Shown here: positions 1-64,000 of the stretch, piece by piece
Layout of the letters: each line of letters begins with the position of its first letter
Position numbering within the stretch: the first letter of the stretch is position 1
NCBI RefSeq assembly: GCF_014201715.1
Contig: NZ_JACHFD010000001.1
Location: 124,001-188,000, forward strand
DNA: 64,000 nt
From: Haloferula luteola
Lineage (GTDB): Bacteria; Verrucomicrobiota; Verrucomicrobiia; Verrucomicrobiales; Akkermansiaceae
Direction: 5' to 3'
The notes under the pieces: generated by a model
Told to the model about the DNA's origin: nothing
What the model saw: only the letters and a program-made list of their open reading frames with translations
Database searches by the model: none
Translations under genes and position numbers: made by a program

Positions 1-1
1 A

Positions 2-1831
2 GGGTCGATGCCCAGCCACATGCATACCCGCGACGACCTCGACTACACCCGCGGATACACTTGGTGGATCCTTCGCGAGGTCAAACAACGCAACCCGCAA
101 ATCACCCTTGATGGCGCAGCGTGGAGCGCGCCCGGGTGGATCGGCAACGGTGAGTTTTGGTCGCAGGACGCCGCCGATTACTACGTCCAATGGCTTGAAG
201 GTCTGCGTGACGTGCACGGCATCGAGCTCGATGCCATCGGTTGCCGCAACGAAAAGGGCGTGAGCTACGAGTTCGCGAAGAAGCTGAGGGCAACTCTCGA
301 TGCCAAAGGATTCGACAAGGTACGACTGCACGCCTTCGACAACTGGCCCGACAACAAGTTCGACTTCGTGAACGACATGCTAAAGGACGAGGATTTGCGC
401 GATGCGATCAACATCCTCGGCGCTCACGTTCTGTTCGCCAACAAGCACGCCTCCGAGGAAGTGCAACGGACGGCGGCGAAAATGAACAAGCCAATCTGGA
501 ACACCGAGGACCACGTTTACCTGAAAGGCTTCGATTGCGCGATCACGCTGGTGAAATGCTTCAACGAGAATTTCATCCGCAGTGGTGCCACCCGCATCGT
601 GAACTGGTACGACATCGGCGGGGTGTATCCGATCGAGCCCTACTCCGAAGATCCGCCGGTGATCCTCGCGCACTCGCCATGGAGTGGACACTACGAGGTG
701 CGCGAAGCGCTGTGGGGCTACGCTCACTACGGCCAGTTCACCGAGGCCGGCTGGGATTACCTCAAGGACTCCTGTGGCGACCTCCACGGCGGCGGCACTT
801 TCGTGACGCTGAAGTCCCCGCAAAAGGACTACAGCGTGATTCTCGAAACCAAGGATGCCGAACGACCACAGCAGCTCCGCTTCGAGGTCGGAGGCGGCTT
901 GTCCGGAAAAGAGCTGTGCGTCTGGCGAAGCAATGAGGCGGACCAGTTCGTCCAACAGGAATCCATCAAACCGAAAGGCGGCGAGTTCACGCTTACCCTC
1001 GAGCCGGATTCCATCTACTCGCTGTCCACCACCACCGGCCAGCAGAAGGGCGGCTTTGACGATATTCCGGCCGCCAAATCCTTCCCCTTCCCCTACTACG
1101 AAACCTTCGAAAGTTACGAATCGCCCGAGGCTCACGGCGGGCTGCCGCGCTACACGGCGGACATATCCGGCGCTTTTGAGATCACCGACCGCCCCGGCGG
1201 GAGCGGAAAATGCATGCGCCAGGCGGCGCCGATTCCCACCCTCTCGTGGGCCCCGGATTGGCAGCCCTACACGATCATCGGGGACGACAAGTGGACCGAC
1301 TACGAGGTGTCCGCCGACGTCCGACTGGACCCCGGTGATTCCGCTGCGGTGATGGGCCGCGTGAACCACGTGGGCACTGGCTGGGGTTTCATTCCGAAAG
1401 GGTATTTCCTGGAACTTGGTGCCGACGGCCAGTGCCGCCTCGTCGTGATCCGTGGCAAAACGGACAAGAAAACGCTTGTCGGCGATGCCGAGCAGCAGGC
1501 CGCCATCGCTGCTGCGAAGGACGACAGCGAAGGGGGCGAAAAGGAACTCGGAAAAGCCACGGTCCCGGGTGTTCAGCCCGGCGGATGGCACCAACTCATG
1601 CTGCGCTTCGAGGATTCCACCATCACCGCCCTGGTCGATGGCAAACCCGTGATCAGCGCCACCGATGACCTCTATGAGCACGGCATGGCAGGTCTGCTGG
1701 CCGGTGCCCGGAAAAAAACCCTAAGCATGCCGTATTTCGACAACCTGCAGATTAAGGCAGTCGGCACTCCCACGCCGGATCCATCAACAGCCCTGCCCGG
1801 CCAGTCGCCGATCTACGATATTTCCCGTTAG
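2..1831 (+). CDS. GH59 galactocerebrosidase-like glycosidase, 5'-truncated by window edge
   Basis: Glycoside hydrolase family 59 removes beta-galactosyl residues, classically from galactosylceramide. The reading frame is open to the left edge, so the true start and signal peptide lie outside; the first visible Met (position 8) falls inside the conserved PSHMH segment. Counting from it, the catalytic barrel shows APGWIG (41-46), the acid/base Glu in CRNEKG (E82) and the nucleophile Glu in WNTEDH (E167), followed by a PWSGHYEVREALW segment. Residues from about 355 onward form the family's C-terminal lectin-like region (IIGDDKWTDYEVSADV). Segment order and spacing match vertebrate GALC along the whole visible length, so the family call is firm. 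The natural substrate in a bacterium is unknown; a plant or algal beta-galactoside is an inference. The stop is followed directly by a probable GH28 remnant. Confidence 0.88.
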   Translation, partial: GSMPSHMHTRDDLDYTRGYTWWILREVKQRNPQITLDGAAWSAPGWIGNGEFWSQDAADYYVQWLEGLRDVHGIELDAIGCRNEKGVSYEFAKKLRATLDAKGFDKVRLHAFDNWPDNKFDFVNDMLKDEDLRDAINILGAHVLFANKHASEEVQRTAAKMNKPIWNTEDHVYLKGFDCAITLVKCFNENFIRSGATRIVNWYDIGGVYPIEPYSEDPPVILAHSPWSGHYEVREALWGYAHYGQFTEAGWDYLKDSCGDLHGGGTFVTLKSPQKDYSVILETKDAERPQQLRFEVGGGLSGKELCVWRSNEADQFVQQESIKPKGGEFTLTLEPDSIYSLSTTTGQQKGGFDDIPAAKSFPFPYYETFESYESPEAHGGLPRYTADISGAFEITDRPGGSGKCMRQAAPIPTLSWAPDWQPYTIIGDDKWTDYEVSADVRLDPGDSAAVMGRVNHVGTGWGFIPKGYFLELGADGQCRLVVIRGKTDKKTLVGDAEQQAAIAAAKDDSEGGEKELGKATVPGVQPGGWHQLMLRFEDSTITALVDGKPVISATDDLYEHGMAGLLAGARKKTLSMPYFDNLQIKAVGTPTPDPSTALPGQSPIYDISR

Positions 1832-1859
1832 TCCAGCTCGCCTCCAGCCCAAGACCTCT

Positions 1860-2100
1860 GCCATCCTTCGCCTACACGCCCTCTCCGCATCGCTCGCCGG
1901 ACTCGGGATTCTTCTGCAAACCGCCAACGCCTTTTGCTCCTCGGTTTTGGTGCTCCCCGTGTTTGCAGGGCCGATGCGATTCGAGGAAGTCGCGGTGAAG
2001 TCCCCTTTCGACATGCCGGCCCTCAAGGTCCCGGTGTTTCCGGAGTGGGATTTTGCCATCAGTGGCGCTGGCGTGCTCAATGCCGGATGGTCTTGCTGAA
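1860..2100 (+). pseudogene. Probable N-terminal remnant of a GH28 polygalacturonase-like gene
   Basis: One frame stays open from the GH59 stop to a TGA at 2098-2100. It encodes a hydrophobic, signal-peptide-like stretch (LSASLAGLGILLQTANA), then SPFDMPALKVPVFP and WDFAISGAGV. This resembles the opening of GH28 and related pectinases, where 'PF.MP.i..P.FP...f.ItdfGA.gDG' precedes the first beta-helix coil. Nothing of the helix follows: the frame stops inside the 3' end of the opposite-strand SMR gene. No ATG precedes the hydrophobic stretch, so the start also appears lost. The family identification rests on about 40 residues and is tentative. Confidence 0.42.
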
Positions 2101-2409
2101 AAGGTTGAGGATGAGAACTCCCACGACAATGAATGCCATTCCGATGGCGGCCGCGAAGTCGAGTTTTTGGCCAAAGCGCAACCATCCCACCACCGCGACG
2201 AGAACCACACCGAGCCCGGCCCAAATGGCATCGGCAATTCCTACTGGAATGGCTTTGAGCGAGAGGGAGAGGAAATAGAAGGTGATCGCGTAGCCCATGA
2301 CGGCCAATGTCGAAGGGGTGAGTTTGGTGAACCCTTGGCTGGAGGCCAAAGAAGCGGTGGCAAAGACCTCGGTAGCGATGGCGATGGTGAGAAATATCCA
2401 GTTTTTCAT
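2077..2409 (-). CDS. SMR-family multidrug efflux protein (EmrE/SugE-like)
   Basis: Small multidrug resistance proteins are four-helix inner-membrane antiporters that exchange protons for cationic or guanidinium compounds. The start at 2409 gives MKNWIFLTIAIATEV and a 110-residue protein, the exact length of EmrE. The essential membrane Glu is at residue 14 (IATEV). Other family marks are KAIPVGIADAIWAGLG, the FGQKLD turn and a final helix ending VLILNLFSKT. An in-frame ATG 26 codons upstream adds a polar tail unlike the family and was not used. No Shine-Dalgarno is visible. The 3' end overlaps the probable GH28 remnant on the other strand, so this gene may mark a recombination boundary. EmrE and SugE/Gdx subtypes cannot be separated here. 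Confidence 0.88.
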   Translation of the reverse strand: MKNWIFLTIAIATEVFATASLASSQGFTKLTPSTLAVMGYAITFYFLSLSLKAIPVGIADAIWAGLGVVLVAVVGWLRFGQKLDFAAAIGMAFIVVGVLILNLFSKTIRH

Positions 2410-2704
2410 CAGATCGAATGGTGATCGCCAGAGACATCGTGAGGCGCTCTTCGCCGGGAAAGTGTCAATGGGTTTCTCGTCATCCATTGAGCAAGCCGTT
2501 TGGAAACCACTTCAAAGCGGACTCTAAGGCGACTGGCTCGTTCGATGGAGCCTCTGGTGCATGGGCGAATCGGCAATAAAGTTGGGGAATTTCGGCCACA
2601 ACCGGATGCCTATTGAATCACGAGTCATGGTTGAAGACCCATTTGGCCCTTCAGTGAAGACATTCAGGCTCTCCCCTGCATAGGATCTGAACATGATGGC
2701 TTAC

Positions 2705-2734
2705 TTGACTGAATTTTCTTGTGATTCCTAAGAT
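2705..2734 (+). promoter_or_regulatory. Candidate sigma-70-type promoter for the sulfatase gene
   Basis: TTGACT at 2705-2710 and TAAGAT at 2729-2734 are separated by 18 nt, close to the sigma-70 consensus. They lie about 140 nt upstream of the sulfatase ATG in a locally AT-rich stretch. The rest of the 2410-2874 interval holds no convincing gene. Confidence 0.35.
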
Positions 2735-2874
2735 CTTGTCTATTCATCTTCACGATTGGCCCTTATGACATTGAAATGAGAGCATCCGCAAACACGGGTC
2801 ACCACCTCACAAAGAAGACTGACCTTGAATCCTTTATGGATCATGCGATTTGAGACCCATAGCCCTATTTCATC

Positions 2875-4413
2875 ATGAAACCTACCCTGTTTGGCACGAT
2901 TTTTGGATTCATTATCGCCATTTCCCATGCTGCCGACAGGCCGAACATTCTCATTATCTTTCCGGACGATGTGGGTTGGGAGAACATCAGCGCCTACAGC
3001 CATGGAACGATGGGCTACCGCACTCCGCACATCGACCGAATTGCCAAAGAAGGCGCAATGTTCACCGATCATTACGCCCAGCCTTCTTGCACTGCGGGCA
3101 GAGCCGCATTGATATCCGGTCAGTATCCGATCCGCAGCGGCATGACCACGGTTGGCCGACCTGGTGCGGCACTCGGACTCAAGCCTGAGACCCCGACCCT
3201 GGCGGAGGTACTCAAGCCGCTCGGTTACGCCACCGGGCAGTTCGGCAAGAATCACCTTGGAGATCGCAACGAACATCTTCCGACCGTGCATGGCTTCGAT
3301 GAGTTTTTCGGCAACCTCTATCACTTGAACACGCAAGAGGAATTCGAGCAGCGCGACTACCCGAAGGACCCGGAATACTTCAAAAAGTTTGGGACGCGCG
3401 GGGTCCTTCATTCATGGGCAACCGACACCGACGACCCAACCGTCGATCCTCGCTTTGGCAAGGTCGGCAAACAGAAGATCGAGGACACCGGGCAACTGGG
3501 AAGAAAAAGGATGGAGACCATGGATGGTGAGTTCATCAACGCCAGTCTCGACTTCATGAAACGCGCCCAGGAAGCGGAGAAACCATTCTTCGTCTGGTTC
3601 AACCCATGCCGGATGCACATGTACACCCGGCTCAGCGACGAGCACAAATACCTCGCCGCCGATATCACCACTGAGCACGATGCCTATGGCAGTGGTATGA
3701 TCGAGCATGACATGCAGGTTGGAGAGTTGTTGGACGGCCTCGAGAAGCTCGGCGTCTTGGATGACACGATCATCATCTACTCGACCGACAACGGTCCCGA
3801 GCACAGTGCCAAGCTCCACGGCGGCACCACTCCCTTCCGGGGTGAAAAGATGACGACCTACGAGGGCGGTGTTCGAGTCCCAATGATGGTTCGCTGGCCG
3901 GGTCACATTCCAGCAGGCAGGGAACTCAATGGGATTCAATCCCACATGGACATCTTCACGACACTCGCCGCTGCAGCCGGAGAGCCCAACGTGGCAGAGA
4001 AGATGAAGACCGAGCGCAAGCAGTACATCGACGGGGTCAATAACCTCGATTACTGGACAGGGAAGAGCGAAGAAAGTGCGCGCGACAACTTCATTTATTA
4101 CCACGAATCGACGGTCCGCGCCGTTCGCTACAAGCAGTGGAAGCTCCACTTCGAAACCAGCGAGAATTACTACGCTCCTTACTTGAAGCACAAGTTTCCA
4201 GTGATGTTCAACATCCGCTTGGATCCCTTCGAGTCCTTCGACGAGATCGGTGACCGCTCCCAGGTTCTTCAAGCCAAGCAGTGGATCAATGAACCGATCC
4301 AGCATCTGCTCGGAGAGCATGTTCAGTCTTTGATGGACTACCCTCCTGTGCAGAAAGCCTCCACCTTCGATTTCAGCGCGATCATGGAGCAGTTGATGTC
4401 CGGCAAGCAATAG
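2875..4413 (+). CDS. Secreted type I sulfatase (arylsulfatase-like, family S1)
   Basis: Formylglycine-dependent sulfatase that hydrolyses a sulfate ester, here probably on a polysaccharide outside the cytoplasm. An N-terminal signal peptide ([19 protein letters not shown]) is followed by the first metal-binding segment [13 protein letters not shown]. The modification motif C-x-A-x-R is SCTAGR, with Cys72 to be oxidised to formylglycine and Arg76. FGKNHLGD and the STDNGPEH metal/active-site segment follow. At 512 residues it is typical for the family. Oxidation of Cys72 needs a maturase (anSME or FGE), and none is in this window. No Shine-Dalgarno precedes the ATG. The S1 subfamily and substrate cannot be read from sequence; sulfated fucan is attractive given the fucosidases far downstream, but the two loci are 50 kb apart. 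Confidence 0.9.
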
Positions 4414-5141
4414 GCGGGTGGAATACTGCACCCTTTACTTTCCCCGGGAGTCCAGCCCATTGGCCATCAAGGAAGCAATTTGAGAGCCGCGGGTCTCGCC
4501 GGGGAACCCTGCCCCCCCTGCCCTACTTCAGGGATGGTGAAGACCGAGATGGGTCATCGCATGGTTCGGATTTTGGACCTCCGGCGGCGTGAAGAAGACT
4601 TCTTTGCCCTTTCGAGTCCCCCTTTCGGAGTGGCTGATTCCATGCAGATGGAGCACGCCCATGGTGCGCGATTTCGCGCAGGCAATGGAGTTCACCGTGC
4701 CGATCCAATGTCACCACGATCGTTCACAACTTAGTCACTTGAGTGCCCTTGCGAGACCGGGAGTTTGGTTTTCAATCTCTCAGTCAACGGAACCGAGGAT
4801 AACCGTCCAAAATCGCCGCCGCACCGACCAAGTTGAATGATGAGAGAATTGTCGCCAGTTCTAGCATGGTTTCTGATCGCCACCTGCGTCGATTCAGCTG
4901 AAGTGAAGAACGAGTCGGATTTAATCCGCCAGCTTATCTCGCTTCTGTGCGGGGGACGCCCTGAGGCTCCGTCACCTTTGATTCCGAAAGGCTCACAGTT
5001 GAGATTCGGTGCCGGTGGTGAATCTCACCCAAGCTGCCGGACTGATCTGAACTGAGTCCATTTTAAAATGACCATCCTGAGCTTTCCAAATCCGCCGTCG
5101 TCTCGTCAGACACCCGATGGGTTTTGAAGTTCGAAAAAACT
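4414..5141. other. Gene-poor stretch with no convincing gene
   Basis: About 730 nt between the sulfatase and a small membrane protein. The only mildly suggestive frame is at 4837-5055 (+), which opens with a signal-peptide-like segment (LSPVLAWFLIATCVDSAE) and stops after 72 codons without a recognisable domain. It could be a decayed 5' end of a secreted protein. No RNA gene, repeat or insertion sequence was recognised. Confidence 0.4.
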
Positions 5142-5468
5142 ATGAGCACTCGCATTCAAGAATTTGCAGACCGGCGCTGGACCCTGGCGATGCGCACTTT
5201 CGTGGGGGTGGTTGGCCTAGCCATCACTGCTGCGTCTTGGTTCACGATCATGATCTTGTTGTCGTTCTGGAGGGAATCCTCGGATTTTCCGAATCCCTTT
5301 GTGTCGTTCGCAGGCACATGGGGCCTCGTCCTTCTGGCCATGGGTGTCTCCATCTACTGGATTGTTCGTTGCGTGACGGGGGCTCGTTGGCGACCAGGAG
5401 ATGGGTTGCTGCTCGTTTTGCCCGCTTCGTGTCTGGTTTTATACCTCGTCCTCCAAGGATTCATCTAA
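5142..5468 (+). CDS. Small membrane protein of unknown function
   Basis: The product has 108 residues if it starts at the Met of MSTRIQEFADRRW; an ATG six codons upstream is possible. Three hydrophobic segments are visible, roughly residues 20-45 (VGVVGLAITAASWFTIMILLSF), 58-80 (WGLVLLAMGVSIYWIVRCV) and 86-106 (GLLLVLPASCLVLYLVL), with a basic N-terminus consistent with a cytoplasmic start. No family was recognised. It stands alone between the gene-poor stretch and the HupE-like gene. It is kept because of its clear membrane topology. Confidence 0.5.
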   Translation: MSTRIQEFADRRWTLAMRTFVGVVGLAITAASWFTIMILLSFWRESSDFPNPFVSFAGTWGLVLLAMGVSIYWIVRCVTGARWRPGDGLLLVLPASCLVLYLVLQGFI

Positions 5469-5681
5469 AGCGCTACCCGAATCGGGATATCCGGAGGAAT
5501 CATCCATGCTGGATTTTCAGGTCGGACTCGCGGCGCCAGGAATGCGGTAGTCCGCCTCTCTCGTCGTTGAAGAGCACTTCAAGGCTATCGACGGAGGATC
5601 GATTTTCGACCCTTGAGGTTGCTGTCGAGTTGTCACGGATTTCCGGTCGCCTCCTGGGCGCGAGATGGCTAGGGATTTCCC

Positions 5682-6791
5682 GTGATTCGGATGTTTGCGG
5701 CCATACTTCTGGGGGTTTTTCTCAGCCTTCCTTGCCAGAGCCATCAGATTGACGAGATCAGTGGTAGCCTTGAGACGTCCGAAAGTTCTTTGCAGATCCG
5801 TCTGCTTGTCGACGCAGCCTATGCCCTCCCAGAATCCCGAGGGGACGAGAATCCAGAGGTCCCCGACCTCGCTTGGCTTCGGTCCCAAACCCCCGAGGCC
5901 TGGGAACGGATTCGAGATGAGGCGACTCATTATCTTCAGGAATGCCTAAGGGGAGATGCCGATGGAAAGCCGATCCAATGGGAAGTCACCTTCCCCGATT
6001 TCGCGACCGATCCCCCTCGGTTTGTTTCTGAGGGGGATCCCGAAATGCCCCCCATGTTGGAGGTCGTGGCAGAAACTCCACTGCCTCAAGAAAGGTTGGT
6101 CTTGAGTTGGACCGAGCCACTGGGAGTCGTGCTGATTTTGACAACTTCCGATGAGATTCTGCCTGTGGTCAGTGGGGATCGGATCACGATCTTTGAGCAT
6201 GAAGGGGGTAGGCCATCGAAGCTTCATCGACCTGGCTTCATCCGGTGGCTCCAGATCGGCTGGGAACATATTCTTCCTCATGGGACCGATCACATTTTGT
6301 TCATCCTCGGAGTGTACCTCTTACTCCCGCAGTGGAAATCATTGTTGAAGCAGAGTCTGACATTCACCCTGGCACACTCAGCGACTTTGATTTTCGCGGC
6401 TCTAGGGTGGGTCAACCTTCCCACGACCCCCATTGAGGTTTTGATCGCTCTCAGTATTTCATGGATGGCTTGGGAGAATCTTAGGAGGACTCCGCTGGAT
6501 GCACGGCGGTATGCCACGATTGCCGGCTTTGGCCTGATCCACGGCCTTGGCTTTGCGAAGATGTTGCAGCCGCTATTGCCGCCGGGCCGGCCCGATCAAT
6601 GGGCCATCGGGATCGTTGGATTCAATTTGGGTGTGGAGGCAGGACAGATCGCCGTGCTGGTGGTGGCCTGGAGTTTGAGTTCCTGGTGGCAGCCTGCCGC
6701 ATTTCAAAAATTGCGTTTCACCGGGTCTCTCATGATTGCCGCGGTGGGATTGTATTGGGCGTTCGAACGGGGAATTTCCGCGTTCCTCTAG
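5682..6791 (+). CDS. HupE/UreJ-type membrane protein
   Basis: Members of this family are polytopic membrane proteins associated with nickel uptake beside hydrogenase or urease genes; many homologues are encoded alone and their role is unknown. A signal peptide (MIRMFAAILLGVFLSLPCQS) leads to a periplasmic domain to about residue 185. The HupE/UreJ_2 core follows: GWEHILPHGTDHILFILG, FTLAHSATL, GFGLIHGLGFA and GFNLGVEAGQ, whose conserved His/Asp residues sit in the helices. Six or seven hydrophobic helices are apparent. The 369-residue length fits the soluble-domain-plus-HupE architecture. No hydrogenase, urease or nickel gene is nearby, so nickel transport should not be assumed. The stop codon shares a CTAG palindrome with the convergent phospholipase gene. 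Confidence 0.75.
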   Translation: MIRMFAAILLGVFLSLPCQSHQIDEISGSLETSESSLQIRLLVDAAYALPESRGDENPEVPDLAWLRSQTPEAWERIRDEATHYLQECLRGDADGKPIQWEVTFPDFATDPPRFVSEGDPEMPPMLEVVAETPLPQERLVLSWTEPLGVVLILTTSDEILPVVSGDRITIFEHEGGRPSKLHRPGFIRWLQIGWEHILPHGTDHILFILGVYLLLPQWKSLLKQSLTFTLAHSATLIFAALGWVNLPTTPIEVLIALSISWMAWENLRRTPLDARRYATIAGFGLIHGLGFAKMLQPLLPPGRPDQWAIGIVGFNLGVEAGQIAVLVVAWSLSSWWQPAAFQKLRFTGSLMIAAVGLYWAFERGISAFL

Positions 6792-8239
6792 AGTTGATCC
6801 GCCACGGTTTCGGCGATTCGCGAGAGCACTTCGTCGACCTGAGTGGGGTCCAAGGGGTCACTGTTTCGGAAATCCACCCGAAAAACCCGCCGAGCCAAAG
6901 CTTCGACAAAGTCAGGTTGCGCGGTCGCCAAGTTAAGCTCCCGATTGATTGCCATACTCAAGGTATCGTAGTTCGCCGATCCCACCATCGCCCAATCATC
7001 GCAGACCAAGGCTTTCAGGTGGGTCATGCCACGATAGGTCATGACATGCCCTCCTGCTTCGATGATATCGGCCGCCGCGGCCGCATTGGCCATTTTCATG
7101 AGCTGAGAATCGGAGGTTCCTGGAAAGATTACCTGAACGTCCACGCCGCGTTTCGCAGCGGCGATGAGTTCTCTTTCGATGGTATCGCTGGAAAAATAGG
7201 GGGTTTCCATCCAGACCCGTTTCTGCGCCGAGCGAATCGCAGCGATCGCCGTCGAAAGGATCTCAAAGCGAGCATCCACCACATCGGTGCGAAGGACGCG
7301 AATTCCGTGCAGAGGATTTTTTGAAGTAGGAGGCATGGGATCGAGCCGATCCGCCCCTGGAATTCGTCCAGGGAAACGGCAGGACTGCCAACGGCGGTCA
7401 AAATCACGCGAGACAACTCCCGTGACGGGACCCGTCATGCGCACCATCATGTCGTGCCACTCGGTCCGGTATTCCCGGCCGATATTCATTCCACCGACAT
7501 AGGCGACTCGTTGATCGAATACGAAGAGTTTGGAGTGATCCGCAACCAACCATGGATTTAGAGTTCGCCGCATGGGGACCGGGTAGGGCTCTTTCTTCAA
7601 GAGTTTGGCGATATTCGATGGGGACTTGAATCCTTCCGGTGCTGGGGTCTCCGGGGGGACGGTGGAGGACAGCGCTGTGCCGAGGTCGTCGAAGAGCACT
7701 CGCACTTTGAGATCGGTCGAACGGCGCTTCAACTCTTCGGCGAATCCCACGGCAAAGTCGTCGTTGTCGAAAATGAAGACCTGCACATCGATGGATGATT
7801 GAGCGCGCGCCATTTCCTGCTCCACCGAGGAAAAGAACTCCTCCCCCCCGACCTTCAATTCGAGCTGCCCATCGACCGGCTCTGGAATCCCCTTCCCTGT
7901 GAGCCAAGCTTCGAACTCAAGAGTTCCGGGTGCTGCTGGTGGAGTCTCACCAAAAACTGCGTCGGGGGGTAAGTTTCCGGCAAGCAGTTCGGTCGGCCGA
8001 CGGAGAGCCATCGCCACACCAGTGACGGCGTAGTTCACGGGAGACCGCAATGCTGAACTGACGTAGGCGCGACCGACGGTGGTCGCCAGTTGTCCATACC
8101 CTTGAACTGGATGGCTCGCGGCTTCTCCTGCCTCTTGCAAACCTGCCATCCGCAAGGAGGCACCGCAAGAGCTGAGCAGGATTGCCGGCCCTAACCAGCC
8201 TCCCCTTTTGATTCCCCGACGCAGTGCTTTTCGACTCAC
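6788..8239 (-). CDS. Phospholipase D / cardiolipin synthase-like lipoprotein
   Basis: A PLD-superfamily phosphatidyltransferase or phospholipase. Two HKD motifs are present: H235-S-K237-x4-D242 followed by VAYVGGMNIG, and H407-L-K409-x4-D414 followed by AMVGSANYD. The arrangement matches cardiolipin synthases, but the N-terminal transmembrane pair of ClsA is absent. Instead a lipobox LSSC (Cys25) follows a basic and hydrophobic leader, suggesting a lipid-anchored periplasmic protein. Residues 30-110 are family-specific and unrecognised. It is encoded alone, convergent with the HupE-like gene, and both genes end in the same 4-nt palindrome. Substrate and synthase-versus-hydrolase activity cannot be decided from the motifs. 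Confidence 0.82.
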   Translation of the reverse strand: MSRKALRRGIKRGGWLGPAILLSSCGASLRMAGLQEAGEAASHPVQGYGQLATTVGRAYVSSALRSPVNYAVTGVAMALRRPTELLAGNLPPDAVFGETPPAAPGTLEFEAWLTGKGIPEPVDGQLELKVGGEEFFSSVEQEMARAQSSIDVQVFIFDNDDFAVGFAEELKRRSTDLKVRVLFDDLGTALSSTVPPETPAPEGFKSPSNIAKLLKKEPYPVPMRRTLNPWLVADHSKLFVFDQRVAYVGGMNIGREYRTEWHDMMVRMTGPVTGVVSRDFDRRWQSCRFPGRIPGADRLDPMPPTSKNPLHGIRVLRTDVVDARFEILSTAIAAIRSAQKRVWMETPYFSSDTIERELIAAAKRGVDVQVIFPGTSDSQLMKMANAAAAADIIEAGGHVMTYRGMTHLKALVCDDWAMVGSANYDTLSMAINRELNLATAQPDFVEALARRVFRVDFRNSDPLDPTQVDEVLSRIAETVADQL

Positions 8240-8325
8240 CCTGTGAGGCTACTACGATAGTAGGTGAGCGCGAGTCCGCATTTTGTCGGTCGCTCACGCG
8301 TTTCAGAGTCGAAGAATGGCGCGGG

Positions 8326-9009
8326 TCAACCGGCGATTACAAACTTGGGGTCGTAGAACGTGAGCGCTTTCACTTTCCCATCCGGATCGTCGTAAAAAAC
8401 GGCGACGTAGTTGCCCGCTTGGTCAGGTGACATCTTGCAAATCGGATTCTTCTCTCCGCGCAATCGAACGACGACATCGCCACGCGAGCTTCCGAGGTCA
8501 ACGGTCTGAGTATTGAAGCGTTTGACCGAGCGTTCTTCGTAGGCTTTGCGCGCTTCCGTCGCGACATTGAAGTTCACGTTTGGCAATGCGCACACGCTGA
8601 CCACCGTCAACCGATAGCCTCTCTCTGGATCGGATTGCTTGAGTCGGAGAACCTTCGATTTCCAGATGATGGGCTGCTCTGGATCATCGGTCTCCTCTTT
8701 CTCTGCAAAGGCAATCAAGGTGGTGGTCGCTCCCGCAACGACATTGACCGTAGTGCTGCCCTCTTCCACGCCATCTTTCCGGACGGTGACGCGACGACTT
8801 CCCGGAGGAAGCCCAATTCCACCGGTGCGCTGACCGAGTTTGTAGCCTTTCGGATAAAGCACCTCTCCATCCACCAGAATTTGCGTGTTCCCCTCTCCTG
8901 GAGCGACGGCATTGACGATTCGAATGAAACCGACTTTGGGCGCCGACTCCTGAGCCTGGAGGATGGACAGGGTGAAGAGGGCTGCGAGCAGCTTAAAAAT
9001 CGTTCTCAT
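8326..9009 (-). CDS. Secreted protein at the end of the pseudopilin operon, DUF4397-like
   Basis: A 227-residue protein with a clear signal peptide (MRTIFKLLAALFTLSILQAQ). The N-terminal half has the pattern VGFIRIVNAV, TQILVDGEVL, PPGSRRVTVRKDG, which resembles beta-sandwich domains that present a small peptide loop (DUF4397 or PEGA type). The C-terminal half (KSKVLRLKQSDPERGYRLTVVSVC) is unrecognised. The start overlaps the end of the cassette A-like gene by 17 nt, so it is almost certainly cotranscribed and translationally coupled. A role in assembling or decorating the pilin-like complex is inferred only from position. Confidence 0.65.
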   Translation of the reverse strand: MRTIFKLLAALFTLSILQAQESAPKVGFIRIVNAVAPGEGNTQILVDGEVLYPKGYKLGQRTGGIGLPPGSRRVTVRKDGVEEGSTTVNVVAGATTTLIAFAEKEETDDPEQPIIWKSKVLRLKQSDPERGYRLTVVSVCALPNVNFNVATEARKAYEERSVKRFNTQTVDLGSSRGDVVVRLRGEKNPICKMSPDQAGNYVAVFYDDPDGKVKALTFYDPKFVIAG

Positions 9010-11947
9010 AGATCACTCGGGGACGGTATTCAGCAGGATCGATGGCTCCAGAGGATGTGCGATCTCCTGGGTCGGCGAAAATTGTAAACACCTTGCGTGA
9101 TTCCGCCAGTACAACGGGTGCTGCAGTGGAGGTCGACTCACGGGGTGCCAAAGCCTGGCCTACCACCCAAACGCGGAAGTTTCGCGATCGTGGGGTCGTG
9201 GCGTTGTAGACTCTTTCGAAAATTTCCTCCGCGGCCGAATCGTCCCATTCGATCATGTCGCCAGCCTCCATCAACTTGGGATTCCCAAAAACGAGATCCT
9301 CATCTGCATCCTCGACGGAAGCGAGATCGGCGGCACAGGTGATCGGTCGACTGCGAATGATGGCATCGGCAATGATATCGGCCGGTTCGGATTTGCGCGG
9401 GGCTCCTTGATCGACCAGGCGAGTGGGTGGGGCCATGAGGGTGGTCGCCTGATGCGATCGCGTGATCTGCTCGGCAAGGGCTGGGTCCTGCTTGAGATTT
9501 CCGACGACCAACGCACGCAAGACATCGCGGGGAGCCGTATTGACGTTGACCTTCCCGTCGATTCTCACGAGAGACCCGGTCCAGTCCTCTTCGTCTCCAT
9601 CCATTCCTGCATGGAAGAGATCCAGCAAATGGGCGGCATGCTTTCCGGGAACCTGAAATCGGGGATGTTCTGGCCGACCAATCCGCAAGGTGTTGCCACC
9701 TCCGTATTGGTCGCTGGACGGGGAGGCATCGAGAACCAATGGCCAAATGTATTGGCCCGATGGCAGACTTCCGCCCCGAATGGCGCTGGTCTCTGCCGCT
9801 TTCTCATAGGTCGGCATCCACATGATGGGATCGTAAACCCGTCCGAGTTCCGACTCGGAAAAGAAGCGGCCTTGATTTGAAAGTCGAGTGGGCGCCTTGT
9901 CTTCTTCCGGAGAGGGCCATCCTTTCATGAACTGCTCCGCATCGGGGTCGATGCGTTCATCCCCCTTGGCGCTTCCGCGGCCGGCAGCGACCCCGGCAGG
10001 AATCGATCCAAACGAGCTGTTATGGCCACCATCGGGCCACTCTGATGGCATCACTCGGCCGTACACTTTCGGTTTTGTCGCTCCATCCCCTTGATAGATG
10101 TTTCCCCATCGAATGTTTCTACGGCCCGGGCTGTAGTTGTCAGGATAGTCATTCGGATCCTGATTGATGGTAATGTAGTAGGCCATCCGCGGATCACCCA
10201 TGTTGTTGACGTAGTCGAAGGAGACTTCCGAATAGCTGTGCCCGGAGACAGTGGCCCAAACGCCTTGGCGAGGCATCGCCATGGTGTCGAAGGGGTAATT
10301 CAAGGTCATGTCCGGGTGCTTCACGTTGCCGCGGGACTGATCAACGATCACGCCGTTCCAGCGCATGCGGTAGCCCACTTCGCCCTGATCCTCCCCCATC
10401 AACGTCATCGGACTGGTGACCCAAGCCGACGCAGGGCCTGCATCGATTTTGTAAAAAACCTCTCCACAGGAGATCACCCGGTATTCGTTGGGGCGCATCG
10501 TGATATTCTGACTCGGAAACCAGTAGTAGCCGTCGTTTTTGTCGAGCTGAGGAGTCGCGACATCCGGGTCCCCAAGCAAGTCGTCTCCGCCAAGGTTGAG
10601 ATCGGGGATCACTCCCAACGAGAAGGTATAGTTGGTCTCGTAACTGAGTTGAAACTCTCCCGTCACCTCCTGGTTGGTCATGTTCCAGAGTTCGACGAAG
10701 ACTTCACCCGAAAGGCTGACATACTTTCGGCCGTCGACAATTTTCACGTCCTCCCACCGAAATTTCACGAGGTGCTCACTCACCATCGGGAATCCATCGA
10801 TTCCGCGATACTGATCGGCTTTCACTCTCGGCTCGTTGTCCTCATCGGCGTAGTCAAACGCGTTGGCAGCGAGGGTTTCCAGATAGTTGTCGGGAAAGCC
10901 CCCCTTACGATCAACAAACTCTGGCAAGGCACGGTCCACCCAGTCGGCAAATTGAGTGACCGCAGCAGAGTCGGAGCCACTCCGCAGGAGTTGATTGAGG
11001 TTGAGCTTCGGCTGACCGGCGACTTGCTCGGAAATCCCCGCAGCAAAAGGAACCGTTGGACGCTCGTCGTATGGCTGCACCCCGGCGACCGCATTCTGTT
11101 CGATGGAGGAGGCCAGGTCGTCATCGAGTTTGCCCTCTTCGTTTCGAGTCAATGGAGGGGTTACCCCCACCGCAGCGAGCACCGACCCCGGTGAAATCAA
11201 GAGATCGCGTGATTCCTCCAAGCGATCATCCACCCTGCTTGAATCATCATCTTCCGTGTTGTCGGGATCCAAGGCATAGAAAGCGGCCTCGGTTCCCTCT
11301 CGGCGCGAAGTGTCTGAATTCCACGCCAAACCCGGTGCCGTGGCGGGATACTCCACCCGCTCTTGCTCGGTGTTGACTTGGGTCGCGTCGAGCTTGCCCT
11401 GCAAATCCTCCACCCAAAAGGCATAGCGACCCACCACTTGGTCATCGTCATCTGTCACATCGATCCAACGTGCCCGCGCATCCTCTTTCCAGGGGAGGGT
11501 CGTGAATGAAGTGGTGTCCTCGCCCAAATATGAGGAAACGGGCGAAATGTCGGTGAGATCCGATGCTGAGAACTCCTCAGTCTGACCGGAAAACAGGGGC
11601 GTCACTTCAAAGTCCACTTCCTCTCCCCCACCCTTTCCCCGGGCAAGGAACAAGTAATCGAGCCCGTCTTTGAGGGCTTCGGTGTTGGCTTCGTCGGTCT
11701 TCGAGAAAACCAGGTAATCATCATTATCGGTAAGTTCGCGCAGTCGCGTCCGAACATCCTCCATGCCCGATTCCGCCATCCACTCGGCGCGCTTCACGTC
11801 GACGTAGGAACGAGCGGTCTTTCGTTCGATTCCCACCAAGGCCAGCAAGCCGACGGTAAGCAGCAAGATCGCCGCCATCACCACCAGAACCGCGGCGAGT
11901 GTGAACCCGCGCCTATGAGGGGTGCGCGAAGTTTTGGATGACTTCAT
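8993..11947 (-). CDS. Large pseudopilin-like protein (Verru_Chthon cassette protein A-like)
   Basis: A protein of about 984 residues starting at MKSSKTSRTP. The N-terminus carries a prepilin peptidase site HRRG|FTLAAV followed by a hydrophobic helix (VVMAAILLLTVGLLALVGI) and AESGMEDVRTRL, as in PilX/GspK-type minor pilins and TIGR02600-type proteins. The +5 Glu of classical pilins is replaced by Ala (FTLAA). The rest is a large extracytoplasmic region with no recognised enzyme motif. Near the C-terminus, GKVNVNTAPRDVLRALV resembles the helix-hairpin-like segment of GspK. An upstream ATG (11977) is possible, but MKSS keeps a normal leader. The gene overlaps the preceding one by 35 nt and the next by 17 nt, so this is a tight operon. 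Confidence 0.75.
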   Translation of the reverse strand: MKSSKTSRTPHRRGFTLAAVLVVMAAILLLTVGLLALVGIERKTARSYVDVKRAEWMAESGMEDVRTRLRELTDNDDYLVFSKTDEANTEALKDGLDYLFLARGKGGGEEVDFEVTPLFSGQTEEFSASDLTDISPVSSYLGEDTTSFTTLPWKEDARARWIDVTDDDDQVVGRYAFWVEDLQGKLDATQVNTEQERVEYPATAPGLAWNSDTSRREGTEAAFYALDPDNTEDDDSSRVDDRLEESRDLLISPGSVLAAVGVTPPLTRNEEGKLDDDLASSIEQNAVAGVQPYDERPTVPFAAGISEQVAGQPKLNLNQLLRSGSDSAAVTQFADWVDRALPEFVDRKGGFPDNYLETLAANAFDYADEDNEPRVKADQYRGIDGFPMVSEHLVKFRWEDVKIVDGRKYVSLSGEVFVELWNMTNQEVTGEFQLSYETNYTFSLGVIPDLNLGGDDLLGDPDVATPQLDKNDGYYWFPSQNITMRPNEYRVISCGEVFYKIDAGPASAWVTSPMTLMGEDQGEVGYRMRWNGVIVDQSRGNVKHPDMTLNYPFDTMAMPRQGVWATVSGHSYSEVSFDYVNNMGDPRMAYYITINQDPNDYPDNYSPGRRNIRWGNIYQGDGATKPKVYGRVMPSEWPDGGHNSSFGSIPAGVAAGRGSAKGDERIDPDAEQFMKGWPSPEEDKAPTRLSNQGRFFSESELGRVYDPIMWMPTYEKAAETSAIRGGSLPSGQYIWPLVLDASPSSDQYGGGNTLRIGRPEHPRFQVPGKHAAHLLDLFHAGMDGDEEDWTGSLVRIDGKVNVNTAPRDVLRALVVGNLKQDPALAEQITRSHQATTLMAPPTRLVDQGAPRKSEPADIIADAIIRSRPITCAADLASVEDADEDLVFGNPKLMEAGDMIEWDDSAAEEIFERVYNATTPRSRNFRVWVVGQALAPRESTSTAAPVVLAESRKVFTIFADPGDRTSSGAIDPAEYRPRVIYENDF

Positions 11948-12653
11948 AGAATTCCACTTGGTTGGATTCCTCCACATGTTCGGAATCGGGGATCAATCGA
12001 CTTTGTTCCCAATCTTCTGAACGCATCAGTTTCGCGGCCAACTCGCGCCGGGCGAGCAAAAGTTTCAATCGAAAGGCTTCCGGTTGAGTGGTGCCGGAAC
12101 TCATTTCCCCCTCCTCCATGTCGTGCCACTCCCCACTCTCCATCCGCCTCAGTGGCGTGACTCCGAAGGACAAAACTCCAAAGGCAACCGGTTCGTCCGC
12201 ATCCGTTTTGCCAAATAGAGATGCCACATTGCCTTCTTTCACGGCTTCGAATGTCGCTTGGCTATTGCGAAACCCTCGCATCAGGCAACGAACCATGCGC
12301 CCCCCGGTATCGAGATCGGCCACGTAATAGACCGTGGCACAGAGATCTCCGATGCGCTCGTCGTCACTTTGGGCGTCGTCCGGCTGCAGCATCAAGAAGC
12401 CGAGTTGATCGAGCGCCCGGTCTTCCCCTTCGTGTTTCACCAAGGTGTCACGGTGCCACACGGCCCGCGAAAGGTCTTCGCCGATCTGGGTGAGGGACGC
12501 GCGGGCTTCGCGCTCCGAGGTGATGCCATCCGTATTGCGACCGTAGCCTTTGCCCGCAGAATCGAGACTCGAAACCGCCAATAAAAGCACGACCATGCCG
12601 ATGCCCATGGCGACCAACAATTCGATCAACGTGAAACCTCGGGCTCTCGTCAC
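11913..12653 (-). CDS. Pseudopilin-like protein (Verru_Chthon cassette protein C-like)
   Basis: A 246-residue minor-pilin-like protein. The leader MTRARG|FTLIELLVAMGIG has the prepilin cleavage Gly, Phe+1 and Glu+5, then a hydrophobic helix. The following pattern, an SLDSAGKGYGRNTDG segment then SEREARASLTQIGEDLSRAVWH, resembles TIGR02599-type proteins, where an 'EAR..F..i...LS.A' helix follows the pilin helix, and also GspJ-type pseudopilins. Its ATG overlaps the upstream TGA as ATGA. Export by the prepilin peptidase and a type II secretion-like assembly ATPase is expected, but neither is encoded in this window. Confidence 0.78.
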   Translation of the reverse strand: MTRARGFTLIELLVAMGIGMVVLLLAVSSLDSAGKGYGRNTDGITSEREARASLTQIGEDLSRAVWHRDTLVKHEGEDRALDQLGFLMLQPDDAQSDDERIGDLCATVYYVADLDTGGRMVRCLMRGFRNSQATFEAVKEGNVASLFGKTDADEPVAFGVLSFGVTPLRRMESGEWHDMEEGEMSSGTTQPEAFRLKLLLARRELAAKLMRSEDWEQSRLIPDSEHVEESNQVEFYEVIQNFAHPS

Positions 12654-13144
12654 GGCAGCAATGTGTGGAAACTGACCTCCTTGCGTTTCTTCGCGGCACG
12701 GATTGCCGGGTGCGCAATCTTCACCGTCACCAAGGTTCCCCGCTCCGTCGTGCGGGTGGTTGCCAAGGCGACAAAATACACCTCCTCCTGACCTGCGGTC
12801 GGCCTGACGCCGTTTTCATACTCATCGTCTCCTAAGGGGCCGATCAGCGACCCATCGCGGGAAAACCCCAAGGGTTTGGCACCGGAACCTTCAGAAAGAA
12901 CCGGGAACTCGTCCAATTTTCCATAAACGGCAGACGTCCCACTACGGGCCTGCTCCAACTCCATTTTGACGTATTCGGCAATCGCGGGAGCACGGGTCTC
13001 GGCTCTCGCCACGCGCGTTTCATCGCCAGCTTTGGTCATGGCCGCCAAAGACAGGGGAATGGCCACGGCCAGCACGGCCACCGCCACCACCGTCTCGACT
13101 AATGAAACCCCAGCAGGGGTTTTGCTACGAAATCCGTTCCTCAT
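12650..13144 (-). CDS. Pseudopilin-like protein (Verru_Chthon cassette protein B-like)
   Basis: The start at 13144 (MRNGFRSKTPAG) was chosen because its ATG overlaps the upstream TGA as ATGA; an ATG 15 nt further upstream would overlap more. The 164-residue product has the leader TPAG|VSLVETVVAVAVLAVAIPLSLAA, where Val replaces Phe at +1 and Glu+5 is kept, as in GspI/TIGR02598-type pseudopilins. The mature part is short and contains SGAKPLGFSRDGSLIGP and EEVYFVALATT. Position two in the five-gene operon matches the B slot of the cassette. Confidence 0.75.
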   Translation of the reverse strand: MRNGFRSKTPAGVSLVETVVAVAVLAVAIPLSLAAMTKAGDETRVARAETRAPAIAEYVKMELEQARSGTSAVYGKLDEFPVLSEGSGAKPLGFSRDGSLIGPLGDDEYENGVRPTAGQEEVYFVALATTRTTERGTLVTVKIAHPAIRAAKKRKEVSFHTLLP

Positions 13145-13791
13145 TGGCTCAATATCCATGGCCTCGCAACCACCCTCCCAATCCGAATCACCGTCCTTCC
13201 CTCTCGATGAATGAATTCTCCGTGCTGGTGCACACCCGATGCAAGAATGACCACCATGGGTTTCGAGCCCTTCGGAGATAGCATGCCGCCGCGAGCAGAA
13301 AATACCACCATGGGAAGTTCCGCCTGAAGATCTCCATTTCTCCAGGTCAACGAGGTGCGCTCCGAATCGACGACATTTTCCAGCGAATCGAACTCCCCGG
13401 CCTGAAATCCCACCCCTCCCGGAAGCCCCTGCCAGCGCTGAATCTGAGTTCCCGTGACGGGCTCTCCCGACACCCAATCATCCAATTCGAAGAGGCCCAA
13501 CCGGCACACCTCGTCACCCATTCCCGCCTCCCCAGGAGACACCAAAACCAAGGCCACCGGCTTACGGCGAGTGATGGCGGTGGTCCGTGCCTGCTCCACC
13601 ATGGCCGCAAACTTCTCAGTGCCGGTTTTGACGGCCTCCGCTGAGGTCCGTCGAAACAGGCTCGCACCGACGGCTAGCAAGGTCGCGGTGATGCCCACCA
13701 CCACGAGCAATTCGATCAGGGTAAAGCCCACGGGTCTCCGGGTCCGGAGACGCGCCGGACCTTGGGTCTCATGAAGGAGGCTCATTCCCAT
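13141..13791 (-). CDS. Pseudopilin-like protein (Verru_Chthon cassette protein D-like, GspH type)
   Basis: First gene of the operon, with a 216-residue product. A basic leader (ARLRTRRPVG) precedes the prepilin cleavage site and FTLIELLVVVGITATLLAVG. The segment after the helix, EKFAAMVEQARTTAITRRKPVALVLVSP, is the GspH/TIGR02596-type pattern in which a long helix is followed by a strand rich in R-x-P-V. The start at 13791 has a second ATG two codons later; neither has a Shine-Dalgarno. The 129 nt separating it from the divergent gene at 13921 must contain the operon promoter, but no clear -35/-10 pair was seen. Confidence 0.78.
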   Translation of the reverse strand: MGMSLLHETQGPARLRTRRPVGFTLIELLVVVGITATLLAVGASLFRRTSAEAVKTGTEKFAAMVEQARTTAITRRKPVALVLVSPGEAGMGDEVCRLGLFELDDWVSGEPVTGTQIQRWQGLPGGVGFQAGEFDSLENVVDSERTSLTWRNGDLQAELPMVVFSARGGMLSPKGSKPMVVILASGVHQHGEFIHREGRTVIRIGRVVARPWILSQ

Positions 13792-13920
13792 GGGTTACTA
13801 GAAAAAATCACGCTTTTGATCGTTCGCCAAGCCTCGCGATGCGAATCGCAGGATGTGACGATCCTGCCAACTTCGACCGCTTTGCAAGGGTCCCGATCTT
13901 GAACCACATAGGCAGTTTCC

Positions 13921-15645
13921 ATGCCGCCCAGCCTGAGACTCATTGATGCCATCGGGCCTTTCTTCCGAGGATACGAAAAATCCCGGATCAACTGGTCCAA
14001 AATCCCTTTCGAACACCTCCAGACTTTCGGTCCCGATCGCGAGGCTCAGTGGACGCGTATTCGGGCGGATCTGACACACTTTTGCCACGAAGTGCGTCGC
14101 ATCGGCTACACCGCCATCACCCTCGACGATTTGAGCCACCTCGCTCGCCATCCTCTGCATGAGGACGATGTGGCGGCGCGCATTGATGCCTTCCGGGAAG
14201 AATTCTCGCGACTCTTCGATTTGGTGCGCGCATCCGGCCTTGGGATCTACCTCACTTCGGACATCCTACCTCTGACTCCACGGCTAGAGGTGAGCCTCGG
14301 CCGGGACCGGGCGGCTCTCGACGCCTATTACGCCGAACTGGTCGAGCAGATCTTTTCGGATTTCCCTCAGGTGGACGGATTGATCCTCCGCATGGGGGAA
14401 AGCGATGGCAATGATGTGCGCGACCCGATCCGCACCCGTCTCCACCTCACCACGCCGGATCATACCAATCGCCTTTTGCGGGCACTGGTTCCGCTCGCCG
14501 AAAAGTATCAACGGCGTTTGATCCTAAGGACTTGGACGGTGGGCGCCTATCGTGTGGGGGACCTCATTTGGCACCGGCGGACGCTTGCTCGGACGCTAGA
14601 GGGGCTCGATTCCCCCCATTTCATCGTCTCCATGAAATACGGCGAGAGCGATTTCTTCCGTTATCTCCCGCTCAATCGTGCTTTCTTCAGAATTCCTCAC
14701 CCCAAGATCATCGAGTTCCAAGCCAGGAGGGAGTACGAAGGGGCTGGCGAGTTCCCTTGTCCCATAGGCACGGACTGCGAACGTTTCGCCGCCGAGCTGA
14801 AGCAAGCCGAGAACCTTGTTGGCTTCTCCACCTGGTGCCAAACCGGTGGTTGGCATCGCTTCCGACGTCTCGCCTTCCTTCCCGAGGCGGGAGACGACAC
14901 GTGGATTCGGCTCAATACCCATCTGATCCATGGCATTCTTGGTGAAGGCCAAACTACGGACGAAGTGATTCGCCATCACTTCGGCGTCGAGCGGGCTGCG
15001 GAGGTGATTGAGCTGGTCCGACATGCCGAAACCGTGGTTCGCGATTTGATGTATGTGCGGGAGTTCGCTTCCCAGAAGCTCTTCTTCCGCAGGGTCCGCA
15101 TCCCTCCTCTCATTCATCTCTACTGGGACTGCTTGTTCATCAATCATCCCGTACGCAAGATCCTCCGCCATCTGGTCCGAGATCCCGAGCGAGCGCTGCG
15201 CGAAGGAGAAGCGGCCTTTGCTCTCTTTCCCCGAATGGTCGAACTCGCCCGCCGCGCGGACTTACCGGTCGACGATCTCGAGCATTGGCGAGACCTGTGC
15301 GGACTCCTCTGCCTCGCTCGCCGTTACTATTTTCTTCCCTTTGAGGAAGAGATCGTCAGCGAACTCCGCGTGGCCAAGTCCGCCTACAAGAAGCGCTGGC
15401 CAAAGACCGTGCGGCAGCGCTATCGCATCAAGCTCTCCTTCCAGCCGTTCCGAGTGAAACGTCGCACTCTCGGATGGATGACCGGGTTGCTCCTGCGAAA
15501 GAAGAGAGGCTACCGCATCATCGACCACGTCTTCACCCTTCACCTCCTCGGGTTCATTTACCGTGCCTTCAAACCACGCCGGAAGCAGGACGTGCCGAAG
15601 TTTCTGCGGAAATCGGCCATGGGTATCGACTCGCTCTTCCATTGA
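13921..15645 (+). CDS. Putative TIM-barrel glycoside-hydrolase-like protein, unassigned family
   Basis: A 574-residue protein without a signal peptide, so probably cytoplasmic. Features reminiscent of alpha-glucuronidase-like barrels (GH67/GH115 neighbourhood) include VDGLILRMGESDGND, RLILRTWTVGAYRVGDLIW, FIVSMKYGESDFFRYLP, KIIEFQARREYEGAGEFPCP and FSTWCQTGGWHRF. The acidic residues in RMGESD and FQARREYEG are plausible catalytic candidates. The C-terminal 150 residues are very basic and helical (KKRWPKTVRQRYRIKL), unusual for a secreted polysaccharide hydrolase. It is divergent from the pseudopilin operon and convergent with another pseudopilin. The role is unknown; the family hint is an impression from motifs, not an alignment. 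Confidence 0.5.
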   Translation: MPPSLRLIDAIGPFFRGYEKSRINWSKIPFEHLQTFGPDREAQWTRIRADLTHFCHEVRRIGYTAITLDDLSHLARHPLHEDDVAARIDAFREEFSRLFDLVRASGLGIYLTSDILPLTPRLEVSLGRDRAALDAYYAELVEQIFSDFPQVDGLILRMGESDGNDVRDPIRTRLHLTTPDHTNRLLRALVPLAEKYQRRLILRTWTVGAYRVGDLIWHRRTLARTLEGLDSPHFIVSMKYGESDFFRYLPLNRAFFRIPHPKIIEFQARREYEGAGEFPCPIGTDCERFAAELKQAENLVGFSTWCQTGGWHRFRRLAFLPEAGDDTWIRLNTHLIHGILGEGQTTDEVIRHHFGVERAAEVIELVRHAETVVRDLMYVREFASQKLFFRRVRIPPLIHLYWDCLFINHPVRKILRHLVRDPERALREGEAAFALFPRMVELARRADLPVDDLEHWRDLCGLLCLARRYYFLPFEEEIVSELRVAKSAYKKRWPKTVRQRYRIKLSFQPFRVKRRTLGWMTGLLLRKKRGYRIIDHVFTLHLLGFIYRAFKPRRKQDVPKFLRKSAMGIDSLFH

Positions 15646-15655
15646 TCGGTGGCAC

Positions 15656-15685
15656 AAAAAACCCCGGCGGGCGCACCCACCGGGG
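15656..15685 (-). terminator. Rho-independent terminator of the GspG-like gene
   Basis: Two 10-nt arms at 15662-15671 and 15676-15685 pair (CCCCGGCGGG with CCCACCGGGG, one C-A mismatch) around a CGCA loop. On the minus strand the stem is followed by six T (15661 down to 15656). The T-run on that side marks it as the terminator of the minus-strand pseudopilin gene ending at 15730; no T-run follows on the plus strand. Confidence 0.85.
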
Positions 15686-15729
15686 ATCGAAAGTCATAGG
15701 CCGTGATTGCTTCTAGAGCAATCCGCTGA

Positions 15730-16320
15730 TCAGTTTTGCTTGGTGAAGGTCACCACGTCATCGGAGGTGCCTTCTTCGCCATCCGCACCAGGCGAATAGA
15801 CGGCGACTTGCTTGCCCCGCAGACGGTATTGCTTGCCGCCCATGGAGAAGCGCAGTTCGTCCTCATAGTCGAGGTTCAGCACCACCGTGAATGGGTTGCC
15901 AAAAGCATCAAAGAGGGCTTTCGGACCACGATCTCCGGTCTTGCTGCGAATGACGCCTCCCTTGTTGCCTTTGCCTTCTTGCGGGTCGAAATAGCGGTTC
16001 TTACGGCTGTTATCGAGGTCACGTTGGCCGTCCTCTTCCGCCATGAGAATTTTCAAAAGGTCTTCACCTTGCGAAGTATCGGTCTTGATCTCGTCTTGGG
16101 TGAAGTCAGGCAGCCGGTTGTAATCGTTGTAGAAATCATTCACCGCCTTCTCAAGTCCCGTGGCGAGGGTTTGGGACTGGACCGTGCGCGTCTTTTTCAT
16201 CGCTGCCGTCACACCGGCAAAGCTCATCGCAGCCAGAACGGCCACAATCGAGATCACCACGAGAAGTTCGATCAGGGTGAAACCGCGTCGTAGGGACGGG
16301 TGGGATTTTTGGGTCATCAT
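15730..16320 (-). CDS. GspG-type pseudopilin
   Basis: A 196-residue type II secretion/type IV pilus-like pseudopilin. The leader SLRRG|FTLIELLVVISIVAVLAAMSF has Phe+1 and Glu+5. The mature domain has AVNDFYNDYNRLPDF and DAFGNPFTVVLN, the major-pseudopilin pattern with a conserved D.WG.P-like turn, and ends with the acidic segment GADGEEGTSDD that resembles the calcium-binding loop of GspG. It is transcribed alone with its own terminator. Verrucomicrobia often carry many stand-alone pilin-leader proteins, so a role in a true type II secretion system is not proven. Confidence 0.82.
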   Translation of the reverse strand: MMTQKSHPSLRRGFTLIELLVVISIVAVLAAMSFAGVTAAMKKTRTVQSQTLATGLEKAVNDFYNDYNRLPDFTQDEIKTDTSQGEDLLKILMAEEDGQRDLDNSRKNRYFDPQEGKGNKGGVIRSKTGDRGPKALFDAFGNPFTVVLNLDYEDELRFSMGGKQYRLRGKQVAVYSPGADGEEGTSDDVVTFTKQN

Positions 16321-16485
16321 CGCAGGTTTTTTGGGATTCGTCGTCGCCCACTCGATTCACGAGCGGCTTGAGATAGGCGCAAGCTAGACCTGCTCGCTGG
16401 GGATCGCAAGCCCTCAGGCGATTGCTTCCTTCTTCGTTCACGATTTGCGGTTTCCTTGGCGAATTCCTTTCCCCAAGCTTCCGCC

Positions 16486-17001
16486 ATGCGACCACCTTCC
16501 CTGCAGATTCTTTCCGTCGAAGACGCCTTCGGACGCCAAGGCTGGCACTGTGAACCCGTCGAAGGCAAAGATGTCCTCCGTGCTGTTTTTTCCGGTCACC
16601 ATACCCGGATCGAGCTCATCGCCCAAGCCTACGCCCCGATGAATGCTCTTGCGATCATAGGAGAAGCCTCCCTGCCGGTGCAAGAAAGCCACCAAGCGGC
16701 CATTCTCGAACTCCTCGCCCGCGCCAACAAATCCCTCAATTTGGGAGGCTTCGAATTCGACCTCGATCGCAACCGATTGGTCTTTCGAATCACCAACCTC
16801 TTCGACCGCGAGAAGTATGACGCCGACATCATCACTTCCATGGTCCACTGCACCGTCGCTGAACTCGATCGCCTCTCCCCCTACGCCGTGACCGTCGTGC
16901 GCACGCCGGAGGACCTTCTCGACGATCTCGACCTCCAGCGTCTCCTGCAGCGCGAGGACCTGATTCCTCCGGTTCCCGGCGACGAAGATGATCTTCCTTG
17001 A
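16486..17001 (+). CDS. YbjN-like protein
   Basis: The product is 171 residues from MRPPSLQILS; an upstream ATG at 16456 would add ten residues. The pattern AAILELLARANKSLNLGGFEFDLDRNRLVFRITNLF is typical of YbjN-domain proteins (a type III secretion chaperone-like fold), which are small soluble proteins often called sensory transduction regulators on weak evidence. The C-terminus is acidic (VPGDEDDLP). It is followed by the PagL-like gene 52 nt downstream and may share its transcript. No catalytic motif is present. Confidence 0.55.
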   Translation: MRPPSLQILSVEDAFGRQGWHCEPVEGKDVLRAVFSGHHTRIELIAQAYAPMNALAIIGEASLPVQESHQAAILELLARANKSLNLGGFEFDLDRNRLVFRITNLFDREKYDADIITSMVHCTVAELDRLSPYAVTVVRTPEDLLDDLDLQRLLQREDLIPPVPGDEDDLP

Positions 17002-17053
17002 GCTGCGGGCCACTCCCCCCATTTTATTCGTCACTCGATCCCGCCCTCTCTCA

Positions 17054-17620
17054 ATGAAACTTCTGTCGCTCCTTCTGATTTTTCCCATCGCCGCCTTCGC
17101 GGATCATCCTTCGGATACTTGGGAAATCACGACCGAAACCGGATACCTCTGGAACATCGGTCACAACACTTCGATCGACTACGAGATCGTCCCCACTCAG
17201 CTCACCTTCCGGACTCCGGCCCAGCTTTTCTGGTGGGAAGGGGAGGATGGGGCACGCCTCATTGTCCGTGGACGCTACTCATTGATGATGGAATACTTCA
17301 CCGTCGGGCCGGAAACCGGCTATCTGGGAATATCAGGTGCGCCTTCGGTTGAATATTGGTTTCCCGGCTCCACCACCTCTGCGTTTTTCTCAATCGGTGG
17401 CGGGCTGGGCCTCACCGATTCGACTCGCGTTCCCGGCGGGCAGGGTCAGGATTTCACCTTGAATTGGTTCGCTAACCTTGGATTGCGCCAAGAACTCACC
17501 GAATGCCTATCGCTCCTCGGTGGGGCCTATTTTGTCCACCATTCCAACGGAGGGCAAACCTCACCCAATCCCGGGATCGATGCCCTCGGTTTCACCGTCG
17601 GTCTCGGCTACCGATTCTAG
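17054..17620 (+). CDS. PagL-like lipid A 3-O-deacylase / acyloxyacyl hydrolase
   Basis: Outer-membrane enzyme family that removes the 3-O-linked acyl chain of lipid A. The start at MKLLS gives a signal peptide (MKLLSLLLIFPIAAFA) and a 188-residue protein ending in Phe (GLGYRF), as expected for a beta-barrel. The active-site segment is VHHSNGGQTSPNPGID: His162-x-Ser164-Asn165, with the third triad position 14 residues after the His, exactly the PagL spacing. That third residue is Asp176 where characterised PagL has Glu. Alternating strands fill the rest. The in-frame ATG at 16988 is inside the previous gene and was rejected because it precedes the signal peptide by 22 polar residues. Confidence 0.8.
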   Translation: MKLLSLLLIFPIAAFADHPSDTWEITTETGYLWNIGHNTSIDYEIVPTQLTFRTPAQLFWWEGEDGARLIVRGRYSLMMEYFTVGPETGYLGISGAPSVEYWFPGSTTSAFFSIGGGLGLTDSTRVPGGQGQDFTLNWFANLGLRQELTECLSLLGGAYFVHHSNGGQTSPNPGIDALGFTVGLGYRF

Positions 17621-17654
17621 CCAAGCGCCGAAGTGCCGGCGCGCCTGATTTCCC

Positions 17655-18731
17655 ATGAGCAGCTCCGCCGATCCGATCGACCTCCCTGGATTTCTAGAGA
17701 CGCTCCGTCATCTGGTTCGCGAACCCTCGGTGGTGGGCACAGAGGACTCGTTCTTCCGGGTCCTGCGGCGGGAATTGGAGGAACTCGACATTCGCGTCGA
17801 ACGTCACTTGGGCATCCTGGTCGCCCAAGGCAGCGAGCCCGATTCGTTGATCCTCTCCGCCCACGTCGACCGTCATGGGCTCCTCTGCACGGGGCCCAAT
17901 GAGTTTCAATACGCGGCCTTCATCGCGGGCAACCGCGGAGAACTGTCTGGCGACTCAGTTTCGGAGCAAATGATGGCTTCCATCGCCGGGCGCTTTGACG
18001 GCCAGCGGGTCCAAGCTCACATGCCCTACACCGGCACCTACCTGGGCCAAGGAGTCATCTCCAACAGCTTCCATTGCCCCAAGCGCCACAACCTCATTTT
18101 CGAGATCAACGGACTTGAGTTCCTTCAACCCGGCTCTCCTGTATCCTTTCTCGATCGACTTCAAACGACCGACACTCACCTTTCGGCCCAGCTCGACAAC
18201 GTGCTAAGCGTGGCCCTCATTCTCCATCTCTTCCGGCTGGGATTCCAAGGCACGGCTCTCTTCACGGCCCAGGAAGAAGCCGCGCGCAGCTGGCGCTATG
18301 CCCTCGCCTGGTTTCAGCGGCAGTCGATTTCGACGCGCCGTCTGCTGGTTCTCGATACGAGCCCCTACCCCACCCCCGAGGCGGCCTCGGAACAAGAGAT
18401 CGTCCTCCGCTGGAAGGACGCCACCGCCTCCTTCGATCCCGGCTTTACTGAAGAAATCGCCCGCATCGCCCACCGGCTCACCATTTCCACATCCTTCAAG
18501 GACACGTGGATCGAGAACCAGAACTTGGAACGTTCCAAACCCCTTTCCTTGGGCAGAACCGAGTTGGGCCGACTCGTCGCCGCCACTGGCGGATGCATCA
18601 CTGGAACCACTCTCCAGATCCCCACCACGGGCTATCATACCACCCGAGAAACCGCCTCATTCGCCTCCATTCGGGCCGCCATTCAGCTCCTTTCCACCTA
18701 CCTCAACGCGCCTTCGCGGGCGTGGGACTGA
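17655..18731 (+). CDS. M42/M20-type metallopeptidase (aminopeptidase-like)
   Basis: A cytoplasmic dinuclear-zinc peptidase or deacylase. All ligand positions of the clan MH fold can be read: H70-x-D72 (SAHVDRHG), bridging D181 (QLDNVLS), the catalytic pair E207/E208 (AQEEAA), D234 (VLDTSPYP) and the final H328 (TGYHTTRE). The order and the small lid insertion suit M42 aminopeptidases better than M20. Length is 358 residues. The start is 35 nt after the PagL-like stop, so it may end that transcription unit; the next gene is convergent. Confidence 0.72.
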   Translation: MSSSADPIDLPGFLETLRHLVREPSVVGTEDSFFRVLRRELEELDIRVERHLGILVAQGSEPDSLILSAHVDRHGLLCTGPNEFQYAAFIAGNRGELSGDSVSEQMMASIAGRFDGQRVQAHMPYTGTYLGQGVISNSFHCPKRHNLIFEINGLEFLQPGSPVSFLDRLQTTDTHLSAQLDNVLSVALILHLFRLGFQGTALFTAQEEAARSWRYALAWFQRQSISTRRLLVLDTSPYPTPEAASEQEIVLRWKDATASFDPGFTEEIARIAHRLTISTSFKDTWIENQNLERSKPLSLGRTELGRLVAATGGCITGTTLQIPTTGYHTTRETASFASIRAAIQLLSTYLNAPSRAWD

Positions 18732-18754
18732 AGTGGAAACGGTGAGTCCCCCTC

Positions 18755-19702
18755 TCAAGCATCTTCCACCACTGGCCAACCCTCTTTCCAAACCAGTGGA
18801 AGCAACCGTAGCTTGGAACGACCTCGGTCCTCACCATCGTAGTAGTGGTGGACCAACCACTGCCGACGGCTTTTCTCCAAAATGGAGGCGTGTCCCGGCC
18901 CGATGTACCGGCCGCGAGTCCCGAGCACCAAACTTCCCCCTCCTTGGGTCATCGGCGTGCCGTCCTGATCCAGATAGGGCCCGGTGATCTTCTTGCTTCG
19001 ACCCACTCGGATTTCATAGGTGCTATCCACCCCGCGACAGCATTTTCCCCAGTTCACAAACAAATAGTACCAACCCGATTCTTCATGGATGAATGGGGCC
19101 TCGATCTCCGGCGCATTTGCCAGGGAATAGGAGGGGCGATCGGGGTGCTTTCTCAACCCAGTTTCCCTATCCAATTCAACCAACTGAATTCCGTCCCAAA
19201 AACTCCCGAAGCTCATCCAGAGTTCATTCCCCGTTTCAATCACCGCGGGATCGATGGCATTGAACCGATCTCCCGAGCCTGAAGTGATCACCACGCCTTC
19301 GTCTTTCCAAGGCTCTTCGTCGGTTCCTGCACCGAGGTGGCGACGGCTCGCCAGCCCAATCGCCGACTGGTTTTTCCCAAAGGTCGATACCGAATAATAC
19401 AACCACCACCCGTGTTTCGATTCGATCACATCGGGAGCCCATAGGTGCCCTTCATTTCCCGGAACCAATTCCCGATGCCAGGCAGGCATTTCGTCCTGCG
19501 GAAAAACGGTCCCAGCGAAACTCCACTCTTTTCCGTCCTGCTTCAACACACCAATGCCATTGCCGGTCGTAAAGCACCAGGCATCACCACGCTCCCGAAC
19601 CACCGTCGATGGATCATGAACCCGCGGTACTCGCTGCCACGAATTTTGAGCCTGAACTCCATTCAGACTCAAAACTCCCATCAGGAAAGCGCACTTCATC
19701 AT
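18755..19702 (-). CDS. GH43 endo-alpha-1,5-L-arabinanase-like, secreted
   Basis: Five-bladed propeller enzyme acting on alpha-1,5-arabinan. The start MMKCAFLMGVLSLNGVQA supplies a signal peptide; longer upstream frames add an implausible N-terminus. The three catalytic acids are visible: D30 (RVHDPS), D151 (NAIDPAV) and E201 (IEAPFIH). Other marks characteristic of bacterial arabinanases are HLWAPDV, YYSVSTFGKNQSAIGLA, SFGSFWDGIQL and NWGKCCRGVDSTYEI. Length, 315 residues, is a single catalytic domain. It is divergent from uup with 127 nt between and is not part of a visible carbohydrate locus. Subfamily GH43_5 is the likely placement. Confidence 0.88.
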   Translation of the reverse strand: MMKCAFLMGVLSLNGVQAQNSWQRVPRVHDPSTVVRERGDAWCFTTGNGIGVLKQDGKEWSFAGTVFPQDEMPAWHRELVPGNEGHLWAPDVIESKHGWWLYYSVSTFGKNQSAIGLASRRHLGAGTDEEPWKDEGVVITSGSGDRFNAIDPAVIETGNELWMSFGSFWDGIQLVELDRETGLRKHPDRPSYSLANAPEIEAPFIHEESGWYYLFVNWGKCCRGVDSTYEIRVGRSKKITGPYLDQDGTPMTQGGGSLVLGTRGRYIGPGHASILEKSRRQWLVHHYYDGEDRGRSKLRLLPLVWKEGWPVVEDA

Positions 19703-19829
19703 CCCCGCACCAAACGTTCGCCGAACAGGAAAGGTTTCATGAAATCCCCACCAGGAAATCAGCTTCCCGGCCCCGCCACCACTAAACCATTGCCAAGCGA
19801 CCTCTCTCCCCTCCTCATCACGCCGATCC

Positions 19830-21716
19830 ATGTCGCTTCTCTCCGCCAACGAAATCCGCCTCGCCTACGGTTACCAGACACTTCTCGATGGGGTGACGCT
19901 CGCCGTCGAGGCGGGCGAAAAAGTCGGTCTCGTCGGTCGCAATGGGTGCGGCAAGACCTCCCTCCTCAAAATCCTGGCGGGCCAAAATGCGGCCGACTCC
20001 GGCGACATCGCCCTGCAACGCCAACTCCGCGTCGGCTATCTTCCTCAAGAGTTCGAACTGGATCCGGAGAAATCGGTTCACGAAAACATCTCGGCGGGAG
20101 CCCAAGACCTCGTCGATGCGATCCGACGCTATGAAACGGGCGACGGCTCCGAAGCCGAGCTTGCCAACCTGCTCCATCTCATCGATCACGCCGATGGTTG
20201 GAACCTCGACGCTCGGATCCAATCGCTTGCCAACGCCCTTGGCACCCCTCCATTGGAAGCCGAAACTGGGCCTCTTTCGGGAGGAGAAAAACGTCGGGTC
20301 GCGCTCTGCCGTGCCCTCGCTTCCCAACCCGACCTGCTCCTGCTGGATGAGCCCACCAACCACCTCGATGCCGATTCGATCCGCTGGCTCGAAGACTTCC
20401 TAAAGACCTATTCCGGAGCCGTCATCTTCGTCACTCACGATCGCTATTTCCTCGATGTCATCGCCACCCGCATCATCGAAATCGACCTTGGAAAAGCCTA
20501 CTCCCATCCCGGCAACTACACGGCTTTCCTTGAGTCCAAGGCGATCCGGCAACAAATCGCCGAGCAAACCGAACGCCGCCGTCAACGTTTCCTGAGAGAA
20601 GAGCTCGAATGGGTCCGAGCCGGTGTCAAAGCCCGCACCACCAAGTCCCGCCATCGGCTCGACAAGTTCTACGAGATCGAAGGCATTGAAGCTCCACCGG
20701 AGGAACGCGAAATGGACTTGCTCATTCCTCCGCCTCCCCGACTGGGTGACAAAGTCATTGAGCTGGAGGATGCGGGCATCAATGTCGGAACCGCGACATC
20801 CCCTCGCTGGCTCTTCCGGCACCTGACCCTCTCACTCCGAGCGGGCGAATGCACCGGCATTGTCGGGCGAAATGGAGTCGGCAAAACCACCCTTCTCAAA
20901 CTCTGCCTAGGACAGATCGAACCCACCGAAGGCCAGGCCGAGGTGGGCAAGCGAGTGAAAGTCAATTACATCGACCAATCCCGCATGATCCTCAATGGCG
21001 CAGGATCGCTTCTCGATGAAGTATCGGAAGGCAACGAGAAGCTCCACTTTGGCGATCAGCTCATCGGCGCTCGCGGCTACTTGCGTCGATTCCTGTTTTC
21101 CGACGATCGCATCAACGAACGGGTCGACCTGCTTTCTGGTGGCGAGCGCGCTCGGCTGATGCTCGCCAAGGTCCTCAAAACCGGCGGCAACCTGCTGGTT
21201 CTCGACGAACCCACCAACGATCTCGATTTGCCCTCCTTGCGCATGTTGGAGGAGGCCATCGCCGACTTCGAAGGCACCACTCTTGTCGTCTCCCACGATC
21301 GCTATTTCCTCGATCGGGTGTGTGATCGCATCCTCGCCTTTGAAGATGACGGTCTCCATGTCACTCCGGGAAACTACTCTTACTATCTAGAGAAACGTCA
21401 GCAGCGCGAAGCCATCCATCGCGCCCAAGCCCAAGCGGCGGCACGGGAAGCCGAAGCTCGCCGCAAAGCTGCCGATCAACCTTCTGCCAAGCCGCGGAAA
21501 CTGACCATGGCCGAACGAATGGAGCTCGACGGCATCGAAGACATCATCCTTCAGGCCGAAGAAACCGCCGCAGGTTTTGAAGCTCAACTGAATGATCCTG
21601 CCTTTCAGGCGGAGCACTACGACCAACTCCCCGCCATCTCCGCCAAGTTGGAGCAAGCCCAAGCTGAGGTTGCCCGGCTCTATCAGCGATGGGAAGACCT
21701 GGAGGCCCGGGCCTAA
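19830..21716 (+). CDS. uup: ABC-F family ATPase Uup
   Basis: Soluble twin-cassette ATPase of the ABC-F group, which act on ribosomes or affect transposon excision rather than transport. Domain 1 has Walker A GRNGCGKTS, signature LSGGEKRR and Walker B LLLLDEPTNHLD. Domain 2 has GRNGVGKTT, LLSGGERARL and LLVLDEPTNDLD. Each Walker B is followed by VTHDRYFLD or VSHDRYFLD. The linker (KAIRQQIAEQTERRRQRF) and the C-terminal heptad-rich segment with KLTMAERMELDGIEDII match Uup's coiled-coil tail. At 628 residues it is full length. The start is the first ATG of the frame and has no Shine-Dalgarno. Confidence 0.9.
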   Translation: MSLLSANEIRLAYGYQTLLDGVTLAVEAGEKVGLVGRNGCGKTSLLKILAGQNAADSGDIALQRQLRVGYLPQEFELDPEKSVHENISAGAQDLVDAIRRYETGDGSEAELANLLHLIDHADGWNLDARIQSLANALGTPPLEAETGPLSGGEKRRVALCRALASQPDLLLLDEPTNHLDADSIRWLEDFLKTYSGAVIFVTHDRYFLDVIATRIIEIDLGKAYSHPGNYTAFLESKAIRQQIAEQTERRRQRFLREELEWVRAGVKARTTKSRHRLDKFYEIEGIEAPPEEREMDLLIPPPPRLGDKVIELEDAGINVGTATSPRWLFRHLTLSLRAGECTGIVGRNGVGKTTLLKLCLGQIEPTEGQAEVGKRVKVNYIDQSRMILNGAGSLLDEVSEGNEKLHFGDQLIGARGYLRRFLFSDDRINERVDLLSGGERARLMLAKVLKTGGNLLVLDEPTNDLDLPSLRMLEEAIADFEGTTLVVSHDRYFLDRVCDRILAFEDDGLHVTPGNYSYYLEKRQQREAIHRAQAQAAAREAEARRKAADQPSAKPRKLTMAERMELDGIEDIILQAEETAAGFEAQLNDPAFQAEHYDQLPAISAKLEQAQAEVARLYQRWEDLEARA

Positions 21717-21720
21717 CCGG

Positions 21721-22125
21721 TCAGGGCTGGAACAGACGGCCCAACAGGGCCACTTTGCCTGATGCGTCGATGATCCTCCAGTCCCCCCTCTCCAAGACTT
21801 CCAGGTGGACGTCTTGGTCCGAGGATGGGTAAGCGAGGTAAAGCGTCCGGGTTCCATCGCTGAAGTCCATGGGAACCACTCCAAAGGGTGCCGGACTTCG
21901 TCGCCGGTAGAGATCTGTCAGGCGGGCTTGAATCAACGACCACGTTAGTGGCCGCCGTTTGGGAGGATGGATTTCCAGGTAACTCTTCACCGCCCGAAGC
22001 TCAACGTTACTCAATTGATCGGCCCCGCGGAGCGGCGGCATCGGTTCCCAAACGACCCAGCCCGCCAGAGTCACGAAGATCGCCACCGTTCCCCATCCCA
22101 GAATTTGAGCCGTTCTTTTCCTCAT
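21721..22125 (-). CDS. Single-pass membrane protein of unknown function
   Basis: The start at MRKRTAQILG gives 134 residues; an ATG 45 nt upstream is also possible. A basic N-terminus is followed by one hydrophobic helix (GWGTVAIFVTLAGWVVW), then a soluble domain with NVELRAVKSYLEIHPPKRRPLTW and DGTRTLYLAYPSSDQDVHLEVL. No family was recognised. It is convergent with uup, with only 4 nt between the stops, which supports a real gene end there. Confidence 0.5.
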   Translation of the reverse strand: MRKRTAQILGWGTVAIFVTLAGWVVWEPMPPLRGADQLSNVELRAVKSYLEIHPPKRRPLTWSLIQARLTDLYRRRSPAPFGVVPMDFSDGTRTLYLAYPSSDQDVHLEVLERGDWRIIDASGKVALLGRLFQP

Positions 22126-22540
22126 CCCTCGGTTTGAAGTCTCTGCAAGATCCAGAACCAAGGAGCGCATGTCGATGTACGAAACTCTTCACCCCTCCCC
22201 TCGACGGCGCCCTCTTTCCTCTTTCGCACCGAAAACCACGGACTTCGCGCCCCGTCAGGTTCCCCACCCATGGAACCCTTTGGAAATCGCCATGATTTCT
22301 GCCGCCCCCCCCCCTTCGGCCGCGCGGAGGTCTTTGCTCGCGAATTCCGCAGGAGGTTCCCTCCCTCTCCTGTCCCATGGTTTCTCCTTCCTCACGACCG
22401 GAAATCCCCATCATTTCTGGCTTTTTGACCCCTGAAGTGCCACTTTTTGGACTGGTCATCCCACTCTGGACCACTAATTTTCTCATTGCCGATTGGCACC
22501 GTGGCGCCGTCACGGAAATGTCCTTCCTGCTTTTGCATCC
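22126..22540. other. Intergenic region between divergent genes
   Basis: About 415 nt separate the small membrane protein from the alpha-barrel protein. The stretch is C/T-rich on the plus strand with several C runs and should hold both promoters. No clear -35/-10 pair, RNA gene or stable hairpin with a T-run was recognised. Confidence 0.4.
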
Positions 22541-24034
22541 ATGAGTCTCCATGCCCAATTGAGTCCCGAAGCCCAGGCGCGGCTTCAGGCCCAACGTCGC
22601 AATTCCACGATTTCCTCCATCATCATCTCGGTGCTGGTGTTGGTTCTAGTGGGCTTGGTTCTTGCCTTCATCCTTCTTCCTCCGCTGCTCAAGGAGTCTC
22701 AGGTGATTGTCAGCTATCAGAGCAATGCCAATACCGAGGAAAAAGTGGAGTCCAAGAAGCTGACCAACAGCGTCGAACGCAAACCTTCGGCACCCTCCTC
22801 CGCGATGTCTCGCGTCATTGCCGCGAACACCACCTCCCCCACGGCGGTGCCCGTTCCGGAAATCGATATCCCCGAGCCATCCCTTGATTTTGGCAATGGC
22901 GATGACTTCGGCGATGGTTGGGGTAGCGGTGGCGATGGAGGCGGTGGTGGCTTCGGTGCCATTCCAGCCACCATGGCCAAGCGTTGCTCCCCGGAAGACC
23001 GGATGCAGCGTCTTACCGAGAGCGGTGGCACTCCCCAGTGCGAAGATGCCGTCGTCAAAGGTCTCGATTGGCTGAAGAACACCCAACACGCCGATGGCTC
23101 CTGGGGTGGAAAATACAAGTCCTCCGACACCGGCTTCGCGATCCTCGCCTTCCTCGGGCACTGCGAAACGCCCCTCTCAGAGAAATACGGCGACACCGTG
23201 CTCAAGGGCATTACCTGGTTGGTCGACCTCGGCATGAAGCAAAATGGTCGCCTTAACATTTCGGGCGAAGTCAATCCACAGCCCTACGAACACGCCATCG
23301 CCACCTATGCCATCGGCGAATCCGCGACCTTCTGCAGCCAACTGGGCATCAATGTTCCGAATCTTTCCGAAATCGCCCAGAAAGCCGGTCAATTCATCAT
23401 CGACCACCAGCACGAGCGCTCGGGCGGATGGGATTACGGCTACAACATCGATAATGACCGAGGCGGCGACCTCTCGGTTTCCGCTTGGCAAATTCAAGCC
23501 CTCAAGGCCTGCAAGCACACCGGCATCGACTTCAAAAACATGGACCGCGCCATGCGCAAGGCCCTCGATTACGTCGCCAGCTGCCAGATCAAAGGCGAGG
23601 GAGGCTTTGGCTATCGTCCGAGCGAAGCCCATCGCACTCCTTCGGGCTACGCCACCCTCACCGGAGCCGGCATGCTGGCCTTCCAAATGTGGGGCAAGCC
23701 TTCCGTGTCGGAGGTGCGCAATGGCGCCAAATACATCCGCCAGAACTCCAAGTTCGATTACAACGGCGTGCGCGCCGACCTTTACGCTCACTATTACGAA
23801 AGCCAGGCAATGATTGCCCGTGGCGGCGAAGACTGGAAGGCCTACAATGCCATGTTCCGTGACCAGGTCCTCGGCGGACAGGAACAGGATGGCTCCTGGA
23901 AAGTTCCTGGCGGTGGCAAGAACGATGCCCACGCGGCCGATTCCTACGGGGATCGCCACTACCGCACCTGCCTCTGCGTGCTGATGCTGGAATCCTATTA
24001 TCGGTTCCTTCCCGCCACGGGAGAAGGCCACTGA
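22541..24034 (+). CDS. Membrane-anchored prenyltransferase/squalene-oxidase-repeat (alpha-alpha barrel) protein
   Basis: A 497-residue protein from MSLHAQLSPE. Topology: a short cytoplasmic tail, one membrane helix (SSIIISVLVLVLVGLVLAFILLP), a low-complexity linker ending in GDGWGSGGDGGGGGFG, then an alpha-alpha toroid with repeats that begin like VVKGLDWLKNTQHADGSWGG, AIATYAIGE, GGWDYGYN, VSAWQIQALKA, ALDYVASCQ, GGFGYRP and DGSWKVPGG. These are the prenyltransferase/squalene-cyclase repeat signature, but cyclase DxDD and farnesyltransferase zinc ligands are not apparent. Such exported toroid proteins are common in Planctomycetes and Verrucomicrobia and their function is unknown. A strong terminator follows. 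The upstream ATG at 22493 adds residues ahead of the tail and is less likely. Confidence 0.75.
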   Translation: MSLHAQLSPEAQARLQAQRRNSTISSIIISVLVLVLVGLVLAFILLPPLLKESQVIVSYQSNANTEEKVESKKLTNSVERKPSAPSSAMSRVIAANTTSPTAVPVPEIDIPEPSLDFGNGDDFGDGWGSGGDGGGGGFGAIPATMAKRCSPEDRMQRLTESGGTPQCEDAVVKGLDWLKNTQHADGSWGGKYKSSDTGFAILAFLGHCETPLSEKYGDTVLKGITWLVDLGMKQNGRLNISGEVNPQPYEHAIATYAIGESATFCSQLGINVPNLSEIAQKAGQFIIDHQHERSGGWDYGYNIDNDRGGDLSVSAWQIQALKACKHTGIDFKNMDRAMRKALDYVASCQIKGEGGFGYRPSEAHRTPSGYATLTGAGMLAFQMWGKPSVSEVRNGAKYIRQNSKFDYNGVRADLYAHYYESQAMIARGGEDWKAYNAMFRDQVLGGQEQDGSWKVPGGGKNDAHAADSYGDRHYRTCLCVLMLESYYRFLPATGEGH

Positions 24035-24068
24035 TCTCCAGCGTCTCGGCTCAAACCGCGTCTTTCTC

Positions 24069-24098
24069 GGCCCTGCCTTCCGGCAGGGCCGATTTTTT
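24069..24098 (+). terminator. Rho-independent terminator after the alpha-barrel gene
   Basis: A perfect 9-bp stem (GGCCCTGCC at 24069-24077 with GGCAGGGCC at 24082-24090) around a TTCC loop, followed by GATTTTTT. It lies 35 nt after the stop and separates this gene from transaldolase. Confidence 0.92.
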
Positions 24099-24196
24099 GC
24101 ACCACGAAACCTTTCATGGAGTTCATCGATCGATTTCATCGATTGTCAGGATTTCCCCTCGCCACCCCGTCCAATCCAGCCTACGTCCTGCCGGAC

Positions 24197-25156
24197 ATGA
24201 GCCAGAGCCAACTCGACCAACTGAAGCAATTTACCACCGTGGTCGCCGATACCGGGGACTTTGAGTCCATGAAGGCCTACCAGCCTCAGGACGCGACCAC
24301 CAATCCGTCGCTCATCCTCCAAGCTGCTGCGAAGGAAGAATATCGCCACCTCGTCGAAAAAGCCGTTTCCGAAACAAAAGACTCCGGTCTTTCAGGCGAC
24401 GCCCTATTGGAGGCCATCCTTGACCGCATCCTGATTCTCTTCGGCCTGGAAATCCTCAAGATTGTTCCCGGTCGCGTCTCGACGGAAGTTGACGCCCGCC
24501 TTTCCTTCGATACCGATGCCACCATCGCGAAGGCCCGCGAACTCATCGCCGCCTACGAAAAAGAAGGCATTTCCCGCGACCGTGTGCTCATCAAGATCGC
24601 CTCCACTTGGGAAGGCATCTGCGCCGCCGAGGTTCTCGAAAAGGACGGCATCCACTGCAATCTCACCCTCTTGTTCTCCTTCTGCCAGGCAGTCGCCTGC
24701 GCCGAAGCAGGAGTCCAACTCATCTCACCCTTCGTGGGTCGCATCCTCGACTGGTACAAAGCCTCGACCGGCAAAGACTACCAAGGTGACGAAGATCCAG
24801 GGGTGCAATCAGTTCGCCAGATCTACACCTACTACAAAAAATTCGGCTACAAGACCGAAGTCATGGGCGCGTCTTTCCGCAACACCAGCGAAATCACCTG
24901 CTTGGCTGGTTGCGATTTGCTGACCATCAGCCCTGGGTTGCTGAAGACCCTCAGCGAAACCGTCGAACCCCTCGAGCGGGCACTCTCTCCCGAAGCTTCC
25001 GCCGATGCGGACCTCGACAAGGTCACCTTCGACGAAAAGACCTTCCGCTTCGCCCTGAACGAAGATGCCATGGCCACCGAGAAACTCGCCCAGGGCATCC
25101 GCGCCTTCGCCGCAGACATCGTCAAGCTAGAGGACTTGGTGAAGTCCATGCTCTGA
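24197..25156 (+). CDS. tal: Transaldolase
   Basis: Pentose phosphate pathway enzyme that transfers a dihydroxyacetone unit between sedoheptulose-7-phosphate and glyceraldehyde-3-phosphate. The start at [22 protein letters not shown] gives 319 residues, matching TalB-type enzymes, and puts the Schiff-base lysine at K133 ([10 protein letters not shown]), next to the E. coli number. Other marks are [28 protein letters not shown] and [11 protein letters not shown]. An in-frame ATG 27 codons upstream would add an unrelated leader. A terminator follows, so it is monocistronic. Confidence 0.95.
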
Positions 25157-25183
25157 TCGTTCGATATCCATCGGATTTCCCTG

Positions 25184-25211
25184 AGCCGCCGCGAGATCGC
25201 GGCGGCTTTTT
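25184..25211 (+). terminator. Rho-independent terminator after transaldolase
   Basis: A perfect 10-bp stem (AGCCGCCGCG at 25184-25193 with CGCGGCGGCT at 25198-25207) around AGAT, continuing into a run of five T. It ends 38 nt before the next start codon. Confidence 0.92.
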
Positions 25212-25248
25212 CATTTCCTTCCGACTCAATCCCGGCACAGTCGCGGGC

Positions 25249-25725
25249 ATGCGAACGCTCCTGCTGATGCTTCCGCTGCTTCTTGGACTGGTCCTGCCGT
25301 GTTCTGCGGGCGGCAAGCGCGACCAAAAAAGCAACATCGTCTTCCACATGGAGACCAATCCTGGGGAGAATCCGAAGATGGCCTTCACTCAATTCGTCGG
25401 CGGCGAGAAACGCACCTTCAGCCGAGTGCCTGACATCAGCACCCGCGATATTGCCGCCTTCAATCCTTTCCCCTCCCAGGACGGAGCCGGCTATGGTGTG
25501 CTGATCCGACTCAAACCCGGATCCAAAACCCGCCTCACGGCCATCACTGCGGCCAATCAGGGCCGCTGGATGCTCGCCCGCGTCAATGGACGCGTCGTCG
25601 ATGGCGTCATGATCGATCGCCAAATCGACGACGGTGAACTCGTCATCTGGAAGGGCCTCTCCTCAGCTGAGATCAAGATGCTCGACGAGGAGTTCCCTCG
25701 CATTTCTCAGAAAAAGAAACCCTGA
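25249..25725 (+). CDS. Small secreted protein of unknown function
   Basis: A 158-residue product with a signal peptide (MRTLLLMLPLLLGLVLPCSA). The mature part contains IVFHMETNPGENPKMAF, YGVLIRLKPGSKTRL and a C-terminal segment ARVNGRVVDGVMIDRQIDDGELVIWKGLSSAEI. The last resembles the lid-like loop of SecD/P1-type or protease-inhibitor-like folds, but no family can be named. It lies 10 nt before the M23 peptidase gene and is probably cotranscribed with it. Confidence 0.6.
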   Translation: MRTLLLMLPLLLGLVLPCSAGGKRDQKSNIVFHMETNPGENPKMAFTQFVGGEKRTFSRVPDISTRDIAAFNPFPSQDGAGYGVLIRLKPGSKTRLTAITAANQGRWMLARVNGRVVDGVMIDRQIDDGELVIWKGLSSAEIKMLDEEFPRISQKKKP

Positions 25726-25735
25726 GGTCTCGGTC

Positions 25736-26761
25736 ATGCTTCGATTGCTCTTCGTCCTCCTTGGACTCGCTATCGCCGCCCCGGCGGTCACCTACAGCCT
25801 TCCCACCGAAAATGACCACTTGTTCCGCAATGAGCCGGACAAGTTCTACATGTGGGTCGATCGCACCTTCGAGGGTGAAACCACGCGCCCCTGGGAAGGT
25901 GGCGGATGGGGCCTCGTTCGCACCCCGGTAAGGGTGGACGGCAAAGTCTTCATGCTCCGGTTTCACGAAGGCATCGACATCGCTCCCGTGAAACGGGACA
26001 AGGCGGGCAATCCGCTCGACCTCGTCATGTCCGTCGCCGACGGCACGGTCGTCCACGTCAGCGACGTTCCCGGCCGTTCCAACTACGGACGCTACATCGT
26101 CGTCAGCCATCCGATCTCCCCTCAGGGGCACGCCGTCTTCAGCCTCTACGCTCACCTTGCCAAAGCCACCGTCCAACCGGGAGACCCTGTGAAAATGGGC
26201 AGTGTGCTGGGCCAAATGGGTTACACCGGAGTCGGCATCAACCGCACCCGCGCCCACGTCCACCTCGAGATGGGGCTCCTGATGAGCGATCATTTCGATG
26301 GTTGGTTCAAGCGCTACTGCGGTGGAACCAACTACCATGGCAACTACAACGGCATGAACCTCATCGGGATGGATGTGGCCAAATTCCTGCTCGCCCACCA
26401 CGCCAACCCGACCCTCACCATTCCTGCTTTCGTCCGTTCGGAACCGGCCTATTTCAAAGTCACCGTTCCGCGCAAAGGCACCCTTGAGTTTGCCGAACGC
26501 CACCCCTGGCTGGCCTACGGTGACCTCACCGCTCCAAGCCCGTCTTGGGAAATCTCCTTCACCTCCACCGGCCTGCCCACCGGCATCGCCACCTGCCAAC
26601 GGGAGGTGTCCCGTCCCATCGTCTCCGCCGTCCGGGATTCAGGAGATCCTCACCGCTATCCCACCCGCGGACTTCTCACCGGAAAAGGCAGCTCCGCGCA
26701 ACTCACTGACTCCGGCCTCAAATTTGTCTCCCTCGTGACCGGCAGCTTTGCCCAACCCTGA
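25736..26761 (+). CDS. M23 family (LytM-type) metallopeptidase, secreted
   Basis: A probable peptidoglycan endopeptidase of the envelope. The start MLRLLFVLLGLAIAAPAVTYS gives a signal peptide and a 341-residue protein; the upstream ATG at 25634 lies inside the previous gene. Zinc ligands of the M23 fold are H and D in HEGIDIAP and the HxH pair in HVHLEM. The supporting strand pattern VMSVADGTVVHVSD, YGRYIVVSH, YAHLAKATVQPGD and GQMGYTG is complete. The C-terminal 120 residues (from VRSEPAYFKVTV) are unrecognised. All active-site residues are present, so it should be catalytic. Confidence 0.85.
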   Translation: MLRLLFVLLGLAIAAPAVTYSLPTENDHLFRNEPDKFYMWVDRTFEGETTRPWEGGGWGLVRTPVRVDGKVFMLRFHEGIDIAPVKRDKAGNPLDLVMSVADGTVVHVSDVPGRSNYGRYIVVSHPISPQGHAVFSLYAHLAKATVQPGDPVKMGSVLGQMGYTGVGINRTRAHVHLEMGLLMSDHFDGWFKRYCGGTNYHGNYNGMNLIGMDVAKFLLAHHANPTLTIPAFVRSEPAYFKVTVPRKGTLEFAERHPWLAYGDLTAPSPSWEISFTSTGLPTGIATCQREVSRPIVSAVRDSGDPHRYPTRGLLTGKGSSAQLTDSGLKFVSLVTGSFAQP

Positions 26762-26833
26762 GGATGTTTGCAGAGCGCTCCGCCTCTCGCCCCCCATTGC
26801 TCACTTTCAAATTCCATCTCATTCTACGCACCC

Positions 26834-27292
26834 ATGGACCAGACCCTCTCCCACCTCGAATCTCTCGGCTACCAATTGCCCCAAGTTCCCGCCCCTGTCG
26901 CCGCCTATGTCAATTGCGTGCGCAGCGGCAATCTCCTCTTCCTTTCCGGAGGCCTCCCCATCGATGGCGACCGTAAAATCATCGGCAAAGTCCCCACTGA
27001 CGTGAGCCCCGAGGAGGCCGCCGAGGGTGCCCGTATCATCATGCTCAACCGTCTCGCCGTGATCCGTGACGAGATCGGTTCTCTCGATCAAGTCGTGCGC
27101 ATCGTCGCCCTCAACGGCTTCGTCAATTCCGAGCCCGACTTCTTTGGCCATCCCCAAGTCGTCAATGGCGCGTCCGAATTCCTCCTCGAAGTTTTTGGTG
27201 AGCGCGGCAAGCACAGTCGTACCGCCCTCGGAGCCGCTGCCCTTCCGCTCAACGTCGCGGTCGAAATCAACATGATTGTCGAAGTCGAATAA
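26834..27292 (+). CDS. RidA family protein (YjgF/YER057c/UK114)
   Basis: Members hydrolyse reactive enamine/imine intermediates formed by PLP enzymes. The start MDQTLSHLESLG gives 152 residues, in the long subgroup. Family marks are LLFLSGGLPID, DQVVRIVALNGFVN, FGERGKHSRTALGAAALPLNVAVEIN; the Arg in HSRTALG is the residue that binds the substrate carboxylate in active RidA proteins. The stop lies 17 nt inside the following TatD-family gene, which indicates coupling. Confidence 0.88.
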   Translation: MDQTLSHLESLGYQLPQVPAPVAAYVNCVRSGNLLFLSGGLPIDGDRKIIGKVPTDVSPEEAAEGARIIMLNRLAVIRDEIGSLDQVVRIVALNGFVNSEPDFFGHPQVVNGASEFLLEVFGERGKHSRTALGAAALPLNVAVEINMIVEVE

Positions 27293-28100
27293 CCCGCGCT
27301 CCCCATCCCCGACCGGCTCATTGATCGACGTCCACAACCATCTCCAACAATTCGATCGGCCTGACCTCGTCGTCGAGACCATGAAACGAGCCGGCATCAC
27401 CGGCTGCGTGGTCAACGGCACCACCGAAGCCGACTGGGAGACGGTTTCCTCCCTCGCGCAGCGCCATCCTGGTTTCATCCGACCCGCATTCGGTCTCCAC
27501 CCATGGTATCTGAGCCAGCGAACTCCAGGCTGGCTCGACTCCCTCCGTCGATTTCTCGATCTCCATCCTGAGGCTTCGGTGGGAGAGTGCGGTGTCGATG
27601 GATGGATGGATGGGGTCACATGGGATGAGCAAATCGACATCCTGCTTCCTCACCTGGCCATTGCCCGCGAACGCGAGCTTCCCATCACTCTCCATGCCCT
27701 CAAGGCCTGGCCCGCCCTTGAACAAGCCCTCCAAGCGGAGGCACCCCCTTCGTCGGGATTTCTCCTCCATTCCTTTGGAGGATCTCCTCAGCAAGCGCGG
27801 CAATGGGCCAAAATGGGCGCCTTCTTCTCCTTCTCCGGGTATTTCCTTCACGCACGCAAAGCCAAAGTCCTGGAGTCCTATCGGCACATTCCCACCGACC
27901 GCCTGCTTCTCGAAACTGATGCACCCTCGATGACACCGCCCACCGAGTGGATCACTCATCCCTTACCCGAGTCCCGCAACCATCCGGCGAACCTTCCCGC
28001 CGTCGCCTCCGGCCTTGCCCGATGCCTCGATCTTCCTTGCTCCGATCTTATCGCTCTCTGCGACCGGAATGCCACCCGCTTCTTCGGCACCATCGGATGA
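27276..28100 (+). CDS. TatD-family metal-dependent hydrolase
   Basis: An amidohydrolase-fold phosphodiesterase/DNase-like protein of 274 residues. Metal ligands follow the TatD order: HxH at H20/H22 (DVHNHL), the bridging Glu in SVGECGVD, His in TLHALKAW, His in LLHSFGG and the final Asp in LLLETDAPSM. Compared with E. coli TatD the DxxG repeat region is condensed, as in many short paralogues. It overlaps the ridA-like gene by 17 nt. Nuclease activity is a family inference. Confidence 0.85.
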   Translation: MSKSNNPRSPSPTGSLIDVHNHLQQFDRPDLVVETMKRAGITGCVVNGTTEADWETVSSLAQRHPGFIRPAFGLHPWYLSQRTPGWLDSLRRFLDLHPEASVGECGVDGWMDGVTWDEQIDILLPHLAIARERELPITLHALKAWPALEQALQAEAPPSSGFLLHSFGGSPQQARQWAKMGAFFSFSGYFLHARKAKVLESYRHIPTDRLLLETDAPSMTPPTEWITHPLPESRNHPANLPAVASGLARCLDLPCSDLIALCDRNATRFFGTIG

Positions 28101-28267
28101 CAGAGGTTTCGCAAATGCCCGAAAACCGAACCATGGAAGCAAGTAGAAACAGCAGTCATCGACGGGGCACCTTTCCCATTGACCGAGCCCGGAGCCAGTG
28201 GTGATTGAAGCCCGGCGGTGTTGAACCGCATGACGACCCAAACCCAACCATTCTCCCTCCTGCGAAC

Positions 28268-29467
28268 ATGCGCATCGCCATCCTCTCCCGCGCCTCCCAA
28301 TGCTACTCCACCCAACGCCTCGTCGAAGCGGCGGAATCCCGGGGGCATGAAGTGGAAATCCTCGATCCGACCCGCCTGGTGATCGACCTGAACCACGGCG
28401 AGCCCGACCTGATCCATCACGGCGAACCCGTCTCCATTCCCGATGCCATCCTCCCGCGCATCGGCTCATCGATCACTCGCTACGGCACCTCCGTGGTCCG
28501 GCAGTTCGAGCAGATGGATGTCTTCACTCCCAACACCGCAGCTGGCATTGGCAACTCCCGCGATAAGCTGCGCAGCCTGCAAATCCTCTCCCGACACGAT
28601 GTCGGCATTCCGACTACCGCCTATGTTTACGACAAACGGGATGTTCAGGACGCGCTCGAGCGCGTGGGCGGCGCTCCGGTGATCATCAAACTCATCGAAG
28701 GCACTCAGGGCGTCGGAGTGATCCTTGCCGACAAAATCGAAATCGCCAAAGCCATCATCGAGACCCTGCACTCCACTCAACAAAACGTTCTCCTGCAGAA
28801 ATTTGTCGCCGAGAGCAAAGGCAAAGACGTGAGGGCCTTTGTCATCGGGGATCGAGTAGTCGCCGCCATCCGGCGCACGGCACAAGGCCAGGAATTTCGC
28901 AGCAATGTCCACCGTGGTGGCGTGGCCGAAAGCATCAAGCTCGATCCTGCCTATGAACAAGCTGCGGTCCGCGCTGCTCAAATTCTGGGATTGCATGTGT
29001 GTGGCGTCGACATGCTCGAAGGCACCAACGGCCCGCAAATCATGGAAGTGAACTCCTCGCCCGGGCTCGAGGGCATTGAGGGTGCCACCGGACTCGACAT
29101 TGCCGGAGCCGTCATCGATTACATTGCCGATCAATTGAAATTTCCGGAAATCGACATTCGCCAACGCCTCACCGTCAGTCGCGGTTATGGCGTCGCCGAC
29201 ATCCACATCCCCGAAGGCAGCCAGTTTGTCGGCAAAACCATCGACGAGACCGGCCTCCGCGATCAGGACGTGGTCGTTCTCACCTTGCGTCGCGAAGGTT
29301 CCGTGATTTCCAATCCCAAAGGCAAACGGGTGCTTCAGGCCGATGACATTCTCCTCTGCTACGGCAGATCCAGTGTCATGAAGGAATTGATCGGTGAACG
29401 CCCAAAACGCCAACGCCGGATCAAGCCGCTGCCAACCACCCCGACCACCGAAGGCACCACCCTATGA
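28268..29467 (+). CDS. RimK-type ATP-grasp ligase with C-terminal RCK_C (TrkA-C) domain
   Basis: Forms amide bonds between an amino acid, typically glutamate, and a carboxyl-containing acceptor. The start MRIAILSRASQCYSTQRL gives 399 residues. Residues 1-300 are RimK-like: PRIGSSITRYG, APVIIKLIEGTQGVGV (ATP-binding loop), LQKFVAESKGKDVRAFVIGD, REGGVAES-type RGGVAES, and the Mg-binding end MEVNSSPGLEGIE. Residues 305-375 (ADIHIPEGSQFVGKTIDETGL to DILLCYG) form an RCK_C/TrkA-C ligand-binding domain not found in E. coli RimK. The stop overlaps the next ATG as ATGA. Substrate is unknown; the triad context suggests a peptide or small-molecule modification pathway. Confidence 0.85.
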   Translation: MRIAILSRASQCYSTQRLVEAAESRGHEVEILDPTRLVIDLNHGEPDLIHHGEPVSIPDAILPRIGSSITRYGTSVVRQFEQMDVFTPNTAAGIGNSRDKLRSLQILSRHDVGIPTTAYVYDKRDVQDALERVGGAPVIIKLIEGTQGVGVILADKIEIAKAIIETLHSTQQNVLLQKFVAESKGKDVRAFVIGDRVVAAIRRTAQGQEFRSNVHRGGVAESIKLDPAYEQAAVRAAQILGLHVCGVDMLEGTNGPQIMEVNSSPGLEGIEGATGLDIAGAVIDYIADQLKFPEIDIRQRLTVSRGYGVADIHIPEGSQFVGKTIDETGLRDQDVVVLTLRREGSVISNPKGKRVLQADDILLCYGRSSVMKELIGERPKRQRRIKPLPTTPTTEGTTL

Positions 29468-30564
29468 CCCGCCCCTCGCCGCCCAAGCTGGACCGCAAGT
29501 CGATCGCCATCTGGGGCGATCGCACCATCGAGCCCGGCGATCGGCGGCAGCTCCGGCTCGAGGCCGGCGAAAGCTTCAGCGGAACTCAAATGAAGCTGCC
29601 CGTCATGGTTTGGCGAGGCCCTGAACCCGGACCAGTTCTCGGCATCACCGCCGCCGTCCACGGGGATGAAATCAATGGCACCGGAGCCGTCCTGCGATTG
29701 ATGCAGGATCGCGCCTTCGCCCCTCGCCGCGGCGCACTGCTTCTCGTCCCGGTCGTCAACATTCTCGGTTACGAACGCCACAGCCGTTACACCCCCGATC
29801 GCAGAGATCTCAATCGGGCTTTTCCTGGCACCGCCGCCGGCTCCCTTTCCGCTCGCCAGGCTCGGCTGATCTTCGACGAGATTCTCGCCCGCTGCGATTA
29901 CCTCGTCGATCTCCATACCGCTGCAGTGCGGAGGACCAATTTCCCCAACGTTCGTGCCGATATTTCCCGCCCGGAGGTCGAGCGACTTGCCCGCGCCTTC
30001 GGATGCGAAGTCGTGGTCAACGGCACCGGTCCGGAAGGGTCCCTGCGCCGGGTGGCCTGCGAAGCCGGCGTCCCAACCATCGTGCTCGAAGCCGGCGAAC
30101 CGTGGAAAGCCGAGCCTTCCGTGCAGGAACTCACCCTACGCGGCCTCGCCAATGTGTTGTCCGAACTCGGCATGACCGATCAGCCGGCCCTCCCCCCGCC
30201 CCATCAGGTCGTCGTCGAGGAAACCCATTGGGTGAGGGCAGGCTTTGGCGGTTTTCTGCAATTTCATGTCAAACCCGGCGACACCGTCACTGCCGGTCAG
30301 GCTCTGGCCACCAATACCGGACTTCTGAACCGACCCCTGGAGGTCATACAGAGCCCGCATGACGGCTTGGTACTCAGCATGACTACCATGCCAGCAGTGG
30401 TTCCGGGCGATCCTGTTGCCCACATCGCCTTGCCCTCCACCGGACGTCAGTTCAAGCACGTCGAGAAAAGCATCACCGCCCTCGACGGAGCCGCCATCGA
30501 AGCTCAGGTCCGCGAGCACCTTGCGACGAGCTTCACCGTTGTTCACTTCGAGGAAGAATCATGA
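29464..30564 (+). CDS. Succinylglutamate desuccinylase/aspartoacylase family protein (M14-like)
   Basis: A zinc amide hydrolase of the M14 carboxypeptidase fold. Ligands are visible as H-x-x-E in GITAAVHGDEINGT and a later His in DYLVDLHTAAV; DLNRAFPGT is the substrate-binding signature. The distal catalytic Glu is probably in PTIVLEAGE. The C-terminal third (VEETHWVRAGFGGFLQF, KPGDTVTAGQ) is a biotinyl/lipoyl-like beta-barrel common in this subgroup. It is translationally coupled at both ends (ATGA overlaps) to the RimK-type and RimB-type genes, so it likely deacylates or trims a product or substrate of the same pathway. Confidence 0.83.
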   Translation: MTRPSPPKLDRKSIAIWGDRTIEPGDRRQLRLEAGESFSGTQMKLPVMVWRGPEPGPVLGITAAVHGDEINGTGAVLRLMQDRAFAPRRGALLLVPVVNILGYERHSRYTPDRRDLNRAFPGTAAGSLSARQARLIFDEILARCDYLVDLHTAAVRRTNFPNVRADISRPEVERLARAFGCEVVVNGTGPEGSLRRVACEAGVPTIVLEAGEPWKAEPSVQELTLRGLANVLSELGMTDQPALPPPHQVVVEETHWVRAGFGGFLQFHVKPGDTVTAGQALATNTGLLNRPLEVIQSPHDGLVLSMTTMPAVVPGDPVAHIALPSTGRQFKHVEKSITALDGAAIEAQVREHLATSFTVVHFEEES

Positions 30565-30995
30565 AAGCGCCGACCGTTATCGGATGGAGAGAATGGGTCG
30601 AACTCCCGGAATGGGGGCTGGTCCTGCGTGCCAAAGCCGACACCGGCGCGAAGTCCAGCGCCATCGATTGTGCATCGATCGAACGCATCGACGACGATCA
30701 CGTCCGCTTCGTCCTCCGCCTCGATCGCAAGGGCAAGAAGATGCTCACCCTGGATGGCCGGATCGCCGCCACCAAAGTCGTCCGCAGCAGCACCGGGATC
30801 GGCCAAGAGCGCCATTTCGTGGAAACCACCATGGTGCTGGCAGGTCGCAGAAAGACCATTCAAGTCAGCCTGGTGTGCCGCAAACGGATGATCCACCGCA
30901 TGCTGCTGGGGCGCACCGCATTGGGGCCGGAATTCCTTGTCGACAGCTCAGTCGACCACTGGGCGACTCCACGCAAAGCGAAGTCATCCCGATGA
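30561..30995 (+). CDS. RimB-type retropepsin-like protease (ATP-dependent zinc protease family)
   Basis: A 144-residue protein of the PF05618 type. It opens with TVIGWREWVELPEWG, then the aspartyl-protease-like motif RAKADTGAKSSAID, and ends with RKRMIHRMLLGRTALGPEFLVD, the conserved family tail. The DTGA motif implies a pepsin-like active site formed on dimerisation rather than a zinc enzyme, despite the older name. In the Rim system of proteobacteria RimB removes glutamates added by RimK. Its ATG overlaps the preceding TGA, so the three genes form one unit. Confidence 0.85.
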   Translation: MKAPTVIGWREWVELPEWGLVLRAKADTGAKSSAIDCASIERIDDDHVRFVLRLDRKGKKMLTLDGRIAATKVVRSSTGIGQERHFVETTMVLAGRRKTIQVSLVCRKRMIHRMLLGRTALGPEFLVDSSVDHWATPRKAKSSR

Positions 30996-31016
30996 CCCGC
31001 GCCCTGCGCCTCACCG

Positions 31017-32084
31017 TCACTCGCTCAGCACCGCCACCGCCGTGACTTCGGCAAACGTACCGACGGCTCCGAAATAGTGGATCTTACGATCGGGGCCGAG
31101 CACATAAGCCAGCGGCCAGGAGCCCACGCGATACACCTGACCCAACTCATTCAGAGGATCCGAAAAATTGGGCCAATCCACCAACTGGTTGGACTGCATA
31201 TCCCGCAGCTTCTCCCTTGGATCGCTGTTCACGCCCACCACCTCGAAGGCTTTTCCCTTGAATCGCTCATCCCGACGCAGGGCAGACACCCAACGCAGCA
31301 GAGAATCCTCTCCGCCCTGCTTGGAGTTCCAGAAAACCAGCATCACCACCTTGTCACCGAAGTCGGAAAGCTTCATCGATCGCCCCCCGGAATCCGTACC
31401 TTCCAAGTCGGGAGCCACATTGCCCTTGCTGAGGTGACGGATGATGTAGAGCTCCTCCTTCGCCAAGTCCGCCACAGTGGTTCGGTCGATCTTGACGTCC
31501 GCAGCATCAATGATCGCCATGCGGAGCATCGTCAGCCGCTCCCGCATCACATGGCCTTCGTCCCCCAGTCCCTTCGCCATCATGGCGATGCCGAGTGCCG
31601 CCACTCCAGCCACTTTCTTGTCAGGGTTCTCTTTCTGAATCTTCCGCAACATCCCCAATGCCTGCTGGTCACCAGCGGCCACCAAAGCCATGCACATCGG
31701 AGTCAAATCCGGACTCTGCAAATGATGACTCGCTACGGCTTGCTCCACTTTGGCAATTTCGGGGCGGTAAAGGGGGCGCACCGTCCCGGCTTCATCCATT
31801 TCTTTCAGCGGCGCCGCCAAGCGCACGAACCAAGCCGCGGGCTCGATCGCCCACTTCTGAGCCAAATCCCCCTGAATCACGCTCCACATCCGATCCGCGG
31901 CCACTTTCGGCGAGGGCCGCTCCAATGCGCCGCGTTCCGCATCAGTCTTGGCCAATTGCATCTTCAATGCCCAGGCCTCAAGAGACGTCTCATACGCGGT
32001 GCGCACGCTCGCAGCTTGCTGGGGTGTTCCGCCGCAGGCGATCGAAGTCAAAAAACTCAGGAAAAGGAGAGCGCGCATCCGCAT
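31017..32084 (-). CDS. Exported redoxin-like protein lacking the catalytic cysteines
   Basis: The start MRMRALLFLSFLTSIACGG gives 355 residues with an export signal and possibly a lipid-attachment Cys (SIAC, not a perfect lipobox). Residues about 30-215 are helical, repeat-like and unrecognised. The C-terminal 130 residues form an AhpC/TSA-thioredoxin fold: APDLEGTDSGGRSMKLSDFGDKVVMLVFWNS, FEVVGVNSDPR, WPLAYVLGPDRKIHYFG with the cis-Pro region. Where CxxC should follow the FW strand the sequence is NSKQGGEDSLLRW, with no Cys, so disulfide chemistry is not expected. Longer upstream starts would overlap gatC and were rejected. It is divergent from gatC. Confidence 0.7.
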   Translation of the reverse strand: MRMRALLFLSFLTSIACGGTPQQAASVRTAYETSLEAWALKMQLAKTDAERGALERPSPKVAADRMWSVIQGDLAQKWAIEPAAWFVRLAAPLKEMDEAGTVRPLYRPEIAKVEQAVASHHLQSPDLTPMCMALVAAGDQQALGMLRKIQKENPDKKVAGVAALGIAMMAKGLGDEGHVMRERLTMLRMAIIDAADVKIDRTTVADLAKEELYIIRHLSKGNVAPDLEGTDSGGRSMKLSDFGDKVVMLVFWNSKQGGEDSLLRWVSALRRDERFKGKAFEVVGVNSDPREKLRDMQSNQLVDWPNFSDPLNELGQVYRVGSWPLAYVLGPDRKIHYFGAVGTFAEVTAVAVLSE

Positions 32085-32177
32085 GGGCCCAGAACTTATC
32101 CACCAGAGCCCCGGTGACAAGCCCCGGACCTCCGCGGGCTTGCCGCGGGCGTTCCCACGCCTTTTACTCCCCGCCCG

Positions 32178-32471
32178 ATGGCTACTGACCATATCGACGT
32201 CCGCTACGTCGCCGGGCTTGCCCGGCTGCATCTCACCGACGAGGAGTGCGAGGTATTCCAACCTCAGCTCGACGCAATCCTCAACCATGCCAAAAGTCTT
32301 TTAGAGCTGGATGTGAACGACATCGAGCCCACGGCCCATGCCGTGCCTGTCGACGATGTGATGCGTGATGACGTGCCCGGCATCAGTCTACCGGTCGAAA
32401 GCGTGCTCGCCAATGCCCCTGAGCAAGCCCAGCAGCAGATCCGGGTGCCCAAAGTGATCGCCGACGCCTGA
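32178..32471 (+). CDS. gatC: Aspartyl/glutamyl-tRNA amidotransferase subunit C
   Basis: The small subunit that stabilises GatA and GatB in the amidotransferase making Gln-tRNA(Gln) or Asn-tRNA(Asn). At 97 residues it is standard length. It begins IDVRYVAGLARLHLTDEE, then LNHAKSLLELDVNDIEPTAHAVP and ends with a RVPKVI tail; these are the family's hallmark segments. It lies 29 nt upstream of gatA. gatB is not in the window and must lie elsewhere. Confidence 0.95.
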   Translation: MATDHIDVRYVAGLARLHLTDEECEVFQPQLDAILNHAKSLLELDVNDIEPTAHAVPVDDVMRDDVPGISLPVESVLANAPEQAQQQIRVPKVIADA

Positions 32472-32500
32472 CCTTCCATTTTCCGCTGAATTCCTCCACC

Positions 32501-33919
32501 ATGCCTCTTTCTCAAGAATCCATCTCCGGGCTCCGCCAGCGCCTCACTGCCGGGGAAATCACGGCGGTCGATCTCGTCGACCAACTCGCAGCCTCCATTG
32601 AGGCCCGCAACCCGGAACTCGGAGCCTACTTGTCCCTCGACCTCGCCGCCGCACGCGAGTGCGCCTCTCAAGCCGACCTATCCCTTCCTCTCGGCGGAAT
32701 TCCCATTGGCATCAAGGACAACATCAACGTCCTGGGGCAACCCTGCACCTGCGGCTCGAAGTTTCTCCAAAACGGCTACACCTCGCCCTACGACGCCACC
32801 GTCATCTCCCGCCTCCGGGCTCAGGGGGCCATTCCCATGGGACGCCTCAACATGGATGAATTCGCCATGGGCTCCTCGACGGAAAACTCAGCCCTCGGAC
32901 GAACCGTCAACCCCCATGCCCCCGACCGCATTCCCGGCGGCTCTTCCGGTGGCTCCGCCGCTGCCGTTGCCGCCGGCCTCGCCATCGCCACCCTTGGGTC
33001 CGACACGGGCGGCTCGATCCGTCAGCCCGCCTCGCACTGTGGAGTCGTCGGCTTGAAACCTTCCTACGGACGCGTTTCCCGCTACGGACTCGTCGCCTTC
33101 GCCTCCTCTCTCGATCAAATTGGCCCGATCACACGCAGCGTCGAAGACGCCGCACGCGTTCTCCAAGCCATCGCCGGCCACGACCCGCGCGATTCAACTT
33201 CTCTCGATGCGCCCGTCCCCGACTACCTCGCCACCCTCGAAAACGGAGTGGCTGGGCTGAAGCTCGGCCTGCCGAAAGAATACTTCGGAGAAGGCATCGA
33301 TGAAGACGTCCGCACCCAAGTCATGGCCAAGGTGGACCAACTCGAAAAGGCGGGCGCGGAAATCGTCGAGATTTCCCTCCCCCACACCGAACACGCCGTC
33401 GCCACCTACTACATCATCGCTCCCGCAGAGGCGTCATCGAACCTATCCCGTTTCGATGGAATCCGCTATGGAGTCCGCAAAGGCGATGGGGACCTCCTGG
33501 AAGTCTATCGAGATTCCCGGGAACACGGCTTTGGGGCAGAAGTCAAACGCCGCATCCTGCTCGGAACCTATGTGCTGTCTTCCGGCTACTACGACGCCTA
33601 CTACAACCGAGCTCAAAAGGTCCGGACGCTAATTCGCCGCGACTTCGAGGAAGCCTTTGGAGAAGTCGATGCCATCCTGTCCCCGGTCGTGCCTACCGCC
33701 GCCCGCAGGATTGGAGAAAATAGCGACAATCCGCTTCAAGAGTATCTCTCTGACATCTTTACCCTCGCCGCCAACCTCGCCGGCATCTGTGGGATCTCAG
33801 TGCCTGCCGGCTGCGTTTCACAAGGCGGCCAAGAGCTTCCTGTCGGCCTCCAAATCCTCGGCAAGCATCTCGGGGAGGAAACCCTTCTCCGCGTGGCCCG
33901 CGCCGCCGAGACCGTCTAA
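32501..33919 (+). CDS. gatA: Aspartyl/glutamyl-tRNA amidotransferase subunit A
   Basis: Glutaminase/amidase subunit that supplies ammonia for transamidation. The Ser-cisSer-Lys triad can be placed: K72 in IGIKDNINV, the cis-Ser in PGGSSGGSAAAVAAG and the nucleophile Ser in LGSDTGGSIRQPA. Further amidase-signature segments are KPSYGRVSRYGLVAFASSLDQIGP and the C-terminal NLAGICGISVPAG. The 472 residues are full length. It is cotranscribed with gatC; an AraC-type gene follows 14 nt later, perhaps by readthrough. Confidence 0.95.
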   Translation: MPLSQESISGLRQRLTAGEITAVDLVDQLAASIEARNPELGAYLSLDLAAARECASQADLSLPLGGIPIGIKDNINVLGQPCTCGSKFLQNGYTSPYDATVISRLRAQGAIPMGRLNMDEFAMGSSTENSALGRTVNPHAPDRIPGGSSGGSAAAVAAGLAIATLGSDTGGSIRQPASHCGVVGLKPSYGRVSRYGLVAFASSLDQIGPITRSVEDAARVLQAIAGHDPRDSTSLDAPVPDYLATLENGVAGLKLGLPKEYFGEGIDEDVRTQVMAKVDQLEKAGAEIVEISLPHTEHAVATYYIIAPAEASSNLSRFDGIRYGVRKGDGDLLEVYRDSREHGFGAEVKRRILLGTYVLSSGYYDAYYNRAQKVRTLIRRDFEEAFGEVDAILSPVVPTAARRIGENSDNPLQEYLSDIFTLAANLAGICGISVPAGCVSQGGQELPVGLQILGKHLGEETLLRVARAAETV

Positions 33920-33933
33920 ACCTCCTCTATCTC

Positions 33934-34821
33934 ATGGCAGAGCCGCGATCGAGCAACGACATTGAAGTCTTCGGAGCGGCTCCGCGTTTTCATGTCGTCC
34001 GGGCCGACGACCGCGACCTGCGTCCCTGGATGATGGAAGGCAAGCTCTGCCCTCTCCTCGCCCAGCACAAAATCGCCCACGTCGGCATCATGGAGGCTGG
34101 TCGCCCCTTCGAAATCATTCGCAACAACCAAGGCGGCACCTTCATGCTCGCCTGCTTTTCCGGCGAGGGCCTGGTCCTTTCCGAAGGCCGTTGGACCCGG
34201 ATTCGCAGTGGAGAGGCCTGCTTGCAGCCGCCCTTTGTCGCCAATGCCATCAAAGTCGATGGCCCAGACATCTGGAAATTCGCCTGGGTGCGCTATCACG
34301 AAGACCGCGAACAGCTCCCCATCCTCTCCTCGAACTCGCCCGTGAGCGGCAAATTCCACGCGGAACCCCTCCGCTCCGCCATCATCGGCCTCCACGAAGA
34401 AGCCTCAGCCGGTGCGTCCCCCTCCGCCATGCACCACTGGACGGAGTTGATCCACCACTACGTCGTCAGCTTTGCACAGCCTCACCGCGGCGATTCCCGA
34501 TTGTGGCGCGTGTGGCAAGCCGTCGAGGCCGATCTTAAGCACCCATGGACGCTCCACGAACTCGCTGGAATCGCCTGCGTCAGTGAGGAGCACCTGCGAC
34601 GCATCTCCAAAAAAGAACTCGGCCGCAGCCCCATGAAACATCTCACCTACCTGCGCTTTCAGCGCGCCATGCGGCTCCTTTCCGATACCGACGATAAAAT
34701 CGAGGTCATCGCCCATGAGGTCGGATTTGAGAACCCCTTCACCTTCTCCAACACCTTCAAACAGTGGTTCGGTTGGCGACCTTCGGAACACCGAGGTCGC
34801 AAACCCTCGGCTACATCTTGA
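33934..34821 (+). CDS. AraC-family transcriptional regulator
   Basis: A 295-residue regulator. The N-terminal 170 residues are a cupin-like sensor (IIRNNQGGTFMLACFSGEGLVLSEG). The C-terminal double helix-turn-helix runs from HPWTLHELAGIACVSEEHLRRI to VIAHEVGFENPFTFSNTFKQWFGWRPSEHR, with the usual GF..P..FS..FK..FG..P signature. It reads toward, and overlaps by 11 nt, the opposing ABC permease gene. Its target is unknown. It differs clearly in sequence from the fuc-linked AraC at 39665-40528. Confidence 0.87.
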   Translation: MAEPRSSNDIEVFGAAPRFHVVRADDRDLRPWMMEGKLCPLLAQHKIAHVGIMEAGRPFEIIRNNQGGTFMLACFSGEGLVLSEGRWTRIRSGEACLQPPFVANAIKVDGPDIWKFAWVRYHEDREQLPILSSNSPVSGKFHAEPLRSAIIGLHEEASAGASPSAMHHWTELIHHYVVSFAQPHRGDSRLWRVWQAVEADLKHPWTLHELAGIACVSEEHLRRISKKELGRSPMKHLTYLRFQRAMRLLSDTDDKIEVIAHEVGFENPFTFSNTFKQWFGWRPSEHRGRKPSATS

Positions 34822-36508
34822 ACAGCCCGCCCTTCTTGCCAGCCAGGCGGGTTGCCCCGATGATCGCCACTGCAAGAAACACCATCGACCACGTCCCTAG
34901 AGCAGCCGCCAGTTCCTGCCCATTCCCAAGGTTCGACAACAGCGTGTAGATCGCCTTGGTGATCGGATAATGTTTCACCTGCTCGGCCAGGATCAAACTG
35001 TCGCTGACCTCCAGCATCGCAAACGCAAAGGCCAGAATCGCTCCGGCCGCCACATTGGCTCCAATCAGGGGGATCGAAATGCGTCGCAAGGTCCGCCATG
35101 GATTGGCCCCCAGCGAACGCGCCGCTTCTTCCATCGCCGGATTGCTCTGCTGCAGGCCCGCTACCGCTGCCCGCACCACGTAAGGCAAGCGCCGGATCGC
35201 ATACGCGGCAATCAGCAACAAGGCCGGGCCATCCGCCAGTTTCACCAGGAAATGCAGCGGCTTTCCTTCCTGTGACAATGCCAGATATCCGAAGGCAAGC
35301 ACCAAGCCGGGCACAGCCAAGGGCAGCATCACCAAAGCATCGAGGATCAATCGCCCGCGCAAATTGCTGCGCACGACCACCCAGGCAATCGCCAATCCCA
35401 AAACGGCCGCCACCAGCGTCGCGACCGAAGCGTACACCAGACTGTTCTCAATCGATGGCACCACCAATGGGTCCCCCAACGCCTCTTTGAAATGCTCCAA
35501 GGTCCACGCCAGCGGAGCCACCGAATCATACCAGTCTTCCGACAATGCCAAGGCCACCACCCCGGCGTGCGGAACCGACGCCAGGAAGAACACCCCGAAA
35601 AACAACAACGCCACCGCCAACGACGCCAATGGCCGCAGTTTGACCTCATTTCCACGACCCTTCGGACGCGGCTGTGAGCCACTCGTCGATCCGCCAAAGA
35701 ACCACTTCGTCAATCCAAACGCCGTCGCTGAAACCAACAACATCACCGCCACGAGCGCATACGGCGCCGGATTGCCACTGAGATCCTTGATCCCTTGAAA
35801 CACCTGAACCGGAGCCACCCGCGTGTAGTTGAAAACCAAAGGCACACCAAGTTCCGTGAACGCCCAAATGAACACAATCGAGCCTCCCGCGAAAATCCCC
35901 GGCATCGCCAGCGGCAAAGTGATCCGCATCAAACGCCGCCACGGAGGACAACCTAGGTTCTGTGCGGCCTGCTCCATCGCTGGATCCAGATTCGCCAACG
36001 CAGCCGAAATGTTCATGTAGAGGATCGGATACAAATGCAGTGCATTCATCACCACGATCCCCCAAAACCGTCCCTCCGCCAGCCAGTCAAAGCGATGGTT
36101 CGGATCCATCAGGCCCCAATCAATCAACAGCGCGTTCAACGAACCCGTCACACTCAACACCCGAGTCATGCCCACTGCGCCGACGAATGGAGGCAAAACC
36201 AAAGGAATTAGAATCAAGACACTGAGCGCCTTTTTTCCGAAAAAATCGTAGCGGTGAGAAAGCAGCGAAAGGGGGAATGCGATGACAAACGATGCCAGCG
36301 TACTCACCACACCGAGAAGCAACGCATTCCACAGCCCCTCGACGTACACCGGGTCACGAAACACCTCGGTCACGAAACGGGTGGTGAATCCCCCACCGGG
36401 ATCGCGAAACGCCTCCGAGAGCACCGACACCGAAGGGTAGATGAAAAATACCAAAAAGATCAGGCTTACGCCCATCAACACCGCCAGAGCATGGGATCGT
36501 TTCATCAT
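34811..36508 (-). CDS. Iron-type ABC transporter permease, fused two-module protein
   Basis: Inner-membrane permease of the FbpB/ThiP/AfuB type, in which two six-helix halves are fused (565 residues). Each half carries the EAA loop: AAQNLGCPPWRRLMRITLPLAMP near residue 185-205 and EEAARSLGANPWRTLRRISIPLI near 470-490. The linker between halves (TSGSQPRPKGRGNEVK) is polar. Its ATG overlaps the TGA of the binding-protein gene. It is third in an operon with an ATPase and a binding protein. Ferric iron is the most common cargo for this architecture; thiamine or phosphonates are alternatives. Confidence 0.88.
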   Translation of the reverse strand: MMKRSHALAVLMGVSLIFLVFFIYPSVSVLSEAFRDPGGGFTTRFVTEVFRDPVYVEGLWNALLLGVVSTLASFVIAFPLSLLSHRYDFFGKKALSVLILIPLVLPPFVGAVGMTRVLSVTGSLNALLIDWGLMDPNHRFDWLAEGRFWGIVVMNALHLYPILYMNISAALANLDPAMEQAAQNLGCPPWRRLMRITLPLAMPGIFAGGSIVFIWAFTELGVPLVFNYTRVAPVQVFQGIKDLSGNPAPYALVAVMLLVSATAFGLTKWFFGGSTSGSQPRPKGRGNEVKLRPLASLAVALLFFGVFFLASVPHAGVVALALSEDWYDSVAPLAWTLEHFKEALGDPLVVPSIENSLVYASVATLVAAVLGLAIAWVVVRSNLRGRLILDALVMLPLAVPGLVLAFGYLALSQEGKPLHFLVKLADGPALLLIAAYAIRRLPYVVRAAVAGLQQSNPAMEEAARSLGANPWRTLRRISIPLIGANVAAGAILAFAFAMLEVSDSLILAEQVKHYPITKAIYTLLSNLGNGQELAAALGTWSMVFLAVAIIGATRLAGKKGGLFKM

Positions 36509-37965
36509 GGCCTCACCTCCTTTCCCGCGGCAATCGCCTCATACTGCTCCTTGAAATGGCGCGACAAATCGGTCGTCTTGCGACTGATCGCAATCTTGTC
36601 GCCGCCCTTCACCAACGGCACCCATTCCTTCATGACCGTTTCGTAGCGGATTTCCCCCAGCACAAAGAGCGATGCAGGCTCCTCTCCGCCTTTCACCACG
36701 CGGGCTTCCCAAGCCCGTTTCAACTCCTCGTGGGGAGCAATGCACATCGACTTGATGATGATGCGGAGGGCATTGAACGCCGCCCCTGTGAGCTCCGGCT
36801 GATAGACGAACTCTCCCGCCCTCTCGAATGGCATGGCATCGGGGTCGCTGAATCGTTGCAGCCGATCCGGAGTGTAAAGATCCCGGCGTACCGGCAATCT
36901 TCGCAGCGCCTGTGCTTGCGGTCCCCCAGGCGACCCAGCGCGTTGGTTCCACAACACCTGCCCGGCCTCGCTCAGGCAGAACTCGACAAATTCCTGCGCC
37001 ACCTCTCCGTGCGGAGCGCCACGAAACACCCCCACCGGATCCACACTCACCGGAGTTCCTCCCGAGGGGGCAATCCACTTCAAACGGCTGTGCCCATCGT
37101 GGGCCACGATCTCCTCCATCGTGCGACCGTAGAAATCGATCGTGGTTCCCGCCGCGGCATCGCCCAAGGCGACGTCATGAGGAATCTTGCTCGATGAGTC
37201 CGAAAAATACCGTGCATTCGCCCCCATGTTGAGAATCAGCATCATCCCGTTCTCCCACCCTTTTTGTCGCGCCTCCGGGCTGTCACCCTGCTCACGAAGC
37301 ACCTTCTGCATCTGCTCCTGAATCATCATCTCGAACGACTGCATCACCGAGCTGCTCATCGTCGGGTCCGCCAAAGCCAATCGCCCGAAATAGGCGGGGT
37401 CGCGCAAATCATCCCAACGCGTAGGGGGCGCCACATCGATCCAAGCCAGTGCATCGGTATTGTAGAGAATGCCGAACTGCGAAACGCAGACCCCCACCCA
37501 TCGATGATCGGCGTCGTAGAAGGTCTGCCCCGTGAACTCTGCAGGCACCGCCGTGTCCGCAAACCACTCCGGATGGCGGGAAAACACCTCCAACTTCGCG
37601 AGCCGACCCAAATCTGCCTGCTTGCGGAAATCCTTCTCTCCACCACCAAAGAAAATATCATACTCCGTTCCCTCTTTACCCAGGTCCTTCGCCGCGGAGA
37701 AAGCCGCGTCCAACACCCGCAAAATCTCTCCCCCTCCCGCAGGCGAGCGCCAATCGATAAACAATGGGCGCCCGGTCTTCGCCTTCCAGTGTGCCGCAAA
37801 AGCCTCACCGAACTCACGTCGGATCGATTCATTGTGCGGTGTCACCACCACCAAACGATCTGCGCCCTCCTCGCTCAGTGCCACCTCCGTGTCGCGACGC
37901 AGCAGCAGCGGGGCCGCCACGATCACCGCCAAGAGGACAAGAATCGGTAGAATGCGACGAATCAT
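36505..37965 (-). CDS. Periplasmic binding protein of the iron-type ABC transporter
   Basis: An extracellular solute-binding protein of 486 residues, longer than the roughly 330-residue FbpA. The N-terminal segment (MIRRILPILVLLAVIVAAPLLLRRD) may be an uncleaved anchor because no clear AxA site follows. The type-1/2 SBP fold is indicated by DRLVVVTPHNESIRREFGEAF, YDIFFGGGEKDF, VGVCVSQFGILYNTDAL and RLALADPTMSSSVMQ. Two insertions (around SFEMMIQEQMQKVL and NALRIIIKSMCIAPHEE) explain the extra length. It overlaps the ATPase stop (ATGA) and the permease start (ATGA). Ligand is unproven. Confidence 0.82.
   Translation of the reverse strand: MIRRILPILVLLAVIVAAPLLLRRDTEVALSEEGADRLVVVTPHNESIRREFGEAFAAHWKAKTGRPLFIDWRSPAGGGEILRVLDAAFSAAKDLGKEGTEYDIFFGGGEKDFRKQADLGRLAKLEVFSRHPEWFADTAVPAEFTGQTFYDADHRWVGVCVSQFGILYNTDALAWIDVAPPTRWDDLRDPAYFGRLALADPTMSSSVMQSFEMMIQEQMQKVLREQGDSPEARQKGWENGMMLILNMGANARYFSDSSSKIPHDVALGDAAAGTTIDFYGRTMEEIVAHDGHSRLKWIAPSGGTPVSVDPVGVFRGAPHGEVAQEFVEFCLSEAGQVLWNQRAGSPGGPQAQALRRLPVRRDLYTPDRLQRFSDPDAMPFERAGEFVYQPELTGAAFNALRIIIKSMCIAPHEELKRAWEARVVKGGEEPASLFVLGEIRYETVMKEWVPLVKGGDKIAISRKTTDLSRHFKEQYEAIAAGKEVRP
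36513..36520 (-). promoter_or_regulatory. Strong Shine-Dalgarno for the ABC permease
   Basis: On the minus strand GGAGGTGA sits with its GGAGG core seven nt before the permease ATG, inside the end of the binding-protein gene. It stands out because most starts in this window have no such sequence; it may boost translation of the last gene of the operon. Confidence 0.7.
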
Positions 37966-39035
37966 GGCTTCATCACCACCACATCGGCGGGGCGAGCTGA
38001 GAGTTTCACCGTCGCCTCCGCGGGAGTGCGCAGCGTTTCAGGATTCAATTCCACCACCTGTTGACGCCCTGCGGCAGTCTCCATCGTGTAACGGATCATC
38101 CGACCCAAATAACTGCGATCCACCACTCGTCCCGTCACGCTGGATTCCCCGGGCGCATCCAAGGCCCACGCCTCAGGCCGGACCGAAAGCACCACTTTGG
38201 CTCCGCCCGACGGTGGTCCATCGCCTTCGTCCCAACCGGATAGCCGACCTACCACCTCCCCTGCCGCGGTTTGCACCCGGGCAAACCCGTCCCTGACATC
38301 AAGAACCTCGCCTTCCAGCAAATTCGTCTCACCAATGAATCCTGCGACGAAAGGGGTTCGCGGCGAACGATAAACCTCCTCCGGAGTTCCCAACTGCTCG
38401 ATTCTCCCTTGGTTGAGAACCGCCATCCGATCCGCCATCTCCAAGGCCTCCTCTTGATCGTGCGTCACGTAAATCGCCGTGAGTCCTCCCTCCTTCACAA
38501 TGCGGCGAATCTCACGCCGCATCTCGATCCTCAATTTCGCATCCAAATTCGAGAGGGGCTCATCCAACAATAGACATCGCGGCCGCACCACCAGCGCCCG
38601 GGCCAGAGCCACCCGCTGTTGCTGACCACCGGAAAGCTGATCCACCCCCCGATCCACCATCGCCCCCAGATGCACCAACTCCAGCGCCTGCTTCACGCGC
38701 TCGTCGATCTCCTTCTTCGCCACCTTCCGTTCCTCCAGACCGAAGGCAACATTTCGCCCCACCGTGAGGTGGGGCCAAAGCGCGTAACTTTGAAACACCA
38801 TCGCCGCCTCCCGCTTGTGGGGTGGCAACTGGGTCACATTCTTCTCTCCGAAATGGATACTCCCCGAGGTGGGAGTCTCCAGCCCTGCGATCGATCGCAA
38901 CAGCGTGGTCTTCCCACAGCCGGACGATCCCAGGAGGAAGAACAGCTCTCCTGCCCCGATCTCGAGCGACACCCCATCGAGGGCGGTGACCGGCCCGAAT
39001 TGCTTCACGATCTTGTCTGCGCGAATCGATTCCAT
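37962..39035 (-). CDS. ABC transporter ATP-binding protein (FbpC/PotA type)
   Basis: The first gene of the three-gene importer operon. The start MESIRADKIVKQFG follows a GGGGAG Shine-Dalgarno-like stretch; an ATG four codons upstream is possible. The 357-residue protein has Walker A GSSGCGKTT, Q-loop FQSYALWPHLTV, signature LSGGQQQR, Walker B CLLLDEPLSNLD and the switch His in YVTHDQEEA. The C-terminal 110 residues (ETNLLEGEVLDV, VVLSVRPEAWAL) form the TOBE regulatory domain of the CUT1/ferric group. Overlapping ATGA junctions tie it to the next two genes. Confidence 0.88.
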   Translation of the reverse strand: MESIRADKIVKQFGPVTALDGVSLEIGAGELFFLLGSSGCGKTTLLRSIAGLETPTSGSIHFGEKNVTQLPPHKREAAMVFQSYALWPHLTVGRNVAFGLEERKVAKKEIDERVKQALELVHLGAMVDRGVDQLSGGQQQRVALARALVVRPRCLLLDEPLSNLDAKLRIEMRREIRRIVKEGGLTAIYVTHDQEEALEMADRMAVLNQGRIEQLGTPEEVYRSPRTPFVAGFIGETNLLEGEVLDVRDGFARVQTAAGEVVGRLSGWDEGDGPPSGGAKVVLSVRPEAWALDAPGESSVTGRVVDRSYLGRMIRYTMETAAGRQQVVELNPETLRTPAEATVKLSARPADVVVMKP

Positions 39036-39173
39036 GCTCCCCTGCAATGCTTACTCTCACGCCTGATCTGGCAAGCCTTGAGCCAATCGTGTCGAAAAGT
39101 TCATTTTCGATAAAAGATTCTCTTGCGTTCACCCGGCGCCCCCCGTAAATCCGCGCCGCACCAACCACTCAGT

Positions 39174-39258
<85 letters not shown>

Positions 39259-39270
39259 CTCTAATTTTTT

Positions 39271-39300
39271 GGGGGTTACGGGACACCGTAACCCCCTTTT
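39271..39300 (+). terminator. Rho-independent terminator of tRNA-Leu
   Basis: A perfect 11-bp stem (GGGGGTTACGG at 39271-39281 with CCGTAACCCCC at 39286-39296) around GACA, followed by TTTTG. It starts 12 nt after the CCA end. The upstream TTTTTT run could let it act on the opposite strand only weakly. Confidence 0.9.
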
Positions 39301-39664
39301 GTTTGGCTCCCCTCGGCTTCGATGGGCAGAAGATGGGCAGATTCCTTGGGCCGGCTCTGGCTCGATTTTGCTAGTGGATGGTTCTGAAAAACCCGTCTCG
39401 CATCCGCCAAACAGACCGCACTCCACGTGGTTTCTAGCACCGGTCGAGCTGACCGCTCCTACGATACCCAACGAACGGATGAAGTCTGCCAGTGAAAACC
39501 GGCTCGCGATCTTTGAGCCGCTTTTGCGAGGTACAATGGTTGGTGACCGAGGCCCTCGTGAGAAGAACGTCAGGAACATTCAGCATCTCTACGACGCGTC
39601 TTCGTACCGCCTGATTCCTGACGACAGCAGGCAACCTCGCTGAAGATTGCTGCGTGCGGCCGGA
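39301..39664. other. tRNA-proximal region without a recognisable gene
   Basis: About 360 nt between the tRNA terminator and the 3' end of the AraC gene. tRNA 3' ends are common integration sites, but no integrase, no second copy of the tRNA 3' end and no repeat were found here. A short direct repeat ATGGGCAGA occurs at about 39321 and 39333. Frames here are short and unlike proteins. Confidence 0.4.
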
Positions 39665-40528
39665 TCACCGACGACGGATTCGTCCAGGTGAAACCCCATG
39701 GACCCGCTTGAATGCTCTCGAGAAATGATATGGGTCTGGGAAACCCACCGCTTCCGCTGCCGCCTTCACGCTGTGGCCACGTCTCACCATGAGGTCCGCC
39801 GCATGTTGAGTTTTCAATCGGGTCAGCAACTGCAGCGGCCGCTCGGCAGAGTATCGCTTAAAAAGTCGGGCCAGATAGGCCGGATCGAGATGACACCGCG
39901 CGGCCACCTGCGCCACCGTGTGCACTTCCAGGTAATGGTCATGCATGAATGCCTTGCACCGGGCGAAGGTTTCCAGCCCTCCGGTACGGCTGCGATCCTC
40001 CCGCCAAACATCGCTGTCGATTCGCAGGAACATGAGTTCGACAATCTGATCGCCCATCTGCTGCGCCTTGCCAGGATCCAGGCGATCACACTCAATCAGT
40101 TGGTCCCATAGTTCATGGATCCACCGGGGCTCACGGGCCTGCAGCACCTCGCACTCCGCGAGTCCGCACGATCGGATTCGCGCCTTGGCGACATCACCGG
40201 TAAGATTGACGAAGTATTTGATCAGCCCACTGCCCTGCTCCGGCCTCAGGGAATAAGCCGTGCCAGGACCGTAGGCAAAGAGTGCGCCCGGCCGGAGGCT
40301 TCGTTCGATGCCCTCATGCTCCAACTTCCACCTGCCACCCACCACGAACTCGATGGTGTAGTAGTCGAACCCGGCCCGATCGATGCCATAAGATGGAGAG
40401 CAAACTTCGCGACCCGCTCCGACTAACTTGAGCCCAGGAGCGCCGGACGGATGCAGGTCGAGAAAGAGATATTTCCCCTCGATGACATCTGTCGAAATGA
40501 AGGCTGGTCGGGACGACTCAAAACTCAT
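39665..40528 (-). CDS. AraC-family regulator divergent from the L-fucose operon
   Basis: A 287-residue probable activator of the adjacent fucose operon. Residues 1-120 form a cupin-like arabinose-binding domain (FDYYTIEFVVGGRWKLEHEG, RPGALFAYGPGTAYSL). The C-terminal HTH pair runs from HTVAQVAARCHLDPAYLARLFK to KAAAEAVGFPDPYHFSRAFKRVHGVSPGRIRRR with the canonical FS.AFK..GVSP signature. The 107-nt divergent gap to the aldo-keto reductase gene contains the two-part motif described separately. Control by L-fucose or L-fuculose is inferred from position; XylS/RhaS-like AraC proteins usually activate when bound to their sugar. Confidence 0.88.
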   Translation of the reverse strand: MSFESSRPAFISTDVIEGKYLFLDLHPSGAPGLKLVGAGREVCSPSYGIDRAGFDYYTIEFVVGGRWKLEHEGIERSLRPGALFAYGPGTAYSLRPEQGSGLIKYFVNLTGDVAKARIRSCGLAECEVLQAREPRWIHELWDQLIECDRLDPGKAQQMGDQIVELMFLRIDSDVWREDRSRTGGLETFARCKAFMHDHYLEVHTVAQVAARCHLDPAYLARLFKRYSAERPLQLLTRLKTQHAADLMVRRGHSVKAAAEAVGFPDPYHFSRAFKRVHGVSPGRIRRR

Positions 40529-40542
40529 GCAGAAAGGTCTGA

Positions 40543-40577
40543 AATATCCATCGATCCGTCAATTCCCTCCATTCCCG
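40543..40577. promoter_or_regulatory. Candidate AraC operator, copy 1
   Basis: Two blocks, AAATATCCAT (40543-40552) and CCATTCCC (40570-40577), are separated by 17 nt and lie in the intergenic region between the AraC gene and the fucose operon. The same two blocks with the same 17-nt gap recur at 49665-49699, and TCC at spacer positions 4-6 is also shared. Length and bipartite form suit a dimeric AraC protein. Confidence 0.5.
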
Positions 40578-40635
40578 GGATCGCCCCAGACGCTAAGTTC
40601 ATCGTTCATGCGCCGGAAAGCGGCGCCCGAAACCC

Positions 40636-41595
40636 ATGGAATATCGCAGTCTTGGAAACACCGGTATGGAGGTCTCCTCCCTCAGCTTCGGCGCGTCGTC
40701 ACTCGGTGCTGTTTTCCACAACGTCTCGCTCGACGATTGCATCGAAACCGTCCACGCGGCCCTTGAGGGCGGGATCAACTTCATAGATGTCTCACCCGCC
40801 TACGGCGGCACGCTCGCGGAGCTCCGTCTCGGCCGCGCGCTCGAAGGCGTGCCGCGCGATTCCTACTACCTCGCTTCCAAGATCGGCAGCTACAGTGAGG
40901 CTCGTGGCGACTATGATTTCTCCCGCGCCAGCACCGAGCGCAGCGTCGAGCACAGCTTGGCACGGCTCGGCGTCGATCACCTCGATCTCATCCAGTGTCA
41001 CGACATCGAGTTCGCTGACCACGCCCAAATCGTGAACGAAACGCTGCCGGCCTTGCAGCGTCTCAAGGCGCAGGGACTCGTCCGCCACATCGGTATCACC
41101 GGACTGCCGCTCAAAGTTTTCCCAAGCATCCTCGACCGGGTCGAGCCCGGCCTCGTCGAGACCATCCTCTCGTTCTGCCACTACGAATTGAACGACACTT
41201 CGCTCGCCGATCTGATCCCCTTCTTCCAAGAAAAAGGGGTCGGCATCATCAACGCTTCGCCGACCGGGATGGGGCTGCTCACCGAGCGCGGGGCACCCGG
41301 CTGGCACCCGGCCAGTCCAGTCATCCAGGAGGGTTGCCGGAAGGCGGTCGAACATTGCAAGGCGAAGGGCGTCGATATCGTCAAGCTCGCCGTCCAGTTC
41401 TGCCTCAAGAACGCCGGGATCGCCACCACTCTGGTCGGTACGGCCCGTCCCTCAAACATCCGGGCCAATATCTCCTACGCCAACGAACCGTTGGATGAAG
41501 AACTTCTGCGCGAGGTGCTCGAGCTTCTCGCCCCCATCCACAACCACAATTTCACCCGGGGATTGCCGGAGCACCGCGACCCCATCATCGACTGA
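40636..41595 (+). CDS. Aldo-keto reductase, probable L-fucose/L-galactose-type dehydrogenase
   Basis: First gene of the fucose operon. A 319-residue aldo-keto reductase with the tetrad D51 (FIDVSPAYGG), Y56, K82 (LASKIG) and H122 (IQCHDIEF). The segment SLSFGASSLGAVF near the N-terminus and the C-terminal GTARPSNIRANISYANEP resemble D-threo-aldose 1-dehydrogenase and L-galactose dehydrogenase, which oxidise the C1 of L-fucose or L-galactose to the lactone. That chemistry fits the operon. Reduction of L-lactaldehyde, the other product of fucose breakdown, is an alternative. Confidence 0.8.
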   Translation: MEYRSLGNTGMEVSSLSFGASSLGAVFHNVSLDDCIETVHAALEGGINFIDVSPAYGGTLAELRLGRALEGVPRDSYYLASKIGSYSEARGDYDFSRASTERSVEHSLARLGVDHLDLIQCHDIEFADHAQIVNETLPALQRLKAQGLVRHIGITGLPLKVFPSILDRVEPGLVETILSFCHYELNDTSLADLIPFFQEKGVGIINASPTGMGLLTERGAPGWHPASPVIQEGCRKAVEHCKAKGVDIVKLAVQFCLKNAGIATTLVGTARPSNIRANISYANEPLDEELLREVLELLAPIHNHNFTRGLPEHRDPIID

Positions 41596-41608
41596 CCATT
41601 TTCGAGTC

Positions 41609-42259
41609 ATGCGCATCTTCGACCTCTCCCAACCCGTGACCCACCGCGGCCCGAACTGCCCGGTTCACCCACCCATCGAACTTCCCCGCATCGCCGACCA
41701 CCCGACGGATGGCTGGCGCATGGAGGTGCTTCACTTTGCTTCCCACACTGGCACCCACCTCGACGCCCCGCTGCACAAGCTCGCAAACGGTGCGAGCATC
41801 GACGCTTTCCCACTCGAAGCCTTCGCCGGACGGGCTGTCGTCGCGGACCTCGATGGCATCGAAGCCGGGCACCCGATCGGACCCGAGGACCTCGAAACCA
41901 CCCTGACTTCCGACCTTGAGGATTCCATCGTCCTCCTCAACACCGGCTGGGGCCACCGTCGGGAAAAATCCGAAGAATGGCATTACCGCAGCCCCTACCT
42001 TTCTCCCGCTGGCGCGGAATGGCTCGTCGCTAAAAAGATCCGCGCGGTCGGCATCGATCATTACTCCATCGGTGGTAGCTGCGATCCCGACAACACCCGC
42101 ACCCATGAGATCATCCTCGGTGCCGGTATCTGGGTCGTCGAAGACCTCTGTTTCCGCGATGGCTGGCGCGAGGCCGCCAGCGGCACCTTCCAAGCGCTTC
42201 CCCTGAGTTTCCCCGGCTTCTCCGGCACACCCTGCCGGGCGGTTTTCATCAACGATTAA
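41609..42259 (+). CDS. Cyclase-family metal hydrolase, possible sugar lactonase
   Basis: A 216-residue protein of the kynurenine formamidase/cyclase family (PF04199), which use a zinc or manganese centre to hydrolyse amides or lactones. The family motif HTGTHLDAP is present with upstream FDLSQPVTHRGP and downstream VGIDHYSIGG. The start MRIFDLSQPV was chosen because it begins the conserved first strand, 14 nt after the previous stop. Between a sugar dehydrogenase and an alcohol dehydrogenase, opening of an L-fucono- or L-galactonolactone is a plausible role, but this is inference. Confidence 0.78.
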   Translation: MRIFDLSQPVTHRGPNCPVHPPIELPRIADHPTDGWRMEVLHFASHTGTHLDAPLHKLANGASIDAFPLEAFAGRAVVADLDGIEAGHPIGPEDLETTLTSDLEDSIVLLNTGWGHRREKSEEWHYRSPYLSPAGAEWLVAKKIRAVGIDHYSIGGSCDPDNTRTHEIILGAGIWVVEDLCFRDGWREAASGTFQALPLSFPGFSGTPCRAVFIND

Positions 42260-42269
42260 TCCCCTTGCC

Positions 42270-43289
42270 ATGCACACTCTCACTCTTGAAGGGCCTGGCA
42301 TCCTAAAGTCGGTCGAGGCCGCGGAACCCGGCGCACCCGCCCCGGGGGAAGCCCTCGTCCGGGTCCACCGCATCGGCGTCTGCGGCACCGACATCCATGC
42401 CTATGGCGGCAAGCAACCGTTCTTCACCTACCCGCGCATTCTTGGCCACGAACTCGGTGTCGAGGTCGTGGCGACCGGCGATGGTGTCACGAACGTAAAG
42501 CCCGGCGACCGCTGCTCGCTCGAGCCCTATGTGAACTGCCAGAAGTGCATCGCCTGCCGCCGGGGCCATGGCAATTGCTGCACCTCCATGCAGGTCATCG
42601 GGGTGCATACCGATGGCGGGATGCGCGAGAGATTCGTCGTCCCCGCCCACAAGCTCCACCCCAGTGCCGAGCTCAGCTACGAACAACTTGCCCTGGTCGA
42701 ACCGCTTGGCATCGGAGCGCACGCAGTCGAACGTGTGAACCTCGAATCCGACGAATTCGCGCTGGTCATCGGTGCCGGGCCCATCGGCCTCGCCACCATG
42801 CAGTTCGCCTTGGAAAAAGGCGCGCAAGTCATCGTCCTCGACATCAACGACGGTCGCCTTGCCTTCTGCCAGAAGCAGCTTGGGGTGCCCCACGCCATCA
42901 ACGGCCTCCATGAAAACGTCCTTGAGCGCCTCGCCGAAATCACCGGCGGCGACATGCCCACCGCGGTTTTCGACGCCACCGGAAGCCCGCGCTCGATGAT
43001 GGCCTCTTTCGACTACCCCGCCCATGGGGGGCGTCTCGTCTTCGTCGGTCTCTTCCAAGGTGAAGTCACCTTCAACGACCCGAACTTCCACAAACGTGAA
43101 CTCACCCTGATGGCCAGTCGCAACGCGCACCCGGCCGATTTCCCGCGAATCATCGACCTGATCGAGTCCGGCCGCCTCGATACCAACCCATGGATCACCC
43201 ACCGTGGCGGATTTAACGACGTACCCCAACTCTTCCCCACATGGACGAACCCTGAGACGGGCGTCATCAAAGCCATGATCGAACTCTGA
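42270..43289 (+). CDS. Zinc-dependent alcohol dehydrogenase (MDR superfamily)
   Basis: A 339-residue NAD(P)-dependent dehydrogenase. Catalytic zinc ligands are in RIGVCGTDIHAYGG and LGHELGVEV; the structural zinc cysteines are in CQKCIACRRGHGNCC. The nucleotide-binding turn is VIGAGPIGL. MRTL-type sugar-acid and L-threonine dehydrogenases (for example the L-galactonate 5-dehydrogenase group) share this layout. It starts 10 nt after the cyclase-family stop. Substrate candidates are L-fuconate/L-galactonate-derived acids or 1,2-propanediol/lactaldehyde. Confidence 0.83.
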   Translation: MHTLTLEGPGILKSVEAAEPGAPAPGEALVRVHRIGVCGTDIHAYGGKQPFFTYPRILGHELGVEVVATGDGVTNVKPGDRCSLEPYVNCQKCIACRRGHGNCCTSMQVIGVHTDGGMRERFVVPAHKLHPSAELSYEQLALVEPLGIGAHAVERVNLESDEFALVIGAGPIGLATMQFALEKGAQVIVLDINDGRLAFCQKQLGVPHAINGLHENVLERLAEITGGDMPTAVFDATGSPRSMMASFDYPAHGGRLVFVGLFQGEVTFNDPNFHKRELTLMASRNAHPADFPRIIDLIESGRLDTNPWITHRGGFNDVPQLFPTWTNPETGVIKAMIEL

Positions 43290-43309
43290 AATCCAAACAT
43301 TCAAAACCC

Positions 43310-44707
43310 ATGAGCAAATACCCGAGTGACCAGGACTCCCGTGTCGTGCCCGCCAAGTTCATCTACCCCTTCATCTTTGTTACCAGCCTGTTCGCGCTAT
43401 GGGGATTCGCGAACGACATCACCAACCCTCTAGTGCGCGCGTTCAAGGAAATCTTCCTGATCAGTAACGCGCAGAGCAGCCTCGTCCAGTGGGCCTTCTA
43501 CGGCGGCTACGCGACGATGGCAATCCCCGCCGCCTTGGTCATCCGCAAGCTTTCCTACAAATGGGGCATCCTCATCGGTCTCGGCCTTTACGCCACCGGC
43601 GCGCTGCTAACCATCCCGGCGAGCATGCAGATGAACTTCAACATCTTCCTCGTCGGCTTTTACGTACTGACCTTTGGCCTGGCCTTCCTCGAAACCAGCG
43701 CCAATCCCTACATCCTCTCAATGGGTTCCCCGGAAACCGCCACCCAGCGGCTCAACCTTGCCCAGGCCTTCAACCCGATGGGCTCGCTGACCGGCATGCT
43801 CGTCGCCAGTCTGTTCATTCTTCCCAACCTCAAGGTAGCCGAGTTCCGCAGCGCTGAAATCAACGCTCACCCCGAATACAAGGAGATGCTCCCGAGCCAG
43901 GTCGACGGACTCATCTCCAAATCACTGGAAGACTTCGCGAGCGCCAACCCGGCCCCGCATCTTGAAATGGTGAAGCACGATCTGAACGTCGTGATGATCC
44001 CCTACGCCACGATCGCAATCGTCGTGCTGCTCGTGCTGGTGCTCTTCAGCTTCTCGAAAATGCCCAACACCGGCCACGAAGAGGACCCGATCCGCCTCAG
44101 CCACCTGCTCAAGCGGTTGTGGAACTTCCACTACGTTGGGGGGGTCATCGCCCAGACCTTCTACGTCGGCGCCCAGATCATGTGCTGGACCTTCATCATC
44201 CACTACGGGATGACCCTCGTCGGGCTGTCCGCAGCCCAGGCGCAGAACTACAACATCGCCGCGATGGTGATCTTCCTCACCAGCCGCTTCATCTGCACCT
44301 TTCTGCTGAAATACCTGAATCCCGGCGTGCTGCTCGGCATGCTCGCCATCGGCGGCGTCACCCTTACCCTCGGTGCAGTTCTGATCCATGGCATGCCCGG
44401 CCTCTACTGCCTCATCGGCGTGTCGGCCTGCATGTCGCTGATGTTTCCCACCATCTACAGCATCGCCTTGGACGGCCTGTCCTCGAACCACGCCAAGCTC
44501 GGCTCGGCCGGCCTGATCTTCGCCATCGTCGGTGGCGCTTTCATGCCCCGCATGCAGGGAGCGATGATCGACGGTGAGGGAATGGAGTTCCTCGGCCGCT
44601 CGCTCGAGTCCATCCGCGTCTCCTTCTTCCTTCCCGCCATCTGCTTTGTCGTCATCGCCTGCTACGGGTTCCTTTGCAACCGCATCGAACGCGTGGCCCA
44701 CCATTGA
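43310..44707 (+). CDS. fucP: L-fucose:H+ symporter
   Basis: Major-facilitator permease importing L-fucose. At 465 residues with about 12 membrane helices it is close to E. coli FucP. The first helix segment [15 protein letters not shown] has the acidic residue at the position of E. coli Asp46, and [11 protein letters not shown] carries the Glu equivalent to Glu135; both are needed for proton-coupled transport. [14 protein letters not shown] and the [15 protein letters not shown] segment are further FucP-subfamily marks. D-glucose/galactose paralogues (GluP) are similar, but the flanking fucU and fucI settle the call. Confidence 0.9.
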
Positions 44708-44723
44708 TCTTCCATCTAAAACC

Positions 44724-45161
44724 ATGCTCAAAGGCATCTCACCGCTCCTTTCCCCGGAACTCCTCGCCACGCTCCACCGCATGGGACACGGCGACGAGAT
44801 CGTCCTCGCCGACGCCCATTTCCCGGGGGAAACGTTCAGCACCCATACGCTTCGTGCCGATGGCCTTGGCATCGCGCCTCTCCTCGATGCAATTCTTCCG
44901 TTGCTGGAACTCGACGCCTATGTCCCCCAGCCTCTTCTCATGATGGCGGCGGTCGAGGGCGACACGCTCGATCCTGAAGTCGAGAAGCGCTACCGCGAAT
45001 CGATCGATCGCCACGCGCCTGACGCACCTTCCATCGCCCGCCTGGAACGCTTCGCCTTCTACGACCGCGCCAGGAAAGCCTTCGCCGTGGTCATGACCGG
45101 CGAACTCGCAAAATATGGCAACATCATCCTCAAGAAGGGCGTCACGCCCGCAACCTCCTGA
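44724..45161 (+). CDS. fucU: L-fucose mutarotase
   Basis: Interconverts alpha- and beta-L-fucopyranose before isomerisation. The 145-residue protein from [14 protein letters not shown] follows E. coli FucU almost residue by residue: [15 protein letters not shown] (catalytic His region), [55 protein letters not shown] and [13 protein letters not shown]. It sits 16 nt after fucP and 6 nt before fucI. Longer frames upstream overlap fucP and were rejected. Confidence 0.95.
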
Positions 45162-45167
45162 ACCGAC

Positions 45168-46955
45168 ATGCCGCCCACCGTTTTCACTTCGTTCCCCAAA
45201 ATCGGCATCCGCCCGACCATCGATGGTCGCCTTGGCGGCGTGCGCGAAACGCTCGATGAGCGCACGATGCAACAGGCCAAATCTGTCACCGAACTCTTCG
45301 CCAAGGAACTCCGTTACCCCGATGGCTCACCGGTCGAATGCGTGATCGCCGACACCTGCATTGGAGGCGTGAAAGAAGCCGCCGCCTGTGCCGACAAGTT
45401 CCGTAGGCACAACGTCGGCGTCTCGCTCACCGTCACGCCGTGCTGGTGCTACGGCTCGGAGACCATGGACATGGATCCACACACACCGAAGGCTGTGTGG
45501 GGCTTCAATGGCACCGAACGGCCCGGCGCGGTGTACCTCGCCGCGGTCCTCGCCGGTCACACTCAAAAGGGCCTGCCGGCCTTCGGCATCTACGGTCAGG
45601 ATGTCCAGGCGGCGAGCGACACCGAGATTCCCAGCGACGTCCGCGGAAAACTCCTCAGCTTCGCGCAGTGCGGCCTCGCCGTCGCGATCATGCGCGGCAA
45701 GTCGTACCTCTCGATGGGTGGCACCTCGATGGGCATCGCCGGCTCGGTGGTCGATCCCTCCCTGTGGGAGAAATGGTTCGGCATGCGGGTTGAAGCAATC
45801 GACATGACCGAAATTGCCGGCCGCATGCTCAAGGGACAGTTCGATCCCGCTGAATACGAGAAGGCGCTCGCCTGGGTGAAGGCGAACTGCGCCGAGGGTA
45901 AGGACTACAACTCGCCAGAATCCCGCCGCTCACGAGAACAGATCGATGCCGAGTGGGAGGACAGCGTGAAGATGACCCTCATCGCCCGCGACCTGATGGT
46001 CGGCAATCCCATTCTCGCCGAAAGGGGCTTCGGCGAGCAGGCTCTCGGACACAACGCCATTGTCGCGGGCTTCCAAGGCCAACGCCAGTGGACCGACCAT
46101 TTCCCGAATGGTGACTTCATGGAGGCGATCCTCAATTCCTCCTTCGATTGGAACGGCAAGCGCGCACCCTACATGGTTGCCACCGAAAACGACGCCCTCA
46201 ACGGCGCCGGCATGCTCTTCGGCTGGCTCCTCACCAACTCCGCCCAGATCTTCGCCGACCTCCGAACCTATTGGAGCTGCAGTGCGATCGAACAGGCCAG
46301 TGGTAAGAAGATCGACCACCCTCTTGTGGCCGATGGAATCCTCCACCTGATCAACTCCGGCCCCGCCGCGCTCGACGGCACCGGAGAGCAGACCGACTCC
46401 AACGGAAGTCCGGTGATGAAGCCGTTCTGGGACATTGCCGACGCCGAAGTCGACAAGTGCCTCCGTGCCACCACTTGGCATCCGTCGATCACCGAATATT
46501 TTCCCGGGGGAGGATGGAGCACCCGCTACCGCACAAAGGGCGGCATGCCAGCCACGATGATCCGCCTCAACCTCGTCGACGGACTCGGCCCCGCGCTCCA
46601 GATTGCCGAAGGCCATACCATCGACCTGCCCAACGACATTCACGACGCACTCGACCAGCGCACCAACCCGAGCTGGCCGACCACATGGTTCGCGCCGGTC
46701 ATCACAGGCGAAGGTGCCTTCCGTAGTACTTACGAAGTCATGAACCACTGGGGTGCCAATCACTGTGTGATGACCTGCGGCCACGTCGGCCACCTCTACC
46801 TCACGCTCGCGTCAATGCTGCGCATCCCGGTTTCCATGCACAACGTCTCCGAGAACCGTGTCTTCCGCCCGAGCGCGTGGCGTGCTTTCGGCACGGCCGA
46901 CCTCGAAGGCGCCGACTTCCGAGCCTGTGCCAACTACGGCCCGCTCTACTCCTGA
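45168..46955 (+). CDS. fucI: L-fucose isomerase
   Basis: Mn-dependent isomerase converting L-fucose to L-fuculose, and D-arabinose to D-ribulose as a side activity. At 595 residues it matches the 591-residue E. coli enzyme. Metal ligands E340 (VATENDAL), D364 (FADLRTYWS) and H532 ([13 protein letters not shown]) align with Glu337, Asp361 and His528 with a constant small offset. The N-terminal segment [11 protein letters not shown] and [11 protein letters not shown] are also conserved. It is the fifth coupled gene of the operon with 5 nt to the next start. Confidence 0.96.
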
Positions 46956-46960
46956 TCTCC

Positions 46961-47713
46961 ATGAATGACACCAAAGAGGCTCTCATCGAGCTCTCCCACG
47001 ACTTGGGTGCCGAACACCGGCAACTCGCAATCCTCGGCGAAGGCAACACCTCCGCGAGACTCGGCGAAGAAACCTTTCTCGTGAAAGCCAGCGGCAGCAG
47101 CCTTGGTACGCTTGGCGCGGGCGACCTCGTCGAGTGCCGCTTCTCCCCCTTGCTGGCCATGCTCGACAGCTCCCATCTGACGGATCAGGAAATCGAAGAT
47201 CAACTCTTCGGCAGCCGCGTCGATACCGAGGCGAGAAAGCCATCCGTCGAAGCCCTCTTCCACGCCTACTTGCTGTCGCTGCCCGGGGTCAACTTCGTCG
47301 CCCACACGCACTCCATCGCCGTCAATCAGATCCTCTGCTCGCCCCGCGCGACGGAGTTTGCCGGGAGGCGGCTGTTTCCGGATGAAATCGTCTGCTGCGG
47401 AAACGCCAGCGTCTTCATCCCCTATACCGATCCCGGCCTGAAACTCTCGCAGGTCCTCCGCGATGGCTGCACCGCCTTCACCGAAAGCCACGGCGTCCCG
47501 CCCCGCGTGATTCTGTTGGAGAACCATGGACTCATCACGCTCGGAGCGACTCCCTCCGCCGTGAAAGCCGCGATGTTCATGGCCGACAAGGCCGCGCGGA
47601 TTTTCACCGGGGCAGCCATGCTAGGAGGCCCCGTTTTCCTGTCGCCAGAGCAAGTCAATCGCATCGCCAACCGAATCGACGAGCACTACCGGCAGCGAGC
47701 CCTCAATCTTTGA
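46961..47713 (+). CDS. Class II aldolase/adducin family protein, FucA-like
   Basis: A zinc aldolase or decarboxylase expected to cleave L-fuculose-1-phosphate or a related ketose into DHAP and L-lactaldehyde. The start MNDTKEALIELSHDLG gives 250 residues, longer than the 215 of FucA. Family residues are visible: LGEGNTSAR, VKASGSSLG, catalytic Glu in PSVEALFHAY, zinc ligands in AHTHSIAVN and the later His in LENHGLITLG. The PSVEALFH pattern is closer to the RhaD-like and non-FucA branches, so phosphorylated L-fuculose as the substrate is not certain, particularly because no kinase is encoded here. Confidence 0.78.
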   Translation: MNDTKEALIELSHDLGAEHRQLAILGEGNTSARLGEETFLVKASGSSLGTLGAGDLVECRFSPLLAMLDSSHLTDQEIEDQLFGSRVDTEARKPSVEALFHAYLLSLPGVNFVAHTHSIAVNQILCSPRATEFAGRRLFPDEIVCCGNASVFIPYTDPGLKLSQVLRDGCTAFTESHGVPPRVILLENHGLITLGATPSAVKAAMFMADKAARIFTGAAMLGGPVFLSPEQVNRIANRIDEHYRQRALNL

Positions 47714-47790
47714 ACGATTCGCCGTTCGGCAACCTGACTTCTCGTCCCAAATCCTGAGCTTCCTTCCGCTTAACGCTCTCCTACTACCCC

Positions 47791-49038
47791 ATGAAATCCT
47801 GTCCAAAATTCACCTTCGGTGTCGGCGACCGTTTTGCCCATGGCGCCGTCGCCCAACTCCAGGCCTTCATCGCCGCTCGCGACCTCGGAGTGACCATCAC
47901 CCCGGTTTGGAACAAGTCGAATCGCGAGCACACGATCATCGGCTCTGAACCCCGTGACACCCGCACCGCAGCCGACGCCGCCGTTCGCGAACTCGGCTGG
48001 GACGGCGAGTATCTGCTGGACGCTGATCACATCAACCTCTCGACCGTCGACCGTTTCATCGAGCCCTGCGATTTCTTCACCCTCGATGTCGCCGAAGACA
48101 TCGGCAAGCTGGCCGCTCCTGCCGATATCGCGTCCTTCATCACCCGCCATCCAGAACTCATCGGCTCGCTCGCGATCGATGGGATCGACCGCCCTCTAGA
48201 GATCACTCGCTCAGACGTGGAGCAGGCGGCCGGCAAGTTTCTCAAGGCCACCCAACAGGCGAAACTGATCTACGAGCATATCGTTGCAGCCAAGGGACCG
48301 AATTTCGTTACCGAAGTCTCGATGGACGAAACCGACCGTCCGCAGACACCGGTCGAATTGCTCATCATCCTCGCCGCTCTCTCCGATCAGGGAGTCCCTG
48401 TCCAGACAATCGCCCCGAAATTCACCGGTCGATTCAACAAGGGGGTCGATTATGTCGGTGACCTCGCATGCTTCGAACGGGAATTCAACGACGACCTCGC
48501 GGTGATCGCCCACGCGGTGAAAACTTACGGCCTCCCGGGGGAGCTGAAGCTTTCCGTCCATTCGGGATCCGACAAATTCTCCCTCTATCCGGTGATCCGC
48601 CGCGCCCTGAACCGGACCGGCGCCGGGTTGCACATCAAGACCGCCGGCACCAACTGGCTCGAAGAAGTGATCGGCTTGGCCGAATCGGGCGACGAAGCAC
48701 TCGAACTCGCCAAGAGCATCTACTACGGCGCCCTGAAAAAGAAGGAGATGCTCTGCGAACCCTACGCCACGGTGATCGACATCGATTTCAGACAGCTCCC
48801 GGGCGTGGAGGAGGTCGCTGGCTGGAGCGGCAAACGCTTCGCATCGGCCGTGCGCCACGAACCCACACATCCTGACTACAACCCCAACGTCCGCCAACTG
48901 CTCCACGTTGGTTTCAAGATCGCCGCCCAATATGGCGACACCTACCTGGACGCCCTCAGGGCGAACCGCGACACCATTGGCAGGTGCGTGACCAACAATC
49001 TGTTCGAGCGGCACATGAAGCCTTTGTTCGTTGGCTGA
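47791..49038 (+). CDS. UxaE-type (tagaturonate epimerase family) protein
   Basis: A 415-residue protein of the family founded by Thermotoga UxaE, which epimerises D-tagaturonate and D-fructuronate. Likely metal and substrate residues are in YLLDADHINLS, FVTEVSMDETDRPQTP, APKFTGRFNKGVDY, KLSVHSGSDKFSLYP and HIKTAGTNWLEE, with a late His in QLLHVGFK. It closes the fucose operon, 77 nt after the aldolase. No uronate genes are nearby, so a keto-sugar or keto-acid derived from L-fucose/L-galactose is the more likely substrate; that is inferred from context. Confidence 0.68.
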   Translation: MKSCPKFTFGVGDRFAHGAVAQLQAFIAARDLGVTITPVWNKSNREHTIIGSEPRDTRTAADAAVRELGWDGEYLLDADHINLSTVDRFIEPCDFFTLDVAEDIGKLAAPADIASFITRHPELIGSLAIDGIDRPLEITRSDVEQAAGKFLKATQQAKLIYEHIVAAKGPNFVTEVSMDETDRPQTPVELLIILAALSDQGVPVQTIAPKFTGRFNKGVDYVGDLACFEREFNDDLAVIAHAVKTYGLPGELKLSVHSGSDKFSLYPVIRRALNRTGAGLHIKTAGTNWLEEVIGLAESGDEALELAKSIYYGALKKKEMLCEPYATVIDIDFRQLPGVEEVAGWSGKRFASAVRHEPTHPDYNPNVRQLLHVGFKIAAQYGDTYLDALRANRDTIGRCVTNNLFERHMKPLFVG

Positions 49039-49170
49039 CCGCCAGCCGTCCATGGTCAAATTCCGCCAAAGTCCTTTCGTGGTAGCCGGCACCCCGTCTC
49101 TTGGAGAAGATGTCCTGGCGCGGGTTGAAGTGAAGCCACAAGGCGATGTCGACCCATGCTTTCCGGGCGG

Positions 49171-49370
49171 TCATTGGAACCGCTCCAGCGTGGAGAAACC
49201 GAAGTCCGCGGTCTTGCCGTCGCTGGAGAAATCCTGCGCAGCGAGGCGAACCTTCGCGCCGGCGCATCCAGCGACGCCGTTGTCGGAGAGCTTCGTAACA
49301 TCAATTACCAGGCCGAAATCCTGCCACTCCACTCCATCCAGTGAGGTGGCGAATTGCAGCATTTCGATCT
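49171..49370 (-). pseudogene. C-terminal remnant of a secreted glycosidase-like gene
   Basis: On the minus strand EIEMLQFATSLDGVEW, DFGLVIDVTKLSD and DFSSDGKTADFGFSTLERFQ end in a stop at 49171. The 'tSlDG..w...G' then 'a.dG..ADF.yf' pattern resembles the concanavalin-like C-terminal domain of GH43 beta-xylosidases and similar modules. Upstream of residue EIE the frame loses protein-like character, and other frames carry stops, so only the tail of the gene seems to survive. The exact family is uncertain. Confidence 0.4.
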
Positions 49371-49664
49371 CCGCCCTCGGCCGCGTCCACGGCCTGTGCC
49401 TCGAGCGACCGGGCGAGTCAGGGGCAAACCTGCCACGAAACCACCAACCGATGATTCCAAACGAACCTGCTGCCATCCGTTCCAACGATCTGAAGGACAT
49501 CCTCGGATCGCACCGCTTCACCCGGGCCAGGACCAGCCAAGGGCCGCCACTTCATCCATCACGAGCTATCCTCTTTCTGGCCCCGCATCACCGCTTTGAT
49601 CCAACGCAGCGAGGGCCATTCCTTTGCGGCATTTCCCAACAGTCCCTGCCTGGTGAAACGTCAA

Positions 49665-49699
49665 AAATATCCATGTCTCCAACCACCCCATCCATTCCC
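49665..49699. promoter_or_regulatory. Candidate AraC operator, copy 2
   Basis: AAATATCCAT (49665-49674) and CCATTCCC (49692-49699) with a 17-nt gap, the same layout as at 40543-40577. Relative to orientation it lies upstream of the minus-strand glycosidase remnant, as copy 1 lies upstream of the minus-strand AraC gene; it is also about 165 nt upstream of the sigma factor gene on the plus strand. Confidence 0.45.
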
Positions 49700-49863
49700 T
49701 TCGATGGATGAAACTGCTGAACCGAAAGCGATTTCTCCTTGCTCCGCGGCGATGACCTCGACATCTTTTAGGTCAATAGAAGAAAGCTTTCTTGTCAGGG
49801 CGTCGTAGAATCTGGCACCACCCACCGGTTCTGTGGCCCGTCCCTTCCCTTCGTTTGAAAACC

Positions 49864-50451
49864 ATGCCCGCCCAGCATCCAGGATCCCCCTCCCTCGACG
49901 AAAACTCCGAGGAGACCTTGCAGGATCGCTTTCGAAACGAAGCCTCTTCCGCCGATCTTCTCGCGCAGGTTTACGACGAACTGCGCGGCCTCGCCGCGGC
50001 AAAGATGGCCCGGGAGTCTGCCGGACACACCCTCCAAGCGACCGCACTTGTGCACGAGGCCTGGCTGCAATTGGTCGGCACCGGAAATCGAAACTGGGAG
50101 AACCGTTCCCACTTTTTTGGCGCAGCCGCACTGGCCATGAGGCAGATCCTTGTCGATGTCGCCCGTCGCAAATCCCGCTTCAAACGCGGCGGTGATTGGG
50201 AACGAGTTCACATGGACTCCGTCGACGTATCGCAGGAATTCCATTCCGATGATCTTCTGGTCATCCATGAGGCCATCGAACGCCTCGAACAGGAGGACCC
50301 GGAGCAAGCCCACATCGTGGTGCTCAAATTCTTCGGCGGTATGACCAATGAAGAAGTCGCCCTCGCCCTAGGCATGGGGGAGCGAACCGTCTACCGCCAC
50401 TGGGTCTGCGCCAAGGCACGGCTCGGAAGATCCATTCAAAAACGCGACTAG
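49864..50451 (+). CDS. ECF sigma factor (TIGR02999-type)
   Basis: A 195-residue extracytoplasmic-function sigma factor from MPAQHPGSPSLDE. Region 2 contains LLAQVYDELRGLAAAKM, TLQATALVHEAWLQL, ENRSHFFGAAALAMRQILVDVARRKSRFKRGG, which is the distinctive 'Sig-70_X6'/TIGR02999 pattern common in Planctomycetes and Verrucomicrobia. Region 4 is VVLKFFGGMTNEEVALALGMGERTVYRHWVCAKARL. No anti-sigma factor follows; instead a Ser/Thr kinase gene starts 6 nt downstream, the usual partner of this ECF type. It may control the exported-protein genes that follow. Confidence 0.88.
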   Translation: MPAQHPGSPSLDENSEETLQDRFRNEASSADLLAQVYDELRGLAAAKMARESAGHTLQATALVHEAWLQLVGTGNRNWENRSHFFGAAALAMRQILVDVARRKSRFKRGGDWERVHMDSVDVSQEFHSDDLLVIHEAIERLEQEDPEQAHIVVLKFFGGMTNEEVALALGMGERTVYRHWVCAKARLGRSIQKRD

Positions 50452-50457
50452 CTTGTC

Positions 50458-52695
50458 GTGAGTGAGCGAAAACGACTCGAAGACGCTCTGTTCTTCGCCG
50501 CCTTGCATCTCCCCGACCCTGCCGAACGGGACGCCTTCCTCGATGCCTGCTGTCGAGAGGATCCTCTCCTCCGCGAGAGCATTGAAGAAATGATCGCCGC
50601 CAGTGAAGGCGCCGATGACATGGTCGACCGCGGATTCTCCGCGATTGCCGAGAGCCGCTCGGCGTTGCGAGAGTTGCCCGAAGCGGAAACGCTGACCCCA
50701 AACGATGAGCGAATCGGAACCCTGATCGGCCGATATCGACTTCTCCGAAGCCTCGGCAAAGGTGGCTGCGGCGATGTTTACCTAGCCGAGCAAGAAGAGC
50801 CGGTCCGTCGGGAGGTGGCGCTCAAAGTCATCAAGCTCGGCATGGATACCCGCAGCGTGATTGCACGTTTCGACGCCGAGCGGCAGGCACTCGCCATGAT
50901 GGACCACCCGAACATCGCTCGGGTTCTTGATGCCGGAGCCACCACGCTGGGCAGGCCCTATTTCGTCCTCGAACTGGTCCGCGGCACGCGCATCACCGAC
51001 TACTGTCAACAGCAGCGCTGCCACCTACGGCAACGCGTCGAATTGATCATCTGCGTCTGCCGAGCCATCCAGCATGCCCACCAAAAAGGCATCATCCATC
51101 GCGACATCAAACCATCGAATGTCCTCATCGCCGAGCAGGATGGCGTCCCTGTGCCCAAGGTCATCGACTTCGGCATCGCCAAGGCCATCGACGACCGACT
51201 CTCCGACGACACCCATCCTACCTTCCACGAACAACTCCTCGGCACCCCTGCCTACATGAGCCCGGAGCAGGCCGGAATTGGCAAGGATGATGTCGATACC
51301 CGAAGTGACATCTACAGCCTCGGCGCCTTGCTCTACGAACTCGTAACCGGTCACCCACCGCTCGGCGACTTGGTACAAGCTCGTCATGATCCCAGCGAAG
51401 TCCGCCGCATCCTTCTCCACCGCGAACCTCAGCGCCCCTCCGATCGACTCCTGCAAATCGCCGCCCAGAGTGCGAGAACTTCGGAGACGCCTCCGATCTC
51501 CGACCCTTTGAAACTCGCCTCCAAGGTCAAAGGAGAACTCGATTGGATCATCATGCGGGCTCTCGAGAAGGACCGGACAAGACGCTACGACACCGCCTTC
51601 GGCCTCGCCATCGATCTGCAGCGGTTCCTCAACCACGAGCCCATTGCTGCACGGCCGCCAAGCCGCCTCTACATCCTTCGCAAACTCATCCGGCGCAACC
51701 GTGCTGTCTTTGCTTCGACGTCCTTGATCCTGATGGCCTTGATCGCCGGTCTTTCGACCTCCACCACTCTGTATTTCAAGGCACGCAGCGCCGAGCTGAG
51801 ACAGTCGGAACTCCGCGCAACTGCCGAGTGGGCACTCCAGAAAGAAGCCAAGCTCCGCCGTGATGCGGAGACCCGCGAGAAACTCACGGAAGCAGTCGCC
51901 TTGACCCGACAGGATCACTTTTCCGAAGCCGCTCGCATCCTGAGCAGCATCCATTCCCCACCCGTCCTCCCAAGCTTGGACGCCATCACCGCCCTCCGCG
52001 ATGTCGGCCAATGGTTGGGTGGCGAACAACGTTGGCAGGAAGCCGAACGATGCTTTGAGTGGCTCTTCGAAATCGACAAGCTCGACCCGTGGCAGACCGT
52101 CAGTCTCAACTGCCAGGCTTACGGCGTTTTGCTCGTCGAGACGGACAAACAAGCTCTCTACCGTCACTTCTGCGATGTCATTGGTTCCTCCCACCAGCAG
52201 ATCACCGATCCCGACGAAGCGACCCGCCTTCTCAAGTCCTGCCTCCTCCGCCCGCTTGAGCCCGAGTTGAGGTCTCAACTCCATTCCCTGGCCATCACCT
52301 CCGAAGCCTGGAGCTCGAGCTTGCCAGTCGATGCCAGCGGCTGGCCGTCGATCGCCCCCTGCCTTTGGAAATATCGCATCGGTGACTTCGAAGCCGCCAT
52401 TTCCATCGGCCTGCAGTCCCAGCCAAGTTCCGACGAAACCATGGCACACCGGCCAACGCGCGACGCCATCATGGCCATGGCTTATCACGCCTCGGGAAAC
52501 ACCGAGGCGGCCGCCCATCACCTCAGCCTCGCCCAGCACGCAGTGAACCTGCGCTTTCAGTCCCCCCTCTCTGACGGGTCGGGATATACCGGACTATGGT
52601 ACGATTGGCTTTTTGCCAAAATCCTCGTCGACGAAGCCACCCACATGCTCGCGGAGCCAGCCAGATCGGACTCGCACAACTTCGAAGCGCACTGA
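50458..52695 (+). CDS. Membrane Ser/Thr protein kinase (PknB type)
   Basis: A 745-residue kinase with a GTG start 6 nt after the sigma factor stop. The kinase domain (about residues 85-395) is complete: GKGGCGDVYL loop, Lys in VALKVIKLG, catalytic HRDIKPSN, DFGIAKA, the GTPAYMSPEQA activation segment and a large insertion before LDWIIMRALEKDRTRRY. A membrane helix follows (FASTSLILMALIAGLSTSTTLYF), then a helical, repeat-like extracytoplasmic or cytoplasmic region resembling TPR modules (RWQEAERCFEWLFEIDKLDPW). Pairing with an ECF sigma factor suggests phosphorylation controls the sigma factor or its regulon. Confidence 0.88.
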   Translation: MSERKRLEDALFFAALHLPDPAERDAFLDACCREDPLLRESIEEMIAASEGADDMVDRGFSAIAESRSALRELPEAETLTPNDERIGTLIGRYRLLRSLGKGGCGDVYLAEQEEPVRREVALKVIKLGMDTRSVIARFDAERQALAMMDHPNIARVLDAGATTLGRPYFVLELVRGTRITDYCQQQRCHLRQRVELIICVCRAIQHAHQKGIIHRDIKPSNVLIAEQDGVPVPKVIDFGIAKAIDDRLSDDTHPTFHEQLLGTPAYMSPEQAGIGKDDVDTRSDIYSLGALLYELVTGHPPLGDLVQARHDPSEVRRILLHREPQRPSDRLLQIAAQSARTSETPPISDPLKLASKVKGELDWIIMRALEKDRTRRYDTAFGLAIDLQRFLNHEPIAARPPSRLYILRKLIRRNRAVFASTSLILMALIAGLSTSTTLYFKARSAELRQSELRATAEWALQKEAKLRRDAETREKLTEAVALTRQDHFSEAARILSSIHSPPVLPSLDAITALRDVGQWLGGEQRWQEAERCFEWLFEIDKLDPWQTVSLNCQAYGVLLVETDKQALYRHFCDVIGSSHQQITDPDEATRLLKSCLLRPLEPELRSQLHSLAITSEAWSSSLPVDASGWPSIAPCLWKYRIGDFEAAISIGLQSQPSSDETMAHRPTRDAIMAMAYHASGNTEAAAHHLSLAQHAVNLRFQSPLSDGSGYTGLWYDWLFAKILVDEATHMLAEPARSDSHNFEAH

Positions 52696-52966
52696 TGCGC
52701 GCTTCGCTTCGCAGCGGAAGCAAGCCCCTTTGGGACTCAATTTCCCCTGGGCGACTCCTGAGATCCGACACTGATGATCCACCACTTAGGCGGATTCACT
52801 GACGCCGACGCCCATTCCGGAAAAAATAATTGGCAGGTTTGAAGGACGCATCGGCGCGTTGCGATCGGAACCCGACTCGGAAGGTCCTTCCCGATACGCC
52901 AGCCCTTCACCCGATTCCATCCTGCTCCCTTCAAGTTCGGGTTCCCCACATCATCAAAAAACCCGT

Positions 52967-53752
52967 ATGCATCACTCACTCACTTCCAGAAATCTCGGCC
53001 GACGCGCCGGACTCGCCGCCCTGCTCGTCACCCTGACGACCGCTCATGGGGCCACCATCACCTTCACCTCGGCAGCGTCGTTCGACACCGCCGATGTCCT
53101 CGATGCTCCCTACACGGCAGGCTACCAATTCGTCGCCGCCATGAACATTGGCGACAATGCCAAGACCTTCGACACCCCCGGTGGCAACAGCATCACGTTT
53201 GCCACTGGATACGGAGTTGCCGACCTCGGTGATCTCGACATGCCGGAGCCTGAAAGCACCACCACGGGATACTACAATGGCAATCCTCAGTGGGGAACCG
53301 TCCTCTTTGCGGGAGGAACAGGATCCATCGATTTTGATGACATCCTCCGTGGAAACGCATGGCACACCAATGGATCCGATTCGGCACAACCGCTCACCCT
53401 GCGCCTGACCGATCTCACCATCGGTACCACCTACGCCGTCTACCTCTACTCCGTCGATCAGAGAAGCAGCTCGGCCGACCGCTCACAGGCGTATTGGGAT
53501 TCCTTCAGCGGCGGAACATTCAGCGGAGGCACATCGGGTCTTGTCGATCAAACCAGCCCACAAGTGGTCATGGGAACCTTCGTCGCAGATGCTTCCTATC
53601 AGGACATCTTCATCCAGGAAGCCGATGGCATCGACAACGATGACACCCATCTTTCTGCCTTCACCCTCTATACTGTCCCCGAGCCGACCACCAGCCTCCT
53701 CGTTGCAGGAAGCCTGTCGCTCCTTGGCATTCGGCGGCGCCGCGCCCGTTGA
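52967..53752 (+). CDS. PEP-CTERM secreted protein
   Basis: A 261-residue exported protein starting at MHHSLTSRNLGRRAGLAALL. The C-terminus is a textbook PEP-CTERM sorting signal: VPEPTTSLLVAGSLSLLGIRRRRAR (motif, helix, basic cluster), to be processed by an exosortase not found in this window. The mature part is a beta-rich domain with GNAWHTNGSD, LRLTDLTIGTTYAVYLYSVDQRSSSADRS and GTFVADASYQDIFIQ. The same domain occurs in the C-terminal half of the GH29 protein encoded 87 nt downstream, which links the two products physically or evolutionarily. The first 20 residues are basic and hydrophobic, consistent with a signal peptide. Confidence 0.85.
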   Translation: MHHSLTSRNLGRRAGLAALLVTLTTAHGATITFTSAASFDTADVLDAPYTAGYQFVAAMNIGDNAKTFDTPGGNSITFATGYGVADLGDLDMPEPESTTTGYYNGNPQWGTVLFAGGTGSIDFDDILRGNAWHTNGSDSAQPLTLRLTDLTIGTTYAVYLYSVDQRSSSADRSQAYWDSFSGGTFSGGTSGLVDQTSPQVVMGTFVADASYQDIFIQEADGIDNDDTHLSAFTLYTVPEPTTSLLVAGSLSLLGIRRRRAR

Positions 53753-53839
53753 AGTCCGCGCACCTCGATCTCCTGCTGCCTCACTTCTACGGGAGGCACA
53801 GGAGAACCCCGCCCCGCTCCCCACTTCTCCGCCATCCTC

Positions 53840-56800
53840 ATGTACCGATTTCTCTTTCTCGCCACCGCCGCCGTTTGCTCGATCCCCACGCTGACCAGAG
53901 CCTACGAACTGCCCACACTCCCCCCCATCCCGGACATTCCTGCCCCCCAGCCTGCAGGCTCCGTGGCGATGGGCGACCCCGCCACCTTCCCAGAGGTTCA
54001 AATGGATTTCTCCATTCAGGAAGGCACCTTCGAGCCCACCTGGAACTCGATCGCCTCCCATCTGCCCATGGATGCCGCCATGCTCCGTGAAAAGAAATTT
54101 GGCATCTGGGTTCACTACGGCCCTCAGGCAGCAGGAGAAAGTGGCGACTGGTATGCCCAGCACATGTACCAGCAAGGATCGACCCCTTACAACAACCACC
54201 TCGCCGAATACGGCCACCCGACTGAGCAGGGCTACAAGGACTTCCTCAACGATTGGGACCCCTCGGCCCTCGACCCCGAGGCGCTGACCCAAATCTACTA
54301 CGACGCTGGCGCTCGCTTCCTCCTCGTCCAAGGCGTCCACCACGACAACTTCGACAACTGGGATTCCCAATACAATCCGTGGAATGCCGTCCACCTTGGC
54401 CCGCGACGCGACACCATGGCCGAATGGCGAGATGCCTGCCGCAACCGAGACATGGGGTATGGAGTCACCTTCCACCACGAATACGCCTGGTGGTTCTTCC
54501 AGCCAGCCTTTCTCTCCGACACTTCCGGCGACCTCGCAGGGGTCCCCTATGATGCCGTCACCTCCACGGATGGAACCGGCACCTGGTGGGAAAACTGGGA
54601 CCCGCGCCTCCTCTACAACATCGACCTCCACGAATACGCCGGCATCTCCACTCCAAATCAAGGATACTGGAATCCCGGTCAGGGCATCTTCACCAACCAC
54701 CTCGACTACGCCCACTGGTACGCCACCTGGTGGGCCCTGCGGATGATCGACGTCATCGAGAAATACGACCCCGACTTCATCTACACCGACGGCACCTCAA
54801 GCCAGCCCTTCAATGGCTACGGGACCGGGACCGGCTACAAGTGCGATGCCATGCAACGGGTCATCGCCCACTTGGAGAACCGCGCCATCGAACGCCACGG
54901 CGAACCGAATCGATTCGCCATGGTCAAGTTCCACTCCGGTGACCGCATCACCACCACCTTCGAAGGCGGATTCGCCGAAGGCATCAAACGCGATCAACCT
55001 TGGATCGGTGAAATCCCCGTCGGCGATTGGTTCTACGCTCCCGGATTCACCTACGACCCCTCCATGGTCATCCGTTACGTTCTCGAGTGCGTCTCGCGCG
55101 ATGGCGCCGCCGCCGTCTGCATCTCTCAACTCCCCAATGGCGGGCTCGATTCCGGAAGCCAAGACATGTTGGCAGCGGTCGGCGATTGGATGGATATCAA
55201 CGGAGCTGGCATCTATGGTAGCCGCGCCTGGGATATTTATCGGGAGGGCGATCTCACACTCCCCGGAGGACGCCTCGGCGCCACTCAGGCCAACTATGCC
55301 TTCACCAGCTCGGACTTCCGCTACACCGTCGGTGAAGATGGCTACCTCTACGCCTATTGCATGACCGTTCCCGAACCGGGCGAAACCCTCTTTCTGCCGT
55401 CGCTCGGCTCTGAGGATGGCAACCTCGCCTCGCCCATCACCACAGTCGAATTGTTGGGCAGTGACTCGCCGGTCACGTGGACTCAAACCGCCACCGACCT
55501 CAAGATTTCCTGCCCCGCTGCCATGCCCTATCAGTCATCGGTCGCCTTCAAAATTGGTCCTCCGGCCATCATCAAGACCACCGCACCGACTCAACTTACC
55601 TCGAGCGAGACGCCCTCAGGAATTCTCCTCGAATGGTATTCCGCTGAGTCGGACGTCACCTTCTCCGTCAAGCGAGCAAGCTCGTCTCAGGGGCCCTACA
55701 CGGAACTCGTCAGTGGTCTCACCGAAGCATCCTACGTTGACACGACGCTTCCTGCGAACACTCCCGCCTACTACGTCGTCACCGCCACCAAGGACGACAA
55801 TACCTCTCAGGATTCCGACCCCACCATCGCTCTCCTCTCGGAGTCCAGCACTTGGGTTTCCGAAGACATCGGCACTGTCGGCGCCCTCGGAAGCCACGCC
55901 GAGTCAACCGACTATCTCCTCGTCAAAGGTGCGGGAACCGACATCTGGTATGCCGCCGATGGATTCCACTACGTCCACCAACCACTTGTCGGCAATGGCA
56001 GCATCACCGCCAAAGTCGAAAGCATGGATAACACCGGCGGCTGGGCCAAGGCGGGCCTGATGATCCGGGAAACATCGGACGCCTCCTCGAAGTACGCCAT
56101 CGCCTTCATTTCACCCTCCAACGGAACCGCTCTCCAAATGCGCTCCACCACCGGTGGCGGGGCCACGGGTGTGGCCAACACCACCGGCCTCGAAGCGCCG
56201 GTTTGGCTCCGCCTCACTCGCATCGGTTCCATCATCAATGCCGAGCAATCCAGCGATGGCACGACGTGGAGTTTGCTGGGAACCACCACCGTCTCCATGA
56301 CCGAAGAGGTCTCGATCGGCTTGACCGTCTGCAGCACCTCCAGCGGCACCCTCAACGAAGTCCTCTTCAGCCAAGTCTCCATCTCGGAAGTCGACGCCTC
56401 CGCGGGCATCACCTGGCAATCACCCGTCACCGTCACCTCCGATTCGGTGATCGACCTGACAGGGACCCTCGTGCATGCAGGCAACTTCCGCGAATCGGGC
56501 GATGTCACCGTCGATCTGGGTTCGGAATCGATCAACTTCCAGAACCGCGGAGCCAGCAATGCCTTCACCGCCCTCCTCACTGGGGAAGAAGCCAAAGTCG
56601 TCTCCGGAGCTGGTGGTAAGCAAACCAACACCAGCCTGTTCGATGCCACTGGCACCACGGTTTCCGCTGAGTTCGAATCCGTGCTGGATGGATCCGCATG
56701 GGAAAACAGCGACCCCGGTCCCTTTCCGGGAGCTACCGACATGGACCTCCGTCTCACCGGAGCTGGCGGAGCACCTCTCACTGAAGGCACCCTCTATCAA

Positions 56801-57388
56801 ATTCAACTCTTCTACTCCGACGACCGCAGTAGCAGCGCGACCCGTGGCGAACTTTTCCACGATGGTCTGGGACACCAGAGCGAAGCCTTCCTCGCAAGTG
56901 CCAGCGCCTCCGTCATCGGCACTTTCACTGCCGACGCCTCAGGCTATCAGGACGTCTTCGCACAGAACACCACAGGCGAAGGCAACTACCCCGTGGGATT
57001 CAATGCCTACGTCCTCCGCGAAGTCGGCGTCGCAGATTCCGATGACGACGGCATCGACGATGCCTGGGAGATCTCCCACTTCGGCAACCTCGACTCCTCT
57101 GGCGAAGACGACAACGATCACGACGGAACCGACAACCTCACCGAATTCCGACTGGGGCTCGATCCCAATGACGCTCACTCCCGATTTGCCGCCATCGTTG
57201 CAGCGGACTCCACCCTCGAATGGCCCAGCACCACCGGCGTCACCTTCACCGTCCAACGCAGCACCACGCTCGAAGGTGGGTCTTGGACCGACATCGCCAC
57301 CATTTCCGGAGCTGCCAGTACCACTCGCTTCACGGACCCCAACCCGCCTGCTGCTTCGGCATTCTATCGCATTCGCCTCGATCCATGA
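53840..57388 (+). CDS. Multidomain GH29 alpha-L-fucosidase
   Basis: A secreted retaining alpha-L-fucosidase of 1182 residues. After the signal peptide (MYRFLFLATAAVCSIPTLTRA) the GH29 barrel spans about 50-570: FGIWVHYGPQ, GVHHDNFDNWDS, FHHEYAWW and the nucleophile Asp317 in PDFIYTDG. Then follow an FN3-like domain (575-670), a LamG/DUF1349-like domain (about 675-855, ITAKVESMDNTGGWAKAGLMIRE), the domain shared with the PEP-CTERM protein (about 860-1060, with DDRSSSATRG and GTFTADASGYQD), a calcium-loop region with DSDDDGIDDAWE and DNDHDGTDN (TSP3/dockerin-like) and a C-terminal beta domain. Its TGA overlaps the next ATG. The acid/base residue was not assigned. Confidence 0.9.
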   Translation: MYRFLFLATAAVCSIPTLTRAYELPTLPPIPDIPAPQPAGSVAMGDPATFPEVQMDFSIQEGTFEPTWNSIASHLPMDAAMLREKKFGIWVHYGPQAAGESGDWYAQHMYQQGSTPYNNHLAEYGHPTEQGYKDFLNDWDPSALDPEALTQIYYDAGARFLLVQGVHHDNFDNWDSQYNPWNAVHLGPRRDTMAEWRDACRNRDMGYGVTFHHEYAWWFFQPAFLSDTSGDLAGVPYDAVTSTDGTGTWWENWDPRLLYNIDLHEYAGISTPNQGYWNPGQGIFTNHLDYAHWYATWWALRMIDVIEKYDPDFIYTDGTSSQPFNGYGTGTGYKCDAMQRVIAHLENRAIERHGEPNRFAMVKFHSGDRITTTFEGGFAEGIKRDQPWIGEIPVGDWFYAPGFTYDPSMVIRYVLECVSRDGAAAVCISQLPNGGLDSGSQDMLAAVGDWMDINGAGIYGSRAWDIYREGDLTLPGGRLGATQANYAFTSSDFRYTVGEDGYLYAYCMTVPEPGETLFLPSLGSEDGNLASPITTVELLGSDSPVTWTQTATDLKISCPAAMPYQSSVAFKIGPPAIIKTTAPTQLTSSETPSGILLEWYSAESDVTFSVKRASSSQGPYTELVSGLTEASYVDTTLPANTPAYYVVTATKDDNTSQDSDPTIALLSESSTWVSEDIGTVGALGSHAESTDYLLVKGAGTDIWYAADGFHYVHQPLVGNGSITAKVESMDNTGGWAKAGLMIRETSDASSKYAIAFISPSNGTALQMRSTTGGGATGVANTTGLEAPVWLRLTRIGSIINAEQSSDGTTWSLLGTTTVSMTEEVSIGLTVCSTSSGTLNEVLFSQVSISEVDASAGITWQSPVTVTSDSVIDLTGTLVHAGNFRESGDVTVDLGSESINFQNRGASNAFTALLTGEEAKVVSGAGGKQTNTSLFDATGTTVSAEFESVLDGSAWENSDPGPFPGATDMDLRLTGAGGAPLTEGTLYQIQLFYSDDRSSSATRGELFHDGLGHQSEAFLASASASVIGTFTADASGYQDVFAQNTTGEGNYPVGFNAYVLREVGVADSDDDGIDDAWEISHFGNLDSSGEDDNDHDGTDNLTEFRLGLDPNDAHSRFAAIVAADSTLEWPSTTGVTFTVQRSTTLEGGSWTDIATISGAASTTRFTDPNPPAASAFYRIRLDP

Positions 57389-59145
57389 GTCCCATGACCC
57401 CGTTCCGTCTCATCCCATCAAGCCTCCTTCTGGCGATCTCTCTCTCACCCCTCCACGCCGCTTACGAACTCCCGCCGATTCCGGACATTCCCGCGAAACA
57501 GGAGCTCAACAGCGTGCCCATGGGCGACCCAGGATCGTTTGAGGAGGTCCAACTCGACTTCCCCATCGCAGACGGGCCTTTCCAACCTAACTGGGATTCC
57601 ATCGAAAGCCACTACCCCGGCAGCCCCGACTGGCTCCGCGAAGCCAAGTTCGGCATCTGGGTTCACTTCGGACCCCAATCCGCTGGCATGAGCGGAGATT
57701 GGTATGCTCGGAAAATGTACATCCCCGGCACCCCTGCCTACGAGAACCACCTCAAAAACTACGGGCATCCCTCCGAAGTCGGCTACAAAGAAGTTCTCAG
57801 AGACTGGAACCCCAAGAAGCTCGATCCCGCCAAGCTCACCGCCATCTATCAGGACGCGGGCGCGCGATTCCTCATGATCCAAGGCGTCCACCACGATCAA
57901 TTCGACCTCTGGAACTCCCACTACCAACCTTGGAACTCCACCCGCATGGGGCCCAAAAGAGACCTCATCGGAGAATGGTCCAAGGCTGTCAAAAAAGCCG
58001 GCATGCACTTCGGCATCACTTTCCACCATGAATACTCATGGTGGTGGTGGCAGTCTGCCTTCGGTGCCGACACCAGCGGCCCCAAAGCCGGTGTCCCCTA
58101 CGATGGCAACCTCACCCTCGCCGATGGCAAAGGCCAATGGTGGGAAGGACTCGATCCCCGCATGCTCTACAACGTCGACCTTAGGGAATACCAATCGGTC
58201 GACGCCGCCGCTCACAGTCCTTGGAGCCCGCCCACGGCCGGCATCTTCGACCGGCATCTCGACTACGCCCACTGGTATGCCACTTGGTGGGCTCTCCGCA
58301 TGACCGATGCCATCGACCAGTATGACCCCGATTTCATCTACACTGATGGCACCGGGCAACAACCCTTCGAAGGCTGGAACACCGGCACTGGATACCGCTC
58401 CAACGCCATGCAACGGGTCATCGCCCACTTCTACAACCAGGCCCTCCAACGCCGCGGCCAAGTCGACACCTTCAGTGTCGTCAAATTCCGCAAGCCCACC
58501 AACGGCACCGTGACCACTGAAGAGTTCGGTATCCCTCGCGACATCCACACTCTCCAACCCTGGATCGCTGAAGCGCCCGTCGGCGATTGGTTCTACACCC
58601 CTGATGTCACCTATGACTCCGGCATGATGATTCGCTACATTCTGGAAGCTGTCGCTAGAGATGGAAATGCCTGCATCGCCATCTCACCCCTGCCCGATGG
58701 CTCCCTCGAACCCCCGTGCGTCGCCATGCTCAAAGAAGTTGGCCAGTGGATGAAAACCAACGGCAGCGGCATCTACGGCAGCAAAGCGTGGACTCGCCTT
58801 GGAGAAGGTGACCTCGACGGCGATCACCTCCGGCAAATCCCCGGCGGACCCCTCCGCCAAAACCACGCCGACTTCCGTTTCAGTGAACGGGACTTCCGCT
58901 ACACCATCGGCAAGGATGGTGACCTCTATGCCTGGTGCATGACGGTCCCCAAACCCCGCACCTCACTTCGTCTCACCGCTCTTGGGACCTCCGCCAACTC
59001 CCTTCCCGGACCCATCCGGAAAATCGAACTCCTAGGCGGCACCGGCTTCGTTCACTGGAAACAAAATGACGATGCCCTTGTCATTGAGACTCCCGACACT
59101 CGCAACCTTTCCACCGCCATCGGCTTCCGCATCTCCACCCACTAA
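57385..59145 (+). CDS. Secreted GH29 alpha-L-fucosidase, single domain
   Basis: A paralogue of the preceding enzyme: 586 residues, beginning MSPMTPFRLIPSSLLLAISLSPLHA. The start at 57385 makes an ATGA overlap with the upstream stop; an ATG at 57394 is the alternative. It shares AYELPPIPDIPA, MGDPGSFEEVQLDF, FGIWVHFGPQSAG, GVHHDQFDLWNS, FHHEYSWWWWQSAF and nucleophile Asp321 (PDFIYTDG) with its neighbour, and lacks the C-terminal modules. The two genes probably arose by tandem duplication followed by domain gain or loss. A small C-terminal beta domain (ESPDTRNLSTAIGFRI-like) is the usual GH29 cap. Confidence 0.9.
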   Translation: MSPMTPFRLIPSSLLLAISLSPLHAAYELPPIPDIPAKQELNSVPMGDPGSFEEVQLDFPIADGPFQPNWDSIESHYPGSPDWLREAKFGIWVHFGPQSAGMSGDWYARKMYIPGTPAYENHLKNYGHPSEVGYKEVLRDWNPKKLDPAKLTAIYQDAGARFLMIQGVHHDQFDLWNSHYQPWNSTRMGPKRDLIGEWSKAVKKAGMHFGITFHHEYSWWWWQSAFGADTSGPKAGVPYDGNLTLADGKGQWWEGLDPRMLYNVDLREYQSVDAAAHSPWSPPTAGIFDRHLDYAHWYATWWALRMTDAIDQYDPDFIYTDGTGQQPFEGWNTGTGYRSNAMQRVIAHFYNQALQRRGQVDTFSVVKFRKPTNGTVTTEEFGIPRDIHTLQPWIAEAPVGDWFYTPDVTYDSGMMIRYILEAVARDGNACIAISPLPDGSLEPPCVAMLKEVGQWMKTNGSGIYGSKAWTRLGEGDLDGDHLRQIPGGPLRQNHADFRFSERDFRYTIGKDGDLYAWCMTVPKPRTSLRLTALGTSANSLPGPIRKIELLGGTGFVHWKQNDDALVIETPDTRNLSTAIGFRISTH

Positions 59146-59181
59146 CCGGCACCTCCGCCGTCATCATCCTTCCCATTCCCA

Positions 59182-60840
59182 ATGATATCGATGCCTACCT
59201 CTTCCATCTCTCGGCCACTCGGCTCCGTGCTGCTTCTCGCTGCCCTCACCCCGACACTTTCTCTCGCCGCCGGGCCCATCCCCATCGATGCGACCCCGAC
59301 CGTACTCGTCGACACCTCGAAAGAACCCGTCGCCGAAGGGAAATTCCAACCCACCTGGAAATCCCTTGAGCAGTACGAAGTTCCCGAATGGTTCCGGGAT
59401 GCCAAATTCGGCATCTGGGCCCATTGGGGACCCCAATGCGAACCCGAATCCGGAGATTGGTATGCCCGCAACATGTACCTCCCCGGAGAATGGCAGCACC
59501 AGGCCCACCTCGATCGCTACGGCGATCCCGCCCAGTTTGGCTTCAAAGACGTCATCCACCAATGGAAGGCCAACCATTGGGACCCCGAGCGCTTGGTGAA
59601 ACTCTACAAAGACTGCGGAGCCCAGTACTTCTTCGCCATGGCCAACCACCACGACAATCTCGACCTGTGGAACAGCCGCTACCAACCCTGGAACTCCACC
59701 ACCGTCGGCCCCAAAAAGGACATCATCGGCGGCTGGGCCAAAGCCGCCAAAGCCCAAGGACTCCCCTTTGGCGTCAGCGTCCACGCGGCCCACGCCTGGT
59801 CCTGGTATGAACCCGCCCAGTCTGCCGACGCAAAACTCACCCTCGCCGACGGCAAAGGCCAGTGGTGGGAAGGCCTCGATCCTCAGGACCTCTACGCCCA
59901 AAACCACACCCCCAGCCCCGACTACATGAACTCCGGTGGCATCCATGCCCGATGGAATTGGGGCGGAGGCGTCTCCCAACCGGATCAGGACTATTGCGAC
60001 AAATTCTACAACCGCACTGCCGACCTCATCCACCGCTACCAACCCGACCTCCTCTACTTCGACGACACCGCCCTGCCCCTCTGGCCCGTCAGCGACGCCG
60101 GCCTTCAAATCGCTGCCGATTTCTACAACTCCAACCTCAAGAACTCGTCCGGAAAACGCAACGGCGTCCTCTTCGGAAAAATCCTCAACGACGACCAACT
60201 CAAATGCCTCACCTGGGACATCGAACGGGGCGTCCCCAATCGCATCTTCCCCTACCCCTGGCAGACCGATACCTGCATCGGCGCCTGGCACTATGATCGT
60301 GGTATCTACGACCGAGGCCACTACAAAAGCCCCCAAACTGTCATCCAGATGCTGGCCGACATCGTCAGCAAAAATGGCAACCTCCTCCTCAACATCCCGG
60401 TCCGTGGCGATGGCTCCATCGACGACAAAGAAGAGCAAGTCCTCAAGGGCATTGCAGCCTGGATGAAGGTCAACAGCGAAGCCATCCACAGCACCCGCCC
60501 ATGGCGCAGCTTTGGAGAAGGTCCCGCTAGCGAAGGTGCCGAACTCTCCGCTCAAGGCTTCAACGAAGGCCGTGGCAAACCCTTCACCGCCGAGGACGTT
60601 CGCTACACCCAATCGAAGGACTCGAAGACCCTCTATGTCATTGTCATGGGCGTGCCGCAGCAAGCCCTGCGCCTCACCCACCTTGGCAAGGATGCCGGCC
60701 CTGAAACCGTGCGCTCCATCACCCTCCTCGGGGCCAAAGGCTCCGTGAAATACCAGCAGGACTCCGATGCCCTAGTCATCGAGCCTCCTCGCAAAGCCCC
60801 TGCTCACGCCGAGGCGATCGTCTATAAAATATCTCTCTAA
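59182..60840 (+). CDS. Secreted GH29 alpha-L-fucosidase, divergent paralogue
   Basis: A 552-residue GH29 enzyme starting 36 nt after the previous stop. Signal peptide is MISMPTSSISRPLGSVLLLAALTPTLSLA. The fold is marked by AKFGIWAHWGPQCEPESGDWYA, ANHHDNLDLWNS, FGVSVHAAHAW and nucleophile Asp294 in PDLLYFDDTALPLW. The C-terminal part of the barrel has NGNLLLNIPVRGDGSID, the usual GH29 'G.LLLNIPP..dG' segment that its two neighbours lack. It is therefore from a different GH29 branch and may have a different linkage preference. A long hairpin terminator follows. Confidence 0.9.
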   Translation: MISMPTSSISRPLGSVLLLAALTPTLSLAAGPIPIDATPTVLVDTSKEPVAEGKFQPTWKSLEQYEVPEWFRDAKFGIWAHWGPQCEPESGDWYARNMYLPGEWQHQAHLDRYGDPAQFGFKDVIHQWKANHWDPERLVKLYKDCGAQYFFAMANHHDNLDLWNSRYQPWNSTTVGPKKDIIGGWAKAAKAQGLPFGVSVHAAHAWSWYEPAQSADAKLTLADGKGQWWEGLDPQDLYAQNHTPSPDYMNSGGIHARWNWGGGVSQPDQDYCDKFYNRTADLIHRYQPDLLYFDDTALPLWPVSDAGLQIAADFYNSNLKNSSGKRNGVLFGKILNDDQLKCLTWDIERGVPNRIFPYPWQTDTCIGAWHYDRGIYDRGHYKSPQTVIQMLADIVSKNGNLLLNIPVRGDGSIDDKEEQVLKGIAAWMKVNSEAIHSTRPWRSFGEGPASEGAELSAQGFNEGRGKPFTAEDVRYTQSKDSKTLYVIVMGVPQQALRLTHLGKDAGPETVRSITLLGAKGSVKYQQDSDALVIEPPRKAPAHAEAIVYKISL

Positions 60841-60851
60841 CATAGGCCATA

Positions 60852-60919
60852 GGGAGCCACCGCGATGGCATGGAGCTTGTGGACTCCATGCCATCGTGGG
60901 TGCGCTCCCTTTTCTTTTT
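60852..60919 (+). terminator. Long hairpin terminator after the GH29 cluster
   Basis: A 13-bp perfect inner stem (CGATGGCATGGAG at 60863-60875 with CTCCATGCCATCG at 60884-60896) is extended outward by GGGAGC/GCTCCC, and followed by TTTTC and TTTTT. It should end or attenuate transcription from the fucosidase genes before the GH43 gene. Confidence 0.85.
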
Positions 60920-60935
60920 CCCTTTCCGGCGCCTC

Positions 60936-62333
60936 ATGCATGCGGTCTCTCGAATCCTCTTCGCCCTCCCTGTCATCCTCCCGCTGATCTCAGCGGAAGC
61001 CGCTTCCCCTGTCTTGCTGCCAGGGCAAGTTCCCGAATCGGGCAACCCGATCCTGCCCGGCTACTTTGCCGACCCATCCATCGTACAGATCGACGGCAAA
61101 AACTTCATCTATGCCACCCTCGACCCCTGGGGGGGCCAGACGCTCGGTTGCTGGGAATCCCCAGACTTCAAAAACTGGACCTACCGTCAACTCAACTGGC
61201 CCACCCAACAGGCCTGCCATAGCCCCACTTCAGGCAATGCCGGCGTCTGGGCACCCTCCGTGATTCTCGCGCCCGACGGTCGCTACCACATGGCCGTCTC
61301 CGTCGGCAGTGAAGTCTGGATTGGCGTGGCAGATTCCCCGCTGGGTCCATGGCAAAATAGCCTCGGCGATCGCCCCCTGATTCCTGCCGACTTCAAACCC
61401 GGCTACCACATGATCGACGCCGAATGGTTCGTCGATGAAGATCAACAGGTCTACCTCTACTGGGGCTCCGGACATGGCTGGACCAACGGCCGATGCTTCG
61501 TTGCCAAAATGAATTCAGACCTCACGGCCTTTGCTGGGGAAATTCAGGACGTCACCCCTTCCCACTACTTTGAAGCCCCTTTCATGGTGAAACGCCAGGG
61601 CCGCTACTTCCTCATGTATTCCGATGGTGTCACCGTCAAAGACACCTATCAGGTCCACTACGCCGTTGGGAATTCCCCTTTCGGTCCCTTTGAAGAAGGC
61701 CCGACCAGCCCCATTCTCGTCACCGACGCCACCCAACACATCGTCAGTCCCGGCCATCACTCCGTCTTTCAACGACAAGGTCGCGACTACATCCTCTACC
61801 ACCGCCATCGTATCCCCTTCGAACCAGAGTCTGTCGCCCGACAAACCTGCGTCGACGAACTCCACTTCCTTCCCGATGGCACCCTCCAAAAAGTCACCCC
61901 CACCCACCATGGACCTGACTTCATCCAAAACCGCGACGAAACCCTCCATCGCATCCCCGGAGCCGCCGCCAGCGCCTCCAGCACCGCCACGCCTCTCACC
62001 TCCCCAGCATTCGTTCTCGATTCCAACTACGCCACCCGTTGGACAGCCGCTCCCGACGCCCATGGTGCCTGGTTGATGATCGACCTTGGAGAACTCAAAT
62101 CCATTCAGCACCAGCTCATCCGTCCCGAGTTTTGCTGGAAACCATTTCCCTTTGCGATGGAGACCTCCGCCGATGGAGAACACTGGAATCGCCAAGCCGA
62201 TTTCCTGCAAAGCCCCTCGCTCGGATCTCCCATTCTCATCGAGAAATCCTTTGTCGCTCGCTTCGTCCGTCTCGTCTTCCCTGACACCCTCCAGGGTTCC
62301 GAGATCTCCATCTTTGAGTGGTCTCTCCACTGA
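60936..62333 (+). CDS. Secreted GH43 enzyme with C-terminal F5/8C (CBM32-like) domain
   Basis: A 465-residue protein from MHAVSRILFALPVILPLISAEA. The five-bladed propeller carries the GH43 acids D46 (YFADPSIV), D161 (MIDAEWFVDED) and E213 (YFEAPFMVKR). From about residue 335, AAASASSTATPLTSPAFVLDSNYATRWTA and SISIFEWSL-type strands form a discoidin/F5-8C carbohydrate-binding domain. The start was taken at MHAVS because the earlier ATG at 60870 lies inside the terminator hairpin. GH43 spans arabinosidases, xylosidases and galactosidases; the substrate cannot be fixed here. It starts a new segment of the hydrolase array. Confidence 0.85.
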   Translation: MHAVSRILFALPVILPLISAEAASPVLLPGQVPESGNPILPGYFADPSIVQIDGKNFIYATLDPWGGQTLGCWESPDFKNWTYRQLNWPTQQACHSPTSGNAGVWAPSVILAPDGRYHMAVSVGSEVWIGVADSPLGPWQNSLGDRPLIPADFKPGYHMIDAEWFVDEDQQVYLYWGSGHGWTNGRCFVAKMNSDLTAFAGEIQDVTPSHYFEAPFMVKRQGRYFLMYSDGVTVKDTYQVHYAVGNSPFGPFEEGPTSPILVTDATQHIVSPGHHSVFQRQGRDYILYHRHRIPFEPESVARQTCVDELHFLPDGTLQKVTPTHHGPDFIQNRDETLHRIPGAAASASSTATPLTSPAFVLDSNYATRWTAAPDAHGAWLMIDLGELKSIQHQLIRPEFCWKPFPFAMETSADGEHWNRQADFLQSPSLGSPILIEKSFVARFVRLVFPDTLQGSEISIFEWSLH

Positions 62334-62344
62334 TCCTCTCCACC

Positions 62345-64000
62345 ATGTCACTCCGCCACTCGTTTTTCGCGATCGCTTCCCTTCTTGGCGCCCTCTCCCT
62401 GACAACCTCGCTCACAGCCACCGAGTGCACCGTCACCTCCCCGGACGGTCAACTCGAGCTCCTCATCAGCGACGAAGGTGGACTCCACTTTCGTCTCCAA
62501 CAGGCCGGAGAGCTTCTCCTTACCGACTCGCCCCTTGGCCTCGATTTCGCCCACCAAATCTCTGTCGGACCGTCCGCTCGCATCGCCGAAACCACCCGCC
62601 GTCAGCACGACGGCTCCTGGACCCAGAACTTTGGCATCCGGAGGCACATCGTCGATCGGTGGAACGAACTCCACATCCACCTCAAAAACGACCTCCCCGA
62701 CAGCGCGATGACTCCGCCTACTGTAGGCCTCATCGCCAGGGCCTATGACGATGGTGTCGCCATCCGTTACACCGTCAGCCCGCCGGCCGGGAGTCACGAA
62801 TTCACCCTCGAAAGCGAGCGAACCGAGATCCATTTTCCAGACGATTTCCGCTGCTGGCTCGGTGGAGAATCCACCTGCGCTGAAGTCACCTACCCGGCCA
62901 CGACCCTCAGTGCCATTCCTGTCCTTAGCGGGGATACCCGCTGGCAGGGGAAACCCTATCGCGGCGTCCAACCCCTTCTCGTCGAAACCGCGAAAGGCTA
63001 CCTCCTGATCGCCGAAACCGACCTCTCCGATTGGGCCGGCATGTTTCTTTCCGGAACCGGCAAACCCGCTGTCACTCTCACCCTTGCAGAACGCCATGAC
63101 GGTGCCGCCGCCGTCATCGGAAAGGGTGCACGCTTGAGCCCATGGCGCGCTCTGCAGGTCGCCCATAGCGCCGCGGATCTCGTCTCTTCCGATTTCCTCA
63201 CCAACCTTGCCGCCCCCAGCAAAATCCGCGACACCCGCTGGATCCAACCTGGCATCTCCGCCTGGGACGCATGGTGGACCGGAGAAAATCCCTCGCTTCC
63301 CCAGTTCACCGGACTCGATGCGCGCGGCGACACTCGCTCCCACAAAGAATACATCGACTTCGCCGCCTCCATGGGCTGGCCCTACCAACTCGTCGATTGG
63401 TTCTGGTATGAAAACATGAGCTCCTACACCAGGAACCTCCTCTCCCCCCTCTCCTCCCCCTCCGGCGATCTCCAACGCAGTGTGCCCACCATCGACCTCC
63501 GCGCTCTCCTTGCCCACGCAAAGCGAAAAAAAGTCCGCCTGTGGATCTGGGCTCATTCCCATGACATTCGCTCCTTTGGCATCGAAAAAACCATGGCTCA
63601 CTTCGAGCAACTCGGCTTTGCCGGCATCAAGGTCGACTTCATCGACAGCGAATCCCAAGAGGCCGTCCAATGGTGCGAAGAACTCCTCGCCTCCGCCGCT
63701 CGGCATCACCTCATGGTCGACCTTCACGGCATCTTCCAACCGGTAGGCTGGGCACGCACCTGGCCCCATTTTCTTACCCAAGAAGGAGTCCTCGGGAATG
63801 AATACAGCAAACTTCCCGGAAATCGCTGTGACGCGCAGCACACCATCACTCTCCCTTTCACTCGTGGCATCCTCGGTCCCATGGATTTCACCCCGGGCGG
63901 ATTCATCAATCGCACCGCCGAGGAGTTCCAAGTCACCCATCCTGCTCAAGTCATCGGCACTCGCGCCAGGCAACTCGCCATGACCGTCATCAACTCCAGC
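62345..64000 (+). CDS. GH97 glycosidase, 3'-truncated by window edge
   Basis: The frame opens at MSLRHSFFAIASLLGALSLTTSLTA (signal peptide) 11 nt after the GH43 stop and runs open to the right edge (552 codons visible of an expected 650-700). The N-terminal beta-sandwich (TVTSPDGQLELLISDEGGL, AYDDGVAIRYTV) and the barrel segments ISAWDAWWTG, LVDWFWYEN, VRLWIWAHSHD, AGIKVDFIDSESQ and LMVDLHGIFQPVGWARTWPHFLTQEGV are those of GH97 (SusB family). An Asp at residue 431 (KVDF) at the strand-4 position is the nucleophile of retaining GH97 alpha-galactosidases, whereas inverting SusB-type enzymes use glutamates elsewhere. An alpha-galactosidase-type activity is therefore favoured. Confidence 0.88.
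   Translation, partial: MSLRHSFFAIASLLGALSLTTSLTATECTVTSPDGQLELLISDEGGLHFRLQQAGELLLTDSPLGLDFAHQISVGPSARIAETTRRQHDGSWTQNFGIRRHIVDRWNELHIHLKNDLPDSAMTPPTVGLIARAYDDGVAIRYTVSPPAGSHEFTLESERTEIHFPDDFRCWLGGESTCAEVTYPATTLSAIPVLSGDTRWQGKPYRGVQPLLVETAKGYLLIAETDLSDWAGMFLSGTGKPAVTLTLAERHDGAAAVIGKGARLSPWRALQVAHSAADLVSSDFLTNLAAPSKIRDTRWIQPGISAWDAWWTGENPSLPQFTGLDARGDTRSHKEYIDFAASMGWPYQLVDWFWYENMSSYTRNLLSPLSSPSGDLQRSVPTIDLRALLAHAKRKKVRLWIWAHSHDIRSFGIEKTMAHFEQLGFAGIKVDFIDSESQEAVQWCEELLASAARHHLMVDLHGIFQPVGWARTWPHFLTQEGVLGNEYSKLPGNRCDAQHTITLPFTRGILGPMDFTPGGFINRTAEEFQVTHPAQVIGTRARQLAMTVINSS

Follow-up and report, generated by a model that had tools for sequence, protein, structure and literature searches.

An L-fucose operon in Haloferula luteola that probably also carries an L-galactose oxidation route

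The window, a 64,000-nucleotide stretch of the Haloferula luteola genome (contig NZ_JACHFD010000001.1, positions 124,001 to 188,000), contains eight tightly packed genes on the + strand between 40636 and 49038, in the order AKR-cyclase-ZnADH-FucP-FucU-FucI-aldolase-UxaE, behind a divergent gene for an AraC-family regulator (39665..40528, - strand; PF12833, 72.5 bits). The intergenic gaps of this operon measure 5-20 bp, with the exception of 77 bp 5' of UxaE, and promoter and terminator scans of positions 40400-49400 gave chance-level results. Three GH29 fucosidase genes are located 5-12 kb downstream. An earlier note, made from the sequence alone, described eight genes without a FucK-type kinase, and neither the open reading frames nor family scans of the operon revealed one. 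The same scans recovered the aldo-keto reductase, cyclase-family hydrolase, zinc dehydrogenase and UxaE-type epimerase that it had listed.

The first gene (40636..41595) encodes an aldo-keto reductase (AKR; Aldo_ket_red, 162 bits) that is 79% identical over 316 aa to LguA of genome G306 and that matches PDB 9w6y, titled 'L-galactose dehydrogenase' (567 bits). The product of the third gene (42270..43289), a zinc alcohol dehydrogenase (ZnADH; PF00107, PF08240), shares 74% over 337 aa with LguD of the same genome. The G306 locus has the lguR-A-B-C-D-E-F order and the LguD N-terminus MKTLVLREPG published for Luteolibacter sp. LG18, in which an Lgu pathway serves L-glucose and L-galactose, with LguA and LguD acting as the L-galactose/L-glucose and L-galactonate/L-gluconate dehydrogenases, respectively (PMC12632266). 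According to that paper, kcat/Km of LG18 LguA is 40-fold higher for L-galactose than for L-glucose and activity on L-fucose is absent. Judged by sequence, the AKR is orthologous to LguA and the ZnADH to LguD, which would make them an L-galactose 1-dehydrogenase and an L-galactonate 5-dehydrogenase producing D-tagaturonate. Between them lies the gene for a PF04199 cyclase-family metal hydrolase (41609..42259; 103 bits). A homolog of this protein (62-66%) adjoins the LguA-type AKR in 9 of the 12 relatives examined; the lgu locus of G306 showed none. The lactonase step is left unnamed in the consulted sections of the LG18 paper, where the word stem occurs only for substrate preparation (PMC12632266), and the PF04199 hydrolase is a candidate L-galactonolactonase. 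The operon thus shares with the LG18 pathway an LguA-type AKR, an LguD-type ZnADH, a divergent AraC-family regulator and D-tagaturonate as the predicted intermediate, but differs in lacking LguB, LguC, LguE and LguF, in place of which it has UxaE, and in possessing the PF04199 hydrolase and the joined L-fucose genes.

These L-fucose genes begin with FucP (43310..44707), an L-fucose/H+ symporter that exceeds the TIGR00885 cut-off (486 bits; cut-off 280) and lies under that of the stricter fucP model NF007524 (227 of 427). The L-fucose mutarotase FucU (44724..45161) scores 212 bits with NF011949 (cut-off 141), and the L-fucose isomerase FucI (45168..46955) 1008 bits with NF008220 (cut-off 775) and 988 with TIGR01089 (cut-off 850); the identities proposed for all three in the earlier note are upheld, FucP by one of its two models. 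To this extent the operon resembles the canonical isomerase-kinase-aldolase pathway (FucP/FucU/FucI/FucK/FucA), from which it departs in having its candidate kinase, of a mixed RhaB/FucK type, outside the operon, and a divergent aldolase. The latter (46961..47713), rightly called atypical, is a class II enzyme by PF00596 (79 bits) and falls far under the cut-off of every listed FucA and RhaD model. It carries PSVE, HTHS and NHG motifs, which are presumably catalytic, and its relatives (45-72%) lie no more than about 9 kb from fucI in 8 of 10 genomes. A poor fit to all FucA models, together with the failure to find an FGGY kinase near the aldolase in five genus mates, could be taken to mean that this enzyme cleaves unphosphorylated L-fuculose, yet FGGY kinase genes lie directly 3' of aldolase relatives in three genomes (G207, G235 and G221), which suggests a phosphorylated substrate and leaves such a cleavage very improbable. 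The protein is instead a probable L-fuculose-1-phosphate aldolase, and FucP, FucU, FucI and the aldolase most likely form an L-fucose arm.

The regulator does not assign the operon to either sugar. It shares 32-38% with LguR-type and 29-39% with fucI-linked AraC regulators, and a quick FastTree phylogeny with 26 relatives, built without an outgroup, placed it outside both groups, so that this tree gives neither a fucose-type nor a galactose-type assignment. An unassigned regulator would suit an operon dedicated to L-galactose, perhaps with D-arabinose, with FucP, FucU, FucI and the aldolase serving these sugars and L-fucose being incidental; FucI enzymes do accept D-arabinose and L-galactose. 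Such a dedication is nonetheless unlikely, given that FucI and FucU exceed L-fucose-specific curated cut-offs (as FucP does for one of two), that fucosidase genes lie downstream, and that the relatives of the aldolase travel with fucI, none having been seen at 12 lguA-type loci.

An L-fucose arm requires a kinase, and the earlier note had allowed that it might be encoded elsewhere. The genome contains four FGGY kinase genes, of which the only one found of RhaB/FucK type lies on the same contig (C1:43,366-44,835), upstream of the operon and about 120 kb from its first gene. The best PDB match of this C1 kinase is the L-fuculose kinase 4c23 (296 bits), with the rhamnulokinase 2cgj at 284 bits, and it reaches neither curated cut-off (TIGR02627, 429 of 528; TIGR02628, 109 of 471). 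Its direct neighbours encode a DeoR regulator and a RhaD-SDR fusion, which, with a RhaA present on contig C22 (found by PF06134; TIGR02635 gave no match), makes rhamnose its obvious job. That the kinase is free for L-fucose for want of a rhamnose isomerase was rejected on finding this RhaA. RhaB and FucK are, however, reported to be hard to tell apart, and the E. coli rhamnulokinase reportedly accepts L-fuculose (PMC3245297).

Homologs of the C1 kinase cluster with fucI in nine genomes. A DeoR-kinase-FucI order is found in six genomes of g10, with kinase homologs of 54-58%; more distant ones (40-45%) adjoin FucI in G207 and G327 and share one cluster with it in G237, where a single island holds Ald, RhaD-SDR, genes read as LutABC, the kinase, FucP and FucI. 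Among 195 sampled genomes of the family, 88 possess FucI, and a RhaB-type kinase (E<=1e-40) is present in 52 of the 53 FucI-bearing genomes outside genus g2 and in none of the 35 within it; in G010, the one g2 genome examined, a canonical FucK (TIGR02628, 575 bits) is located near FucI. A further 56 genomes have the kinase without FucI. In a kinase tree, the C1 kinase grouped with those of five relatives, three of these beside RhaD-SDR, and the fucI-linked kinases made up the sister group of this group plus an outer group. The kinase-bearing genomes that lack FucI and the tree count against a role in L-fucose use, but by the clustering and co-occurrence of its homologs with fucI, the C1 kinase is likely to be the operon's fuculokinase, in which case it would probably be shared with rhamnose and might be co-regulated with the operon. 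The kinase is thus probably remote rather than replaced by new chemistry, and a non-canonical route for L-fuculose, the other option that had been raised, is mostly unsupported now that a candidate is known on the same contig, with homologs beside fucI.

The last gene (47791..49038) encodes a UxaE-family epimerase of 415 aa (PF16257, 185 bits; cut-off 27) from which the first ~79 model positions are missing. Compared with the tagaturonate/fructuronate epimerases UxaE of Thermotoga and Cohnella (6il9; E=1.7e-28), it belongs to the same PF16257 family and its core motifs align, HSGSDKFS and KTAGTNWLE being common to it and the Cohnella enzyme, but it lacks that N-terminal portion and is set in L-sugar oxidation. 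The neighbourhoods of the best 80 of 586 confirmed relatives were surveyed, with dehydrogenases counted at 150 bits or more: an AKR was present in 33/80, a ZnADH in 24/80 and both in 21/80, while the uronate isomerase UxaC was found in 11/80 and never in a locus that also contained an AKR (0/80); FucI, FucU, the aldolase and the cyclase had no homolog at any of the loci (0/80). In either setting, a known substrate of UxaE is produced. Where both dehydrogenases occur, 16 of the 21 loci also contain an LguG-like epimerase and eight a COG3618-like amidohydrolase. Clusters of this kind, in Haloferula rosea and others (L006, L007), likewise bring the three enzyme families close together, but their AKR (41-49%) and ZnADH (48-55%) are more distant from those of the window, and homologs of FucI, FucU and the aldolase are absent nearby. 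A second UxaE relative in the H. luteola genome, on contig C3 (L120), is too divergent for use.

L-fuculose and L-rhamnulose are C4 epimers, and with RhaB and RhaD-SDR present and UxaE inside a fuc operon, the epimerase might convert the one into the other for drainage through the rhamnose enzymes, replacing a fuculokinase. This is most improbable: FucI was beside none of the 80 best relatives, whose recurring neighbours make known UxaE substrates, these substrates are D-series uronates, and the operon's own fucI-associated aldolase would stand idle. The window protein is rather a probable D-tagaturonate/D-fructuronate epimerase, and the LguA/LguD orthology, the adjacency of cyclase and AKR and the UxaE neighbourhoods make an L-galactose arm, consisting of the AKR, cyclase, ZnADH and UxaE, the most likely arrangement.

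Beyond the operon, a UxuA gene is present on contig C11, in a locus where no other hexuronate gene was recognised. A family search of the genome found no Mannitol_dh_C protein; consequently, no tagaturonate reductase of LguC type is seen and no UxuB from this family, and the search gave no reductase that would complete the UxaE arm. The one GD_AH_C dehydratase, on contig C2, shares 38% with LguB and scores 365 bits with a galactarate dehydratase model, versus 274 for LguB (cut-off 731); it could serve an altronate branch instead of the UxaE route.

The oxidative genes might alternatively act on L-fucose itself, the AKR forming L-fuconolactone and the cyclase L-fuconate, with ZnADH and UxaE acting onward and no kinase needed. 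L-fucose is 6-deoxy-L-galactose, the four genes share their operon with FucP, FucU and FucI, and the COG3618-like amidohydrolases near AKR, ZnADH and UxaE in 8/80 of the best relatives belong to a family that includes L-fuconolactonases. However, this proposal leaves FucI and the aldolase unexplained, and within the enolase superfamily no protein could be read as an L-fuconate dehydratase, in agreement with the earlier note: of three MR_MLE_C matches in the whole genome, two read as enolase and MenC from sequence and neighbours, and the third, probably exported, had no NCBIfam match at E<=1e-20, while its only hits among solved sequences at E<=1e-15 were two with the title 'Mandelate racemase/muconate lactonizing protein'. 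The dehydrogenase/lactonase branch that the note had placed in parallel for L-fucose also finds no support in the LG18 LguA, to which the AKR is so similar and which is reported as inactive on L-fucose (PMC12632266). An oxidative L-fucose route is accordingly unlikely.

The most probable reading, and one of reasonable confidence, is that two known sugar routes, for L-fucose and L-galactose, are joined in one operon with shared uptake, with the probable kinase on the same contig. FucP would import L-fucose and probably also L-galactose (6-hydroxy-L-fucose), and FucU would speed anomer exchange for both. In the first arm, FucI would convert L-fucose to L-fuculose, the C1 kinase would phosphorylate this to L-fuculose-1-phosphate, the aldolase would release DHAP and L-lactaldehyde, and oxidation of the lactaldehyde may fall to the dehydrogenase part of the RhaD-SDR fusion beside the kinase. 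In the second, the AKR would oxidise L-galactose to a lactone that the PF04199 hydrolase would open to L-galactonate, ZnADH would yield D-tagaturonate and UxaE D-fructuronate, which could reach KDG via mannonate and UxuA, given a presumed reductase. No description of a combined L-fucose/L-galactose operon was recognised in the literature searched by titles and abstract starts. A seemingly incomplete L-fucose operon can be read as two pathways with a common transporter and mutarotase. On this reading, L-galactose oxidation in bacteria is predicted to have a second possible ending, in which UxaE replaces LguC/LguB. The reading also offers the PF04199 hydrolase as a candidate for the step left unnamed in LG18. 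It further advises caution, as not every dehydrogenase of a fucose operon need be an L-fucose enzyme.

The eight genes of the operon, all on the forward strand (40636-49038), encode an aldo-keto reductase (AKR), a cyclase-family protein (PF04199), a zinc dehydrogenase (ZnADH), FucP, FucU, FucI, a class II aldolase (Ald) and UxaE. Intergenic gaps are 5-20 bp, apart from the last, before UxaE, of 77 bp, and an AraC gene lies divergently upstream. FucU and FucI both exceed curated model cut-offs, while FucP passes TIGR00885 (486 bits, cut-off 280) and misses NF007524 (227 bits, cut-off 427). The cluster lacks a kinase gene, and the earlier note's observation of an eight-gene fuc cluster without a kinase is confirmed. 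Directly 3' of the operon lie genes for an ECF sigma factor and a Ser/Thr protein kinase (49792-52695). Further downstream, three consecutive GH29 alpha-L-fucosidase genes (53840-60840) are followed by GH43 and GH97 genes, the whole set occupying 53.8-64 kb; they are a likely source of the operon's sugar, and this glycosidase setting fits a combined sugar operon. At the other end of the window, a GH59-family gene truncated at its edge accompanies a sulfatase gene (2-4413).

The closest solved relative of the AKR is an L-galactose dehydrogenase, 9w6y (567 bits), followed by four further sequences of that name (315-330 bits), with all remaining matches below 100 bits. In Luteolibacter sp. LG18, the AKR LguA is reported to act on L-galactose and L-glucose and to show no activity on L-fucose, whilst the dehydrogenase LguD accepts L-gluconate and L-galactonate and was used by the authors to prepare D-tagaturonate from L-galactonate (PMC12632266, J Bacteriol 2025). 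One relative's genome, G306, carries the gene order AraC-AKR-dehydratase-reductase-ZnADH-aldolase-kinase and matches the published LguD N-terminus exactly, and is therefore regarded as LG18 itself or a very close relative. The published LguA N-terminus differs by one residue (METRK in the paper, MEYRK in locus L153), and 9w6y is identical to the G306 AKR over the first 102 aligned residues. The window AKR and ZnADH share 79% and 74% identity with the G306 proteins.

The 12 relatives with an LguA-type AKR at ≥74% identity were examined for the context of the cyclase. A homolog (62-66% identity) adjoins the AKR in nine, and the cyclase is therefore probably part of the L-galactose module, where it would most simply act as the lactonase; it was not seen in the fetched stretches of G207, G204 and G306. 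Among the nine, LguB- (dehydratase) or LguC-like (reductase) genes follow in the three whose genes were listed (L151, L155 and L158). None of the 12 stretches contains FucI.

UxaE is reported to act on D-tagaturonate and D-fructuronate, either of which UxaC forms from hexuronates (PMC6353982), and the ZnADH product from L-galactonate would be D-tagaturonate. A scan of genome contigs confirmed at least 586 UxaE relatives; around the best 80 of these (neighbours at ≥150 bits), AKR is a neighbour at 33 loci and ZnADH at 24, with 21 loci having both; UxaC is found at 11, FucP at two and a different type of RbsD/FucU-family gene at 10, these counts being lower bounds because some loci lie on short contigs. 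At the same 80 loci and threshold, UxaC and AKR never co-occur, and FucI, FucU, aldolase and cyclase are each absent. That ZnADH or UxaC would supply its substrates favours a role for UxaE as tagaturonate epimerase in the L-galactose arm. The end of this arm we infer: a UxuA gene is present, and two results count against a closed route, namely that no Mannitol_dh_C protein was found in the genome (7 of 14 controls were positive) and that no other hexuronate gene was recognised in the UxuA cluster. At acidobacterial loci (L063, L072, L073 and similar), UxaE relatives are read as lying near UxaC, a LarA-like protein or an SDR, which might be a fructuronate reductase. Elsewhere in the Haloferula genome, a 639-aa protein (contig C3, L120 8629-10548) matches only the C-terminal portion of the UxaE profile (32 bits). 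On contig C6, a gene whose sequence includes a CxxCH motif precedes that of an enolase-superfamily protein (L196 952-2148), which probably carries an export signal.

The genome (4.9 Mb, 84 contigs, 95.5% complete), in which the window spans C1:124001-188000, encodes four FGGY kinases, of which one is a ribulokinase, two are XylB-like and the fourth is RhaB/FucK-type. This fourth kinase (contig C1, 43366-44835) is encoded beside DeoR and a RhaD-SDR fusion gene, with the first gene of the operon (C1:164636) about 120 kb away, and scores 296 bits to L-fuculose kinase 4c23 and 284 bits to rhamnulokinase 2cgj. RhaB and FucK are described as poorly separable, with E. coli RhaB accepting L-fuculose (PMC3245297). 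The kinase-free or oxidative L-fucose route that the earlier note raised as an option is not supported, as AKR and ZnADH match LguA and LguD, LguA is inactive on L-fucose and this kinase is present. FucI (E≤1e-100) occurs in 88 of 195 sampled family genomes; a RhaB-type kinase (E≤1e-40) accompanies it in 52/53 outside genus g2 (the exception being G321) and in 0/35 within g2, and occurs without FucI in 56 of the 195. Six genomes of genus g10 have a DeoR-kinase-FucI arrangement (kinases 54-58% identical to the Haloferula one); the kinase directly adjoins FucI in G207 and G327, is separated from it by FucP in G237 and lies about 10 kb away in G342. In a midpoint-rooted FastTree phylogeny of this kinase and 16 rows (two being the same G237 gene), it groups with five relatives' kinases, three of which adjoin RhaD-SDR; the six g10 kinases form the sister group and the remaining fucI-linked kinases an outer group. 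RhaA is also encoded in the genome, and the simplest reading is that the kinase would serve as a dual rhamnulo/fuculokinase.

The window aldolase is divergent, with relatives (45-72% identity over nearly the whole length) in ten further genomes among 239 of the order. FucI lies within about 9 kb in eight of these, the order in G207 being Ald, RhaB-type kinase, FucI, another gene and FucU; in G237, the neighbourhood of Ald and RhaD-SDR includes LutABC-like genes as well as the kinase, FucP and FucI. G235 and G221 are the remaining two genomes; there, a XylB-type kinase follows Ald and FucI is absent from the fetched stretches. At loci L125 (9777-12049) and L126 (9488-11711), where an Ald family gene precedes a XylB-type kinase and the fetched region holds no FucI, the pair possibly belongs to a different ketose-1-phosphate route.

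None of the other loci examined unites the LguA/LguD module, UxaE and L-fucose genes in a single operon, as the window does. G225 comes closest: at its locus L171, about 5 kb separates FucI from a UxaE-ZnADH-AKR cluster whose AKR is of another type. The parts of the cluster are ordinary; it is their assembly that is unusual.
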